Source: Isoetes taiwanensis (taxonomy: Eukaryota; Streptophyta; Lycopodiopsida; Isoetales; Isoetaceae). From it: 64,000 bases of DNA. A program made the translations under genes and the position numbers. A model generated the notes under the pieces. The model was not told the DNA's origin, made no database searches, and saw nothing but the letters and a program-made list of their open reading frames with translations. The stretch lies in the NCBI GenBank assembly GCA_021234155.1, contig JAJEKV010000051.1:6422761-6486760 (forward strand), given 5' to 3'. Below, piece by piece: positions 1 through 64,000 of this stretch; position 1 is the stretch's first letter; the number at the start of each line of letters is the position of its first letter.

Positions 1-420
1 AAAAATGAGGAGAGGGATGTGGAGGTGTTTGGATTCGGCGAGCCCTGGAACTTTGAGGCCGACACCACAGTGGAAGAAGTGATCTCTGTTTTAGCTACGA
101 AATTTACGGTGCCTTGTGATGACATAGTCATTATGGATCAAACTTTGTCCACTCCAGTGATTTTGAAGAAAGCATCAGCCCTGAGTTCAGGCTGCAAGTA
201 TGTTGCCAAAAGGATTCGCAAGCCAGACACTTATCCTCATCGTTCATTTGCGGTCGGGAGCAGTGTAGATCCCAAGCATCACTTTTACGTGTCCCTTGAC
301 GTGGACAAGCTCGTCTCTCAGCTTGCAGCTGCCAAATACTGTGTGCTTTGTGGTGCAAGACAAATTGGAAATAGCACAATGGCGATTGCTGCTAAGAAAA
401 GGCTGAATCTTTGGAAATAG
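1..420 (+). pseudogene. CRN-b copy 1: Crinkler-like header with dead P-loop, 5' end off window
   Basis: Frame 1 is open from the window edge to a TAG at 418-420. The copies at 9032 and 55615 show the start codon lies a few bases upstream of position 1. Seen: a ubiquitin-like header (VEVFGFGEPWNFEAD onward), a linker, then GARQIGNST near the end. The paralogue CRN-a has GARQSGKST there, so the Walker A lysine is asparagine and nucleotide binding is unlikely. Nothing of Walker B, the winged helix or the endonuclease domain is in this frame. The frame ends because of a 46-bp tandem duplication, and a TRIM follows at 468. Known: in Crinklers the header precedes an NTPase and a nuclease module. 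Inferred: a header-only relic. Confidence 0.7.
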
Positions 421-456
421 CACAATGGCGATTGCTGCTAAGAAAAGGCTGAATCT
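365..456 (+). repeat. 46-bp perfect tandem duplication over the P-loop
   Basis: Two identical 46-bp units (365-410 and 411-456) begin TTGGAAATAGCACAATGGCG. They duplicate the end of the Walker A region of CRN-b. Because 46 is not a multiple of three, the second unit is out of frame and the reading frame stops at its start. All four CRN-b copies show it, so it predates their duplication. Confidence 0.85.
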
Positions 457-467
457 TGAATAGACTC

Positions 468-948
468 TGTGACGTTCCTAACCGACATGCCCTTAACCAA
501 CTGGGCAAAACCGTCTAGACGTTTATGAGTAGTCGCTTCTACCCATTTATGCCGGTGTCTCGGGAACGCCCCACATGCACATTTCAAGGTTCGAATACTC
601 GAGCGGTCTACCATGGGCCCGTTACAGTCTCTCCTACTAAGACTATGCTCGTCCTCGAGCATCCAAGACTATGATTTAACCATGTATACCAGTGCCACTG
701 TGATTACGAAGATATCAAGACTATGCTATTACCCATGAATATATAGGCACCCATGGAGACTCGAACTCGAGACCTGCTCTGATACCAATTGTAACGTTCC
801 TAACCGACATGCCCTTAATCAACTGGACAAAACCGTCTAGACGTTTATGAGTAGTCGATTCTACCCATTTATGCCGGTGTCTCGGGAATGCCCCACAGGC
901 ACATTTCAAGGTTCGAATACTCGAGCGGTCTACCATGGGTTCGTTACA
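468..948 (-). mobile_element. TRIM retrotransposon inserted in CRN-b
   Basis: A 481-bp terminal-repeat retrotransposon in miniature. Both LTRs are 159 bp (468-626 and 790-948), start TG and end CA, and differ at a few sites. The complement of a plant initiator-tRNA-Met primer site (TGGTATCAGAGCAGG on the minus strand) lies at 773-787, two bases from the right LTR. A purine tract on the minus strand (GTAGGAGAGA) abuts the left LTR. The element is flanked by a perfect 5-bp target duplication, GACTC (463-467, 949-953). It has no coding capacity, so an autonomous partner must have mobilised it. The same insertion is in all CRN-b copies. Confidence 0.9.
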
Positions 949-953
949 GACTC

Positions 954-1033
954 AGTGGTGGTTTATTTTGATGGTTTGAAGGTAAGGGAGAGCTGGAGTA
1001 CAAGCCAGTTTTGGGGTTACATGTGGGACGTTA
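954..1033 (+). pseudogene. CRN-b fragment downstream of the TRIM
   Basis: CRN-like sequence resumes directly after the TRIM target duplication. It encodes VVVYFDGLKVRESWSTSQ and FWGYMWDV, matching residues about 143-169 of CRN-a. Similarity stops at the GTTAG at 1033, where CRN-a continues with a methionine and histidine. This shows the TRIM landed inside a once longer CRN-b gene that had lost, or later lost, its NTPase C-terminal half. Confidence 0.7.
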
Positions 1034-1394
1034 GGGGAGGGTGGCCATTGGCTGCGCAGGTCCCACATATGACGTGGAAATTACCCTCTGCGGACGTGGA
1101 AAAATGTTAAATGCGGGCGTGGAAAATGCCAGTCGCGGAAGTGGAAAATGCTAAATGCAAATTCTTAGACTGAAGTTCACGGCTGCGCTACCAGACCACA
1201 TCAGCGCTGCTTGCTCGTTTCAGCTGCTATTTGGATGATCTGGAGTGTTGCCGGATGATGGAGGTCCGCATTCTTTGACAAATAATCTGTGCTATTAAAA
1301 AATGGTGATCTTCTGTAACCATTTTCATGAATTAACTCTTGTCCAGATTTAGTTTCTCTCAAGATAAATCTCTGTTTACTCAGTTTGGAGTCTA
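1034..1394. other. Noncoding spacer with short ACGTGGAAA-type repeats
   Basis: No gene is visible. A short direct motif (ACGTGGAAA, GCGTGGAAAATGC, GAAGTGGAAAATGC) recurs four times between 1071 and 1155. The same stretch in the inverted copy is the target of the 3.3-kb TIR transposon. Confidence 0.5.
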
Positions 1395-2083
1395 CATTTC
1401 GTTTTAGAGTCTATAAACACGAATGTACGATGGTAATACAAGATATAATGCCCTTTTATACATCAAGCAACTATGCATCACCAACCATGCATTCAATACA
1501 TATACAGAATCAGTCAGATATGCATCAAAGTAAAACATAGGTTTAACACATGTGGAGCAATATTGCTTGCAACACTTAATCATCATGGAAAATATTGGTA
1601 GAAATAAATAAGGTTGGCTAAATTGTTTACACATGGACTTCTAAATTGTTTACACATGGAATTCTTAGCAATTGGTTTCGAACAAGTAGGAACAAATGAG
1701 AGAAGTGTAGACAACGAGGAATATACATTTCATTTTAGAGTCTATAAACACGAATGTACGATGGTAATACAAGATATAATGCCCTTTTATACATCAAGCA
1801 ACTATGCATCACCAACCATGCATTCAATACATATACAGAATCAGTCAGATATGCATCAAAGTATTTTTTTTTGTCGTCCTTCAAAAAAAAAAAAAAAAAA
1901 AGATATGCATCAAAGTAAAACATAAGTTTAACACATGTGGAGCAATATCGCTTGCAACACTTAATCATCATGGAAAATATTGGTAAAAATAATAAGGTTG
2001 GCTAAACTGTTTACACATGGAATTCTAAATTGTTTACACATGGAATTCTTAGCAATTGGTTTCGAACAAGTAAGAACAAATGA
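1395..2083. repeat. 331-bp direct tandem duplication with poly(A/T) insertion
   Basis: Unit 1 starts at 1395 and unit 2 at 1726, giving a 331-bp period; they share nearly every base. Unit 2 also carries a T9 run, GTCGTCCTTC and an A18 run before a second GATATGCATCAAAGT, which looks like slippage at a duplicated short segment. On the minus strand each unit contains TATAAAAGGGC, a good TATA-box match. ORFs read through it are low-complexity and unlikely to be genes. It recurs at 10395, 26696 and, inverted, near 50290-50945. Confidence 0.8.
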
Positions 2084-2938
2084 GAATAGAATAGAATAGA
2101 ATATGATTTTATCGTCCACGGAGACCAACTGGCCTATGGGACCCAAGTACAAAGAGAGAGCAGCAGAGAAGTGTAGACAATGAGGAATAAGGGTAAACAA
2201 TAAGGAAAGAAATGGATTTGAATATATGCCTCTAGCTTGCAAGACCAAGGCTTTAATCAAGGACCCAAGGTGTAATTTTAAAAAACAGAGCATCTATCAA
2301 GTCATTGGTCAAAGAAAAAGGGTTCTGTTTACGGCCAAACAGGGCCAGAATAATAGGGTTTGCGGCCAAACCAGCGACCAAGAACATGGTCGAATCTGTG
2401 TGGACAGGTGTAAACAGAGTCGGAAATGATTAAGGTAGCAAGCTTTGCAATTTAGGTTAAGGCAACAAGCCTTGACGCAAGGATAGATTTGGTTTGAATC
2501 CGGCTTCAACAGATTCTTATGGCTAGATCCAACAACAAGAGTCATATCTTTGGGTCAAGGCCTAGTTACATGGCCCGATTCTGAGCAAAGGCTCTACTTT
2601 TGGAGTAAAGCTCCCGTCTCTAGGACAAGCTGCAGGTTTTTCAAGAACTGGACTGAGAATTAACATTCAAATTTAATAAGGTAACACAGCTCGAAGGCAA
2701 CAGTGCTAAATTCTGCAAGGAAGAGACTAGACCAGGATGATGCTGGTGATGTCTTCTCTATCAGTTATTGATTTCTTACTTCTTTTGTACAAAAGAATTA
2801 CAGGACTGCTAAAGTCATCCTATCCTTAGAATCTCATTCATTTACTCCAGAGTTGTCACCTACAGTATAGGAAAGAGTTAGCTGACTGAAGCAGCCGCAT
2901 TCTCTGCATTCTCTGTGTCTTCTGCAGGTGTGTACTAG
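2084..2938. other. 5' flank of CRN-a1
   Basis: I see no gene in this stretch. It ends with a pyrimidine-rich TCTGTGTCTTCTGCAG and then GTGTGTACTAG before the CRN-a start codon. A 3' splice site of a 5'-UTR intron would fit the TGCAG at 2921-2928; a donor was not found. The segment is almost identical upstream of all CRN-a copies. Confidence 0.4.
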
Positions 2939-4050
2939 ATGAAGCGGAAAAATGAGAATGTTGTGGAGGTGTTTGGATTCGGCGAGTCCTGGAACTTTGA
3001 GGCCGACACCTCAGTGGAAGAAGTGATCTCTTTTTTAGCTATGAAATTTACGGTGCCTTGTGATGACATGGTCATTATGGATCAAACTTTGTCCCCTCCA
3101 CTGATTTTGAAGAAATCATCAGTCCTAAGTTCAGGGTGCAGGTATGTTGCCAAAAGGATTCACAAGCCAGACACTTATCCTCATCGTTCATTTGCGGTTG
3201 GGAGCACTGTACATCCCGAGCATCACTTTTATGTGCCCCCTGACGTGGACGAGCTCGTCTCTCAGCTTGCAGCTGCCAAATACTGTGTGCTTTGTGGTGC
3301 AAGACAAAGTGGAAAGAGCACAATGGCGATTGCTGCCAAGAAAAGGCTGACTTGTGAAACAGATGCAGTGGTGGTTTATTTGGACAGTTTGAAGGTAAGG
3401 GAGAGCTGGAGTACAAGCCAGTTTTGGGGTTACATGTGGGACGTTATGCATGGAAAGTGCAACTACTTTTTCCCATCCAGACCTCCAGGAGAGGAATGCA
3501 CAGATTGGAGCTTTAAATCTCTGTTTTTAAAAAATACTAGCTTATTTTTTAAAAACAGAGATTTAAAGCTCCAATCTGTGCATTCCTCTCCTGGAGGTCT
3601 GGATTTTTAATTGTGGACGAGGCTGATTCTTTGTTGAACGCCTCAAATGTTTGCCTTGATGAATTTTTTAGCACAATAAAAGAGTTGAAGAGTGGGATTG
3701 ATGAATACAATCTGGCAGGGTTTTTGTTGGTTGGTGTTGAAACTGTGAAGGATCTCTTGCAAGATCAGTACCACATGCGGCGTAAGAATGCAGAGAAGAT
3801 GAATCGTGTTAGACTCTCACCATTTTCCCATAGTTTTTATGTGGAGCCAACAAGGTTTTCCATACATGATATCCAACAGTTGCTAACACAAGCAAATTCT
3901 GAACAACCAGGGATGCCAATCGAAGTTGTACCAATTTCTACTTCTGTTTTTCAGATGACAGGTGGTCACAAGGGCTTAGTGGGGTCATGTTTAGAATACA
4001 TGATGAATCAAAGTTTGTGGAGCTACAATCAATGGCTCCAGGCAGTAGAG
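2939..4050 (+). pseudogene. CRN-a copy 1: Crinkler NTPase, palindrome-broken, 3' truncated
   Basis: The frame from 2939 encodes a ubiquitin-like header (about residues 9-75) and a P-loop NTPase start with GARQSGKST at about 120-128. A 62-bp inverted duplication (3475-3604) then adds a tail ending in a TAA. The NTPase resumes in another frame at about 3611 with Walker B (IVDEADSLLN) and the STAND-like TGGHKGLVG motif. At 4050 the gene stops abruptly and the sequence becomes the ParB-like gene in antisense, so winged helix, intron and endonuclease are missing. Known: Crinklers combine such a header, NTPase and nuclease. The copy cannot make a full product. Confidence 0.75.
3475..3604. repeat. 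62-bp perfect inverted repeat inside CRN-a1
   Basis: Arms 3475-3536 and 3543-3604 are perfect reverse complements of 62 bases around a 6-base loop (CTAGCT). The left arm is CRN coding sequence; the right arm is its inverted copy inserted before Walker B. The inverted CRN copy at 44942-46095 has a single arm and an ordinary short join instead, so the palindrome is derived. RNA from this locus would form a very stable hairpin. Confidence 0.95.
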
Positions 4051-4472
4051 TTTCTTGCAGATGCTTTATGATTCGTCTTGGAATCTTCCATGAGGGACGA
4101 CTCGTATTTTTGGAAGTCAAACACGAAGCACAGAATCTTATAATCGACGGTGTCCTCTACCGTGACAGCAAAGAACTCTAGCCGCTTCTGTCTATTTACG
4201 AGTCTCATGTTGAGGATGATGCCCAAACGAGAGACCTCTGAGCTGTCCACTTTATTGACAAGAAGACAAAGTTCTCTTCTTTTATCTCCAAAGGCCTCAA
4301 CGCCTTTCTCGCATGGTATAGCTCTAACGCACCACGGATGAGCATACATATTTGTGTTCTTGTCTGTTGACACGCGTGATGTGCCGACAAATCTGGTTGG
4401 AGGTGCAAAGACCTCATTTAAACCGAGCAGCAGTTTTTCAGACCCTGCAGGTAGTAGGAAAGGGTGAACCAT
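4051..4472 (-). pseudogene. ParB-like gene, 5' fragment (copy in B1)
   Basis: Reading leftward, a start codon at 4470-4472 opens MVHPFLLPAGSEKLLLGL and continues through FVFDFQKYESSLMED. The frame then runs into CRN-a antisense sequence at 4050, which adds a few unrelated residues. This is the N-terminal quarter of the gene seen in longer form at 19182-20783; the basic and ParB-like parts are absent here. The frame is uninterrupted over this stretch, unlike the longer copy, so some frameshifts in that copy may be errors. Function of this N-terminal segment is not recognised. Confidence 0.55.
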
Positions 4473-5500
4473 GAGAAATGAAAGTGCTTAACCAAATATA
4501 ATAAGTTCTATATACATTTAATGGCTAGCTATATTCTATACAAAATGGTGTGGCCGCGCTATTATTGAACTAAGCTTGAGTTATTTCCTCTCCAAGTTAT
4601 TCCCCCTCTTTGCTAACGACTTCCTATTTCAGCTGGAAAGACCTCGTCCTTGCTAATAACTTCCTATTTCAACTGGATCGTGGCCATATAGTCTTAATAA
4701 GACTACCTCCATACAGATGGTACAAGCACAACAGGTAAACAGGAATTCATAGTACTGGAATATATAAACTATGTGTAATATGTAGTATCTACAATAAAGA
4801 CAAGCCGCAGGAATCCTATAGTGAATAAGCGGGCACCATTTGATACAATATAGGGCTTGCAAATGGCCCATTTTAGGAACAAAGAGCATGCTTGAGCTAA
4901 GCTTAATTAGGTTCCATTACTTGCTAATGAAAATAGTCCCCCCTGTATTTTTGAGGATCTCTTATTTGGCAAAGAAACTGTAAATAGAAGTCACTAGCAA
5001 GTACCTGAAGCACACAAATCCTAAGCATACTTATGCACATGAAGTAGGCATAGGGTTTTGTATACTCCCAGTATTTGCTAATGAGAATACCAAACTGTAT
5101 TCTTTGAGGATCTCTTCTTTGACATACCAGAATTAGAAGTTACTAAATAGATTTGTCAAACACAGTATCTACACAGCATATGCACAGGAATACTAAAGTG
5201 AATAGCGCGGGCGCACCATTTGATACAATGTAGGACTTGAAAATGGCATACCAGAATTTGAAACCACTAAATAGATGTGTCAATAAGTAGTAGCTACTCA
5301 GCACAAGCACAGGAATCGTATAGTGAATAGCGCGGGCGCACCATTTGATACAATGTAGGGCTTGCAAATGGCACATCAGAATAAGAAACCACTAAATAGA
5401 TGTGTCAATACGTAGTAGCTATTCAGCACAAGCACAGGAATCCTATAGTGAATAGCGCGGGCGCACCATTTGATACAATGTAGGGCTTGCAAATAAGCAC
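4473..5500. repeat. Spacer with 125-bp tandem repeats
   Basis: No gene seen. From about 5080 the sequence repeats with a 125-bp period; the core GCGCGGGCGCACCATTTGAT starts at 5205, 5330 and 5455, and a decayed version lies near 4823. Each unit also holds AGCACAAGCACAGGAATC and CACTAAATAGATGTGTC. GC-rich cores in AT-rich DNA stand out. Confidence 0.8.
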
Positions 5501-5572
5501 AATTTCATTAAAATGGGAAAATAGCAGGAAAACTGGACTAGATTTGCAAATCATACATTAGACATACATACC

Positions 5573-5708
5573 TTCCACACCCACACATGTATACACACAC
5601 ATGCATATAGACATGTCTACACACACATGTCTACACACACATGCGTATAGACATGTCTACACACGCATGTGTATATACACACATATGTGTGTCTAACATA
5701 GACATGTC
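5573..5708. repeat. Imperfect CA/TG microsatellite with ACATGT palindromes
   Basis: Alternating purine-pyrimidine DNA made of ACACAC, GTGTGT and repeated TAGACATGTCTA palindromes. Conserved in B2 (21885-22019) and the inverted copy (58850-58980). Confidence 0.8.
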
Positions 5709-5782
5709 CATTGCAATTCTGGAAGTGGCAAGTCCTGGCTAATCATATGAGCAAGTTCTGGAAAAAAAAAAAAATCTTCTAC

Positions 5783-6028
5783 GAATTAGCAGGGATGGTC
5801 TATAAGGCGGTTTCATTGGAAAAAAAAAAGATTTGTATTTTGTACAAATGGAGCGATTTTTTGACATCAACGCACTATTTGTTATTGCTTTAGATGTACG
5901 GTCCAAATGACGCGGCAATTTTGGGTCAATTTCCGCGCCATTTGGACCCGTTATCTAAATACATAAAAAGTGGCACGTTTATGTACGAAAATCGCTCCAT
6001 TTGCCTGATAAACCATCCCTGCTAATTC
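5783..6028. mobile_element. 246-bp MITE-like foldback element
   Basis: Ends are inverted repeats of about 25 bp, GAATTAGCAGGGATGGT plus a few more bases. Inside is a second nested inverted repeat: AAATGGAGCGATTTT pairs with AAAATCGCTCCATTT, and TTTAGATGTACGGTCCAAAT pairs with its complement in the B2 copy. There is no coding capacity. A target duplication is not clear. Copies at 22091-22336 and 58520-58765 have the same length. Confidence 0.75.
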
Positions 6029-6700
6029 AGTCGCAAGAAGTAAAGTGTAACCACTGTAACATCATTAGGACAAAGGGTAGGGTAGAGACAAATAGCGCGG
6101 CCGCACCATTTAATTTTAAATAGGCGGCCACGCTACTTGAAAGTAACTAACTATATTAAAAAAATAAGTAAACCATGCGACGGAAACATGATGTACTACA
6201 TTAGAAAAAAATAGTATATTAGAATTTACAAATTAAATGGCGCCGCCACTCCATTTGATCTCAAAGATACTTCATACATAATATAAACCAACCTACTTAC
6301 ATATGCAGCTATTTATAGAATTTACAAATTAAGTGGCGCCGCTCCATTTGATCTCAAAGATACTTCATATTTAATATGACTTGAAACCACGAGTGACAAC
6401 TTCACCATGCATAAGGAGATTTAAAATTTTTGACATCTGCACAGAAAATCAACAAAATTTAGATTTGAAAAATGAAATGGCGCCGCCGCTCCATTTGATC
6501 ACAAAGATAGTTAATATTACACAAACTTACATATGCCACTCTATACATAATATTATTTATGTATATTTCGCATAGGAACATCATCCACAGTGGTTATGAA
6601 CCTCACTTCAAAGCTTACACAAAAAATGGACAACCTGTCCGAGTAACCATGGATCCTAGGACTGAGCCAAAGGAGGCTATAACATTAGACAAACAAGAAC
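6029..6700. repeat. Spacer with repeated GGCGCC / CCATTTGAT cores
   Basis: No gene. A unit of GC core plus CCATTTGATC and CAAAGATA recurs at about 6237, 6333 and 6478, and a related GCGGCCGCACCATTTAAT at 6097. The CCATTTGAT half also ends the 125-bp repeats to the left, so these may share an origin. Confidence 0.6.
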
Positions 6701-6739
6701 ATGAAGCTTAAGTCCTAAATGCTGCTGTAGAAGAGTGTC

Positions 6740-7316
6740 TAGAGGTTTGTCAGGTCCCAACGTTCCTTCTTGTGTTCCTCCTTACAAGAAGGGCCATGCA
6801 TCGGAACTCAGTTGGATCTAGATCCCCACATGCTAAGCACACCCGAAGCGGTCCGTAAACGTCAACTCATGCTCATAGTTTGGGTGATTGCAGATTTGGC
6901 TGAATTTATTCAGCTCCCTTGCACATTTTTTTGACCTTTTTTGCATCCATGTCCTGCACCCTCTTATCCTCAGCTAGCACACCCGTTCCTTTCATTACAT
7001 TTAGATGATACTCGTGGTCCCACATCTCCCCGTGCATGGTGCGGTTTATTGCGGTTGAAGCAATGCACCCTCCCCGCATTCTACGCACCGGAATGCCCTT
7101 GCCCAAATAGATACATTTCTCGGAAACAAACACACCATAGATATCTTGGCGCCCATCTAATGCCATGTTAAAGGGGACGTAAAAGCCTCCCTCTGGCTCA
7201 TCTGCCTTCCTTTTTCTTCCCCTGCCATCTCCATCTCCCTGTCCCTGTAAAAGATCCATCTCTACCTCCTCCACGATCCCTTTGCCCTTCAAATCCGCAC
7301 CCCCACAAGCTGCCAT
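6740..7316 (-). pseudogene. Small Cys/His-rich zinc-finger gene, decayed copy
   Basis: Start codon at 7314-7316 opens MAACGGADLKGKGIVEEVEM, then an acidic/basic linker (GRKRKADEPEG) and FYVPFNMALDG. The zinc-binding part is damaged: where the intact copy at 57298 reads CRECGRVHCFNC, this copy has a frameshifted stretch without most cysteines, then returns to frame at MWDHEYHLN. A further CNHPNYEHE..CLACG finger lies downstream in the +1 frame. A TATA box sits about 115 bp upstream. This copy is most likely non-functional; the family is not recognised. Confidence 0.6.
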
Positions 7317-7430
7317 CTCTGTATCGCGGCTAAAAAACTGGAATACTCACAGCGAGATGGTCACTGTCGGAAGCGCCACATAAACACAAGCAAAGGAAAG
7401 TAAGGCGCCCTAAAAGAAATCCACAAACCT

Positions 7431-7488
7431 CTTTATAGACGATCCTGCATGCAATTCGTATCTTCGGGAATACGAAAAGAATTCGTAT
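7431..7488 (-). promoter_or_regulatory. TATA box and three ATACGAA half-sites upstream of the zinc-finger gene
   Basis: On the minus strand TATAAAG (7431-7437) lies about 115 bp before the start codon. Just upstream are ATACGAA, TTCGTAT and ATACGAA half-sites (7455-7461, 7470-7476, 7482-7488 on the plus strand reading). The same layout precedes the intact gene at 57298; in B2 the half-sites are mutated. Confidence 0.5.
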
Positions 7489-9031
7489 CCTCGGTTGGTT
7501 ACAGCAAATTTAGCGTATATAAGGCATTGCCACGCGAGCATTTCCGAAATTGCGTGTCATGCCCACGTGAGATTCGGTTTGTCTCGCCTCACCGCCGGGT
7601 ATGCCACTTGGCAAATGGTAGTTCTGGCTAGATAGATTGACTAGGCTAGGGGTAGATAGGATTTTTTTTTTTTTTTTCAAAATGGCACAAAAACCAAGAA
7701 ATGGATTTAAAGGCTAAAGAAGAGGGCTATTTTAGAAATTCAAAAGCCTAGGTAGCATATTGTTTTATGCCCCATGCACCTAGAGCCTATAGGGATGAAG
7801 ATCTGGCCTAGGTCAAAGTTTTTGACTCAAGATTTGATGATATAGCTAGGGTACATGTGGACATAGGTTTTTTGAATAAGTCAACTAGTGTAAGGGTCTT
7901 GAAGCACATTTCCCAAGGTTGTTGGAGCAACATGTTGACCAACTTTTGACTGGGTCAACAAACATTTTGCCTTGACTTGATGAAGTGAACTTGACTTTGA
8001 TGAGGTGGATTTGACTTGGTGATGTGGACTTTGACTTGATGATGTGGACTTTGATGAGTGGTCAAAAGGAGATGATGATGTAACCAAGGTAGCTCATGAG
8101 CCTAGTCATCATGACATGTCACCTTTTTTGGTGAGTTGGCATAATTTTGCCTAGCTCTTTTTTTCTCTTTTTTCTTTTTTTTTTTCTTTTTTTTTGAGCT
8201 ATCATTTGAGCATCCTCGCTCTTGCTACCATGGCTATGAAGTGTGTGAGATGATGAATGAAGATGAGATTTGACATGACTATGGTGGATTGACAAAACAT
8301 TTCAAAAGGCAACTTCCTTGGGATGTGTGCTTAAGGTAAGAAATGGACTACAAAGATCAAAGCTAAGGATGTGTATGGAGATTTGTTGAAGAATGCAAGG
8401 AGAAAAGTGAATGGCAATGGAATGGAAAGGCTAATCAAGAGATGTTTGATCCAAGAAACATATGAAACCAAGTGAACTGCTCAAAATACCATTAGAAGCT
8501 CTTCCAAACTTTGTGGGGGTCTTCATGCTTGCTTGAACATCCTCTAAAGTCCATTCATTCTTGATTTCTATCTCAATGTCCTCATTTGGTCTTCTGCAAA
8601 TGATGTCTGCTAATCTTCCCTGGTTCTAGTAACAAAGGTGCAATGGTTAGAACTCTTCTATGTTGCCTGCCATATGCTGGCAACACTTGAGTTCTTGGAT
8701 CAGAGTGACAAAGTAGGCAGAGTCCCCCTCATATTCGAATAGGTCACCCTTGTTGGATGAACCTGATGCCTTTTTCCCTCTGGGCATACGAAAATTATTG
8801 GAGCCGCTCAATGGAAATAGCTCAATTGGAGGGCTAAATATATGAAGTTGGAGGGCATTATTCGGCTATCAAATGTGGGGAATGAACTAGATACATTTGC
8901 ATCTTCCAAATAATTATATAAAACCCATATAATCAGGATGGATGAATTAATCTTCAATGTTTGTGACCAAAAAATCACATTAGATCCATCTACATGTGCT
9001 GATATGTTGGTCTTCTGTAGGTGTATACTAG
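7489..9031. other. Intergenic region between zinc-finger gene and CRN-b2
   Basis: No supported gene. It holds a T15 run near 7664, a TTGAC-rich tandem array (separate entry), a T-rich low-complexity tract at about 8150-8195 and, at its end, TTGGTCTTCTGTAG before the CRN-b start, parallel to the CRN-a leader. The poly-Ser ORF on the minus strand is a by-product of the array. Confidence 0.5.
7930..8062. promoter_or_regulatory. Tandem TTGACT (W-box-like) array
   Basis: A roughly 20-bp unit, CTTGACTTTGATGAGGTGGA, repeats about five times. Counting neighbours (TTGACC, TTTTGACTGGGTCAA), at least seven TTGAC cores occur in this stretch. Established: plant WRKY factors bind TTGAC[CT]. Whether this array controls CRN-b, about 1 kb downstream, is inference. 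Confidence 0.45.
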
Positions 9032-9450
9032 ATGAGGCGGAAAAATGAGGAGAGGGATGTGGAGGTGTTTGGATTCGGCGAGCCCTGGAACTTTGAGGCC
9101 GACACCACAGTGGAAGAAGTGCTATGTTTTAGCTACGAAGGTGCCGCGGTGATGACATAATCATTATGGATCAAACTTTGTCCACTCCGGTGATTTTGAA
9201 GAAAGCATCGCCCCGCAAGTATGTTGCCAAAAAGGATTCGCATAAAGCCGGACACTTATCCTCATCGTTCATTTTGCGGTTGGGAGCATTGTAGATCCCA
9301 AGCATCACTTTTACGTGTCCCTTGGCGTGGACAAGCTCGTCTCTCGGCTGCGGCATTTGCCAAATACTTGCGGTGCTTTGTGGTGTAAGACAAATTGGAA
9401 ATAGCACAATGGCGATTGCTGCTAAGAAAAGGTTGAATCTTTGGAAATAG
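9032..9450 (+). pseudogene. CRN-b copy 2, degraded
   Basis: ATG at 9032 begins the same MRRKNEERDVEVFGFG header as the intact copy at 55615, but from about 9121 the sequence carries many small indels, for example around CTATGTTTTAGCTACGAAGG and CGGCTGCGGCATTTGCC, which destroy the frame. The dead P-loop (CAAATTGGAAATAGC) is recognisable near 9388. The 46-bp duplication and TRIM follow. Confidence 0.65.
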
Positions 9451-9497
9451 CACAATGGCGATTGCTGCTAAGAAAAGGCTGAATCTTGAATAGACTC

Positions 9498-9938
9498 TGT
9501 GACGTTCCTAACCGACATGCCCTTAACCAACTGGACAAAACCGTCTAGAGCGTTTATGAGTAGTCGCTTCTACCCATTTATCTTGGGTGTCTCGGGGCAT
9601 GGGCAATCCGCGATCTCTCCTACTAAGACTATGCTCGTCCTCGAGCATCCAAGACTATGATTTAACCATGTATACCAGTGCCACTGTGATTACCAAGATA
9701 TCAAGACTATGCTATTACCCATGAATATATAGGCACCCATGGAGACTCGAACTCGAGACCGCTTTCGATACCAATTGTAGCGTTCCTAACCGACATGCCC
9801 TTAACTAACTGGACAAACCCGTCCTAGACGTTTATGAGTAGTCGATTCTACCCATTTATGCTAATTGTCTGGGGAATGCCCCACGTGCACATTTCAAGGT
9901 TCGAATACTCGGCGGTCTACCATGGGCTGGAATTCTGA
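9498..9938 (-). mobile_element. TRIM copy 2, degraded
   Basis: Orthologous to the 468-948 element: left GACTC at 9493-9497, LTR start TGTGACG, primer-site complement near 9760-9777. The left LTR has lost about 50 bp and the right end and target duplication are scrambled, so the right limit is approximate. Confidence 0.7.
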
Positions 9939-10394
9939 CTTCGGTGGTGGTTTATTTTTGGTTTTGAAGGTAAGGGAGAGGCGGAGTACAAAAAGCCGTT
10001 TTGGGGTTACATGTGGGACGTTAGGGAGGATGGCCATTGGTCTTGCAAGAAAGTCCCACATATGACGTGGAAATTACCCTCTGCCGGACGTGGAAAAATG
10101 TTAAACGCGGGGAAAATGCCGGGCCGATGTGGAAGTGGAAAATGCTAAACGCAAATTCTTAGACTGAAGTTCCGCGCTGGCTGCTTACTACGGACCACGT
10201 GGCCCCCTTTCGCTTCTACCGCTATTTGGATGATCCGAGTGTTGCTTGGGATGATGGAGGTCCGCATTCTTTGACAAATAATGCATTGCTATTAAAAAAA
10301 ATGGTGATCTTACGTAACCATTTTCATGAATTAACTCTTGTGATTTTTAGTTTCTCTCAAGATAAATCTCTACATTTTTCAGATTTTGAGTCTA

Positions 10395-11080
10395 CATTTC
10401 GTTTTAGAGTCTATAAACACGTAATGTAATACGATGGTAATACAAGATATAATGCCCTTTTATACATCAAGCAACTATGCATCACCAACCATGCATTCAA
10501 TACATATCTAATCGATCCGATATGCATCAAAAAGTAAAACATAGGTTTAACACATGTGGAGCAATATTGCTTGCAACACTTAATCATCATGGAAAATATT
10601 GGTAGAAATAAATAAGGTTGGCTAAATTGTTTACACATGGACTTCTAAATTGTTTACACATGGAATTCTTAGCAATTGGTTTCGAACAAGTAGGAACAAA
10701 TGAGAGAAGTGTAGACAACGAGGAATATACATTTCATTTTAGAGTCTATAAACACGAATGTACGATGGTAATACAAGATATAATGCCCTTTTATACATCA
10801 AGCAACTATGCATCACCAACCATGCATTCAATACATATACAGAATCAGTCAGATATGCATCAAAGTATTTTTTTTTGTCGTCCTTCAAAAAAAAAAAAAA
10901 AAAAAAAAAAAGATATGCATCAAAGTAAAACATAAGTTTAACACATGTGGAGCAATATCGCTTGCAACACTTAATCATCATGGAAAATATTGGTAAAAAT
11001 AATAAGGTTGGCTAAACTGTTTACACATGGAATTCTAAATTGTTTACACATGGAATTCTTAGCAATTGGTTTCAACAAGT
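10395..11080. repeat. 331-bp tandem duplication, copy in B1
   Basis: Same pair of units as at 1395, with starts at 10395 and 10730. The A-run between GTCGTCCTTC and GATATGCATC is A23 here versus A18 in copy 1, which fits slippage or miscalling. DNA from 10024 to 10394 and from 11081 to 11947 holds no gene that I can see. Confidence 0.75.
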
Positions 11081-11947
11081 AAGAACAAATGAGAATAGAA
11101 TAGAATAGAATATGATTTTATCGTCCCGGGTAGACAACCGGCCTATGGGACCCAAGTACAAAGAGAGAGCAGCAGAGAAGTGTAGACAATGAGGAATAAG
11201 GGTAAACAATAAGGAAAGAAATGGATTTGAATATATGCCTCTAGCTTGCAAGACCAAGGCTTTAATCAAGGACCCAAGGTGTAATTTTAAAAAACAGAGC
11301 ATCTATCAAGTCATTGGTCAAAGAAAAAGGGTTCTGTTTACGGCCAAACAGGGCCAGAATAATAGGGTTTGCGGCCAAACCAGCGACCAAGAACATGGTC
11401 GAATCTGTGTGGACAGGTGTAAACAGAGTCGGAAATGATTAAGGTAGCAAGCTTTGCAATTTAGGTTAAGGCAACAAGCCTTGACGCAAGGATAGATTTG
11501 GTTTGAATCCGGCTTCAACAGATTCTTATGGCTAGATCCAACAACAAGAGTCCTTATCTTTGGGTCAAGGCCCCAGTTACATGGCCCGATTCTGAGCAAA
11601 GGCTCTACTTTTGAGTAAAGCTCCCGTCTCTAGGACAAGCTGCAGGTTTTCAAGAACTGGACTGAGAATTAACATTCAAATTTAATAAGGTAACACAGCT
11701 CGAAGGCAACAGTGCTAAATTCTGCAAGGAAGAGACTAGACCAGGATGATGCTGGTGATGTCTTCTCTATCAGTTATTGATTTCTTACTTCTTTTGTACA
11801 AAAGAATTACAGGACTGCTAAAGTCATCCTATCCTTAGAATCTCATTCATTTACTCCAGAGTTGTCACCTACAGTATAGGAAAGAGTTAGCTGACTGAAG
11901 CAGCCGCATTCTCTGCATTCTCTGTGTCTTCTGCAGGTGTGTACTAG

Positions 11948-14237
11948 ATGAAGCGGAAAAATGAGAATGTTGTGGAGGTGTTTGGATCTGGCGAGTCCTG
12001 GAACTTTGAGGCCGACACCTCAGTGGAAGAAGTGATCTCTTTTTTAGCTATGAAATTTACGGTGCCTTGTGATGACATGGTCATTATGGATCAAACTTTG
12101 TCCCCTCCACTGATTTTGAAGAAATCATCAGTCCTAAGTTCAGGGTGCAGGTATGTTGCCAAAAGGATTCACAAGCCAGACACTTATCCTCATCGTTCAT
12201 TTGCGGTTGGGAGCACTGTACATCCCGAGCATCACTTTTATGTGCCCCCTGACGTGGACGAGCTCGTCTCTCAGCTTGCAGCTGCCAAATACTGTGTGCT
12301 TTGTGGTGCAAGACAAAGTGGAAAGAGCACAATGGCGATTGCTGCCAAGAAAAGGCTGACTTGTGAAACAGATGCAGTGGTGGTTTATTTGGACAGTTTG
12401 AAGGTAAGGGAGAGCTGGAGTACAAGCCAGTTTTGGGGTTACATGTGGGACGTTATGCATGGAAAGTGCAACTACTTTTTCCCATCCAGACCTCCAGGAG
12501 AGGAATGCACAGATTGGAGCTTTAAATCTCTGTTTTTAAAAAATACTAGCTTATTTTTTAAAAACAGAGATTTAAAGCTCCAATCTGTGCATTCCTCTCC
12601 TGGAGGTCTGGATTTTTAATTGTGGACGAGGCTGATTCTTTGTTGAACGCCTCAAATGTTTGCCTTGATGAATTTTTTAGCACAATAAAAGAGTTGAAGA
12701 GTGGGATTGATGAATACAATCTGGCAGGGTTTTTGTTGGTTGGTGTTGAAACTGTGAAGGATCTCTTGCAAGATCAGTACCACATGCGGCGTAAGAATGC
12801 AGAGAAGATGAATCGTGTTAGACTCTCACCATTTTCCCATAGTTTTTATGTGGAGCCAACAAGGTTTTCCATACATGATATCCAACAGTTGCTAACACAA
12901 GCAAATTCTGAACAACCAGGGATGCCAATCGAAGTTGTACCAATTTCTACTTCTGTTTTTCAGATGACAGGTGGTCACAAGGGCTTAGTGGGGTCATGTT
13001 TAGAATACATGATGAATCAAAGTTTGTGGAGCTACAATCAATGGCTCCAGGCAGTAGAGTCCGAACTTAGTACATACATTTTTGGCCAACAAACCTATAA
13101 AAGGATCCTGACGGCATTCAAGAAGAATGCGGCCAATGAGAAGTTTGAACTTCTCCTTTCATTCCTTAGAGTAGGCAGTCGTAAATGTGATGATGAGATG
13201 ATGGTGGAACTCAGGGACCTTATTGCAGAAGGTATTCTGTTTGCAGAAAATGTGAAGGTGTTTGATGAGTACGAGGTCCGAATCTCTTCACCATTGCTTA
13301 GGTCTGCCATACTTCGACACTGCCACGTTACTAGTGAGACAGTTGCCTCACCTCCAGATCCCTTTGAGGTAGATCCTGAGTGGGTTCTTTTAGAAACCAT
13401 TAGAAGTTTGGATGGGGATACAATGTGCAGACCAGAATCTCTCAATGCATCAGGTGGGATATCTGAATATTCTTATCAATTTAATCGATTCACTAGAATC
13501 AAGGCCGTTCTCAAGCAAGCGTATCCGCTCATTGGAGCTAAGGTCCTTCCTGAAGGCAAGCAAGCTGTGGAGTACTTGGAGAAACGCAATACACAGGTAG
13601 CTTGTAACTATTTAATTTGTCAATCAATTCAGCTTCTGTTGCTGTAAAATTTAGGGGGTACGCAAAATTGTGTGAAAAATGCAACACTTGTTGTCTATCT
13701 AGACATCAAGGGAAATCATTAACTTTAGTTTATTAGTTCTAGCAGATATGCAAGAACATTCAAATGAAGGTTGTAACTGTACCTAACTCCCTCCCGAAAG
13801 CACATCCATCTTTTAAGTGATGCTACTATATGCCATGTCTGAACAAGAAAGCTTTAGGCTTCTGAAAGTCTTTGTTACTAATTGTTTTTTTGTAGGAGAG
13901 GCTCGACATCTTAGTGCGGGATGATGGTAATTTCGCCAAGTTCGGCTTCGCGTTAGTTGCGGATGACGATGTGCAGGGTCACATGTCAAGAGCTCTGCGG
14001 TATCACAGGGAGCATTCTGCCCAAGTATATGTGGTGAATTTTACCCTTCAGGATGAGCCACAGATGGTCGTTCCTGATCATGAGTCTATTATTTTTGTCT
14101 CGGTTCAATTCAACCCGAGTGGAGATCAAACAACAGCAAATGTCACTGTTGTCGACACCCAGGGACTTGTAGGAGCACGAGTTAAAAAATTGGAGTTGAA
14201 GCATTGGGATGGTAAGATTAGGTTTGACCATTTCTGA
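11948..14237 (+). pseudogene. CRN-a copy 2: Crinkler header-NTPase-winged helix-REase, most complete copy
   Basis: From ATG 11948: ubiquitin-like header (about residues 9-75); GARQSGKST Walker A at 120-128; then a frame-breaking palindrome. From 12622: VDEADSLLN Walker B, TGGHKGLVG, a winged-helix-like stretch ending ISSPLLRSAI, and ISEYSYQFNRF, the first helix of the endonuclease fold. CAG|GTAGCT (exon end 13596) and TTTTTTTGTAG|GAG (exon start 13896) define a phase-0, 299-bp intron. Exon 3 starts ERLDILVRDDG and stops at 14235-14237. Known: this order matches eukaryotic Crinkler NTPase-nuclease proteins, effectors or conflict-type nucleases acting in the nucleus. The endonuclease E-x-K-like position reads alanine (GFALVADD), so catalysis is doubtful. 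Without the palindrome it would be one gene. Confidence 0.8.
12484..12613. repeat. 62-bp perfect inverted repeat inside CRN-a2
   Basis: Identical to the palindrome at 3475-3604 (arms 12484-12545 and 12552-12613, 6-base loop). It sits exactly between the Walker A and Walker B coding parts. Confidence 0.95.
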
Positions 14238-15760
14238 AGTTGTTTGTGTGGATTTTTGTTGAAGTAGATTTTTGCTGAAGACTTCTGGAAATTACATTTT
14301 ATGTTTTAAGGATTGTGGTGTTGACTGACATGAGTATTATAGACCTGGTTTTAGTCCTTTATTTTTTCATATATTACTATGGGGTCATATGCGAAACTGT
14401 TCTAACCAGTCAGTTTCTTCTCAACAACATATGAAGTGTGTGTCTGCTTTATACCTCTTAGACCAAAACAATTCTCATACGGCTGTCCCAAACTCAGAGC
14501 AGGAATTGGAATTGAAGACATCCCAAACTCAGGGCAGGTGTTGGAGTTCTACATTGAATGAATTTGGCAGAGGTTTTTGTGGCAGATGCAATTTGAAGAA
14601 GACTTTTTTACCTGGTGCTTGCTTGTCGTTGTAGGTTTTGCTTTGGATTTGAGTTTTCAGAGATGTTGTCGAAATTACCACAGAGAATTAGGTCTTCAGT
14701 TATCCCCAAAACTGGAAAACCCAGATCCTAGAGGCTGCCGGCAGAAATTAATAAATGAAGGAATCGTAGCTGAGATTTCCAGCCTTTTAAATCTAAAGGG
14801 TCTTCACCAATTGAACATTGTTATTCGAGAGATAAAAATGAAGGCGTAACATCTGGGAAGCAAGCAGCAGCTCTAGTATAACGAGTTGCATCTTTGGTGA
14901 CATGGCAGCATTCTGCCATCATGTTGGCAATCTGCAGATGTGGCAATCCCTATGTGTTGAAAGATCATCTAGATTGTGTTTCTTTGAAAGTCAAGAGTGA
15001 CGTCCTTTGTGTCCATTAATTCTTCATAAAAATAAAACAAGTAAATTTGCTACAAAGCCCATTTATATTAATGACCGCTACGTTATCTAGGGGGGTGTTG
15101 AACAACAAAAGCAAGTCGCTGTTGGTGGCTGTTCATTTTCACCAACTTTTATGACCTTATGAGGTGGTAAGTGCGACAATTGGGCCTTTCCTTTTCTACA
15201 CCACCATGAGACTGTTCTCAACATATCAAGTAGAAAAAAGAAGGGGAATCAACAAACATTCAATGTTGTTCAGATGTAATCAGGTGGGGATAACAACATT
15301 TCCACAAATCTGAACAAGCCAAGTCCATTGCAAACATTGACATATACTTCATCTCGTTGCTACTCTGATTATGGTATACCTTCATCTCGTTGCCACTCTG
15401 ATTTATGGTATTATGGTATACCTTCTTTTATACCATCTTCACATTCCCTCCCCCATATATATATAACATGTAACTATTTAACACGGCTATATCTTCTTCA
15501 ATAACATTATGCATGGCGCGAGGGAGCATGCATGTGATGCGCCTACCTAAGCCCTTCGGACAATAACTGATTATACCTTGGATTGGAAGCAATGAACTAT
15601 GACATCTTTAAGTACTCCGGAAAAGATAATGCAGCCAAGCAGTTTCCAATCCAACCAACCCAATCAAGGCTTAAAGTTCTCTTGATTACAGTAGCCTTTA
15701 GAGGATAAATAAGTTCAAGAATATCATATATTTGGATAAAAAATCACAAATGTAAAGCTT

Positions 15761-15808
15761 TTAAGGATTTTTAAGATTTTTAAGGATTTTAAAGATTTTA
15801 AGGATTTG
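15761..15808. repeat. (TTAAGGATTT)n short tandem repeat
   Basis: About four to five imperfect units of TTAAGGATTT/TTAAGATTTT. Counterpart in B2 near 32059-32110. Confidence 0.75.
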
Positions 15809-16571
15809 AAATTAAAAAAAACACGTTGGTGATGTAGATTGCCCGCTTTTGATCTCCCCTTCCAGAGAGATCATGCCGCCTAAACGCGTTGCTACTTCAA
15901 GCTCCCACAAACTTATCATACAACAGCAAAGCTACATTCATTCCATTGCACGACAATGTAATTGGACAATTAATTTTGTCCTCACGTCCTAATTAGCCCC
16001 CCTCGGCTTCTTCATCCCCCTTGGTTCAATGTTGCCATCCACATTCTTTTCCCTCTTGTTAGCAAATACCGCTTGCTCATTCCCGTAACAAGAACCACAA
16101 TATGACAAAACAACACTAGAAGGGGCACTTGAAACTGAGCAATAACAGGCGCCACCAATATGAAAGCACAAAACAAAACGCAGATTTCTCTACATTTATC
16201 CAAAAATGTAGCAACACCATTACCAAAAATGAAAAAGGGCAAAATAGACTCCTGGCGTACATAAAAGGAAACATCGCCGCTATATCCGGCCGCCATCACG
16301 CCCCAAAATCCTTTTTATGCGGCGTGGATAAGGCTTGCCAAAATCAGCGCATGCGTAAATAACAACTTGAAAAAGAAGCATTTTAAAATGAGATGCTAAA
16401 GTGAGATTACAAAATAGTCTTTATAGACCAAGGTGAATGCAATAAGAAAAAGAGGGAGAAATTATCATGGACCTGATACTCTCTCAATCTCCTGCCTCCA
16501 TCATGTGGGGTTTGCATCTCAGTGATCATCCTCGTGCTTGCCCATGCAGGGGTTCACGTTTTTATTTATAG

Positions 16572-16713
16572 GCCAATATATGTCTTGTCTAACATTATAT
16601 GTGCTAGTGGTTTGCTTACGCTAGTTTCCACTTTTAAGACACGCCAATATATGTCTTGTCTAACATTATATGTGCTAGTGGTTTGCTTACGCTAGTTTCC
16701 ACTTTTAAGGCAT
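16572..16713. repeat. 71-bp tandem duplication
   Basis: Two units starting GCCAATATATGTCTTG at 16572 and 16643, nearly identical. Same in B2 at 32865-33006. Confidence 0.85.
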
Positions 16714-17408
16714 GATTTCTTAAAGTTTGTCATTGAGTGGGCATCTTAAGTATTTCTTTCTGAATGGTGTGGATTTGTTCATTTAAAGGACATAAAGCCA
16801 TGTACAGTGGTGGGGGCAGGACCCATCTGGGTGTGTTGTATATTGTCCCATAAGCTACGGCTTCCTATGGTCGTTAATAATAATTCATTCATTCATTCAA
16901 AAAGAGGTAGATGAGCGCCTACTATATGAAATGAAGTGTTTCACTACTGGTAATGAAGTAGACACAGAACTTCCACTACATGACATTCAAATCATGATGA
17001 TTTGAATCTCTTGAGTCATCTCTTGATTCTTGACCTTGCTTTTCGTTCTTCCTTGTCCTTGCATTGGAGGAGTGCTTCCTTCTTGCATGTGTCCTTGTGA
17101 TCCCTTGTTCTTCGTTTCCACTTTTGGCCTGCTCTTTGTTCATTTCTATGTCCTTTGTTTTACCTTTTCTCCATCTCTCTGCGTTTATCTTCATCCATGG
17201 ACCATTAAATCCAACGTACTATGCCTAGAACGTTTCTTAAGTGGTAGTTGCAAAATGTTCCAGTGGCTAAGTGGTGGTAGCACTTGGCACCTTCTCTAGG
17301 GTTTGTGATATAGTTGCACTTCATTTGGAGCTTCAAATCTTCATAATACCAATCATCACAAATTTGGCATGCTTTCATTAACTTGCCACGAGCTTTGACA
17401 ATATACCT

Positions 17409-17492
17409 CCATCATTTCGTAGTGTCTCTCTCACCCTCGCTCCCTTGCCCCCATCATTTTGTAGTGTCTCTCTCACCCTTGCACTTGTCCTT
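17409..17492. repeat. 42-bp tandem duplication
   Basis: CCATCATTTCGTAGTGTCTC recurs 42 bp later with few changes. Same in B2 near 33711-33794. Confidence 0.75.
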
Positions 17493-17925
17493 CAGAGTCG
17501 CTTGGAAGAACTTAAGTAACGACATATTTCAAGTTGCAAATTTGCCTTTTTGCTATAGTTGTTTCTTGTAACTTGTGTTTCCTATATTAGCAAACAACAA
17601 ACATTCGAATCGTAAAGATTATAAGCTTTCATAAGTCTTGCTGACAACTAAGACATCCTCTAATTTCTAGCCACTATATTTTAGTCTCATTCTTAAAAAA
17701 GAAAAGCATGAACTGTTCTATTAGCATGGAAATCCTTGAACATAAAACTGTTCCAACTTGGTGTAGCTTCAGAAGTCGCTTAAATGGGAACTCCAACTGT
17801 CAAATTCCAAAGACCAAGAACAGGAGCAAGACTACAACTAAAACCAGCCGACAACAAATGTTACCATAGTCATTTTCAATAAAAGTTACACGATCATGAC
17901 CTCCTGCTTCATCAACTAAGGTCAG

Positions 17926-18048
17926 ATGGAGAAGGAATGTTGTGCAAAGGAAGCTGATGGGCAACACGATGTCCAGGGACAAGCTTCTACTAGCCGGCCT
18001 AAAAGGGGGCCAAAGAAAGATTATGCTCAGATGGCTAAAGGCATCTAA
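17926..18048 (+). other. 40-codon open frame with AT-hook-like motif, doubtful
   Basis: A short frame opens MEKECCAKEADG and contains STSRPKRGPKKDY before its stop. The basic RPKRGPKK is AT-hook-like. It is kept in B2 (34228-34350), where it lies about 200 bp before a LINE reverse-transcriptase fragment, so it could be the tail of a LINE ORF1. Weak evidence. Confidence 0.2.
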
Positions 18049-18194
18049 AAGACAAGCTTTTTGCAGCAGAGGACTGCTGCAATGTCAAGAGGGAGGGAAT
18101 GCGATATGCCAAGGACGTGGTCCTTCAGCCTTCTTAGTCCAAAAACAGCCTCTATCTATTATCAACAAACATACATTGTAAAGATCATGTCCTA

Positions 18195-19181
18195 GCAGCA
18201 GTTTTTCAGACCCTGCAGGTAGTAGGAAAGGGTGAACCATGAGAAATGAAAGTGCTTAACCAAATATAATAAGTTCTATACATTTAATGGCTAGCTATAT
18301 TCTGTACAAAATGGTGTGGCCGCGCTATTATTGAACTAAGCTTGAGTTATTTCCTCTCCAAGTTATTCCCCCTCTTTGCTAACGACTTCCTATTTCAGCT
18401 GGAAAGACCTCGTCCTTGCTAATAACTTCCTATTTCAACTGGATCGTGGCCATATAGTCTTAATAAGACTACCTCCATACAGATGGTACAAGCACAACAG
18501 GTAAACAGGAATTCATAGTACTGGAATATATAAACTAAATGGATGTGTGTAATATGTAGTATCTACACAGCACAAGCACAGGAATCCTATAGTGAATAGC
18601 GCGGGCGCACCATTTGATACAATATAGGGCTTGCAAATGGCCTGTTTTAGGAACAAAGAGCATGCTTGAGCTAAGCTTAATTCAGTTCCCATTACTTGCT
18701 AATGAAAATAGTCCCCCTGTATTTTTTGAGGATCTCTTATTTGGCAGCAAACCAGAAATAGAAGTCACTAGCAAGTACCTGAAGCACACAAATCCTAAGC
18801 ATACTTATGCACATGAAGTAGGCATAGGGTTTTGTATACTCCCAGTATTTGCTAATGAGAATACCAAACTGTATTCTTTGAGGATCTCTTCTTTGACATA
18901 CCAGAATTAGAAGTTACTAAATAGATTTGTCAAACACAGTATCTACACAGCATATGCACAGGAATACTAAAGTGAATAGCGCGGGCGCACCATTTGATAC
19001 AATGTAGGACTGAAAATGGCATACCAGAATTTGAAACCACTAAATAGATGTGTCAATAAGTAGTAGCTACTTAGCACAAGCACAGGAATCGTATAGTGAA
19101 TAGCGCGGGCGCACCATTTGATACAATGTAGGGCTTGCAAATAAGCACAATTTCATTAAAATGGGAAAATAGCAGGAAAAC
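18195..19181. repeat. Partial third copy of the block start
   Basis: Repeats 4427-5533 and 20744-21836 (CAGCAGTTTTTCAGACCC to GCAGGAAAAC) but has only two of the 125-bp units. It begins at an AG shared with the B1 end and stops where the unique ParB-like 3' half begins. Confidence 0.85.
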
Positions 19182-20783
19182 ATGACGAATATTGCGATCT
19201 CAGATGACCAATCAGGTCCACAAAGGGCTCCTTATAAATAGTGTTAGCCACAATATCGTTTACGTCACAACTGAGCTGCAGGTAGTCCTTGTCTTCCAGT
19301 GTACCAGAGAGAACTCTGCACATCCTGTACCCATAACTCAACTCAGCCTGCGACTCTGGGGTTCCAACCTTTGTGCAGACTATCCTTGCTGCATGGATGG
19401 AATGATTCCCGTTGATGATATAGAAGTTTGCATTTTCTAGGTCTTCCTCTCTCTGCCAATCAAGCAGTGTCCTCGTCTTTGGGTCGAATGGAACAACATC
19501 CGCAGGGGTAAACACGGGGTGCGGATTTGCTTTAAAGGAATGGCAGAGTGCTAGTATGTTCCTGGCTCCGTTTGCGTGTTGTCATGGTTGGTGGTCCTTC
19601 CACGCACTTAAAGATGTCTATCCTTTTGGCGAAGTTTATGCCAAGAGGGAAAAGATGGGAGTGATTTTGGATGCGCCTAACTGTCTCTTCTGCTAGCTTG
19701 ACTTCCTCGGCGCGGTCTATCTTCAAGCCCTTCGGGACCTCTACCCGGGGCATAGCAAGTTTTACCCTCTTTGCTGGACGATCTTCGGTGGCATTCGTAT
19801 CTTGTTGGCTCTCATCCAGATCACTTTGAGATCCAGACCTCCCTTCTGCTTTTTGCTTTGAACTCTCAGATCCAGACCTCCCTTCTGCTTTTTGCTTTGA
19901 ACTCTCACCACGCTTTGCCTTCGGATTCTTTCCTTTAACTGCAGCTGTTGGAGCTACTGAAGATACTGGTGGTACTCTCGATTGCTTCTTTCCCTTGTAT
20001 CTTTTACGGTTCCCCTGAACCTCAGCCTTCCTTTTGTGTGCATTTTCACCTGTATCTGTTTCCTCGCCGGTTTTACTTTCTGATTCCACCTCGACATCTT
20101 CATCTTCAAACTGATCCCTCTCCACCATCTGATTTGGAGCCCTCTTGTGTAAATCTCTCTGAGCTTGTAGCCATGCAGTATTCATGACATTAGGCGCGTT
20201 CTTATTTAATAAAGCACGCCTAACGAAAGACACGAGGTTCTTCTTCCCCTCCAGCACAGATCTAAGAGTTTGAAAAGCTTTGAGGATATCTTCTGGACCC
20301 TCGATACCGGAATCCGCCAATGAGGTATACGCTGTCAGGGGCCAACCATAGTTTCTTGCAGATGCTTTATGATTCGTCTTGGAATCTTCCATGAGGGACG
20401 ACTCGTATTTTTGGAAGTCAAACACGAAGCACAGAATCTTATAATCGACGGTGTCCTCTACCGCGGACAAAGAAAGAACTCTAGCCGCTTCGTTTCTATT
20501 TTTACGAAGTCTCATGTTGAGGATGATGCCCAAGCGAGAGACCTCCGAGGCTGTCCACTTTATTGACAAGAAGACAAAGTTCTCTTTCTTTTATCTCCAA
20601 AGGCCTCAACGCCTTTCTCGCATGGTATAGCTCTAACGCACTACCGGATGAGCATACATATTTGTGTTCTTGTCTGTTGACACGGCGTGATGTGCCGACA
20701 AATGCGGTTGGAGGTGCAAAGACCTCATTTAAACCGAGCAGCAGTTTTTCAGACCCTGCAGGTAGTAGGAAAGGGTGAACCAT
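19182..20783 (-). pseudogene. ParB/sulfiredoxin-like nuclear protein gene, frameshifted
   Basis: Minus-strand start at 20781-20783 (MVHPFLLPAG). After an N-terminal part that needs a frame change near 20560, a long frame (20569-19532) carries a highly charged middle with basic clusters typical of nuclear signals (HKRKAEVQGNRKRYKGKK, RPAKRVKLAM) and a 13-residue tandem repeat SSKQKAEGRSGS. Another frame change near 19565-19590 leads into GARNILALCHSF, then FYIINGNHSIHAARIV, which resembles the GNHR-type signature of ParB/sulfiredoxin-fold proteins. The 3' end runs into repeat DNA at 19181, so the true C-terminus may be lost. Role unknown; it might be transposon-derived. Confidence 0.5.
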
Positions 20784-21836
20784 GAGAAATGAAAGTGCTT
20801 AACCAAATATAATAAGTTCTATATACATTTAATGGCTAGCTATATTCTATACAAAATGGTGTGGGCAGCTTATTATTGAACTAAGCTTGAGTTATTTCCT
20901 CTCCAAGTTATTCCCCCTCTTTGCTAACGACTTCCTATTTCAGCTGGAAAGACCTCGTCCTTGCTAATAACTTCCTATTTCAACTGGATCGTGGCCATAT
21001 AGTCTTAATAAGACTACCTCCATACAGATGGTACAAGCACAACAGGTAAACAGGAATTCATAGTACTGGAATATATAAACTATGTGTAATATGTAGTATC
21101 TACACAGCACAAGCACAGGAATCCTATAGTGAATAGCGCGGGCGCACCATTTGATACAATATAGGGCTTGCAAATGGCCTGTTTTAGGAACAAAGAGCAT
21201 GCTTGAGCTAAGCTTAATTCAGTTCCCATTACTTGCTAATGAAAATAGTCCCCCTGTATTTTTTGAGGATCTCTTATTTGGCAGCAAACCAGAAATAGAA
21301 GTCACTAGCAAGTACCTGAAGCACACAAATCCTAAGCATACTTATGCACATGAAGTAGGCATAGGGTTTTGTATACTCCCAGTATTTGCTAATGAGAATA
21401 CCAAACTGTATTCTTTGAGGATCTCTTCTTTGACATACCAGAATTAGAAGTTACTAAATAGATTTGTCAAACACAGTATCTACACAGATATGCACGGTGA
21501 ATACTAAAGTGAATAGCGCGGGCGCACCATTTGATACAATGTAGGACTTGAAAATGGCATACCAGAATTTGAAACCACTAAATAGATGTGTCAATAAGTA
21601 GTAGCTACTCAGCACAAGCACAGGAATCGTATAGTGAATAGCGCGGGCGCACCATTTGATACAATGTAGGGCTTGCAAATGGCACATCAGAATAAGAAAC
21701 CACTAAATAGATGTGTCAATACGTAGTAGCTATTCAGCACAAGCACAGGAATCCTATAGTGAATAGCGCGGGCGCACCATTTGATACAATGTAGGGCTTG
21801 CAAATAAGCACAATTTCATTAAAATGGGAAAATAGC
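20784..21836. repeat. 125-bp tandem repeats, copy in B2
   Basis: Counterpart of 4473-5500. It has four GC cores GCGCGGGCGCACCATTTGAT, near 21136, 21516, 21642 and 21768. No gene. Confidence 0.8.
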
Positions 21837-21884
21837 AGGAAAACTGGACTAGATTTGCAAATCATACATTAGACATACATACCT

Positions 21885-22019
21885 TCCACACCCACACATG
21901 TATACACACACATGCATATAGACATGTCTACACACACATGTCTACACACACATGCGTATAGACATGTCTACACACGCATGTGTATATACACACATATGTG
22001 TGTCTAACATAGACATGTC
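21885..22019. repeat. CA/TG microsatellite, copy in B2
   Basis: Same tract as 5573-5708. Confidence 0.8.
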
Positions 22020-22090
22020 CATTGCAATTCTGGAAGTGGCAAGTCCTGGCTAATCATATGAGCAAGTTCTGGAAAAAAAAAATCTTCTAC

Positions 22091-22336
22091 GAATTAGCAG
22101 GGATGGTCTATAAGGCGGTTTCATTGGAAAAAAAAAAGATTTGTATTTTGTACAAATGGAGCGATTTTTTGACATCAACGCACTATTTGTTATTGCTTTA
22201 GATGTACGGTCCAAATGACGCGGCAATTTTGGGTCAATTTCCGCGCCATTTGGACCGTACATCTAAATACATAAAAAGTGGCACGTTTATGTACGAAAAT
22301 CGCTCCATTTGCCTGATAAACCATCCCTGCTAATTC
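22091..22336. mobile_element. 246-bp MITE-like foldback element, best-preserved copy
   Basis: TIRs GAATTAGCAGGGATGGT at both ends. Here the inner arm TTTAGATGTACGGTCCAAAT is fully matched by its complement, whereas B1 has an ACCCGTTATCTAAA change. The DNA from 22337 to 23000 holds the GGCGCC/CCATTTGAT repeats as in B1 and no gene. Confidence 0.75.
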
Positions 22337-23060
22337 AGTCGCAAGAAGTAAAGTGTAACCACTGTAACATCATTAGGACAAAGGGTAGGGTAGAGACAAA
22401 TAGCGCGGCCGCACCATTTAATTTTAAATAGGCGGCCACGCTACTTGAAAGTAACTAACTATATTAAAAAAATAAGTAAACCATGCGACGGAAACATGAT
22501 GTACTACATTAGAAAAAAATAGTATATTAGAATTTACAAATTAAATGGCGCCGCCACTCCATTTGATCTCAAAGATACTTCATACATAATATAAACCAAC
22601 CTACTTACATATGCAGCTATTTATAGAATTTACAAATTAAGTGGCGCCGCCGCTCCATTTGATCTCAAAGATACTTCATATTTAATATGACTTGAAACCA
22701 CGAGTGACAACTTCACCATGCATAAGGAGATTTAAAATTTTTGACATCTGCACAGAAAATCAACAAAATTTAGATTTGAAAAATGAAATGGCGCCGCCGC
22801 TCCATTTGATCACAAAGATAGTTAATATTACACAAACTTACATATGCCACTCTATACATAATATTATTTATGTATATTTCGCATAGGAACATCATCCACA
22901 GTGGTTATGAACCTCACTTCAAAGCTTACACAAAAAATGGACAACCTGTCCGAGTAACCATGGATCCTAGGACTGAGCCAAAGGAGGCTATAACATTAGA
23001 CAAACAAGAACATGAAGCTTAAGTCCTAAATGCTGCTGTAGAAGAGTGTCTAGAGGTTTG

Positions 23061-23625
23061 TCAGGTCCCAACGTTCCTTCTTGTGTTCCTCCTTACAAGA
23101 AGGGCCATGCATCGGAACTCAGTTGGATCTAGATCCCCACATGCTAAGCACACCCTGAAGCGGTCCGTAAACGTCAACTCATGCTCATAGTTTGGGTGAT
23201 TGCAGATTTGGCTGAATTTATTCAGCTCCCTTGCACATTTTTTTGACCTTTTTTGCATCCATGTCCTGCACCCTCTTATCCTCAGCTAGCACACCCGTTC
23301 CTTTCATTACATTTAGATGATACTCGTGGTCCCACATCTCCTGTGCATGGTGCGGTTTATTGCAGTTGAAGCAATGCACCCTCCCGCATTCTCTGCACTC
23401 CGGAATGCCCTTGCCCAAATAGATACATTTCTCGAAGCAAACACACCATAGATACTGGCGCCCATCTAATGCCATGTTAAAGGGGACGTAAAAGCCTCCC
23501 TCTGGCTCATCTGCCTTCCTTTTTCTTCCCCTGCCATCTCCATCTCCCTGTCCCTGTAAAAGATCCATCTCTACCTCCTCCACGATCCCTTTGCCCTTCA
23601 AATCCGCACCCCCACAAGCTGCCAT
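23061..23625 (-). pseudogene. Small Cys/His-rich zinc-finger gene, copy 2
   Basis: Start at 23623-23625; 135 residues to a TAA near 23218. The finger region is intact: WCVCFEKC, then PECRECGRVHCFNCNKPHH and MWDHEYHLN, with eight Cys and several His spaced like a treble-clef or RING-type finger. A second potential finger (ICNHPNYEHE, then VCLACGDLDP) follows immediately but in the +1 frame, the same as in the other copies. The upstream TATA box is kept (23740-23746) but the ATACGAA half-sites are altered. Called a pseudogene only because of the frame break; the first frame alone could be translated. Confidence 0.5.
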
Positions 23626-23739
23626 CTCTGTATCGCGGCTAAAAAACTGGAATACTCACAGCGAGATGGTCACTGTCGGAAGCGCCACATAAACACAAGC
23701 AAAGGAAAGTAAGGCGCCCTAAAAGAAATCCACAAACCT

Positions 23740-23746
23740 CTTTATA
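23740..23746 (-). promoter_or_regulatory. TATA box of zinc-finger copy 2
   Basis: Minus-strand TATAAAG about 115 bp upstream of the start. The adjacent half-sites read TTCAGAT and similar instead of TTCGTAT. Confidence 0.4.
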
Positions 23747-24239
23747 GACGATCCTGCATGCAATTCAGATCTTGGAATAATTTAAAAGAATTCAGATCCT
23801 CGGTTGGTTACAAACAAATTTAGCGTATATAAGGCATTGCCACGCGAGCATTTCCGAAATTGCGTGTCATGCCCACGTGAGATTCGGTTGTCTGCCGCCT
23901 CACCTGCGCGGGTATGCCACAGCGGCGGGTAGTTTACCGGCTAGATAGATTGACTAGGCTAGGGGTAGATATTTTTTTTTTTTTTTTTTCAAAATGGCAC
24001 AAAAACCAAGAAATGGATTTAAAGGCTAAAGAAGAGGGCTATTTTAGAAATTCAAAAGCCTAGGTAGCATATTGTTTTATGCCCCATGCACCTAGAGCCT
24101 ATAGGGATGAAGATCTGGCCTAGGTCAAAGTTTTTGACTCAAGATTTGATGATATAGCTAGGGTACATGTGGACATAGGTTTTTTGAATAAGTCAACTAG
24201 TGTAAGGGTCTTGAAGCACATTTCCCAAGGTTGTTGGAG

Positions 24240-24375
24240 CAACATGTTGACCAACTTTTGACTGGGTCAACAAACATTTTGCCTTGACTTGATGAAGTGA
24301 ACTTGACTTTGATGAGGTGGATTTGACTTGGTGATGTGGACTTTGACTTGATGATGTGGACTTTGATGAGTGGTC
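24240..24375. promoter_or_regulatory. TTGACT array, copy in B2
   Basis: Same 20-bp repeated W-box-like unit as 7930-8062, unchanged. The region 23750-25343 otherwise shows no gene; it includes T-rich runs near 23972 and 24470-24505. Confidence 0.45.
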
Positions 24376-25343
24376 AAAAGGAGATGATGATGTAACCAAG
24401 GTAGCTCATGAGCCTAGTCATCATGACATGTCACCTTTTTTGGTGAGTTGGCATAATTTTGCCTAGCTCTTTTTTTCTCTTTTTTTTTTTTTTTTCTTTT
24501 TTTTTGAGCTATCATTTGAGCATCCTCGCTCTTGCTACCATGGCTATGAAGTGTGTGAGATGATGAATGAAGATGAGATTTGACATGACTATGGTGGATT
24601 GACAAAACATTTCAAAAGGCAACTTCCTTGGGATGTGTGCTTAAGGTAAGAAATGGACTACAAAGATCAAAGCTAAGGATGTGTATGGAGATTTGTTGAA
24701 GAATGCAAGGAGAAAAGTGAATGGCAATGGAATGGAAAGGCTAATCAAGAGATGTTTGATCCAAGAAACATATGAAACCAAGTGAATCGCTCAAAATACC
24801 ATTAGAAGCTCTTCCAAACTTTGTGGGGGTCTTCATCATGCTTGCTTGAACATCCTCTAAAGTCCATTCATTCTTGATTTCTATCTCAATGTCCTCATTT
24901 GGTCTTCTGCAAATGATGTCTGCTAATCTTCCCTGGTTCTAGTAACAAAGGTGCAATGGTTAGAACTCTTCTATGTTGCCTGCCATATGCTGGCAACACT
25001 TGAGTTCTTGGATCAGAGTGACAAAGTAGGCAGAGTCCCCCTCATATTCGAATAGGTCACCCTTGTTGGATGAACCTGATGCCTTTTTCCCTCTGGGCAT
25101 ACGAAAATTATTGGAGCCGCTCAATGGAAATAGCTCAATTGGAGGGCTAAATATATGAAGTTGGAGGGCATTATTCGGCTATCAAATGTGGGGAATGAAC
25201 TAGATACATTTGCATCTTCCAAATAATTATATAAAACCCATATAATCAGGATGGATGAATTAATCTTCAATGTTTGACAGCCAAAAAATCTGTTAGATCC
25301 ATCTACATGTGCTGATATGTTGGTCTTCTGTAGGTGTATACTA

Positions 25344-25754
25344 GATGAGGCGGAAAAATGAGGAGAGGGATGTGGAGGTGTTTGGATTCGGCGAGCCCTG
25401 GAACTTTGAGGCCGACACCACAGTGGAAGAAGTGCTATGTTTTAGCTACGAAGGTGCCGTGTGATGACATAATCATTATGGATCAAACTTTGTCCACTCC
25501 AGTGATTTTGAAGAAAGCATCAGTCCTGCAAGTATGTTGCCAAAAGGATTCGCAAGCCAGACACTTATCCTCATCGTTCATTTGCGGTTGGGAGCATTGT
25601 AGATCCCAAGCATCACTTTTACGTGTCCCTTGACGTGGACAAGCTCGTCTCTCAGCTTGCAGCTGCCAAATACTGTGTGCTTTGTGTTGTAAGACAAATT
25701 GGAAATAGCACAATGGCGATTGCTGCTAAGAAAAGGTTGAATCTTTGGAAATAG
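25344..25754 (+). pseudogene. CRN-b copy 3
   Basis: ATG at 25344, header start as in the intact copy. Deletions near 25432-25460 and 25526 shift the frame. P-loop again reads as in CRN-b (ATTGGAAATAGC, lysine codon lost). Followed by the 46-bp duplication and TRIM. Confidence 0.65.
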
Positions 25755-25801
25755 CACAATGGCGATTGCTGCTAAGAAAAGGCTGAATCTTGAATAGACT
25801 C

Positions 25802-26244
25802 TGTGACGTTCCTAACCGACATGCCCTTAACCAACTGGGCAAAACCGTCTAGACGTTTATGAGTAGTCGCTTCTACCCATTTATGCCGGTGTCTCGGGAA
25901 CGCCCTGGGCCCGTCACAGTCTCTCCTACTAAGACTATGCTCGTCCTCGAGCATCCAAGACTATGATTTAACCATGTATACCAGTGCCACTGTGATTACC
26001 AAGATATCAAGACTATGCTATTACCCATGAATATATAGGCACCCATGGAGACTCGAACTCGAGACCTGCTCTGATACCAATTGTAACGTTCCTAACCGAC
26101 ATGCCCTTAACCAACTGGACAAAACCGTCTAGACGTTTATGAGTAGTCGATTCTACCCATTTATGCCGGTGTCACCGGGGAATGCCCCATGTGCACATTT
26201 CAAGGTTCGAATACCGAAAGCGGTCTACCATGGGCTCAAGCTAT
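25802..26244 (-). mobile_element. TRIM copy 3
   Basis: GACTC at 25797-25801, TGTGACG at 25802, primer-site complement near 26070-26084. The left LTR lacks about 50 bp (CGCCCTGGGCCC join). Right end eroded. CRN-b sequence resumes at about 26250. Confidence 0.75.
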
Positions 26245-26695
26245 GCACTCGCTGTGGTGGTTTATTTTGACGGTTTGAAGGTAAGGGAGAGCTGGAGTAC
26301 AAGCCAGTTTTGGGGTTACATGTGGGACGTTAGGGGAGGATGGCCATTGGCTGCGCAGGTCCCACATATGACGTGGAAATTACCCCTCCGGGACGTGGAA
26401 AAATGTTAAACGCGGGCGTGGAAAATGCCGCCGCTGAAGTGGAAAATGCTAAACATAAATTCTTTAGATCGAAGTTCCGCAGTGCGCTTACCAGACCACA
26501 TCGGGCCGCCGCTTGCTCGTTTCACCGCTATTTGGATGATCCGAGTGTTGTTGGGATGATGGAGGTCCGCATTCTTTGACAAATAATACGGCTATTAAAA
26601 ATGGTGATCTTCTGTAACCATTTTCATGAATTAACTCTTGTCCAGATTTAGTTTCTCTCAAGATAAAATCTCGTTTACTCAGTTTGGAGTCTACA

Positions 26696-27385
26696 TTTCG
26701 TTTTAGAGTCTATAAACACGAATGTACGATGGTAATACAAGATATAATGCCCTTTTATACATCAAGCAACTATGCATCACCAACCATGCATTCAATACAT
26801 ATACAGAATCAGTCAGATATGCATCAAAGTAAAACATAGGTTTAACACATGTGGAGCAATATTGCTTGCAACACTTAATCATCATGGAAAATATTGGTAG
26901 AAATAAATAAGGTTGGCTAAATTGTTTACACATGGACTTCTAAATTGTTTACACATGGAATTCTTAGCAATTGGTTTCGAACAAGTAGGAACAAATGAGA
27001 GAAGTGTAGACAACGAGGAATATACATTTCATTTTAGAGTCTATAAACACGAATGTACGATGGTAATACAAGATATAATGCCCTTTTATACATCAAGCAA
27101 CTATGCATCACCAACCATGCATTCAATACATATACAGAATCAGTCAGATATGCATCAAAGTATTTTTTTTTGTCGTCCTTCAAAAAAAAAAAAAAAAAAA
27201 AAAAAAAAGATATGCATCAAAGTAAAACATAAGTTTAACACATGTGGAGCAATATCGCTTGCAACACTTAATCATCATGGAAAATATTGGTAAAAATAAT
27301 AAGGTTGGCTAAACTGTTTACACATGGAATTCTAAATTGTTTACACATGGAATTCTTAGCAATTGGTTTCGAACAAGTAAGAACA
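26696..27385. repeat. 331-bp tandem duplication, copy in B2
   Basis: Same two units; the A-run is about A26. The 27386-28245 flank of CRN-a3 is nearly identical to that of copies 1 and 2 and has no other gene. Confidence 0.75.
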
Positions 27386-28245
27386 AATGAGAATAGAATA
27401 GAATAGAATATGATTTTATCGTCCACGGAGACCAACTGGCCTATGGGACCCAAGTACAAAGAGAGAGCAGCAGAGAAGTGTAGACAATGAGGAATAAGGG
27501 TAAACAATAAGGAAAGAAATGGATTTGAATATATGCCTCTAGCTTGCAAGACCAAGGCTTTAATCAAGGACCCAAGGTGTAATTTTAAAAAACAGAGCAT
27601 CTATCAAGTCATTGGTCAAAGAAAAAGGGTTCTGTTTACGGCCAAACAGGGCCAGAATAATAGGGTTTGCGGCCAAACCAGCGACCAAGAACATGGTCGA
27701 ATCTGTGTGGACAGGTGTAAACAGAGTCGGAAATGATTAAGGTAGCAAGCTTTGCAATTTAGGTTAAGGCAACAAGCCTTGACGCAAGGATAGATTTGGT
27801 TTGAATCCGGCTTCAACAGATTCTTATGGCTAGATCCAACAACAAGAGTCATATCTTTGGGTCAAGGCCTAGTTACATGGCCCGATTCTGAGCAAAGGCT
27901 CTACTTTTGGAGTAAAGCTCCCGTCTCTAGGACAAGCTGCAGGTTTTTCAAGAACTGGACTGAGAATTAACATTCAAATTTAATAAGGTAACACAGCTCG
28001 AAGGCAACAGTGCTAAATTCTGCAAGGAAGAGACTAGACCAGGATGATGCTGGTGATGTCTTCTCTATCAGTTATTGATTTCTTACTTCTTTTGTACAAA
28101 AGAATTACAGGACTGCTAAAGTCATCCTATCCTTAGAATCTCATTCATTTACTCCAGAGTTGTCACCTACAGTATAGGAAAGAGTTAGCTGACTGAAGCA
28201 GCCGCATTCTCTGCATTCTCTGTGTCTTCTGCAGGTGTGTACTAG

Positions 28246-30535
28246 ATGAAGCGGAAAAATGAGAATGTTGTGGAGGTGTTTGGATTCGGCGAGTCCTGGA
28301 ACTTTGAGGCCGACACCTCAGTGGAAGAAGTGATCTCTTTTTTAGCTATGAAATTTACGGTGCCTTGTGATGACATGGTCATTATGGATCAAACTTTGTC
28401 CCTCCACTGATTTTGAAGAAATCATCAGTCCTAAGTTCAGGGTGCAGGTATGTTGCCAAAAGGATTCACAAGCCAGACACTTATCCTCATCGTTCATTTG
28501 CGGTTGGGAGCACTGTACATCCCGAGCATCACTTTTATGTGCCCCCTGACGTGGACGAGCTCGTCTCTCAGCTTGCAGCTGCCAAATACTGTGTGCTTTG
28601 TGGTGCAAGACAAAGTGGAAAGAGCACAATGGCGATTGCTGCCAAGAAAAGGCTGACTTGTGAAACAGATGCAGTGGTGGTTTATTTGGACAGTTTGAAG
28701 GTAAGGGAGAGCTGGAGTACAAGCCAGTTTTGGGGTTACATGTGGGATGTTATGCATGGAAAGTGCAACTACTTTTTCCCATCCAGACCTCCAGGAGAGG
28801 AATGCACACAGATTGAGCTTTAAATCTCTGTTTTTAAAAAATACTAGCTTATTTTTTAAAAACAGAGATTTAAAGCTCCAATCTGTGCATTCCTCTCCTG
28901 GAGGTCTGGAATTTTAATTGTGGACGAGGCTGATTCTTTGTTGAACGCCTCAAATGTTTGCCTTGATGAATTTTTTAGCACAATAAAAGAGTTGAAGAGT
29001 GGGATTGATGAATACAATCTGGCAGGGTTTTTGTTGGTTGGTGTTGAAACTGTGAAGGATCTCTTGCAAGATCAGTACCACATGCGGCGTAAGAATGCAG
29101 AGAAGATGAATCGTGTTAGACTCTCACCATTTTCCCATAGTTTTTATGTGGAGCCAACAAGGTTTTCCATACATGATATCCAACAGTTGCTAACACAAGC
29201 AAATTCTGAACAACCAGGGATGCCAATCGAAGTTGTACCAATTTCTACTTCTGTTTTTCAGATGACAGGTGGTCACAAGGGCTTAGTGGGGTCATGTTTA
29301 GAATACATGATGAATCAAAGTTTGTGGAGCTACAATCAATGGCTCCAGGCAGTAGAGTCCGAACTTAGTACATACATTTTTGGCCAACAAACCTATAAAA
29401 GGATCCTGACGGCATTCAAGAAGAATGCGCCAATGAGAAGTTTGAACTTCTCCTTTCATTCCTTAGAGTAGGCAGTCGTAAAATGTGATGATGAGATGAT
29501 GGTGGAACTCAGGGACCTTATTGCAGAAGGTATTCTGTTTGCAGAAAATGTGAAGGTGTTTGATGAGTACGAGGTCGAATCTCTTCACCATTGCTTAGGT
29601 CTGCCATACTTGACACTGCCACGTTACTAGTGAGACAGTTGCCTCACCTCCAGATCCCTTTGAGGTAGATCCTGAGTGGGTTCTTTTTAGAAACCATTAG
29701 AAGTTTGGATGGGGATACAATGTGCAGACCAGAATCTCTCAATGCATCAGGTGGGATATCTGAATATTCTTATCAATTTAATCGATTCACTAGAATCAAG
29801 GCCGTTCTCAAGCAAGCGTATCCGGCCATTGGAGCTAAGGTCCTTCCTGAAGGCAAGCAAGCTGTGGAGTACTTGGAGAAACGCAATACACAGGTAGCTT
29901 GTAACTATTTAATTTGTCAATCAATTCAGCTTCTGTTGCTGTAAAATTTAGGGGGTACGCAAAATTGTGTGAAAAATGCAACACTTGTTGTCTATCTAGA
30001 CATCAAGGGAAATCATTAACTTTAGTTTATTAGTTCTAGCAGATATGCAAGAACATTCAAATGAAGGTTGTAACTGTACCTAACTCCCTCCGAAAAGCAC
30101 ATCCATCTTTTAAGTGATGCTACTATATGCCATGTCTGAACAAGAAAGCTTTTAGGCTTCTGAAAGTCTTTGTTACTAATTGTTTTTTTGTAGGAGAGGC
30201 TCGACATCTTAGTGCGGGATGATGGTAATTTCGCCAAGTTCGGCTTCGCGTTAGTTGCGGATGACGATGTGCAGGGTCACATGTCAAGAGCTCTGCGGTA
30301 TCACAGGGAGCATTCTGCCCAAGTATATGTGGTGAATTTTACCCTTCAGGATGAGCCACAGATGGTCGTTCCTGATCATGAGTCTATTATTTTTGTCTCG
30401 GTTCAATTCAACCCGAGTGGAGATCAAACAACAGCAAATGTCACTGTTGTCGACACCCAGGGACTTGTAGGAGCACGAGTTAAAAAATTGGAGTTGAAGC
30501 ATTGGGATGGTAAGATTAGGTTTGACCATTTCTGA
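28246..30535 (+). pseudogene. CRN-a copy 3: full-length layout with several frameshifts
   Basis: Same domain order and intron as copy 2: start 28246, GARQSGKST, palindrome 28791-28911, Walker B from 28920, exon end 29893 (CAG|GTAGCT), exon 30194-30535. Relative to copy 2 there is a lost C at about 28401 (before the P-loop), then lost or gained single bases at about 29428, 29481, 29575, 29612 and 29688 that break the winged-helix part. The endonuclease exon is unchanged. The run of single-base indels is what either decay or a poor consensus would give. Confidence 0.75.
28791..28911. repeat. Palindrome inside CRN-a3, slightly eroded
   Basis: The left arm has a two-base gain and a one-base loss (AATGCACACAGATTGAGC) relative to the right arm; otherwise it matches the 62-bp inverted repeat of copies 1 and 2. 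Confidence 0.9.
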
Positions 30536-33500
30536 AGTTGTTTGTGTGGATTTTTGTTGAAGTAGATTTTTGCTGAAGACTTCTGGAAATTACATTTTAT
30601 GTTTTAAGGATTGTGGTGTTGACTGACATGAGTATTATAGACCTGGTTTTAGTCCTTTATTTTTTCATATATTACTATGGGGTCATATGCGAAACTGTTC
30701 TAACCAGTCAGTTTCTTCTCAACAACATATGAAGTGTGTGTCTGCTTTATACCTCTTAGACCAAAACAATTCTCATACGGCTGTCCCAAACTCAGAGCAG
30801 GAATTGGAATTGAAGACATCCCAAACTCAGGGCAGGTGTTGGAGTTCTACATTGAATGAATTTGGCAGAGGTTTTTGTGGCAGATGCAATTTGAAGAAGA
30901 CTTTTTTACCTGGTGCTTGCTTGTCGTTGTAGGTTTTGCTTTGGATTTGAGTTTTCAGAGATGTTGTCGAAATTACCACAGAGAATTAGGTCTTCAGTTA
31001 TCCCCAAAACTGGAAAAACCCAGATCCTAGAGGCTGCCGGCAGAAATTAATAAATGAAGGAATCGTAGCTGAGATTTCCAGCCTTTTAAATCTAAAGGGT
31101 CTTCACCAATTGAACATTGTTATTCGAGAGATAAAAATGAAGGCGTAACATCTGGGAAGCAAGCAGCAGCTCTAGTATAACGAGTTGCATCTTTGGTGAC
31201 ATGGCAGCATTCTGCCATCATGTTGGCAATCTGCAGATGTGGCAATCCCTATGTGTTGAAAGATCATCTAGATTGTGTTTCTTTGAAAGTCAAGAGTGAC
31301 GTCCTTTGTGTCCATTAATTCTTCATAAAAATAAAACAAGTAAATTTGCTACAAAGCCCATTTATATTAATGACCGCTACGTTATCTAGGGGGGTGTTGA
31401 ACAACAAAAGCAAGTCGCTGTTGGTGGCTGTTCATTTTCACCAACTTTTATGACCTTATGAGGTGGTAAGTGCGACAATTGGGCCTTTCCTTTTCTACAC
31501 CACCATGAGACTGTTCTCAACATATCAAGTAGAAAAAAGAAGGGGAATCAACAAACATTCAATGTTGTTCAGATGTAATCAGGTGGGGATAACAACATTT
31601 CCACAAATCTGAACAAGCCAAGTCCATTGCAAACATTGACATATACTTCATCTCGTTGCTACTCTGATTATGGTATACCTTCATCTCGTTGCCACTCTGA
31701 TTTATGGTATTATGGTATACCTTCTTTTATACCATCTTCACATTCCCTCCCCCATATATATATAACATGTAACTATTTAACACGGCTATATCTTCTTCAA
31801 TAACATTATGCATGGCGTGCAGGAGCATGCATGTGATGCGGCCTACCTAAGCCCTTCAGACAATAACTGATTATACCTTGGATTGGAAGCAATGAACTAT
31901 GACATCTTTAAGTACTCCGCAAAAGATAATGCAGCCAAGCAGTTTCCAATCCAACCAACCCAATCAAGGCTTAAAGTTCTCTTGATTACAGTAGCCTTTA
32001 GAGGATAAATAAGTTCAAGAATATCATATATTTGGATAAAAAAAATCACAGTGTAAAGCTTTTAAGGATTTTTAAGATTTTTAAGGATTTTAAAGATTTT
32101 TAAGGATTTGAAATTCGAAAAACACGTTGGTGATGTAGATTGCCCCGTTTTGATCTCCCCTTCCAGAGAGATCATGCCAGCTAAACGTTGCTACTTCAAG
32201 CTCCCACAAACTTATCATACAACAGCAAAGCTACATTCATTCCATTGCACGACAATGTAATTGGACAATTAATTTTGTCCTCACGTCCTAATTAGCCCCC
32301 CTCGGCTTCTTCATCCCCCTTGGTTCAATGTTGCCATCCACATTCTTTTCCCTCTTGTTAACAGCTGCTTGCTCATTCCCGTAACAAGAACCACAATATG
32401 ACAAAACAACACTAGAAGGGGCACTTGAAACTGAGCAATAACAGGCGCCACCAATATGAAAGCACAAAACAAAACGCAGATTTCTCTACATTTATCCAAA
32501 AATGTAGCAACACCATTACCAAAAATGAAAAAGGGCAAAATAGACTCCTGGCGTACATAAAAGGAAACATCGCCGCTATATCTGCTGCCATCACGCCCCA
32601 AAATCCCCTTGCGTGCGCGGATAAGGCTTGCCAAAATCAGCGCATGCGCAAATAACAACTTGAAAAAGAAGCATTTTAAAATGAGATGCTAAAGTGAGAT
32701 TACAAAATAGTCTTTATAGACCAAGGTGAATGCAATAAGAAAAAGAGGGAGAAATTATCATGGACCTGATACTCTCTCAATCTCGTGCCTCCATCATGTG
32801 GGGTTTGCATCTCAGTGATCATCCTCGTGCTTGCCCATGCAGGGGTTCACGTTTTTATTTATAGGCCAATATATGTCTTGTCTAACATTATATGTGCTAG
32901 TGGTTTGCTTACGCTAGTTTCCACTTTTAAGACATGCCAATATATGTCTTGTCTAACATTATATGTGCTAGTGGTTTGCTTACGCTAGTTTCCACTTTTA
33001 AGGCATGATTTCTTAAAGTTTGTCATTGAGTGGGCATCTTAAGTATTTCTTTCTGAATGGTGTGGGTTTGTTCATTTAAAGGACATAAAGCCATGTACAG
33101 TGGTGGGGGCAGGACCCATCTGGGTGTGTTGTATATTGTCCCATAAGCTACGGCTTCCCATGGACGTTAATAATAATTCATTCATTCATTCAAAAAGAGG
33201 TAGATGAGCGCCTACTATATGAAATGAAGTGTTTCACTACTGGTAGGATCTATAATGAAGTAGACACAGAACTTCCACTACATGACATTCAAATCATGAT
33301 GATTTGAATCTCTTGAGTCATCTCTTGATTCTTGATCTTGCTTTTCGTTCTTCCTTGTCCTTGCATTGGAGGAGTGCTTCCTTCTTGCATGTGTCCTTGT
33401 GATCCCTTGTTCTTCGTTTCCACTTTTGGCCTGCTCTTTGTTCATTTCTATGTCCTTTGTTTTACCTTTTCTCCATCTCTCTGCGTTTATCTTCATCCAT

Positions 33501-34227
33501 GGACCATTAAATCCAACGTACTATGCCTAGAACGTTTCTTAAGTGGTAGTTGCGAAATGTTCCAGTGGCTAAGTGGTGGTAGCACTTGGCACCTCCCCTA
33601 GGGTTCGTGATATAGTTGCACTTCATTTGGAGCTTCAAATCTTCATAATACCAATCATCACAAATTTGGCATGCTTTCATTAACTTGCCACGAGCTTTGA
33701 CAATATACCTCCATCATTTCGTAGTGTCTCTCTCACCCTCGCTCCCTTGCCCCCATCATTTTGTAGTGTCTCTCTCACCCTTGCACTTGTCTGTTCAGAG
33801 CTGCTTGGAAGAACTTAAATAACGACATATTTCAAGTTGCAGCTGCCTTTTTTGCTATAGTTGTTTCTTGTAACTTGTGTTTCCTATATTAGCAAACAAC
33901 AAACATTCGAATCGTAAAGATTATAAGCTTTCATAAGTCTTGCTGACAACTAAGACATCCTCTAATTTCTAGCCACTATATTTTAGTCTCATTCTTAAAA
34001 AAGAAAAGCATGAACTGTTCTATTAGCATGGAAATCCTTGAACATAAAACTGTTCCAACTTGGTGTAGCTTCAGAAGTCGCTTAAATGGAAACTCCAACT
34101 GTCAAATTCCAAAGACCAAGAACAGGAGCAAGACTACAACTAAAACCAGCCGACAACAAATGTTACCATAGTCATTTTCAATAAAAGTTACATGATCATG
34201 ACCTCCTGCTTCATCAACTAAGGTCAG
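30536..34227. other. Noncoding stretch 3' of CRN-a3
   Basis: Counterpart of 14238-17925 with the same TTAAGGATTT tract (about 32059-32110), 71-bp duplication (32865-33006) and 42-bp duplication (about 33711-33794). No gene recognised. Confidence 0.5.
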
Positions 34228-34497
34228 ATGGAGAAGGAATGTTGTGCAAAGGAAGCTGATGGGCAACACGATGTCCAGGGACAAGCTTCTACTAGCCGGC
34301 CTAAAAGGGGGCCAAAGAAAGATTATGCTCAGATGGCTAAAGGCATCTAAAAGACAAGCTTTTTGCAGCAGAGGACTGCTGCAATGTCAAGAGGGAGGGA
34401 ATGCGATATGCCAAGGACGTGGTCCTTCAGCCTTCTTAGTCCAAAAACAACCTCTATCTATTATCAACAAACATACATTGTAAAGATCATGTCCTAG

Positions 34498-34950
34498 ATA
34501 GATGTATGTCATAAATAGATACTTCTTTCCAACCAGGGACTATTACCTGGGGTTCCGGAGAGGGATCTTTTAGGCCAGATTAAAGTATTGGAGGAAGATC
34601 AAATCCAACATGCAAAGATTAAGGCGGGGCTCCGGTGGTTTCGTGATGGGGGCCGTTGTACATGCTTCTTCTTCCGGTCAGCGAAGCGGCGTTGCATGAC
34701 GTCCACTATGACATCATTACAACTGCCAGATGGTTCAGCAGACCTCAAGCAGCACCTCCATGCCCATTTTCAGTCCTTCTTTGCTGAAAGAACGTTGCCT
34801 TTTCAGAATGAGATACGGAAGCAATTCTGTCTAAGATTTCTCCTATGATCTCTGATGAGCAGCCTGCTTCTATAGAGGCGGCTATTACTGCAGATGATTT
34901 GAAGGAGGCAGTTTTCGCCCTCAAGCAAGATAAAATGTCCAGGTGTTGCC
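34498..34950 (+). pseudogene. LINE ORF2 fragment, region before and into reverse transcriptase
   Basis: Translation gives LEEDQIQHAKIKAGLRWFRD followed by cysteine/phenylalanine-rich text ending FFRSAKRR, then HFQSFFAERTLP, and in a second frame ISPMISDEQPASIEAAITAD ending FALKQDKM. This is the typical linker of plant LINE ORF2: a W.rdGd...FF motif, an FY..LF-like block and the block leading to K.PGPDG. It ends before the RT catalytic core. One frameshift near 34840. It sits directly after the end of the duplicated block, absent beside B1. Confidence 0.65.
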
Positions 34951-35840
34951 TGCTAGGGCAACATGTCCTATCTTTGTGGTGCAGTTCTTTTTTTTGAAGA
35001 TTGGAAGACCCAGAAGAAGGCATTAATTTAGAGGAAGTTGCACAACTACTTATGATTTAGGGCTTTCACTTATCACTTGAGCTTGTATGAAGTTTGGAAG
35101 ACCCCTTCTGAAGATTGGAAGACCCCTGGTAACATTTCATTTGGCTAAGAGTTGATGATCTTTGCTTTTCTCCATATTCCCTGCGTTGCTTTCATACCTT
35201 TTCCATAGCCTTTTGCTTCATACTGCCTTCTCACTTATCTATAGCCTTGCCATCTTATTTTAACCTTTTTCTCAGGCACCTCCCAAGATTTCCCTACTTG
35301 AAGTTCTTACACCCATTCTCAACTATTGCGTGCATAGTCTCCATTATTTTTCATCTTCACATATCATCAATTGTCCATTATCACCTACACTTATAACTCA
35401 CATCACCTCCACATGTTTTTTCCACATTTCCATACCATATTCCACCTAACACATACCTATCCAAGTGGCGAAAAAAAAAAAAAAAAAAAAAAAGAAGAAA
35501 CTAGCCAAAAAAGTTAAGGCTAGGGCTTACAAAACATGTCACCATCCCAAGGTGACAAGGCATAGTGACTCATCATCCATGTCACCACATGATCAAAGTA
35601 AAATTAGTCCACTTGGAATTTCATCTTCATCACTCATTTGTGTACCATCACGCCACTGTCTATTTTTACCATCACACCACTATCCACTGTGCACGCTCAG
35701 TATCACGCTCCCTATTTACTCTATTTGCACTCTTCCTTCCTAGAACTTTCTCATTTCTTACCCTTTATATCTTTGTGCATCTTAAAAAACAACTGTCCAT
35801 TACTTTTATACTTGAGCGTGAGCGTCCTGATAATTTTGAA
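34951..35840. other. Unique noncoding DNA with poly(A) tract
   Basis: GAAGATTGGAAGACCC recurs near 34997, 35091 and 35110. An A24 run lies at about 35469-35492. Pyrimidine-rich stretches around 35160-35460. No gene seen. Confidence 0.5.
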
Positions 35841-35849
35841 ATAAATGTT

Positions 35850-36110
35850 GCTCCCAGTATCACGCTGTGCATCACGGTCACGCCCAAAATCACGGCCTTT
35901 ACCTTCACGCCAGATGTCACGGCAAGTTTCACGGGAGATATTTTTGCACGGTTCACGCTGATATGCACGGCTCATGGTGAAATCACGGTTCACGCCCAAA
36001 TGCACGCTCTTTTGCACGCCCAAAATCACGCTCTCTTTCACGCCCAAATGCGCGCTCTTTTGCACACCGTCCATCATGCCCCCAATTTTTCCATCACGCC
36101 CTACATCATT
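35850..36110. repeat. CACG-rich minisatellite with 24-bp core units
   Basis: ATCACG, TTCACG and TGCACG recur every 8-14 bp. The best part is three 24-bp units, CACGCCCAAATGCACGCTCT plus four bases, at 35991-36014, 36015-36038 and 36039-36062. The period is eight codons, so plus-strand frames read HAQ.HAL.-type repeats and stay open (35565-36116), but this is probably a by-product. Confidence 0.7.
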
Positions 36111-36919
36111 TTCTAGCCTAGTCAGCTTTTTGGCCAATATTTGAATGCCACGTAAGTTTTTGGAAGTGCCATACAGACAATCCTTATATACACTTGCCTT
36201 CCAAATGCTTATGCCTGTGGGATATATCCCTAGTTGAAAATTTCTGACTGAAACATTTTCTTGATTCCGGCGAGTTTTTCCGGTGAATCTATGCAATCAT
36301 GATTCCGTCAAGCTGAGATCAGCCGGATTCGCAAGTCATTTGCATCTGGAACACCTCTGGAATCTAATAATTACCAGAAACGTGGCCAATTGGATTGAAT
36401 TAGCTGGCAAGAAACAGGGGATTTAAGGGGATTTTGACGCAGAGTTTAATTCGAGCAGCTCAGAGTGATATTCGTGCGAGATACCAAAGAGTGAAGCCGG
36501 ATTTCGTCTTTTGCAGTTGTTCCTGCCTCAGTCCTGTTGATTTGAAGGCATTTCTCCATCAAATTCTGATAATCATGCATTGGATATTTCCTGTTTGAAT
36601 CGAGCCTAGAATTGGCTTTCTTGGCTAATTCTAAGCCCGTGGTAGTTGTACGCTTCCTACCATCTTCTGGTGACAATGGTTGCGTTATTTGTCTAACTTC
36701 TTGTGATTAATCGAGCTATGAGTCTTCTGCAGCGTGAGGGACATCCGTGTTTTTTGCATCAATTAGTTGATTTCGAGATATATAGAGTGACTACCTGAAG
36801 TAGTCTGGAGGTTTTGAACCAATTATAGGACTCTAAATTGAGGTTGGCGTGCTTGAAGCCAAGTTCAGCGCTAACATTTTTGGAGGTTCTACCAAGATTC
36901 TTGTCTTGGCCGGACTCAA
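36111..36919. other. Leader of the gypsy-type element or unrelated spacer
   Basis: No gene. The start GATTCCGGCGAGTTTTTCCG and the CTTGGCCGGACTCAAATGGC before the gag start look like retroelement leader DNA, but I could not define LTRs or a primer site. Confidence 0.3.
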
Positions 36920-39140
36920 ATGGCTCCAACTAGAAGATCAGAGACTTTGGAACATACTGATAGGAGAGCAGAGGCTTCTGGACATGCTGGTGTAGCTGAA
37001 ACCGTTGAGCTACCTGCTTCAGGTATGGCTACTGCCCCTGATTTTGCTATTCCTCATTACTTTGAGTTGAATTTGCCTATTTCTCCTCTTATTTTTGTGC
37101 CTAGTATGAATGCTAATCAGTTTCTTAAGATATTTGAAGAATATTACAGGGAGTTTGGGATCAAAAAGGGCTGTAAGTTTACAGAGTTCACTAGGTGTAT
37201 GAAATCCGATGAAGCTAGTGCTTGGTGTGAGCATGAGACTTCTGTTATGGGTGTGGACAATTATGAAGCACTTGTGCAGCAGTTCCTAGCCAGGTTTGGT
37301 AAGCTCTCTGCCCCATCAGACTTGGCAAATGAGCTACAAACCTTTTGCATCAAGACTGGTGAGAGTGTCAATCAATATATTGAAAGGTTTAGCACCTATT
37401 TGAGGAAATGTCAAAAGAGCCAGATCTCTACTCCTACTCTATACTTTGTGGCTGCATTTATTAAAGGTTTGCAGCCTAGACCAAAGAACATAAGAAAATG
37501 TTGAAGATCCAGTACCAAGAAGGGTTTGATACCATTCACAAAGCCTTTGACAAGGCCTCTAAAATTGCTTATGAATTGTCTTTTTTCCCTGATAACTCTG
37601 TACACATTGCAGATCCTTTCTACCCTGATTATGAGCACGAATTGGCACCTGCTGCTCCTGTCTATGCAATAAAAGAGAAGAAGAAGCCTGAGACAGATGA
37701 AATTGATCCCCAGGTGGTTGAAATGAAGATGGAAATGAGTAAATTGGCTGAAACTATAATTGAGATGACTAAGCAACAGCTCGAGATAACCAAACAACTC
37801 CTAGAGATGAAAGGTAACAGGAAGGTACATCCTCCTTGTGATTACTGTAGTAAAACAACACACCCCTCTGATATTTGCTATTCAAGAGCTTGTTTAAAGT
37901 GTGGAAAGAAAGGACACTTTGGTAAAACTTGCCCCCCTTGCAACTTTTGCAAAGAGATAGGCCACCTAGAGGATAAATGCCTTGTCAAGGAATATCTAAG
38001 CAAGCAAGAGAAAGGAAAAAAAGCTGAAAGCTCTGCTGCTATAAGATTTGTGCAGGAAATAGAACCTCAGGAAGAGGTAATGGCTGTACAAACCAGGAAG
38101 ATGGTTGAAGATGTTCAACATCAAGCTAAGAACAATGAAGATCAAGCCAAAGCTGGCCATGGTAAGGGCAAGGAACAGGTATTAGCTCCTTCCCCTTTTG
38201 AAAAATTCCAGAAGAAAGACAAAGAGCTAGATGAACTTGATTTGCTGCTAAAAACTTCTAAGGTAACAATAGATTTGCTAACCCTGCTCAAAATAGCTTC
38301 TGCATATAGAAACAAGTTATTGAATGCAAATATGATTGAAAATGTATCTTTTACTGAACCTGAACTTGCAGCCAAGCCAATTTTGGCACAAGAAGAAGAG
38401 GATCCAGGAGCTTTTACATGCACTGCCAAATTAGGAGGCCATCAACTCTCTAATGTATTGTTGGACAGTGGCTCACCCATTAATGTGATGCCACAGCACA
38501 TCATGAAGAAATGTGGACTAAGCATCTCCACACCCTACTCTGTTGTGCTAAAATCTTTTTCTAATGCAAAAATCAAACCTATTGGTGTGATTAGTAAAGT
38601 CCCTATTAATACTGAAGGCGTTATAGTTGAAGCAAACTTTATAGTAGTGGCTTTTGAGGATATTGACGAAATTACTGACATCTATGACCTTTTATTGGGC
38701 AGAAGATGGCTGAAAACAGTTGATGCCAGGTGTATATGGTCTGAAGGAAGTTGCAGGATTACAGATGGCGTTAATTCTACCACCTTGCTCAACAAAAGTG
38801 GCTTCTCACACCCTTGTGGCTTCATATGTGAAGAGATGATAGAAGAAGGTAACTTAGGTAATTATAAGGTAAGCATACCACTTGAATTTGAATCTGAGAT
38901 CAGTCATACATGCCTAACCAACCAGCCTATGAATCTTGAAAGTCATACAGGTTCCATATGGTTTGATGGAGGTATCTCCACCAGACTTAGTGTTGCATCA
39001 GCCTCTGCTATCATCAAAGACTCTTCCAACAAGCTATTGTCCAAAGTTGGAAGGGTCTATGAGGGTATAACCTCCAATATGGCAGAGTATCGAGCCTTGT
39101 TGGCAGGCTTGCAAGAATATCATGTTTCGAAGCCTTTTGC
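36920..39140 (+). pseudogene. Ty3/gypsy gag-protease-RNase H remnant lacking reverse transcriptase
   Basis: Frame 36920-37504 is a gag capsid (FEEYYREFGIKKGCKFTEFT, later TGESVNQYIERFSTYL). A -1 change at about 37495 leads to a 561-residue frame with three CX2CX4HX4C zinc knuckles (about residues 114-127, 132-145, 148-161), a retropepsin with LLDSGSPINVMP and LLGRRWLKTVDA, and, only about 200 bp later, an RNase H start (WFDGG, NMAEYRALLAGL). Reverse transcriptase between protease and RNase H is missing, and RNase H is cut short. No flanking LTRs found. A dead, internally deleted element. Confidence 0.75.
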
Positions 39141-39364
39141 TGCTTCTCCAGTTGATGTTGCTCCCAAAAGGTCATCCAATTAACCTGCTCACCTTTGTTG
39201 TGTAGAAGATACGCTACAGCAAAGGTTCTAGAAATCATGCCTCCATCAGCATGGGGCTTGCCAGTTATTTGTTTAAACAAGCCATTAGCCTGGCAGTACT
39301 GACCGGTAATCTTTAGTTTTCAATCGGAAAAATCTTCTTTACCCCGGAGTTCTAGTCTGTAATG
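39141..39364. other. Spacer after the gypsy remnant
   Basis: A minus-strand frame (39280-39014) reads MFKQITGKPHADGGMISRTF and onward, part of which is only the shadow of RNase H. I see no supported gene. Confidence 0.25.
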
Positions 39365-39538
39365 CACAGTCGGATTAAACCTGGTTCCGTAAGCTGAGAA
39401 ATGAACTGTCGAATTAAACCTGGGGCTTGCACAGTCGGATTAAACCTGCCGAAGATAGATGGATTAAACCTGTCGGAATAAACATGTCGGATTATTAAAA
39501 CTGTCGGATCAAACCTGTCGGATTAAACCTGTCGATCT
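39365..39538. repeat. GTCGGATTAAACCT short interspersed tandem repeat
   Basis: The 14-bp word GTCGGATTAAACCT or close variants occur about eight times in 174 bp, tightest at the right end (GTCGGATCAAACCT, GTCGGATTAAACCT). Confidence 0.75.
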
Positions 39539-39696
39539 TGCATGAAGGAAGGAAGAGTCTTCTTCTTCCCGAAAAAAATGGATTGAGACAGGGCACCATA
39601 AATTCGAAATTTTAAAAAAATTGTACCATAATTAAGTGTCGCTTCATATTTATTGCCTTTCAAATCTCCACAACATAGTGGACTAATGTAGTGTGT

Positions 39697-40141
39697 GACG
39701 GAATAGAGTTTGGCTCTACCCTCATCCCGATGTGGCAATTAGAGTTCAAGAGCCGCTTATGCAGCATGAACGCAGTGTGTGGAGTAATTCGGGGGGGCGA
39801 TAGATCCAAACTCTGTTCTTTCAGTTGCCATATCTCTGCATTCATGTTTAGAGATGTTGTCTGGAGTTATCTATGAAAAGGACCATGTTTAGCCCACCAG
39901 AACGTAAACCCTGTGGGTTGATGAGGTTCTTGTAGGGTTTACGTTTTGGAGGCCGAGCCTTGTTCTTCTTCACTTGGGACTTGGCTGAAACTTTGGATTT
40001 GAAAACATAAAGCAATTGGAACTGACGAAATGGAGTTTGGATCTACCCTCCTCCCGATGTGGCAATTAGAGTTGAAGAGCGACTTATGCAGCATCAACGC
40101 AGTGTTTGGGGGCATTCGGGGGGCCGATAGATCCAAAGTCC
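39697..40141. repeat. Satellite array 1, about 1.4 monomers of 325 bp
   Basis: Two phased copies of GTTTGG(A/C)TCTACCCTC 325 bp apart (about 39708 and 40033). The monomer includes AACGTAAACCCT, about 20 bp, then AGGGTTTACGTT. Confidence 0.8.
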
Positions 40142-41487
40142 ATTCTAATATATTGTGATACCAAAACCCTCCTAGGCCAAAAATGTGGACACGCCACCCA
40201 AAAATGCTCTGACGTCGCTGTAACGCATAACGTGGCACCGCGACGTGTCTACGTCGCAATGCGATGTCATCACATCGCAACATGACATGATCACGTCGCA
40301 GTGCCACGTCTGTTCATTTGTTGTGCCTGCGGGCTTTTTTGACCATTTCATCCTGTCAATTCTTTATTTCCTAGGCCTAAAGTAACTTAGTTGAATGTTA
40401 GGTGTACTTGAATTCATTAAAGTAACTATAGGTGTTTAACACTTTCGGATGAACTTAGGATGTCATGGATCCTTTTTCTCTAAAGCGCGCCTTCTCATGA
40501 AAACTTTTCCTCTTGTCTGCACCTTCGAGTTGCACCCCTCCTCAAGATTTCAATTTTTTTTAGATGCATATGTTTTTACTTATGCATTTTTTGGCATTTA
40601 TGCCTCGTAAATTTGTAATTAATGCATAGATCGAAATAGAATTCTGATTTTTTTGTCATATGGCTTGCTAAGTCATTTCCATTGCACATGCCAACTTCCA
40701 GAATTTTCGGATGAGCAGTGGATCAAGGAGCTTTAACCATAATGGTCAGGGCAGCCTGCTGTTGGTAAGACGAGCTGGGCAATCCTCCCCACATCAAATA
40801 AGGGCAGAACCTCGCTCGACTGCCTCTCCAAAGATGAGGGTCCAGAACCCAAGAGGCCAGCCCAAAAAAACTCCCCGATGGTGCCTTTCCTGGCATCGCT
40901 CCTCTGGGGGGCATACGCTAATGCTCACCCTCCCGGAGCCTGGTTCCCCTATCCGACCGTTGAATAATCTGTTCAATGACCCTTCTTTGAGGAGGTCCAA
41001 AAAAATCCAAGATCGGTCCGGTAGAAGTTGTCAAACCGCGAAGCATCCTGCTGGCGACTGTGTGGAAACACATGTGTTTTGTTGTTCGAGCAGCGAGGGA
41101 TCTCCGGAATGGCTATTCGACTTTGCCACGTCGTCCGGAATGATGACATTACTCTAGTGGCCAAGTCACATGACCAATTTTGCCAGAGAAAGGAACACGA
41201 ACTCCCTACATGACTTGAGCTCTTTTGGCGCACCTTGGCCAAGTGGTGGTCTTCTGCTGACGGAACTTGGTTCCTAGGATAATGTCGACGTTTTGAGTCC
41301 ATTGGCAGGGTCCATTTGCAGTTCCGGGGTGGGGAAGGTGCCCGTCCATCACCAAAGCCTTCCGAAGAAGAGTGTTCTTGAAAACTATCTTCAGGGAGGT
41401 TTTAAAGGGTCATCTTCTAGCGTCAATACCGCCTCTATACGTGATGACACGGTGCAAGGTCCTGCTCCAAATTGAAAAGGATAAGGC
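40142..41487. other. Unrelated DNA splitting the satellite
   Basis: Interrupts the satellite with loss of about 70 bp of monomer, so it is not a clean insertion. Contains an ACGT-rich stretch at 40200-40315 and one 148-codon frame at 40711-41157 (MSSGSRSFNHNGQGSLLLVR at the start), rich in Ser, Pro and Arg and unlike any family known to me. I would not call it a gene. Confidence 0.35.
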
Positions 41488-43211
41488 CTCCAGAACGTAA
41501 ACCATGTGAGTTGACTAGGTTCATGGAGGGTTTACATTTTAGAAGCCGATCCTTGGGTTTCTTCACTGGCTGACACTTTATATTTGAGAACATGAAGCAG
41601 CTGGAACTGACAGAACGGAGTTTGGATCTACCCTCCTCCCGATGTCGCAATTAGAGTTCAAGATTCGCTTCTGCAGCATCAACGCAGTGTTTGGAGTCAT
41701 TCGAGGGGCTGAGAGATCCAAACTCCATTCTTTCAGTTGCCATGTCTCTGAGCCCACATTTCGAGAAGGTATGTCGAAGTATCTATGAAAATGACCACGT
41801 TTAGGCCACCGAAACGTAATCCTGTGGGTTGACTAGGTTCTTGTAGGGTTTACGTTTTGGAGGCCGAGCCTTGTTCTTCTTCACTTGGGATTTGGCCGCA
41901 ACTTTGGAAATAAGAACATGAAAGAACTGCAACTGACGGAATAGAGTTTGGATCTACCCTCCTCCTGATGTGGCAACTAGAGTTCAAGAGCCGCTTATGC
42001 ATCATCAACGCAGTGTTTGGGATCATTCGGGGGGCCGATATATACAAACTCCATTCTTTCACTTTCCATGAGTTATCTATGAAAAGGACCACGCTTAGGC
42101 CACCGGAACGTAAACCCTATGAGTTGACTAGGTTCTTGTAGGGTTTACGTTTTGGAGGCCGAGCCTTGGTCTTTTTCACTTGGGACTTTGCCGACACATT
42201 GTATTTAAGAACATGAAAGAATTGAAATTGACAGAATAGAGTTTGGATCTACCCTCATCCCGATGTGGCAATTAGAGTTCAAGAGCCGCTTATGCAGCAT
42301 GAACGCAGTGTTTGGAGTCATTCGGGGGGTGATAGATCCAAACTATGTTCTTTCAGTTGCCATGTCTCTGCATTCATGTTTAGAGATGCTGTGTGGAGTT
42401 ATCTATGAAAAGGATCACGTTTAGGCCACCGGAACGTAAACCCTGTGAGTTGACTAGGTTCTTGTCGGGTATACGTTTTGGAGGCCGACCCTTGTTCTTC
42501 TTCACTTGGGACTTGGCTGAAACTTTGGATTTGAAAACATAAAGTAATTGAAACTGACGAAATGGAGTTTGGATCTATCCTCCTCCCGATGTAGAGTTGA
42601 AGAGCGGCTTATGCAGCATCAACGCAGTGTTTGGGTCATTCGGGGGGCCGATAGATCCAAACTCCATTCTTTCACTTTCCATGTCTTTGCACTCATGTTT
42701 GGAGACGGCTTGTTGAGTTATCTATGAAAATGACCACGTTTAGGCCACTGGAACGTAAACCCTATGAGTTGACTAGGTTCTTGTAGGGTTTACGTTTTGG
42801 AGGCCAAGCCTTGGTCTTCTTCACTTGGGACTTAGCCACACTTTGTATTTAAGAACAAAAAAGAACTTCAACTGACGGAATAGAGTTTGGATCTACCTCA
42901 TCCCGATGTGGCAATTAGAGTTCAAGAGCCACTTATGCAACATCAACGCAGTGTTTGGGGTCATTCGGGAGGCCGATATATCCAAACTCCATTCTTTCAC
43001 TTTCCATGTCTTTGCACTCATGTTTGGAGATGGCGTGTTGAGTTATCTATGAAAAGGACCACGCTTAGGCCATCGGAATGTAAACCCTATGAGTTGACTA
43101 GGTTCTTGTAGGGTTTATGTTTTGGAGGCCGAGCCTTGGTCTTCTTCACTTGGGAGTTGGCCGACACTTTGTATTTAAGAACATGAAAGAATTAAAGCTG
43201 ACGGAATAGAA
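41488..43211. repeat. Satellite array 2, about 5.3 monomers of 294-328 bp
   Basis: GTTTGGATCTACC phases at about 41620, 41948, 42242, 42565 and 42887. Each monomer has the inverted pair AACGTAAACCCT / AGGGTTTACGTT (for example near 42106 and 42752), with CpG-to-TpG changes in the last copy. Open frames across it are shadows. The array ends abruptly against gag sequence at 43211. Confidence 0.85.
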
Positions 43212-44061
43212 CAGTTCCTGACAAAATGCTTCCCTCCACATCTAAAGCATCCTCTCTTTGGCTCATTCTTTTTGTTAGAGGTGTCAACTTCTTCTTGCCT
43301 TCTTTCAGGTCCATTGTTTTCTCCATTGTACCTTTTTCTTTTGAACTGTCTATCAGAGTCTTTGTTACCATTTTTCTTCTCTTTCTTTTTACTCTCTTCC
43401 TCAGCGGTTCCTTCGTCCCAAATATCTAATTTTCGCATTTTGGGGTCCATCTTCCTTTCCACTGCAGATGCCATCTTTATAGCCCCATCTAAATCTTTAG
43501 GATCTAGGATCTCCGATTAGATATATATCATCTTTACACCCACTAACATATTTTCGTAGGGAGTTCTTCCCCATCTAGGTTCCTTATCGGTGCGCCAAAT
43601 GGGTAAACTTTGAGGTGTAGGACTGGATAGTTTCCTTGTCTTTCTTTGTCTCGATTGATCCCATAGTCTTCTTAGCTCACTTTGATAATTAGAAGGAAGA
43701 TATTGCGATTCAAATGCTTTCTTGAATTTTCCCCATGTGTCTATCTTAGGATTACACTCTCGTCGACCTTGCCACCAGGCTTGGGCTTGGTCTTTCAAAT
43801 AGCTATCCATGGCTTGCAATTTTTCCACATCAGTTGCTTGCACTCGATCAAAGAATTTTTCCCACTGGCTTATGAAACTAACTACTTTAATTGGCCTCGT
43901 GATCTTCTTCCCTTTAAAAGTAGGCATATCTACTTTCTCCAACCATTTTCTAATCTTGCTGGGATTAAGAGGCGGCGGCGGTGGAGGATTTACAGGTGGA
44001 GGATCATTCGGCAGAGGTGGCTGCTGGGGAATATCCGGTAAGAAACGGTACAGAATAGCCA
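43212..44061 (-). pseudogene. gag fragment of the gag-only LTR element, copy G1
   Basis: Matches 47756-48606 of copy G2 closely. The frame from 44062 reads MAILYRFLPDIPQQPPLPND at the start, includes the capsid part WWQGRRECNPKIDTWGKFKK, is frameshifted near 43600, and ends inside the zinc knuckle at the satellite border. N-terminal about 40 codons and primer site are deleted. Confidence 0.7.
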
Positions 44062-44941
44062 ACTGCAGTTTATACGTAGCAGCAGTTTATCCGCCCAACC
44101 GGATCCAAAACTAAGGCAAATTTTCCTAAGGAGGTATGGCAAGAGCAGATCTAGGCCTATTTTCTCTTCAGCGCTAGATCAAGCATTTTACAACAACAAA
44201 ACTACCGTCTGGGATTAGACACAATCTCTGCCCACTCCAAGGTACAGTAGGCGATTCTGATCAGAGGTTTTCAGTGGCCAAAAGTACAAGGGGAATCGGA
44301 TCCTTGCAGATCGGCCTTGAACAGCGGCAATCAGGGAACTTGGTCGGAATTCGCAGCAGAGACTTCTGAGTTCTCAAGCTGATGCCGGTGTCTCTTCTTA
44401 AACCCAATTAATCGAGCCCTTTTCTGTAAAAAGGCATTTCCTTCGGCTATTCTGCTCTCAGCCTTTTTGAGGGCAAAATTAGACGTTCTCCAAGTGTTTC
44501 GATTCGATGCATTCCTTTTTTGCTTTCAAGCTATTTCCTTATTTTGCCACGTTGAGGATATTTTAGTGCATTCCCCATTTTAAACCACGACCCCATCTTT
44601 TTGGTATTAACATATATTTGTAAAAGCCCCCTTTAATGGTTGTTTATTTGTTTGCTTGAACCCTTTGTCAACCATTGAGATGTTATCACCCCTTGTATTG
44701 CCTTAGCCCTTTTATTTTGGATCACTCCCCCTAGCCTGCTTCATATCAATCCATCCCTTCTCAAGGTTGATCGCCCTCGATTAACAAGGTTCTAAAGATT
44801 TCCTATTCCTGCACAACTCAGAAATAGTTACGGGTATTTGTACTTCCAAAGCACCTAATACCCCACGTACCTCCAAGGTACAGATGTATCTTTGTCAAGC
44901 CAATTGTGTTGCAATCACAATTACTAGTCTTCAAAGATTTA
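44062..44941 (-). mobile_element. LTR and 3' internal DNA of copy G1
   Basis: LTR sequence 44077-44748 matches 48917-49600. It continues at 44749-44941 into the region that in G2 lies between gag and the 3' LTR (ATCCATCCCTTCTCAAGG), then joins CRN-a4 at 44942 through a shared ACA. So one LTR separates two element interiors, as in a tandem or recombined pair. Confidence 0.7.
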
Positions 44942-46095
44942 CAAACTTCTCATTGGCCGCATTCTTCTTGAATGCCGTCAGGATCCTTTTATAGGTTTGT
45001 TGGCCAAAAATGTATGTACTAAGTTCGGACTCTACTGCCTGGAGCCATTGATTGTAGCTCCACAAACTTTGATTCATCATGTATTCTAAACATGACCCCA
45101 CTAAGCCCTTGTGACCACCTGTCATCTGAAAAACAGAAGTAGAAATTGGTACAACTTCGATTGGCATCCCTGGTTGTTCAGAATTTGCTTGTGTTAGCAA
45201 CTGTTGGATATCATGTATGGAAAACCTTGTTGGCTCCATATAAAAACTATGGGAAAATGGTGAGAGTCTGACATAAACACGATTCATCTTCTCTGCATTC
45301 TTACGCCGCATGTGGTACTGATCTTGCAAGAGATCCTTCACAGTTTCAACACCAACCAACAAAAACCCTGCCAGATTGTATTCATCAATCCCACTCTTCA
45401 ACTCTTTTATTGTGCTAAAAATTCATCAAGGCAAACATTTGAGGCGTTCAACAAAGAATCAGCCTCGCCCACAATTAAAATCACTTTGATAGGTAGCTTA
45501 TTTTTAAAAACGTAGATTTAAAGCTCCAATCTGTGCATTCCTCTCCCCGGAGGTCCGGATGGGAAAAAGTAGTTGCACTTTCCATGCATAACGCCCCACA
45601 TGTAACCCCAAAACTGGCTTGTACTCCAGCTCTCCCTTACCTTCAAACCGGCCCAAATAAACCACCATCGTGATCTGTTTCACAAGTCGCCTTTTCTTGG
45701 CAAAGAATCGCCATTGTGCTCTTTCCACTTTGTCTTGCACCACAAAGCACACAAGATTTGGCAAACCGAAGTCGAGAGACGAGCTCGTCCACGCGGGGGC
45801 ACATAAAAGTGATGCTCGGGATGTACAAAGTGCTCCCAACCGCAAATGAACGATGAGGATAAGTGTCCGGCTTGTGAATCCTTTTGGCAACATACCGCAC
45901 TCGAACTTAGGACTGATGATTTCTTCAAAATCGTGGAGGGGACAAAGTTTGATCCATAATGACCATGTCATCACAAGGCACCGTGAGATTTCATAGCTAA
46001 AAAGAGATCACTTCTTCCATCGAGGTGTCGGCCTCAAAGTTCCGTGACTCGCCGAATCCAAACACCTCCACAACATTCTCATCTTTCCGCTTCAT
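44942..46095 (-). pseudogene. CRN-a copy 4, without palindrome, 3' truncated
   Basis: Start codon 46093-46095. Header, GARQSGKST and Walker B region are recognisable but the header to P-loop part is frameshifted many times. Between the SFKSLF-like segment and Walker B it has a single arm followed by AATAAGCTACCTATCAAAGTG, then TTTTAATTGTGG: no inverted duplication. The ORF 45401-44931 covers KSGIDEYNLAGFLLVGVETV to KNAANEKF, after which an LTR fragment cuts it off. It therefore preserves the ancestral join that the other three copies lost. Confidence 0.75.
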
Positions 46096-46128
46096 CTAGT
46101 ACACACCGCAGGAAGACACAGAGAACCC

Positions 46129-47065
46129 AAAACTTAGATGAACCCAACCGCGGGATTAGACACAATCTCCGCCCACTCCAAGGTACAAGAGGGCATATCT
46201 CGATCGAGGTTTTCAAAGGGCCAAAAGTACAAGGGGAATCGGATCCTTGCAGATCGGGCCTTGAACAATGGCAATCGTGGGGAGGGTCAGATATCCCCCC
46301 CGAAGAAACCGGCCCGACGACCCATCAGTAGCATCCGCCCCCTTTGGTAGTTTCTCGCCCCGCCTTTGGAAGAAACCGCCCCCTTCCATGCATCCAAGAC
46401 TGCCGACCGCTCTCGCCGCTCAAAACAGGCACAACATACCTGATCGACCTACTATCCAATTTTATTCTAATTAAACAGTTTTGACAAAAAATCATTCGCC
46501 TAATCAACCTACCCATTCGACGATGTAGAAGAGGGGGGCCGGATTCTTCCAAAGGGGGGCCAAAAAAGTACCAAGGGGCTGATAGTACTATAGGTGTCTA
46601 GGCCGGATAATACAGTAGGGGGGGGCCGGATAATACAAACTAGCCAATCAGGGAACTTGGTCGGAATTCGCAGCAGAGTCTTCTGAGTTCTCAAGCTGAT
46701 GCCGGTGTCTCTTCTTAAACCCAATTAATCGAGCCCTTTTCTGTAAAAAGGCATTTCCTTCGGCTATTCTGGTCTCAGCCTTTTTGAGGGCAAAATTAGA
46801 CGTTCTCCAAGTGTTTCGATTCGATGCATTCCTTTTTTGCTTTCAAGCTATTTCCTTATTTTGCCACGTTGAGGATATTTTAGTGCATTCCCCATTTTAA
46901 ACCACAACCCCATCTTTTTGGTATTAACATATGTTTGTAAAAGCCCCCTTTAATGGTTGTTTATTTGTTTGCTTGAACCCTTTGTCAACCATTGAGATGT
47001 TATCACCCCTTGTATTGCCTTAGCCCTTTTATTTTGGATCACTCCCCCTAGCCTGCTTCATATCA
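46129..47065 (-). repeat. 3' LTR of G2, truncated and interrupted
   Basis: Matches the 5' LTR from 49039 upward; the terminal part (equivalent of 48776-49038) is missing at the CRN junction. A 374-bp insertion splits it. Confidence 0.75.
46276..46649. mobile_element. 374-bp GC-rich insertion in the LTR
   Basis: LTR sequence is continuous across it. CAAT occurs at both joins (46272-46275, 46646-46649), a likely 4-bp target duplication. It holds GGGGGGCCGGATAATAC twice and runs of C or G, with no clear terminal inverted repeats and no gene. Confidence 0.5.
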
Positions 47066-47523
47066 ATCCATCCCTTCTCAAGGTTGATCGCCCTCGATCA
47101 ACAAGGTTCTAAAAATTTCCTATTCCTGCACAACTCAGAAATAGTTACGGGTATTTGTACTTCCAAAGCACCTAATACCCCACGTACCTCCAAGGTACAG
47201 ATGTATCTTTGTCAAGCCAATTGTGTTGCAATCACAATTACTAGTCTTCAAAGATTTACATCTTATGCTCTCTTGTTCAAGCCTATTGTGCTGCAGACAC
47301 AATTACTGATCTACCAAGAGGCATTCACATCAAGTATACCATGTTCAAGCCGGCTACGTTGCAATCATAGTCACTAATCTACCATGGGTATACACATAAA
47401 AAGTATCTATTCTTTATTCCAAATAAAGAAAATCAACTTTAAAATCCTACTCTTTATTCCAAATAAAGAATTTCACTTACAAAGACTTCCGCAACCTCTC
47501 CAAGAAGAGAAATCACCAGTTAT
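47066..47523. repeat. Post-gag internal region with degenerate repeats
   Basis: About 60-70-bp units beginning TCAAGCC and containing TTGCAATCA..ACTA recur three times at about 47213-47380. Two copies of the palindromic CTTTATTCCAAATAAAG lie at about 47410 and 47451. The purine tract beside the 3' LTR is at about 47067-47082. Confidence 0.6.
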
Positions 47524-48738
47524 TCATCCTAAAGTTCCCATTTGGAGCCATCTCTTCTCCTTAGCGGCAGCTTTCTCTCGCTCCTCTTCATGGAAGCTTA
47601 CTCGTCTTCGCTCCTCTCCCGTCTTTGAGGTCTCTCCCGCCTTCGAAGTCTCAACTATTGGCTCCACAGGCTTAGATGCCTCTAACGCATGCATCTGAAT
47701 AGTATGCTGGAATTTAGGAGGTTCAACTTTTTTAATTCCCCCTTCCCCAAAAGGACAGTTCCTGACAAAATGCTTCCCTCCACATCTAAAGCATCCTCTC
47801 TTTGGCTCATTCTTTTTGTTAGAGGTGTCAACTTCTTCTTGCCTTCTTTCAGGTCCATTGTTTTCTCCATTGTACCTTTTTCTTTTGAACTGTCTATCAG
47901 AGTCTTTGTTACCATTTTTCTTCTCTTTCTTTTTACTCTCTTCCTCAGCGGTTCCTTCGTCCCAAATATCTAATTTTCGCATTTTGGGATCCATCTTCCT
48001 TTCCACTGCAGATGCCATCTTTATAGCCCCATCTAAATCTTTAGGATCTAGGATCTCCAGTTCTGCATATATATCATCTTTACATCCACTAACATATTTT
48101 CGTAGGAGTTCTTCCCCATCTAGGTTCCTTATCAGTGCGGCCAAATGGGTAAACTTTGAGGTGTAGGACTGGATAGTTTCCTTGTCTTGCTGTCTCAGTT
48201 GATCCCATAGTCTTCTTAGCTCACTTTGATAATTAGAAGGAAGATATTGCGATTCAAATGCTTTCTTGAATTTTTCCCATGTGTCTATTTTAGGATCACA
48301 CTCTCGTCGACCTTGCCACCAGGCTTGGGCTTGGTCTTTCAAATAGCTATCCATGGCTTGCAATTTTTCCACATCAGTTGCTTGCACTCGATCAAAGAAT
48401 TTTTCCCACTGGCTTATGAAACTAACTACTTTAATTGGCCTCGTGATCTTCTTCCCTTTAAAAGTAGGCATATCTACTTTCTCCATCCATTTTCTAATCT
48501 TGCTGGGATTAAGAGGCGGCGGCGGTGGAGGATTTACAGGTGGAGGATCATTCGGCAGAGGTGGCTGCTGGGGAATATCCGGTAAGAAACGGTACAGAAT
48601 AGCCAACTGCTCAATCTGCTTTTCATATTCCTGCTGATTAGCGGGCGTAGGCAAGGCTATCTGGGATGCAATGTAGCTGGCATTAGCTAAGGCTTGCTGA
48701 TACTGGCTATCAGGGATATTGAAACGGTTTTGGGCCAT
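47524..48738 (-). CDS. Retrotransposon Gag polyprotein, intact 404-codon frame
   Basis: Start MAQNRFNIPDSQYQ at 48738, only 23 bp after the primer site. A Pro-rich stretch (PPVNPPPPPPLNPSKIRKW, about residues 65-85) precedes a retrotransposon-gag capsid domain (AQAWWQGRRE, FKKAFESQYLP, LRKYVSGCKDDI; about 85-240). A Lys/Glu-rich linker follows, then a single zinc knuckle CFRCGGKHFVRNC, which is CX2CX3HX4C, one residue shorter than usual. The C-terminus is charged (RRVSFHEEEREKA). It would form the particle that packages RNA, but with no polymerase of its own. It is the longest intact frame of its kind in the window. Confidence 0.85.
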   Translation of the reverse strand: MAQNRFNIPDSQYQQALANASYIASQIALPTPANQQEYEKQIEQLAILYRFLPDIPQQPPLPNDPPPVNPPPPPPLNPSKIRKWMEKVDMPTFKGKKITRPIKVVSFISQWEKFFDRVQATDVEKLQAMDSYLKDQAQAWWQGRRECDPKIDTWEKFKKAFESQYLPSNYQSELRRLWDQLRQQDKETIQSYTSKFTHLAALIRNLDGEELLRKYVSGCKDDIYAELEILDPKDLDGAIKMASAVERKMDPKMRKLDIWDEGTAEEESKKKEKKNGNKDSDRQFKRKRYNGENNGPERRQEEVDTSNKKNEPKRGCFRCGGKHFVRNCPFGEGGIKKVEPPKFQHTIQMHALEASKPVEPIVETSKAGETSKTGEERRRVSFHEEEREKAAAKEKRWLQMGTLG

Positions 48739-48761
48739 TGTTCAGGTATGGGGATCGATAG

Positions 48762-48773
48762 GCTCTGATACCA
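48762..48773 (-). other. Primer-binding site for initiator tRNA-Met
   Basis: Minus strand reads TGGTATCAGAGC, complementary to the 3' end of plant initiator tRNA-Met, two bases from the LTR end at 48776. Confidence 0.85.
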
Positions 48774-48775
48774 CT

Positions 48776-49600
48776 TGATACAATTCAATGAGTTACAGCC
48801 TAAAATCCGTCGTCAGGGAGTCAAACAAGATCACAAACAAAGATTAAGACTTAGAATAATCTTTAAGAATCGCTCAACACATAAGCCACAATACAAAGTT
48901 TTCACAGTAGAGTATGAAGCAGCAGTTTATCCGCCCAACCGGATCCAAAACTAAGGCAAATTTCCCTAAGGAGGTATGGCAAGAGCAGATCTAGGCCTAT
49001 TTTCTCTTCAGCGCTAGATCAAGCATTTTACAACAACAAAACTTAGATGAACCCAACTGTCTGGGATTAGACACAATCTCTGCCCACTCCAAGGTACAGT
49101 AGGCGATTCTGATCAGAGGTTTTCAGTGGCCAAAAGTACAAGGGGAATCGGATCCTTACAGATCGGCCTTGAACAGCGGCAATCAGGGAACTTGGTCGGA
49201 ATTCGCAGCAGAGTCTTCTGAGTTCTCAAGCTGATGCCAGTGTCTCTTCTTAAACCCAATTAATCGAGCCCTTTTTTGTAAAAAGGCATTTCCTTCGGCT
49301 ATTCTGGTCTAAGCCTTTTTGAGGGCAAAATTAGACGTTCTCCAAGTGTTTCGATTCGATGTATTCCTTTTTTGCTTTCAAGCTATTTCCTTATTTTGCC
49401 ACGTTGAGGATATTTTAGTGCATTCCCCATTTTAAACCACGACCCCATCTTTTTGGTATTAACATATGTTTGTAAAAGCCCCCTTTAATGGTTGTTTATT
49501 TGTTTGCTTGAACCCTTTGTCAACCATTGAGATGTTATCACCCCTTGTATTGCCTTAGCCCTTTTATTTTGGATCACTCCCCCTAGCCTGCTTCATATCA
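48776..49600 (-). repeat. 5' LTR of G2, complete 825 bp
   Basis: TG...CA termini with five-base inverted ends (TGATA/TATCA). The next bases (TTCTAAGG) are CRN-a upstream sequence, showing the insertion point. Confidence 0.8.
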
Positions 49601-49604
49601 TTCT

Positions 49605-51219
49605 AAGGATAGGATGACTTGCTTGATCCCGTAATTCTTTTGTACAAAAGAAGTAAGAAATCAATAACTGATAGAGAAGACATCACCAGCATCATCCTGA
49701 TCTAGTCTCTTCCTTGCAGAATTTAGCACTGTTGCCTTCGAGCTGTGTTACCTATTAAATTTGAATGTTAATTCTCAGTCCAGTTCTTGAAAAACCTGCA
49801 GCTTGTCCTAGAGACGGGAGCTTTACTCCAAAAGTAGAGCCTTTGCTCGAATCGGCCATGTAACTAGGCCTTGACCCAAAGATATGACTCTTGTTGTTGG
49901 ATCTAGCCATAAGAATCTGTTGAAGCCGGATTCAAACCAAATCTATCCTTGCGGCCAAGGCTTGTTGCCTTAACCTAAATTGCAAAGCTTGCTACCTTAA
50001 TCATTTCCGACTGTTTACACTGTCCACACAGATTCGACCATGTTCTTGGTCATTTGGTTTGGACGCGAAAACCCTATTATTCGCCCCGTTTGGCCGTGAA
50101 TGTAACCCTTTTTCTTTGACCAATGACTTGATAGATGCTCTGTTTTTTAAAATTACACCTTGGGTCCTTGATTAAAGCCTTGGTCTTGCAAGCTAGAGGC
50201 TGAACTTCAAACAAACCGAGGTGCTGCATATATTCAAATCCATTTCTTTCCTTATTGTTTACCCTTATTCCTCATTGTCTACACTTCTCTCATTTGTTCT
50301 TACTTGTTCGAAACCAATTGCTAAGAATTCCATGTGTAAACAATTTAGAATTCCATGTGTAAACAGTTTAGCCAACCTTATTATTTTTACCAATATTTTC
50401 CATGATGATTAAGTGTTGCAAGCGATATTGCTCCACATGTGTTAAACTTATGTTTTACTTTGATGCATATCCTTTTTTTTTTTTTTTGAAGGACGACAAA
50501 AAAAAAATACTTTGATGCATATCTGACTGATTCTGTATATGTATTGAATGCATGGTTGGTGATGCATAGTTGCTTGATGTATAAAAGGGCATTATATCTT
50601 GTATTACCATCGTACATTCGTGTTTATAGACTCTAAAATGAAATGTATATTCCTCATTGTCTACACTTCTCTGTTCGAAACCAATTGCTAAGAATTCCAT
50701 GTGTAAACAATTTAGCCAACCTTATTATTTCTACCAATATTTTCCATGATGATTAAGTGTTGCAAGCAATATTGCTCCACATGTGTTAAACCTATGTTTT
50801 ACTTTGATGCATATCTGACTGATTCTGTATATGTATTGAATGCATGGTTGGTGATGCATAGTTGCTTGATGTATAAAAGGGCATTATATCTTGTATTACC
50901 ATCGTACATTCGTGTTTATAGACTCTAAAACGAAATGTAGACTCCAAACTGAGTAAACAGAGATTTATCTTGAGAGAAACTAAATCTGGACAAGAGTTAA
51001 TTCATGAAAATGGTTACAGAAGATCACCATTTTTTTAATAGCACAGATTATTTGTCAAAGAATGCGAACCTCCATCATCCGGCAACACTCCAGATCATCC
51101 AAGTAGCAGCTGAAACGAGCAAGCAGCGCTGATGTGGTCTGGTAGCGCAGCCGTGAACTTCAGTCTAAGAATTTGCATTTAGCATTTTCCACTTCCGCGA
51201 CTGGCATTTTCCACGCCCG
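49605..51219. repeat. Inverted copy of the CRN-b to CRN-a spacer
   Basis: Reverse complement of about 1110-2820, including the 331-bp tandem duplication (about 50290-50945). No gene. The DNA corresponding to about 2825-2905 is missing where the LTR element lies. Confidence 0.8.
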
Positions 51220-51227
51220 TGTTTAAC

Positions 51228-54200
51228 CCCGGGGGTTTCACCATTGAAACCCCGTATGACCCAAGAGCGTGACTGGGTAGGGGTTTTTTTGAACTCTCGA
51301 TGTCCGTATACGGACTGCTGCCTCATACGGTCGACCACCATTCCCCCCGTAGGTGGTCGAGAAGGGGGAGTTGGGCGGGAAGGTCCGATCCGTAGCATCT
51401 ACGTTAGGGCCTACTCCAACTCCGCAGAGCTCTGCAGTCGGATTTCTCGGCTTATCTAATGCCGAGTTTGGGTCTTCGCATTTCCGTCCGCGTTTCAAGG
51501 CCATCCGGCTATGCATTTCGAGGTCGCCATAGCAAAGTCGGGCGCCCGCCATATTTTTGTAGGGTTCTTCACTTGCCTTTTTTTGTATGTTATATGTTAT
51601 GGCTAGGTTCCTCTCTTTATTCTAGAAGCTTGAAGTTGAGGTTTTGTTGGTGCTTTGTTAGACAGGGTCGTTTTTTTTCTCGAGTTTAACCTATTCTCGT
51701 TGTGGACCGACCGCTCCAAAAAGCAAAGGCATTTGATTCTTACCTATCGAAATCCGACTTTGCCTGCTCGACTCGACCATTCTGATGAGCTTGAGGTACA
51801 AAATCCGGTGCTTCTGGATGGGGTTTCCTAAATATGAATATTGAAATATCGTCTACATTGGTTGGGGATGCACGGATTTTCCTTGGGCCAGGATCCAGGG
51901 GTGCTGGACTTGCAGCATTTATATAGCAAGGCTACTGTTATGCCCGTGAGGCAGTGCACTTGCTTGTTGTGTACTTCTTGGTCTAGCTAGAGATATGGCA
52001 AGCTGGTCGTCAAGCTAGTGTAGCTGGGGAACAAGGAAAATGGCAAACTGAACTTGGGTAGGTTAGTATTAGACTCCATGGCTGTAAGTTTCCTATTGTT
52101 GGGTAATTCATTTGAGCGTTCTGTTTTGATCTATGCATAAATGTCAATATTGTAAGTGTGATAGCTAGATGGTTTCTCTATAACTACTATATACAAAATA
52201 TAATGATGCTTTCTGCGGCCATTTATATCATCTGATGGGAATTATTTAAATGAATGCAGAAAAGGGACTTGTGTGTCTCGAGCAATTATCACTCTGCGCA
52301 GATTGTAACAAATGCGGTGGTGAAAAATCGGTGCAAGTGAGGGCTGCCGCACCAACACTTCAAAGACATTTTAAAGGGCAAAGAATCGCTATTGCTACTT
52401 TATGATTTATCATCCACGGTAAAGTTCTAAAGCTAAGGTGTTTGCAATACTAATTCCTTATGTGCTGATGTTATAATGTGGTACTGATACATGATCATCT
52501 ATTAGCATCTAGGCTAATAAGCTCTGTAGAATCATTGCTGAAGAAAGCTCAGTATGTATGGCTGCCAAATCAATACGTAATTGATAATAGCATAGGCAAT
52601 TAATTGATGGTCAATTAAGCGCCCCAGCTTCTTTTGGGAATGTAAAATTTGTAGACCAGTCTGAAAGTTTAGCTGAATTCTTGCCTGCGGTTCCTGGAAT
52701 CCAAAGCACGGTCTTGATCCATGGCCTGGTCATCTGGGATGTTATCATAAGCTAGGTGCTCTAGAGTAATTAATCCAACAGCTAGGTGCTCTTGTTTTTT
52801 TTTCTTTTTCTTAGTTGGTAAGCTGTCAATGTAGTACCAAAGACACATGTACATTTTATGTTATTAAAATAATTCTTTATGTTTTTGCAGAATGCCTTCA
52901 CGAAGTATGCCGGTTGATAATGAGAAGAGTGTAGATAAAACATTACAATGTCAAGGAGCAGAAGCTGCTTGCAACTTGACAGAAGCTCCAAGGAAATTGG
53001 AAGAACCTGAAATCTTACTTCGTGCTCAAGGTATGGTGTTATCCCCACTTAGATTCGTTCTTCTTTATATGATCTACAGATGCCTTACCATTTCGTTACA
53101 CCATAGATTCCAAGGATCTGTGTAAAAGATCAGTAGTAGGTGGTGGTAAACCAAGATCTTCACAAAAAGATGAATTGCTGCAAACTAGAGGAAAAATGGC
53201 ATGTCAGTCACAATGGCTCCTACAAGAAGGCAAACTATTGCAAAGTACAGGCAAAATGGCAGATCAGTTACAAGCAGATTGTAAGAACAAGTTGGACCTT
53301 AATCAAAATAAAGTACATACTGATAAAAACGCAGGTTCAGATAGAGAGTGCACATCTTTGTAGAGAGGAAACCAAGAACCTGGAAAGTTAAAGCCGAAAC
53401 CTGCTACCCCTTTTAGCCTAGGCACTGTAAAATTTGCAAAAGTACAAGCCGATTTAAACTGTCAAATGAAGAGTTCATCAAATGACATGAGCACTCATGT
53501 ATTGCAGGAGCAGATAGACAAGCCAGCTGTTTTAAAAAGTCATCTTAGCCCATATTCTGAGTGCGACAGAAGTCGGAATTCTTGTGCCACACCTGCCCAG
53601 CTTGAGGGTCCTTCCATTCAAAGATTCCTTATGTACTTACATAGAATGACCATCTAAGATTTTGGCTTTAAGTGGTTCAACTCCACTTTGTAACGTTAGA
53701 AAAGCTATGTTGTATACCTCAAACTTTCGTAGCTTCTAATGCAAAGTTGATAATATAGTTGATTTTGCTCTAATACTCAATTTAGAATGCCATTTTCTCA
53801 TTTTGTCCATCATTTGATATATACATAGTTAAAGTGCTTTCAACTCCACCAAGATTCTAGATGGATTTAAAATATGTCTTCATTCGAATGAGGTGCACAT
53901 TAAAAATATCCATGTTTACAACCATATAGGAAGTCCCAATATTATATGAGGGCATCTTGCTCTGCTTATGCACGTGGTTGGAGTACAAAGTACGTAGACT
54001 CGACTGAATAATAAATAGAGACCCGACCAGATCATGTGCTACTTCATTTCTTACCATCATCTATTAGGGTGTAATATATTATAGATGTATAATTTGAGGT
54101 ATTGATCTTACCATGATGTATTGTCCTTAGCATGTATTCCATGTATGTATTGTCCTTAGCATAGAATTACCCTTGTAATGTCGCATGCATGTAAGAACCC

Positions 54201-54495
54201 CAGGGAAATGCGAGACCGAGATGCGAGAAATGTCAATTAAAAACATTTTGAAATTTTATTTATTCTGTACATAGGGGTAGGGTGCACAAGCACAAACTCA
54301 AGTACAAGATCGGGTAGGGGTATGTAAAAACTAGGATAGTCCGAAAGTACATCTACGGAAAGGGGCTTGGAAACTGGCTTTTCCTATTTACGTATGTAGG
54401 GGTTTTCCACCTCCAAAAAGTCGTATACAGGGGTTTTCTCTGGACCCCTTGCATGCAGATGTGGTATCCCCATATGCCTAGGTGAAACCCCCGGG
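51228..54495. mobile_element. 3.27-kb DNA transposon with 15-bp TIRs and 8-bp target duplication
   Basis: Left end CCCGGGGGTTTCACC (51228-51242) and right end GGTGAAACCCCCGGG (54481-54495) are perfect inverted repeats. Outside them are TGTTTAAC (51220-51227) and CGTTTAAC (54496-54503), an 8-bp target duplication with one difference; the empty site is seen in the other copies as CGTTTAAC. Eight-bp duplications suit hAT-like or related superfamilies; the TIR sequence is not one I recognise. Left subterminal DNA is rich in palindromes (TCGACCACC / GGTGGTCGA, GCAGAGCTCTGC). It carries a spliced gene but no transposase that I can identify. Confidence 0.85.
52892..53657 (+). pseudogene. Two-exon gene inside the TIR transposon, with an in-frame TAG
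   Basis: Exon A: TTTTTGCAG before AATGCCTTCACG gives an acceptor; it reads MPSRSMPVDNEKSVDKTLQC to LLRAQ and ends CAAG|GTATGG at 53030. Exon B starts after CACCATAG at about 53106 and continues in frame (SKDLCKRSVVGGGKPRSS). Twin repeats QTRGKMACQSQ and QSTGKMADQLQ follow. A TAG at 53361-53363 interrupts a frame that then stays open to 53657, about 98 more codons. An upstream exon near 52258-52403 encodes CADCNKCGGEKSVQVRAAAP, which could be a zinc-binding part. The gene is not recognised; it may be a transposase relic or a captured host gene. Confidence 0.4.
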
Positions 54496-54576
54496 CGTTT
54501 AACATTTTTCCACGTCCGCAGAGGGTAATTTCCACGTCATATATGGGACCTGCGCGGCCAATGGCCACCCTCCCCT

Positions 54577-54655
54577 AACGTCCCACATGTAACCCCAAAA
54601 CTGGCTTGTACTCCAGCTCCCCCTTACCTTCAAACCGTCAAAATAAACCACCACT
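54577..54655 (-). pseudogene. CRN-b copy 4, fragment beyond the TRIM
   Basis: Reverse complement of 954-1033, lying between the TIR transposon side and the TRIM. Confidence 0.65.
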
Positions 54656-54660
54656 GAGTC

Positions 54661-55139
54661 TGTAACGGGCCCATGGTAGACCGCTCGAGTATTCGAACCT
54701 TAAAATGTGCCTGTGGGGCGTTCCCGAGACACCGGCATAAATGGGTAGAATCGACTACTCATAAACGTCTAGACGGTTTTGTCCAGTTGGTTAAGGGCAT
54801 GTCGGTTAGGAACGTTACAATTGGTATCAGAGCAGGTCTCGAGTTCGAGTCTCCATGGGTGGCTATATATTCATGGGTAATAGCATAGTCTTGATATCTT
54901 GGTAATCACAGTGGCACTGGTATACATGGTTAAATCATAGTCTTGGATGCTCGAGGACGAGCATAGTCTTAGTAGGAGAGACTGTAACGGGCCCATGGTA
55001 GACCGCTCGAGTATTCGAACCTTGAAATGTGCCTGTGGGCCCCCGGAGACACCGGCATAAATGGGTAGAAGCGACTACTCATAAACGTCTAGACGGTTTT
55101 GCCCAGTTGGTTAAGGGCATGTCGGTTAGGAACGTCACA
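54661..55139 (+). mobile_element. TRIM copy 4, well preserved
   Basis: LTRs 54661-54819 and 54983-55139, primer site TGGTATCAGAGCAGG at 54822-54836, purine tract AGTAGGAGAGA before the second LTR, and perfect GAGTC target duplications (54656-54660, 55140-55144). Same insertion as the other three copies, in the opposite orientation because the host segment is inverted. Confidence 0.9.
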
Positions 55140-55186
55140 GAGTCTATTCAAGATTCAGCCTTTTCTTAGCAGCAACCGCCATTGTG

Positions 55187-55615
55187 CTATTTCCAAAGAT
55201 TCAGCCTTTTCTTAGCAGCAATCGCCATTGTGCTATTTCCAATTTGTCTTGCACCACAAAGCACACAGTATTTGGCAGCTGCAAGCTGAGAGACGAGCTT
55301 GTCCACGTCAAGGGACACGTAAAAGTGATGCTTGGGATCTACAATGCTCCCAACCGCAAATGAACGATGAGGATAAGTGTCTGGCTTGCGAATCCTTTTG
55401 GCAACATACTTGCAGCCTGAACTCAGGACTGATGCTTTCTTCAAAATCACTGGAGTGGACAAAGTTTGATCCATAATGACTATGTCATCACAAGGCACCG
55501 TAAATTTCGTGGCTAAAACAGAGATCACTTCTTCCACTGTGGTGTCGGCCTCAAAGTTCCAGGGCTCGCCGAATCCAAACACCTCCACATCCCTCTCCTC
55601 ATTTTTCCGCCTCAT
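55187..55615 (-). CDS. CRN-b copy 4: intact 142-residue header-only Crinkler-like protein
   Basis: Start codon 55613-55615 (MRRKNEERDVEVFGFGEPWN). Ubiquitin-like header to about residue 78, then linker PHRSFAVGS and VDKLVSQLAAAKYCVLCGAR, ending with QIGNST in place of a working Walker A and a short tail to NLWK. The frame is intact here, unlike in the two block copies. Without Walker B or nuclease it cannot be an enzyme; if translated it would be a header decoy. Leader TCTTCTGTAGGTGTATACTAG parallels CRN-a. The TRIM lies just downstream and could supply the transcript end. Called CDS because the frame is open; expression unknown. Confidence 0.55.
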   Translation of the reverse strand: MRRKNEERDVEVFGFGEPWNFEADTTVEEVISVLATKFTVPCDDIVIMDQTLSTPVILKKASVLSSGCKYVAKRIRKPDTYPHRSFAVGSIVDPKHHFYVSLDVDKLVSQLAAAKYCVLCGARQIGNSTMAIAAKKRLNLWK

Positions 55616-57125
55616 CTAGTATACACCTACAGAAGACCAACATATCGGCACATGTAGATGGATCTAACAGATTTTTTGGCTGTCAAACATTGAAGATTAA
55701 TTCATCCATCCTGATCATATGGGTTTTATATAATTATTTGGAAGATGCAAATGTATCTAGTTCATTCCCCACATTTGATAGCTGAATAATGCCCTGCTAT
55801 TTCCATTGAGCGGCTCCAATAATTTTCGTATGCCCAGAGGGAAAAAGGCATCAGGTTCATCCAACAAGGGTGACCTATTCGAATATGAGGGGGACTCTGC
55901 CTACCTTGTCACTCTGATCCAAGAACTCAAGTGTTGCCAGCATATGGCAGGCAACATAGAAGAGTTCTAACCATTGCACCTTTGTTACTAGAACCAGGGA
56001 AGATTAGCAAACATCATTTGCAGAAGACCAAATGAGGACATTGAGATAGAAATCAAGAATGAATGGACTTTAGAGGATGTTCAAGCAAGCATGAAGACCC
56101 CCACAAAGTTTGGAAGAGCTTCTAATGGTATTTTGAGCAGTTCACTTGGTTTCATATGTTTCTTGGATCAAACATCTCTTGATTAGCCTTTCCATTCCAT
56201 TGCCATTCACTTTTCTCCTTGCATTCTTCAACAAATCTCCATACACATCCTTAGCTTTGATCTTTGTAGTCCATTTCTTACCTTAAGCACACATCCCAAG
56301 GAAGTTGCCTTTTGAAATGTTTTGTCAATCCACCATAGTCATGTCAAATCTCATCTTCATTCATCATCTCACACACTTCATAGCCATGGTAGCAAGAGCG
56401 AGGATGCTCAAATGATAGCTCAAAAAAAAAAAAAAAAAAAAGAAAAAAAGAGAAAAAAGAGCTAGGCAAAATTATGCCAACTCACCAAAAAAGGTGACAT
56501 GTCATGATGACTAGGCTCATGAGCTACTTTGGTTACATCATCATCTCCTTTTGACCACTCATCAAAGTCCACATCATCAAGTCAAAGTCCACATCACCAA
56601 GTCAAATCCACCTCATCAAAGTCAAGTTCACTTCATCAAGTCAAGGCAAAATGTTTGTTGACCCAGTCAAAAGTTGGTCAACATGTTGCTCCAACAACCT
56701 TGGGAAATGTGCTTCAAGACCCTTACACTAGTTGTCCTATTCAAAAAACCTATGTCCACATGTACCCTAGCTATATCATCAAATCTTGAGTCAAAAACTT
56801 TGACCTAGGCCAGATCTTCATCCCTATAGGCTCTAGGTTCATGGGGCATAAAACAATATGCTACCTAGGCTTTTGAATTTCTAAAATAGCCCTCTTCTTT
56901 AGCCTTTAAATCCATCTCTTGGTTTTTGTGCCATTGAAAAAAAAAAAAAATTCCTATCTACCCCTAGCCTAGTCAATCTATCTAGCCAGTAACCCGCTGC
57001 CGCGTGGCATACCCGGGCAGGTGAGGCGGCAGACAACCGAATCTCACGTGGGCATGACACGCAATTTCGGAAATGCTCGGGTGGCAATGCCTTATATGCG
57101 CTAAATTTGTTGTAACCAACCGAGG
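55616..57125. other. Intergenic region of the inverted copy with TTGACT array
   Basis: Reverse complement of 7489-9031. The W-box-like array (AGTCAA on this strand) is at about 56560-56690, unchanged. A-rich runs at about 56421-56458 and 56938-56950. No gene. Confidence 0.55.
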
Positions 57126-57183
57126 ATACGAATTCTTTTCGTATTCCCGAAGATACGAATTGCATGCAGGATCGTCTATAAAG
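57126..57183 (+). promoter_or_regulatory. Promoter of the zinc-finger gene: half-sites and TATA box
   Basis: ATACGAA (57126-57132), TTCGTAT (57138-57144), ATACGAA (57153-57159), then TATAAAG at 57177-57183, 115 bp before the start codon at 57298. The first two half-sites form an inverted repeat with a 5-bp gap. Confidence 0.5.
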
Positions 57184-57297
57184 AGGTTTGTGGATTTCTT
57201 TTAGGGCGCCTTACTTTCCTTTGCTTGTGTTTATGTGGCGCTTCCGACAGTGACCATCTCGCTGTGAGTATTCCAGTTTTTTAGCCGCGATACAGAG

Positions 57298-57868
57298 ATG
57301 GCAGCTTGTGGGGGTGCGGATTTGAAGGGCAAAGGGATCGTGGAGGAGGTAGAGATGGATCTTTTACAGGGACAGGGAGATGGAGATGGCAGGGGAAGAA
57401 AAAGGAAGGCAGATGAGCCAGAGGGAGGCTTTTACGTCCCCTTTAACATGGCATTAGATGGGCGTCACTATCTATGGTGTGTTTGCTTCGAGAAATGTAT
57501 CTATTTGGGCAAGGGCATTCCGGAGTGCAGAGAATGCGGGAGGGTGCATTGCTTCAACTGCAATAAACCGCACCATGCACAGGAGATGTGGGACCACGGA
57601 TATCATCTAAATGTAATGAAAGGAACGGGTGTGCTAGCTGAGGATAAGAGGGTGCAGGACATGGATGCAAAAAAGGTCAAAAAAATGCGCAAGGGAGCTG
57701 AATAAATTCAGTCAAATCTGCAATCACCCAAACTATGAGCATGAGTTGACATTTACGAACAGCTTCAGGGTGTGCTTAGCATGTGGGGATCTAGATCCAA
57801 CTGAGTTCCGATGCATACAACAGCATTTAGGACTTAAGCTTCATGTTCTTGTTTGTCTAATGTTATAG
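57298..57868 (+). CDS. Small Cys/His-rich zinc-finger protein, best copy
   Basis: 135-codon frame 57298-57705: MAACGGADLKGKGIVEEVEM, acidic/basic linker (DGDGRGRKRKADEPEG), FYVPFNMALDG, then a dense finger region WCVCFEKC, PECRECGRVHCFNCNKPHH, MWDHGYHLN (about residues 60-106) and a charged tail ending at TAA. The next conserved stretch, FSQICNHPNYEHE..RVCLACGDLDPTEF, lies in the +1 frame from about 57665 to 57868. All three copies share this frame relation, at A6 and A7 runs. The finger spacing suggests a cross-brace or treble-clef fold; the family is not recognised, function unknown. Confidence 0.55.
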
Positions 57869-58519
57869 CCTCCTTTGGCTCAGTCCTAGGATCCATGGTT
57901 ACTCGGACAGGTTGTCCATTTTTTGTGTAAGCTTTGAAGTGAGGTTCATAACCACTGTGGATGATGTTCCTATGCGAAATATACATAAATAATATTATGT
58001 ATAGAGTGGCATATGTAAGTTTGTGTAATATTAACTATCTTTGTGATCAAATGGAGCGGCGGCGCCATTTCATTTTTCAAATCTAAATTTTGTTGATTTT
58101 CTGTGCAGATGTCAAAAATTTTAAATCTCCTTATGCATGGTGAAGTTGTCGCTCGTGGTTTCAAGTCATATTAAATATGAAGTATCTTTGAGATCAAATG
58201 GAGCGGCGTCGCCACTTAATTTGTAAATTCTATAAATAGCTGCATATGTAAGTAGGTTGGTTTATATTATGTATGAAGTATCTTTGAGATCAAATGGAGT
58301 GGCGGTGCCATTTAATTTGTAAATTCTAATATACTATTTTTTTCTAATATAGTACATCATGTTTCCGTCACATGGTTTACTTATTTTTTTAATATAGTTA
58401 GTTACTTTCAAGTAGCGTGGCCGCCTATTTAAAATTAAATGGTGCGGCCGCGCTATTTGTCTCTACCCTACCCTTTGTCCTAATGATGTTACAGTGGTTA
58501 CACTTTACTTCTTGCGACT
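57869..58519. repeat. Inverted copy of the GGCGCC / CCATTTGAT repeats
   Basis: Reverse complement of 6029-6690; ATCAAATGGAGCGGCGGCGC-type cores near 58047, 58193 and 58289. Some cores carry CG-to-TG or similar changes here (GGCGTCGCC, GGCGGTGCC). No gene. Confidence 0.6.
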
Positions 58520-58765
58520 GAATTAGCAGGGATGGTTTATCAGGCAAATGGAGCGATTTTCGTACATAAACGTGCCACTTTTTATGTATTTAGATGTAGG
58601 GTCCAAATGGCGCGGAAATTGACCCAAAATTGCCGCGTCATTTGGACCGTACATCTAAAGCAATAACAAATAGTGCGTTGATGTCAAAAAATCGCTCCAT
58701 TTGTACAAAATACAAATCTTTTTTTTTTCCAATGAAACCGCCTTATAGACCATCCTTGCTAATTC
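58520..58765. mobile_element. MITE-like foldback element, inverted copy
   Basis: Same 246 bp as 5783-6028, one TIR base changed (CATCCTTGCTAATTC). Confidence 0.75.
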
Positions 58766-58849
58766 GCAGAAGATTTTTTTTTTCCAGAACTTGCTCATAT
58801 GATTAGCCAGGACTTGCCACTTCCAGAATTGCAATGGACATGTCTATGT

Positions 58850-58980
58850 TAGACACACATATGTGTGTATATACACATGCGTGTGTAGACATGTCTATAC
58901 GCATGTGTGTGTAGACATGTGTGTGTAGACATGTCTATATGCATGTGTGTGTATACATGTGTGGGTGTGGAAGGTATGTA
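58850..58980. repeat. CA/TG microsatellite, inverted copy
   Basis: Counterpart of 5573-5708. Confidence 0.8.
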
Positions 58981-59289
58981 TGTCTAATGTATGATTTGCA
59001 AATCTAGTCCAGTTTTCCTGCTATTTTCCCATTTTAATGAAATTGTGCTTATTTGCAAGCCCTACATTGTATCAAATGGTGCGCCCGCGCTATTCACTAT
59101 AGGATTCCTGTGCTTGTGCTGAATAGCTACTACGTATTGACACATCTATTTGGAGGCAAGCTGGAGTGTAAGAACAAGGAAAAAAAAAAAAAAAAAAAAA
59201 AAAAAGAGGTGCTCTGCCCTAACAAATTTCATTCATCTGCTTCACCATCTGCAAAACAAAAAAATAAGAAATAACCGTTAGTTGAATGC

Positions 59290-59493
59290 TTAAGAAAAGA
59301 AAGAAAACATGCATGTACCATTTAGCAACGCCATGAGCTCCTCGAAGTCAGCGGATTCGTCTTCAACTTCTTCATCTTCTTCATCATCTTCGGCTTCTTC
59401 TCCTTCGGTAGACCACTCATTCTCTGAAGAATCTCCTATCCAGCCTTCAAGAACACTTGTGATGAACTCCTGCTCCGAAATTGGTTGGGGCAT
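59290..59493 (-). pseudogene. Acidic 60-residue coding fragment
   Basis: Reads MPQPISEQEFITSVLEGWIG, then an Asp/Glu-rich run and DFEELMALLNG followed by a GTACATG that could be a splice donor. A second frame upstream (59717-59436) with repeated KGG(A/V)NPQQV(Q/E)D appears to join it through a frameshift near 59500. Not recognised; may belong to the same relic as the LINE fragment next to it. Confidence 0.3.
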
Positions 59494-59679
59494 CCCTCAG
59501 GCCCACCCTGGGCTGATATACTAGCCACATCCTTGTATGTAGGTACCCTCAGCAAGGCTTTTCCACCACCTTGTGGAATTAACACCTGGTCTTCCACTTG
59601 TTGGGGATTGACACCACCCTTGTCTTGCACTTGTTGAGGATTGGCGCCTCCCTTGTCTAGCGCGCATGATCTTGCCCAA

Positions 59680-60012
59680 CTATTTGTGCTGCTGTATGTC
59701 ATCATATAGATCGACAAAGGGCTCCAATCTATTTACCCCTGAATGAGTGTTATAGAAGTTGCTCTCGGCATGTGGAAAGTAGCATGCTAATACGAAGAGG
59801 ATGCTGCCACTATCATGCTGCACGCGCATCCACAAATAGCAATTGTAGTTGTCTATTTTTTGCAGCGAGACTGACTGCACCAAGGTTGCACAATAGTAGC
59901 AGGCTATCCCCCCATGCCCTGCGCTCGCTTGCCTGTGCACTTGTTGAATACCGAGAAATGCAGATAGCCTGGGAGGTCCGGCAGTCTGTATCTTTTCACA
60001 GTGTCTCTCCAC
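59680..60012 (-). pseudogene. LINE endonuclease-domain fragment
   Basis: Reads GHGGIACYYCATLVQSVSLQ, then CYLWMRV, ILFVLACYFP and LEPFVDLYDDIQQHK. This matches the middle of the apurinic-like endonuclease of LINE ORF2 (strand with a conserved Y.P loop before the DFN motif). It ends before the expected DFNA motif. The start to about residue 30 is uncertain. Confidence 0.55.
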
Positions 60013-60110
60013 TTACCTTCACATTCTAGGTGCCTCCTCCACTCCTGCTAGACGTGCTACCCCCTCCAAAGCAAACCCCTTACATGCATTTCATATCCCT
60101 CCTCCTTCGT

Positions 60111-60200
60111 GGTGCGGTCATACCAGCGCTACCACACCGGATCCCATCAGAACTCCGAAGTTAAGCGCGCTTGGGCCGGAATAGTACTGGTGCTGCACCC
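60111..60200 (+). pseudogene. 5S rRNA pseudogene with 3' internal deletion
   Basis: Begins GGTGCGGTCATACCAGCGCT, includes CCGGATCCCATCAGAACTCC and the box A region AAGTTAAGCGCGCTTGGGC, and ends TAGTACTGG directly joined to TGCTGCACCC. About 28-30 bases that should hold the GGATGGGTGACCTCC part (internal element and box C) are missing, so length is 90 against about 120. It is alone, not in a tandem array, and unlikely to be transcribed by the usual TFIIIA route. Confidence 0.85.
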
Positions 60201-60713
60201 AACCACCACAATTCGAGTAATATGCTTGTTCAATATTTCTATTATCCTTTGATAAGATAAGAAAGAAAGCACAGACAGTATTTTGTTTAAAGGTGTGCTT
60301 ATTTGCATATTATGGGTGCTGATAGTTGAAAGAGATACGACAATGACTAAACAAGAAGTCTATTTCTAGGGAAAAGGATGATCTTCTAATTTCCTAGTAA
60401 CTCTCTGAAGAGCATCACCAAGCAAAACTGGTTGTCCTCCTTCATATCCCGCAGAATACACAACAGTCAAATGCTCCAATTGGCAGTGGGGGCTTTGTAG
60501 AGCTTTAGCAAGCTCTCTTAGGTGCCCTATGAGCCGTAGCATGAGGCTCTTGAGTTGGCAAGATGCGCATTTCCCTCAACCAAGCATGGAGAAGTAAAGT
60601 GTCCAAGATGTTGCATAAAAATCCATGGATATGTGCACTAGTGCCAAATTGTCCACATCATCATCAAAAGATACCATGTACCATCCACATCATCACCCAA
60701 GCATGCCAATGGC

Positions 60714-60962
60714 AAAGCTGCAGATGCTTGTGGCCTTATGGCCGAAATGGTTAAATGAGCTGGAGAAGAAGTTGCAAATAAAATGGTAGATATGTTTAAT
60801 ATGGCAGTGAGAGATGGGTTTCCCACGTCTTGGCAGGTGAATAGGGTTGTGCCATTGCATAAATCAGGTGATGAGGCTGATCCGGGAAACTATCATACCA
60901 TCATGGTTAGTAGTCTTTATGTGAAATTGTTTGCTTCCATGCACTTGGACAGAAGAGCATAA
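60714..60962 (+). pseudogene. LINE reverse-transcriptase fragment
   Basis: Reads ADACGLMAEMVK, an in-frame TGA, then AGEEVANKMVDMFNMAVRDG and FPTSWQVNRVVPLHKSGDEA, DPGNYHTIMVSSLYVKLF. This is the RT block with the W...P..K.GD..d..NYR.I signature. It stops at TAA 60960-60962, before the YADD core. The DNA from 60201 to 60713 shows nothing else I can name. Confidence 0.7.
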
Positions 60963-61356
60963 TGTCTGCCACAACCTATATGCAACATGATCTCAATTAT
61001 TATTGTAATCTCGTGCATTTCCATTCGGGTTTTGACTTGACTCCCTTGAATTCACCTAAGCATAGCTTTCAAGTATAGAAGCTGATGGCTTTTAGGTATT
61101 TTTCTTATGTCAAACGACTGCTACATATCAACTTATAGGAAGAGTTTGGTTCAAATTTGAGTTGTTGATTTTATATGAATTTTAACAGTGCAAATGAACC
61201 ATTTTTGGTCCATCGAGGGACAACTCTAGTGGTAAGGCCAAGAGGACTGTAGTAGCCATAAAACAAATCCTTCAGGAACATGGAAAAGCATACAAAGAAT
61301 TCAAGATTCAGACCAACATCACCAATGATACCAACGAGGAGGCAAAAGAGGGATTT

Positions 61357-61896
61357 AGTGGTTTCTTATTCTGATGTGCCATTTGCAAGCCCTACATTGT
61401 ATCAAATGGTGCGCCCGCGCTATTCACTATACGATTCCTGTGCTTGTGCTGAGTAGCTACTAACACATCTATTTAGTGGTTTCAAATTCTGGTATGCCAT
61501 TTTCAAGTCCTACATTGTATCAAATGGTGCGCCCGCGCTATTCACTTTAGTATTCCTGTGCATATGCTGTGTAGATACTGTGTTTGACAAATCTATTTAG
61601 TAACTTCTAATTCTGATATGTCAAAGAAGAGATCCTCAAAGAATACAGTTTGGTATTCTCATTAGCAAATACTGGGAGTATACAAAACCCTATGCCTACT
61701 TCATGTGCATAAGTATGCTTAGGATTTGTGTGCTTCAGGTACTTGCTAGTGACTTCTATTTCTGGTTTGCTCCCAAATAAGAGATCCTCAAAAAATACAG
61801 GGGGACTATTTTCATTAGCAAGTAATGGGAACTGAATTAAGCTTAGCTCAAGCATGCTCTTTGTTCCTAAAACAGGCCATTTGCAAGCCCTATATT
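61357..61896. repeat. Inverted copy of the 125-bp repeats, block end
   Basis: Reverse complement of about 4850-5390. Similarity to the block ends at CCCTATATT, 61896. Confidence 0.8.
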
Positions 61897-62290
61897 CCTA
61901 GGATGGTGGCCGAAGTGAAGTGGTGTTCTCATTGAGCTTTTTGTAAAATCTTTGAGTACATATTGTTCCCCTACCAGGGGTGAAAAATGAACATGCTCTG
62001 ACACTAGACAATTTATCGAGAGCATGATGAAAACTGAAGAGTGCCAGATAAAAAATTGATTGTTCCGCCACTTGGTATATACAAACGTGGAAAAATGGCG
62101 ACCGCTCCTCATGGAGATGAAAACCCGTCGTAATGCGCACAACGTCCGCCAACACTCTCGTTGAATGCCACTAGCATACGTTAGCCAAAAGTGAGTTGAC
62201 GCAAACATGATGGCACTGCCAACTGCAAAAAGAAAATACCTGCAATGGAAAGTCTGAAAATGAGAACGACCCATTAGAAAGTTAGGAGCT
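61897..62290. other. Unique flank, no gene seen
   Basis: Frames on the minus strand are open by chance in purine-rich DNA. Nothing recognised. It begins CCTAGGATGG, a word that recurs at the hairpin at 63076. Confidence 0.3.
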
Positions 62291-62830
62291 TTAAGCCTGG
62301 GCACGTGCCAAACTATAATTATATAGAACACTCGGAGGCTCTAGGGCCACTTGGAGGAAGTGACAACATTCTAACCAATCGAGAACCGCCCAAGCGGAAT
62401 GACCATCGCAGAAAAAACATTCGATTGGTGCCTTTGTCTCGAGGCGAGACCGAAAAAGAATGCATTGAAGGCTCTGATTGCCATGATAAATGTCAAGAAT
62501 ATAAAAAGCACTCTGGAGGCTCTGTGGCCACATCGAGGAAGAAACAACAACCAACCAATCGAGAATCGTCCGCCAAACTATCTGCGGGAAAAACATCCGA
62601 TTAGTCTTTGCCTCGCCGGGAGGCTACAATGCCACGCCGAGGATAAAATGAATAACAAATACTGTCTCGATGGCTACAACGCCACGCCGAGAAAAAAGAA
62701 ACTATGCAAATAAAGATGACGGCCACAGAGCCACAACACAGATGGAGCAACACGCCAAAAGAAACTGAATAAATACTGCTTCGAAAGCTACAGAGCCACA
62801 CCGAGAAAGAAGACTATGCACAAACAATGG
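62291..62830. repeat. Degenerate tandem repeats with GGCTAC(A)..GCCACGCCGAG cores
   Basis: About 190-bp pair: CTCGGAGGCTCTAGGGCCAC (62330) and CTGGAGGCTCTGTGGCCACA (62512), each followed by GAGGAAG and CCAATCGAGAA. About 115-bp pair: ATACTGTCTCGATGGCTACA (62660) and ATACTGCTTCGAAAGCTACA (62775), each followed by GCCAC(G/A)CCGAG. No gene. Confidence 0.6.
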
Positions 62831-64000
62831 CAGGCCATGGGACCATAATATAAGATGAATCGTAACCAAAACACTAGACGTTACAACAAACAAGCCCAGA
62901 GGGAGAGGAGGGCGGGAAACTTGTAGAGGCAAAAGGGAAAGAATGAAAATGAGCTCAAGAGAACGCCGATGGCCGAAAAAGAAAAATGAAGTAGTATAAA
63001 TAGGAGAGGCGAGGAAGGGCGTCCCCATCCAAGGAATGTCGGTTCTATTGCTATCGCAATAGAACCGTGGCATTCCTAGGATGGGTCCTAAGATACAAAC
63101 AAGTGGCCGATAGAAGAGGAATCTACATCAAGAAGCATGAAGCATACTAGGCTGACTGGAGAAAAGGATGAAGCCAAAACAAAAAGGGGAAAATTGGTAA
63201 AACAAGATGACCCCAATTGAACAAGTGAAAGAGATAAACAAGGAAGAAATGGCCGACAGAGAAACAAGGATAAAATCAGATAAAAAAAAAAAGGGATATA
63301 TGGATACCACCAGAGCAAAGAGACCAAAGTGAATCAAAAGGAGAAACGAAGGAGACAAGACAAGACAAGACAAAGACAATCAAGGGGTCAAATGAAAAAA
63401 GGACAAACAAGGAACTAAAGAACTGGATATACAGAGAAACGAGCCTAAGGCAATTCAAGAGCTTAAAGAAGAAAAAAGAGCAAAAAAGGGCAAATGCCCC
63501 TAGAATTAGTAACGCAAGCAAGCCACCAGAAAGAACAAATTTGAACTTCAACCTTGGCAAACATAGATACCAATGGAGCAAATAAACCCAGGCGAAGAAG
63601 AGGTGAGGAGAGAGACATGACAAAAAAGAACTAGAAGAACTAAGATGAAGCAAAAGTAATTAAGGCGGTGAAAGAATTTATAAATAGACCAAGGAGAAAA
63701 AATGAAACTAAGAAAATATGGAGCAAAGGAACCGAGAGAATATGAGCAAAAACGAACCCAACAAAGAAATAACAGAGAAACCAACAAAACATATGGCGTA
63801 AAGTATAACTAGAACGAACTCGAAAAAAGACTAACAAAAAATTAAACGAGAACTAATACCAAAAAACAAACACAAAGAACGACCCATAAGAGAACAACAG
63901 ATTATAAAGGAAAGGAACCAAAGATATGTGGAAAAAACAGAGAAAAAATGAACTCCCAAGAGCAAATGCATTTAATATACAGAGAAGAAGACTACATGGA
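62831..64000. other. Purine-rich low-complexity DNA
   Basis: Almost entirely A/G on the plus strand (AAAGAA, GAGAGA, ACAAG words). The many minus-strand frames rich in Phe, Leu and Ser are a consequence of this composition and are not reported as genes. Contains the hairpin at 63024-63085. Confidence 0.6.
63024..63085. repeat. 62-base near-perfect hairpin
   Basis: CCCATCC, then AGGAATG, then CGGTTCTATTGC pair with their complements around the four-base loop TATC: 26 base pairs with one A-A mismatch and one small bulge. Not coding. Confidence 0.8.

Follow-up and report, generated by a model that had tools for sequence, protein, structure and literature searches.

How does a perfect hairpin come to stand inside a protein-coding gene, and does it have any effect beyond that gene? 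We consider this question for a quillwort, Isoetes taiwanensis, in a 64,000-nucleotide stretch of its genome assembly (contig JAJEKV010000051.1; the whole stretch is hereafter called the window). A sequence-only reading had described there a 62-bp inverted duplication between the Walker A and Walker B motifs of a gene family that it named CRN-a, and had proposed that the duplication arose by a template switch and could give small interfering RNAs acting on the whole family. The features of the locus are listed in Table 1.

Table 1. Palindromes, single-arm copy, gene segments and reading frames in the window (position 1 is its first letter)
Feature	Position	Strand	Remarks
5′ open frame of the broken gene	2939..3610	+	Walker A GARQSGKST; stop after 223 codons, past the palindrome frameshift
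Left arm, palindrome copy 1 (original gene sequence)	3475..3536	+	62/62 reverse complement of 3543-3604
Loop CTAGCT, copy 1	3537..3542	+	untemplated C, then TAGCT opening the inverted tract; single-arm copies have AAAAAATAAGCTACC
Right arm, palindrome copy 1 (inverted copy)	3543..3604	+	followed by gene flank TTTTAATTGTGGACGAG (Walker B)
Downstream frame with Walker B IVDEADSLL	3553..4068	+	out of phase with the 5′ frame; right arm open in this frame
Gene segment around copy 2	11890..13060	+	2 differences from copy 1 in 1171 aligned bases
Palindrome copy 2	12484..12613	+	sequence identical to copy 1
Gene segment around copy 3	28188..29358	+	6 substitutions from copy 1 in 1170 aligned bases, plus 2 gap columns
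Palindrome copy 3	28781..28910	+	right arm 61 bp unbroken; left arm +CA/-G
Gene segment of the 45-kb single-arm copy	45029..46125	-	CAG/CTG-type changes throughout the 5′ half, none in the 3′ half
Single-arm, non-palindromic copy	45494..45560	-	3/4 CAG/CTG sites in the arm altered

The window holds three copies of the palindrome. Copies 1 and 2 (3475-3604 and 12484-12613) have arms that are reverse-complementary at 62/62 positions around the 6-nt loop CTAGCT, in agreement with the perfect arms described for them earlier, and the inverted tract of copy 1 spans 67 bp (3538-3604). In copy 3, the right arm (28850-28910) is complementary to the left arm of copy 1 over 61 bp without a mismatch; the next base is A, as against T in copies 1 and 2. 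The left arm of copy 3 carries GCACACAGATTGAG in place of GCACAGATTGGAG, which limits uninterrupted pairing to the innermost 29 bp; the slight erosion noted for this copy is thus present, and its start had been placed 10 positions off, at 28791. The best hairpin score in five shuffled windows was 0-12 versus 62 for the real palindrome, and a chance origin is excluded. At a score of at least 18 and a loop of at most 40, the only other hairpins in the window are at two MITE-like places, 22153-22311 and 58545-58703. These foldbacks have arms of 76 bp and a loop of 7, begin with CAAATGGAGCGATTTT, and sit within inverted duplicates of one another. No comparable hairpin was found in the stretches L032-L034 (21.5 kb; score of at least 20, loop of at most 20), nor in six 10-kb samples of the genome, which yielded 48,909 usable non-N bases (L060 is all N, and L059 contains 1091 N).

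In a search of the whole genome (1,658,258,908 bases in 1110 contigs), the arm sequence occurs at at least six places, namely the three palindromes and three single-arm copies, one in the window (45494-45560) and two elsewhere (C908:3962203-3962269 and C978:649012-649078). All six are members of the same NTPase-like family. The single-arm copy in the window lies on the minus strand and is the inverted copy that the sequence-only reading had called CRN-a4. Searching with the downstream part of the gene body recovered seven family members, the seventh at C978:666k, so that three members with the palindrome stand beside four without it; no further palindrome was found in the genome beyond the three in the window, and this copy count is a lower bound. 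The four non-palindromic members (C908, C978:649k, C978:666k and the 45-kb copy in the window) are all uninterrupted at the site and retain TAAGCTACCTA..CAAAGTGATTTTAAT in place, and the palindrome is therefore the derived state and the non-palindromic form the ancestral one. The palindrome-free C908 paralogue (L034:2132-3805, minus strand) has an uninterrupted NTPase-like frame of 557 aa, the sole full-length unbroken frame among the seven members found.

The alignment defines the junctions of the event. At the site, C908 reads AAAAAATA-AGCTACCTATCAAAGTG-ATTTTAATTG, and palindromes 1 and 2 read AAAAAATA-C-TAGCTTATTTTTT...GGTCTGGAT-TTTTAATTG. In these two copies 18 bp are replaced by 68 bp, a net gain of 50 nt, the insert being one C without a template plus an inverted copy of 67 bp (66 bp if the final T is excluded). 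As a reverse complement, the inverted tract covers the sequence before it and, past the left arm, AGCTA as well; it opens with TAGCT, the complement of the five bases that follow the left arm in the non-palindromic copies. This overhang polarizes the event, since it identifies the left arm as original and the right arm as derived. The earlier proposal that the right arm is an inverted copy of the left plus a few bases, replacing about 18 bp, is borne out by the four non-palindromic members. At the right junction, copies 1 and 2 have GGATTTTTAA versus GGAATTTTAA in copy 3. Copy 3 can be read as a direct join and copies 1 and 2 as a join with T, which makes the resumption point ambiguous by one base; if the right junction of copy 3 is the original one, 17 bp were replaced by 67 bp. 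The difference calls for a later change in one lineage. The locus thus presents both an insert that is the reverse complement of nearby sequence (62/62 positions of the arms) and an ancestral state with defined junctions in four aligned members, two of which, C908 and C978:649k, have little base-calling noise.

Base-calling noise is a concern in this assembly, and the 45-kb copy is a case in point. Its identity (90.4% over the whole segment and 93.2% in the 5′ part) gives an apparent divergence of 7-10%, which we reject at face value: CAG/CTG sites are broken at 21/41 positions (20/41 if one insertion within a motif is excluded) versus 8/167 for control trinucleotides. The corresponding counts in C908 are 1/41 and 5/167. 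C978:666k has 35/41 CAG/CTG sites broken, but 68-70/167 controls too, which points to true divergence, poor sequencing or both. The same pattern runs through the repeat pairs of at least 500 bp that we examined in the window, where CAG/CTG is broken at 386/2232 sites versus 109/2315 for GAG/CTC (Fisher p 3.7e-44, for sites that recur across pairs and are not independent). Counts are also high for CCG/CGG (334/990 broken) and for triplets starting with CG (465/2181), probably in part through miscalled CAG becoming CGG. Among the affected repeats are 45501-46125 and 9041-11094. The changes are of CAG to CGG or CGA and of CTG to CG or ACG, with indels, and these types led us to reject cytosine deamination. 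The assembly (1658.30 Mb in 204 scaffolds and 909 contigs) is described as built from nanopore, Illumina and Bionano data (PMC8566536), and given the 9.4.1 pore and the Guppy 3.1 base calling, the differences are likely nanopore miscalls left unpolished at cytosines that would be CHG-methylated. Among the titles and abstract openings seen in the literature, none states such miscalls for CHG sites. The argument on the ancestral state is carried by C908 and C978:649k, which show little of the miscall pattern.

Together, these observations support one very recent template switch, that is, a templated inverted insertion, followed by segmental duplication to three copies, a reading to which we give a probability of about 85%. 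During replication or repair of the gene, synthesis would have left its template after AAAAAATA, with one untemplated C added at the switch, copied 66-67 bp of the adjoining sequence in inverted orientation and resumed 17-18 bp onward, directly before Walker B. The outcome would be a perfect 62-bp hairpin and a net gain of 50 nt, with a frameshift and an early stop that leave a broken gene copy, and segmental duplications in the array would then have raised the hairpin to three copies. The single filler base and the few bases shared at the joins are compatible with template switching in replication or with repair of the polymerase-theta type, and we infer that one of these, a switch at the fork or such repair, was at work.

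The three palindromes share the left junction, the filler C and a 6-bp deletion farther down, of which the filler and the deletion are not in the other four members. These common features fit a single event, and the three palindromes probably have a single origin. Segmental duplications pair 4049-18195 with 20350-34497, 611-4051 with 25903-29358, and 628-4051 with 9614-13060. Downstream of the palindrome, copy 1 differs from copies 2 and 3 at 0/440 positions and from C978:649k at 1/440 plus 7 gap columns, and such small differences between copies indicate a young event. One event plus duplication would suffice for three copies and is, from the sequences, the simplest history, although recurrent gene conversion between copies may be an alternative to a single event. 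At position 4051, the similarity of copy 1 to the family stops and sequence matching 20350 onward starts. Copies 2 and 3 carry on with gene sequence where copy 1 ends, and a rearrangement breakpoint at 4051 truncates copy 1.

The net gain of 50 nt shifts the frame and thereby breaks the gene copy. Read from the ATG (2939 in copy 1), the frame ends after 223 codons in both copy 1 and copy 2; copy 3 lacks a base in a run of C and meets a stop beyond it, after 54 codons. The palindrome-bearing copies are presumably neutral pseudogenes. Within 3395-3558, the old coding sequence contains a GTAAGG donor-like site, and the right arm has created a T-rich run with a CAG acceptor-like site after it. Both sites are in phase 0, and a putative splice between them, possibly a chance arrangement, would drop the left arm and rejoin the frames.

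Walker A (GARQSGKST) and Walker B (IVDEADSLL), motifs that we take to be a feature of Crinkler (CRN) proteins, are legible in the sequence. The intact C908 protein matches the Pfam models AAA_22 (E 1.1e-4) and AAA_14 (E 0.0069), both under the curated cut-offs, and the remaining Pfam matches, weaker NTPase-type and chance-level ones, each fall below their own cut-off. Among the Pfam matches listed up to E 10 for the N-terminal piece and for the intact C908 protein of 557 aa, no Crinkler N-terminal domain appears, and the string LFLAK is not in the C908 protein. A single-sequence structure model of the N-terminal 178 aa, made for the question of a ubiquitin-like header, was unusable (mean pLDDT 36.6), and searches of PDB and NCBIfam gave nothing useful. 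The CRN name given earlier is thus unconfirmed, and Crinkler is a possible label for the family.

In work by Allen in 2004, young plant MIRNA loci reportedly arose by inverted duplication of their target gene, and the palindrome invites the same reading. The hairpin would be transcribed from the old gene promoter and diced to 21-24-nt RNAs that repress the intact paralogue and other family members; on the sequences at hand, we consider this unlikely. As in an inverted-duplication MIRNA or hairpin-siRNA gene, both arms of the foldback are similar to a protein-coding gene. Indeed, a transcript over copy 1 would fold as the 62-bp stem that the sequence-only reading had foreseen (-132.7 kcal/mol, z -19.2, with none of 200 shuffles as good), and copy 3 still folds at -118.6 kcal/mol. 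The further proposal that siRNAs from the stem could act on all CRN-a genes needs qualifying: the arm 21-mers are matched at 42/42 in C978:649k and at 38/42 in the intact 557-aa C908 gene, but as assembled at only 13/42 in the 45-kb copy and 0/42 in C978:666k, counts that are probably lowered by miscalls. Published work lends the idea plausibility: in Arabidopsis, 16 MIRNA loci show signs of an origin by inverted duplication of coding genes (PMC1790633), MIR163 is a further precedent (PMC5388894), and an obvious 24-nt peak is reported for the small RNAs of Isoetes sinensis (PMC5569507). Perfectly paired RNA is described as a poor substrate for DCL1 (PMC1790633). In lycophytes, DCL1, 3 and 4 are reported as present and DCL2 as not detected (PMC5569507), and DCL3 or DCL4 is accordingly the enzyme proposed here. 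The hairpin would then be a proto-silencing gene a few mutations from its birth, present at a dose of three, whose siRNAs, made via DCL3 or DCL4, act on the C908 paralogue, a possibility that we regard as doubtful.

Several observations weigh against such a silencing locus. Segmental duplication alone explains the three copies, and their number is therefore no evidence of selection. In Rfam, 0/31 listed matches to the region 2881-4500 reach the gathering score; the top score is 67.1 bits versus a gathering score of 90 (MIR9563), and the microRNA matches probably reflect the hairpin shape. Miscalls at CAG/CTG might stand in for CHG methylation, as a proxy confounded by polishing; they are found at 0/4 arm sites of C978:649k, and with the same confounding the C908 arm has 1/4 sites altered, from C to A, which is not the type of change seen in the miscalls. 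The left arm of copy 3 has changed, unless this is an assembly error. In the arm of the 45-kb copy (45494-45560), 3/4 CAG/CTG sites are altered, and two just upstream and 14 downstream are unaltered. This pattern could reflect a mark limited to the arm or patchy polishing; unlike those of C908 and C978:649k, it could be read in favour of silencing, and polishing confounds both.

The template switch presumably used the adjacent arm as donor of the inverted tract. The inverted donor could instead have been another copy, the right arm being copied from a different family member, for example by gene conversion from the 45-kb copy, rather than from its own neighbour. An inverted copy indeed lies 17-42 kb distant, and C978:649k matches the 67-bp tract 3538-3604 without mismatch; the inverted tract, however, begins at a distance of 5 bp from the switch point, which is what a local switch would give, and the present-day C908 has A at a site where both palindrome arms have C (3478), though this is possibly a later change. 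For the 45-kb copy as donor, the comparison is spoiled by the probable miscalls. On this evidence, we judge a distant donor improbable.

That the hairpin was made in the assembly, from chimeric nanopore reads or polishing errors, is more improbable still. The assembly was reportedly made with a nanopore v9.4.1 flowcell, Guppy 3.1 and racon and pilon polishing (PMC8566536), and the window does contain systematic, patchy errors, which could also account for the changes in copy 3. From a fold-back read, however, one would expect inversion of the entire flank, and correct gene sequence stands on either side of the palindrome. Furthermore, the same left junction and filler base recur at three sites, the downstream flank of copy 1 is unlike that of copies 2 and 3, and the palindrome-bearing copies look clean, with CAG/CTG sites differing at 0/41 between copies 1 and 2 and at 1/41 between copies 1 and 3. 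Insertion of a MITE or another foldback element, suggested by the hairpin shape and by the MITE-like foldbacks in the window, is rejected as having almost no probability: non-palindromic members carry the left arm at the same position as part of the gene itself, all six arm-bearing places belong to this gene family, and no target-site duplication is visible by eye at the junctions.

The palindrome is thus a real and young inverted insertion, probably of single origin, that breaks its gene, and it is probably an instance of known processes. The case is unusually clean, with ancestral copies, event, frameshift and rise in copy number all within one genome, which also retains an undamaged paralogue that could be a target. 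Should the hairpin give rise to small RNAs, it would illustrate, in a lycophyte, how a plant hairpin-siRNA or MIRNA gene begins; should it give none, it would be an ordinary gene-breaking mutation. The CAG/CTG pattern implies that the 'divergence' of repeats in this assembly can be technical, and the miscalls could serve as a crude methylation map.

Among known systems, CRN proteins are reported in land plants (PMC5289972), with which the quillwort family appears to share an NTPase-like P-loop region that holds both Walker motifs; unlike them, it has no Pfam Crinkler match and its C908 member lacks LFLAK, so that membership is putative. Like the young plant MIRNA and hairpin-siRNA loci described in PMC1790633 and PMC3237417, the locus has foldback arms near-identical to a coding family with an intact member. 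In contrast to the young MIRNA loci, the quillwort hairpin lies inside a broken gene copy and has a 6-nt loop, and its small RNAs are hypothetical. The closest parallel concerns the mutation itself: template switches are described as making perfect hairpins, also at microRNA loci (Monttinen and Loytynoja 2022; PMC8794818), and here, too, a reverse-complement copy lies beside its source and a perfect stem probably arose in one event. The system described there comprises mammalian microRNA loci and rRNA genes, whereas the present one is a 62-bp stem in what is probably a lycophyte, and, unlike the cases in that work, the quillwort stem disrupts a coding gene, and segmental duplication then increased its copy number.
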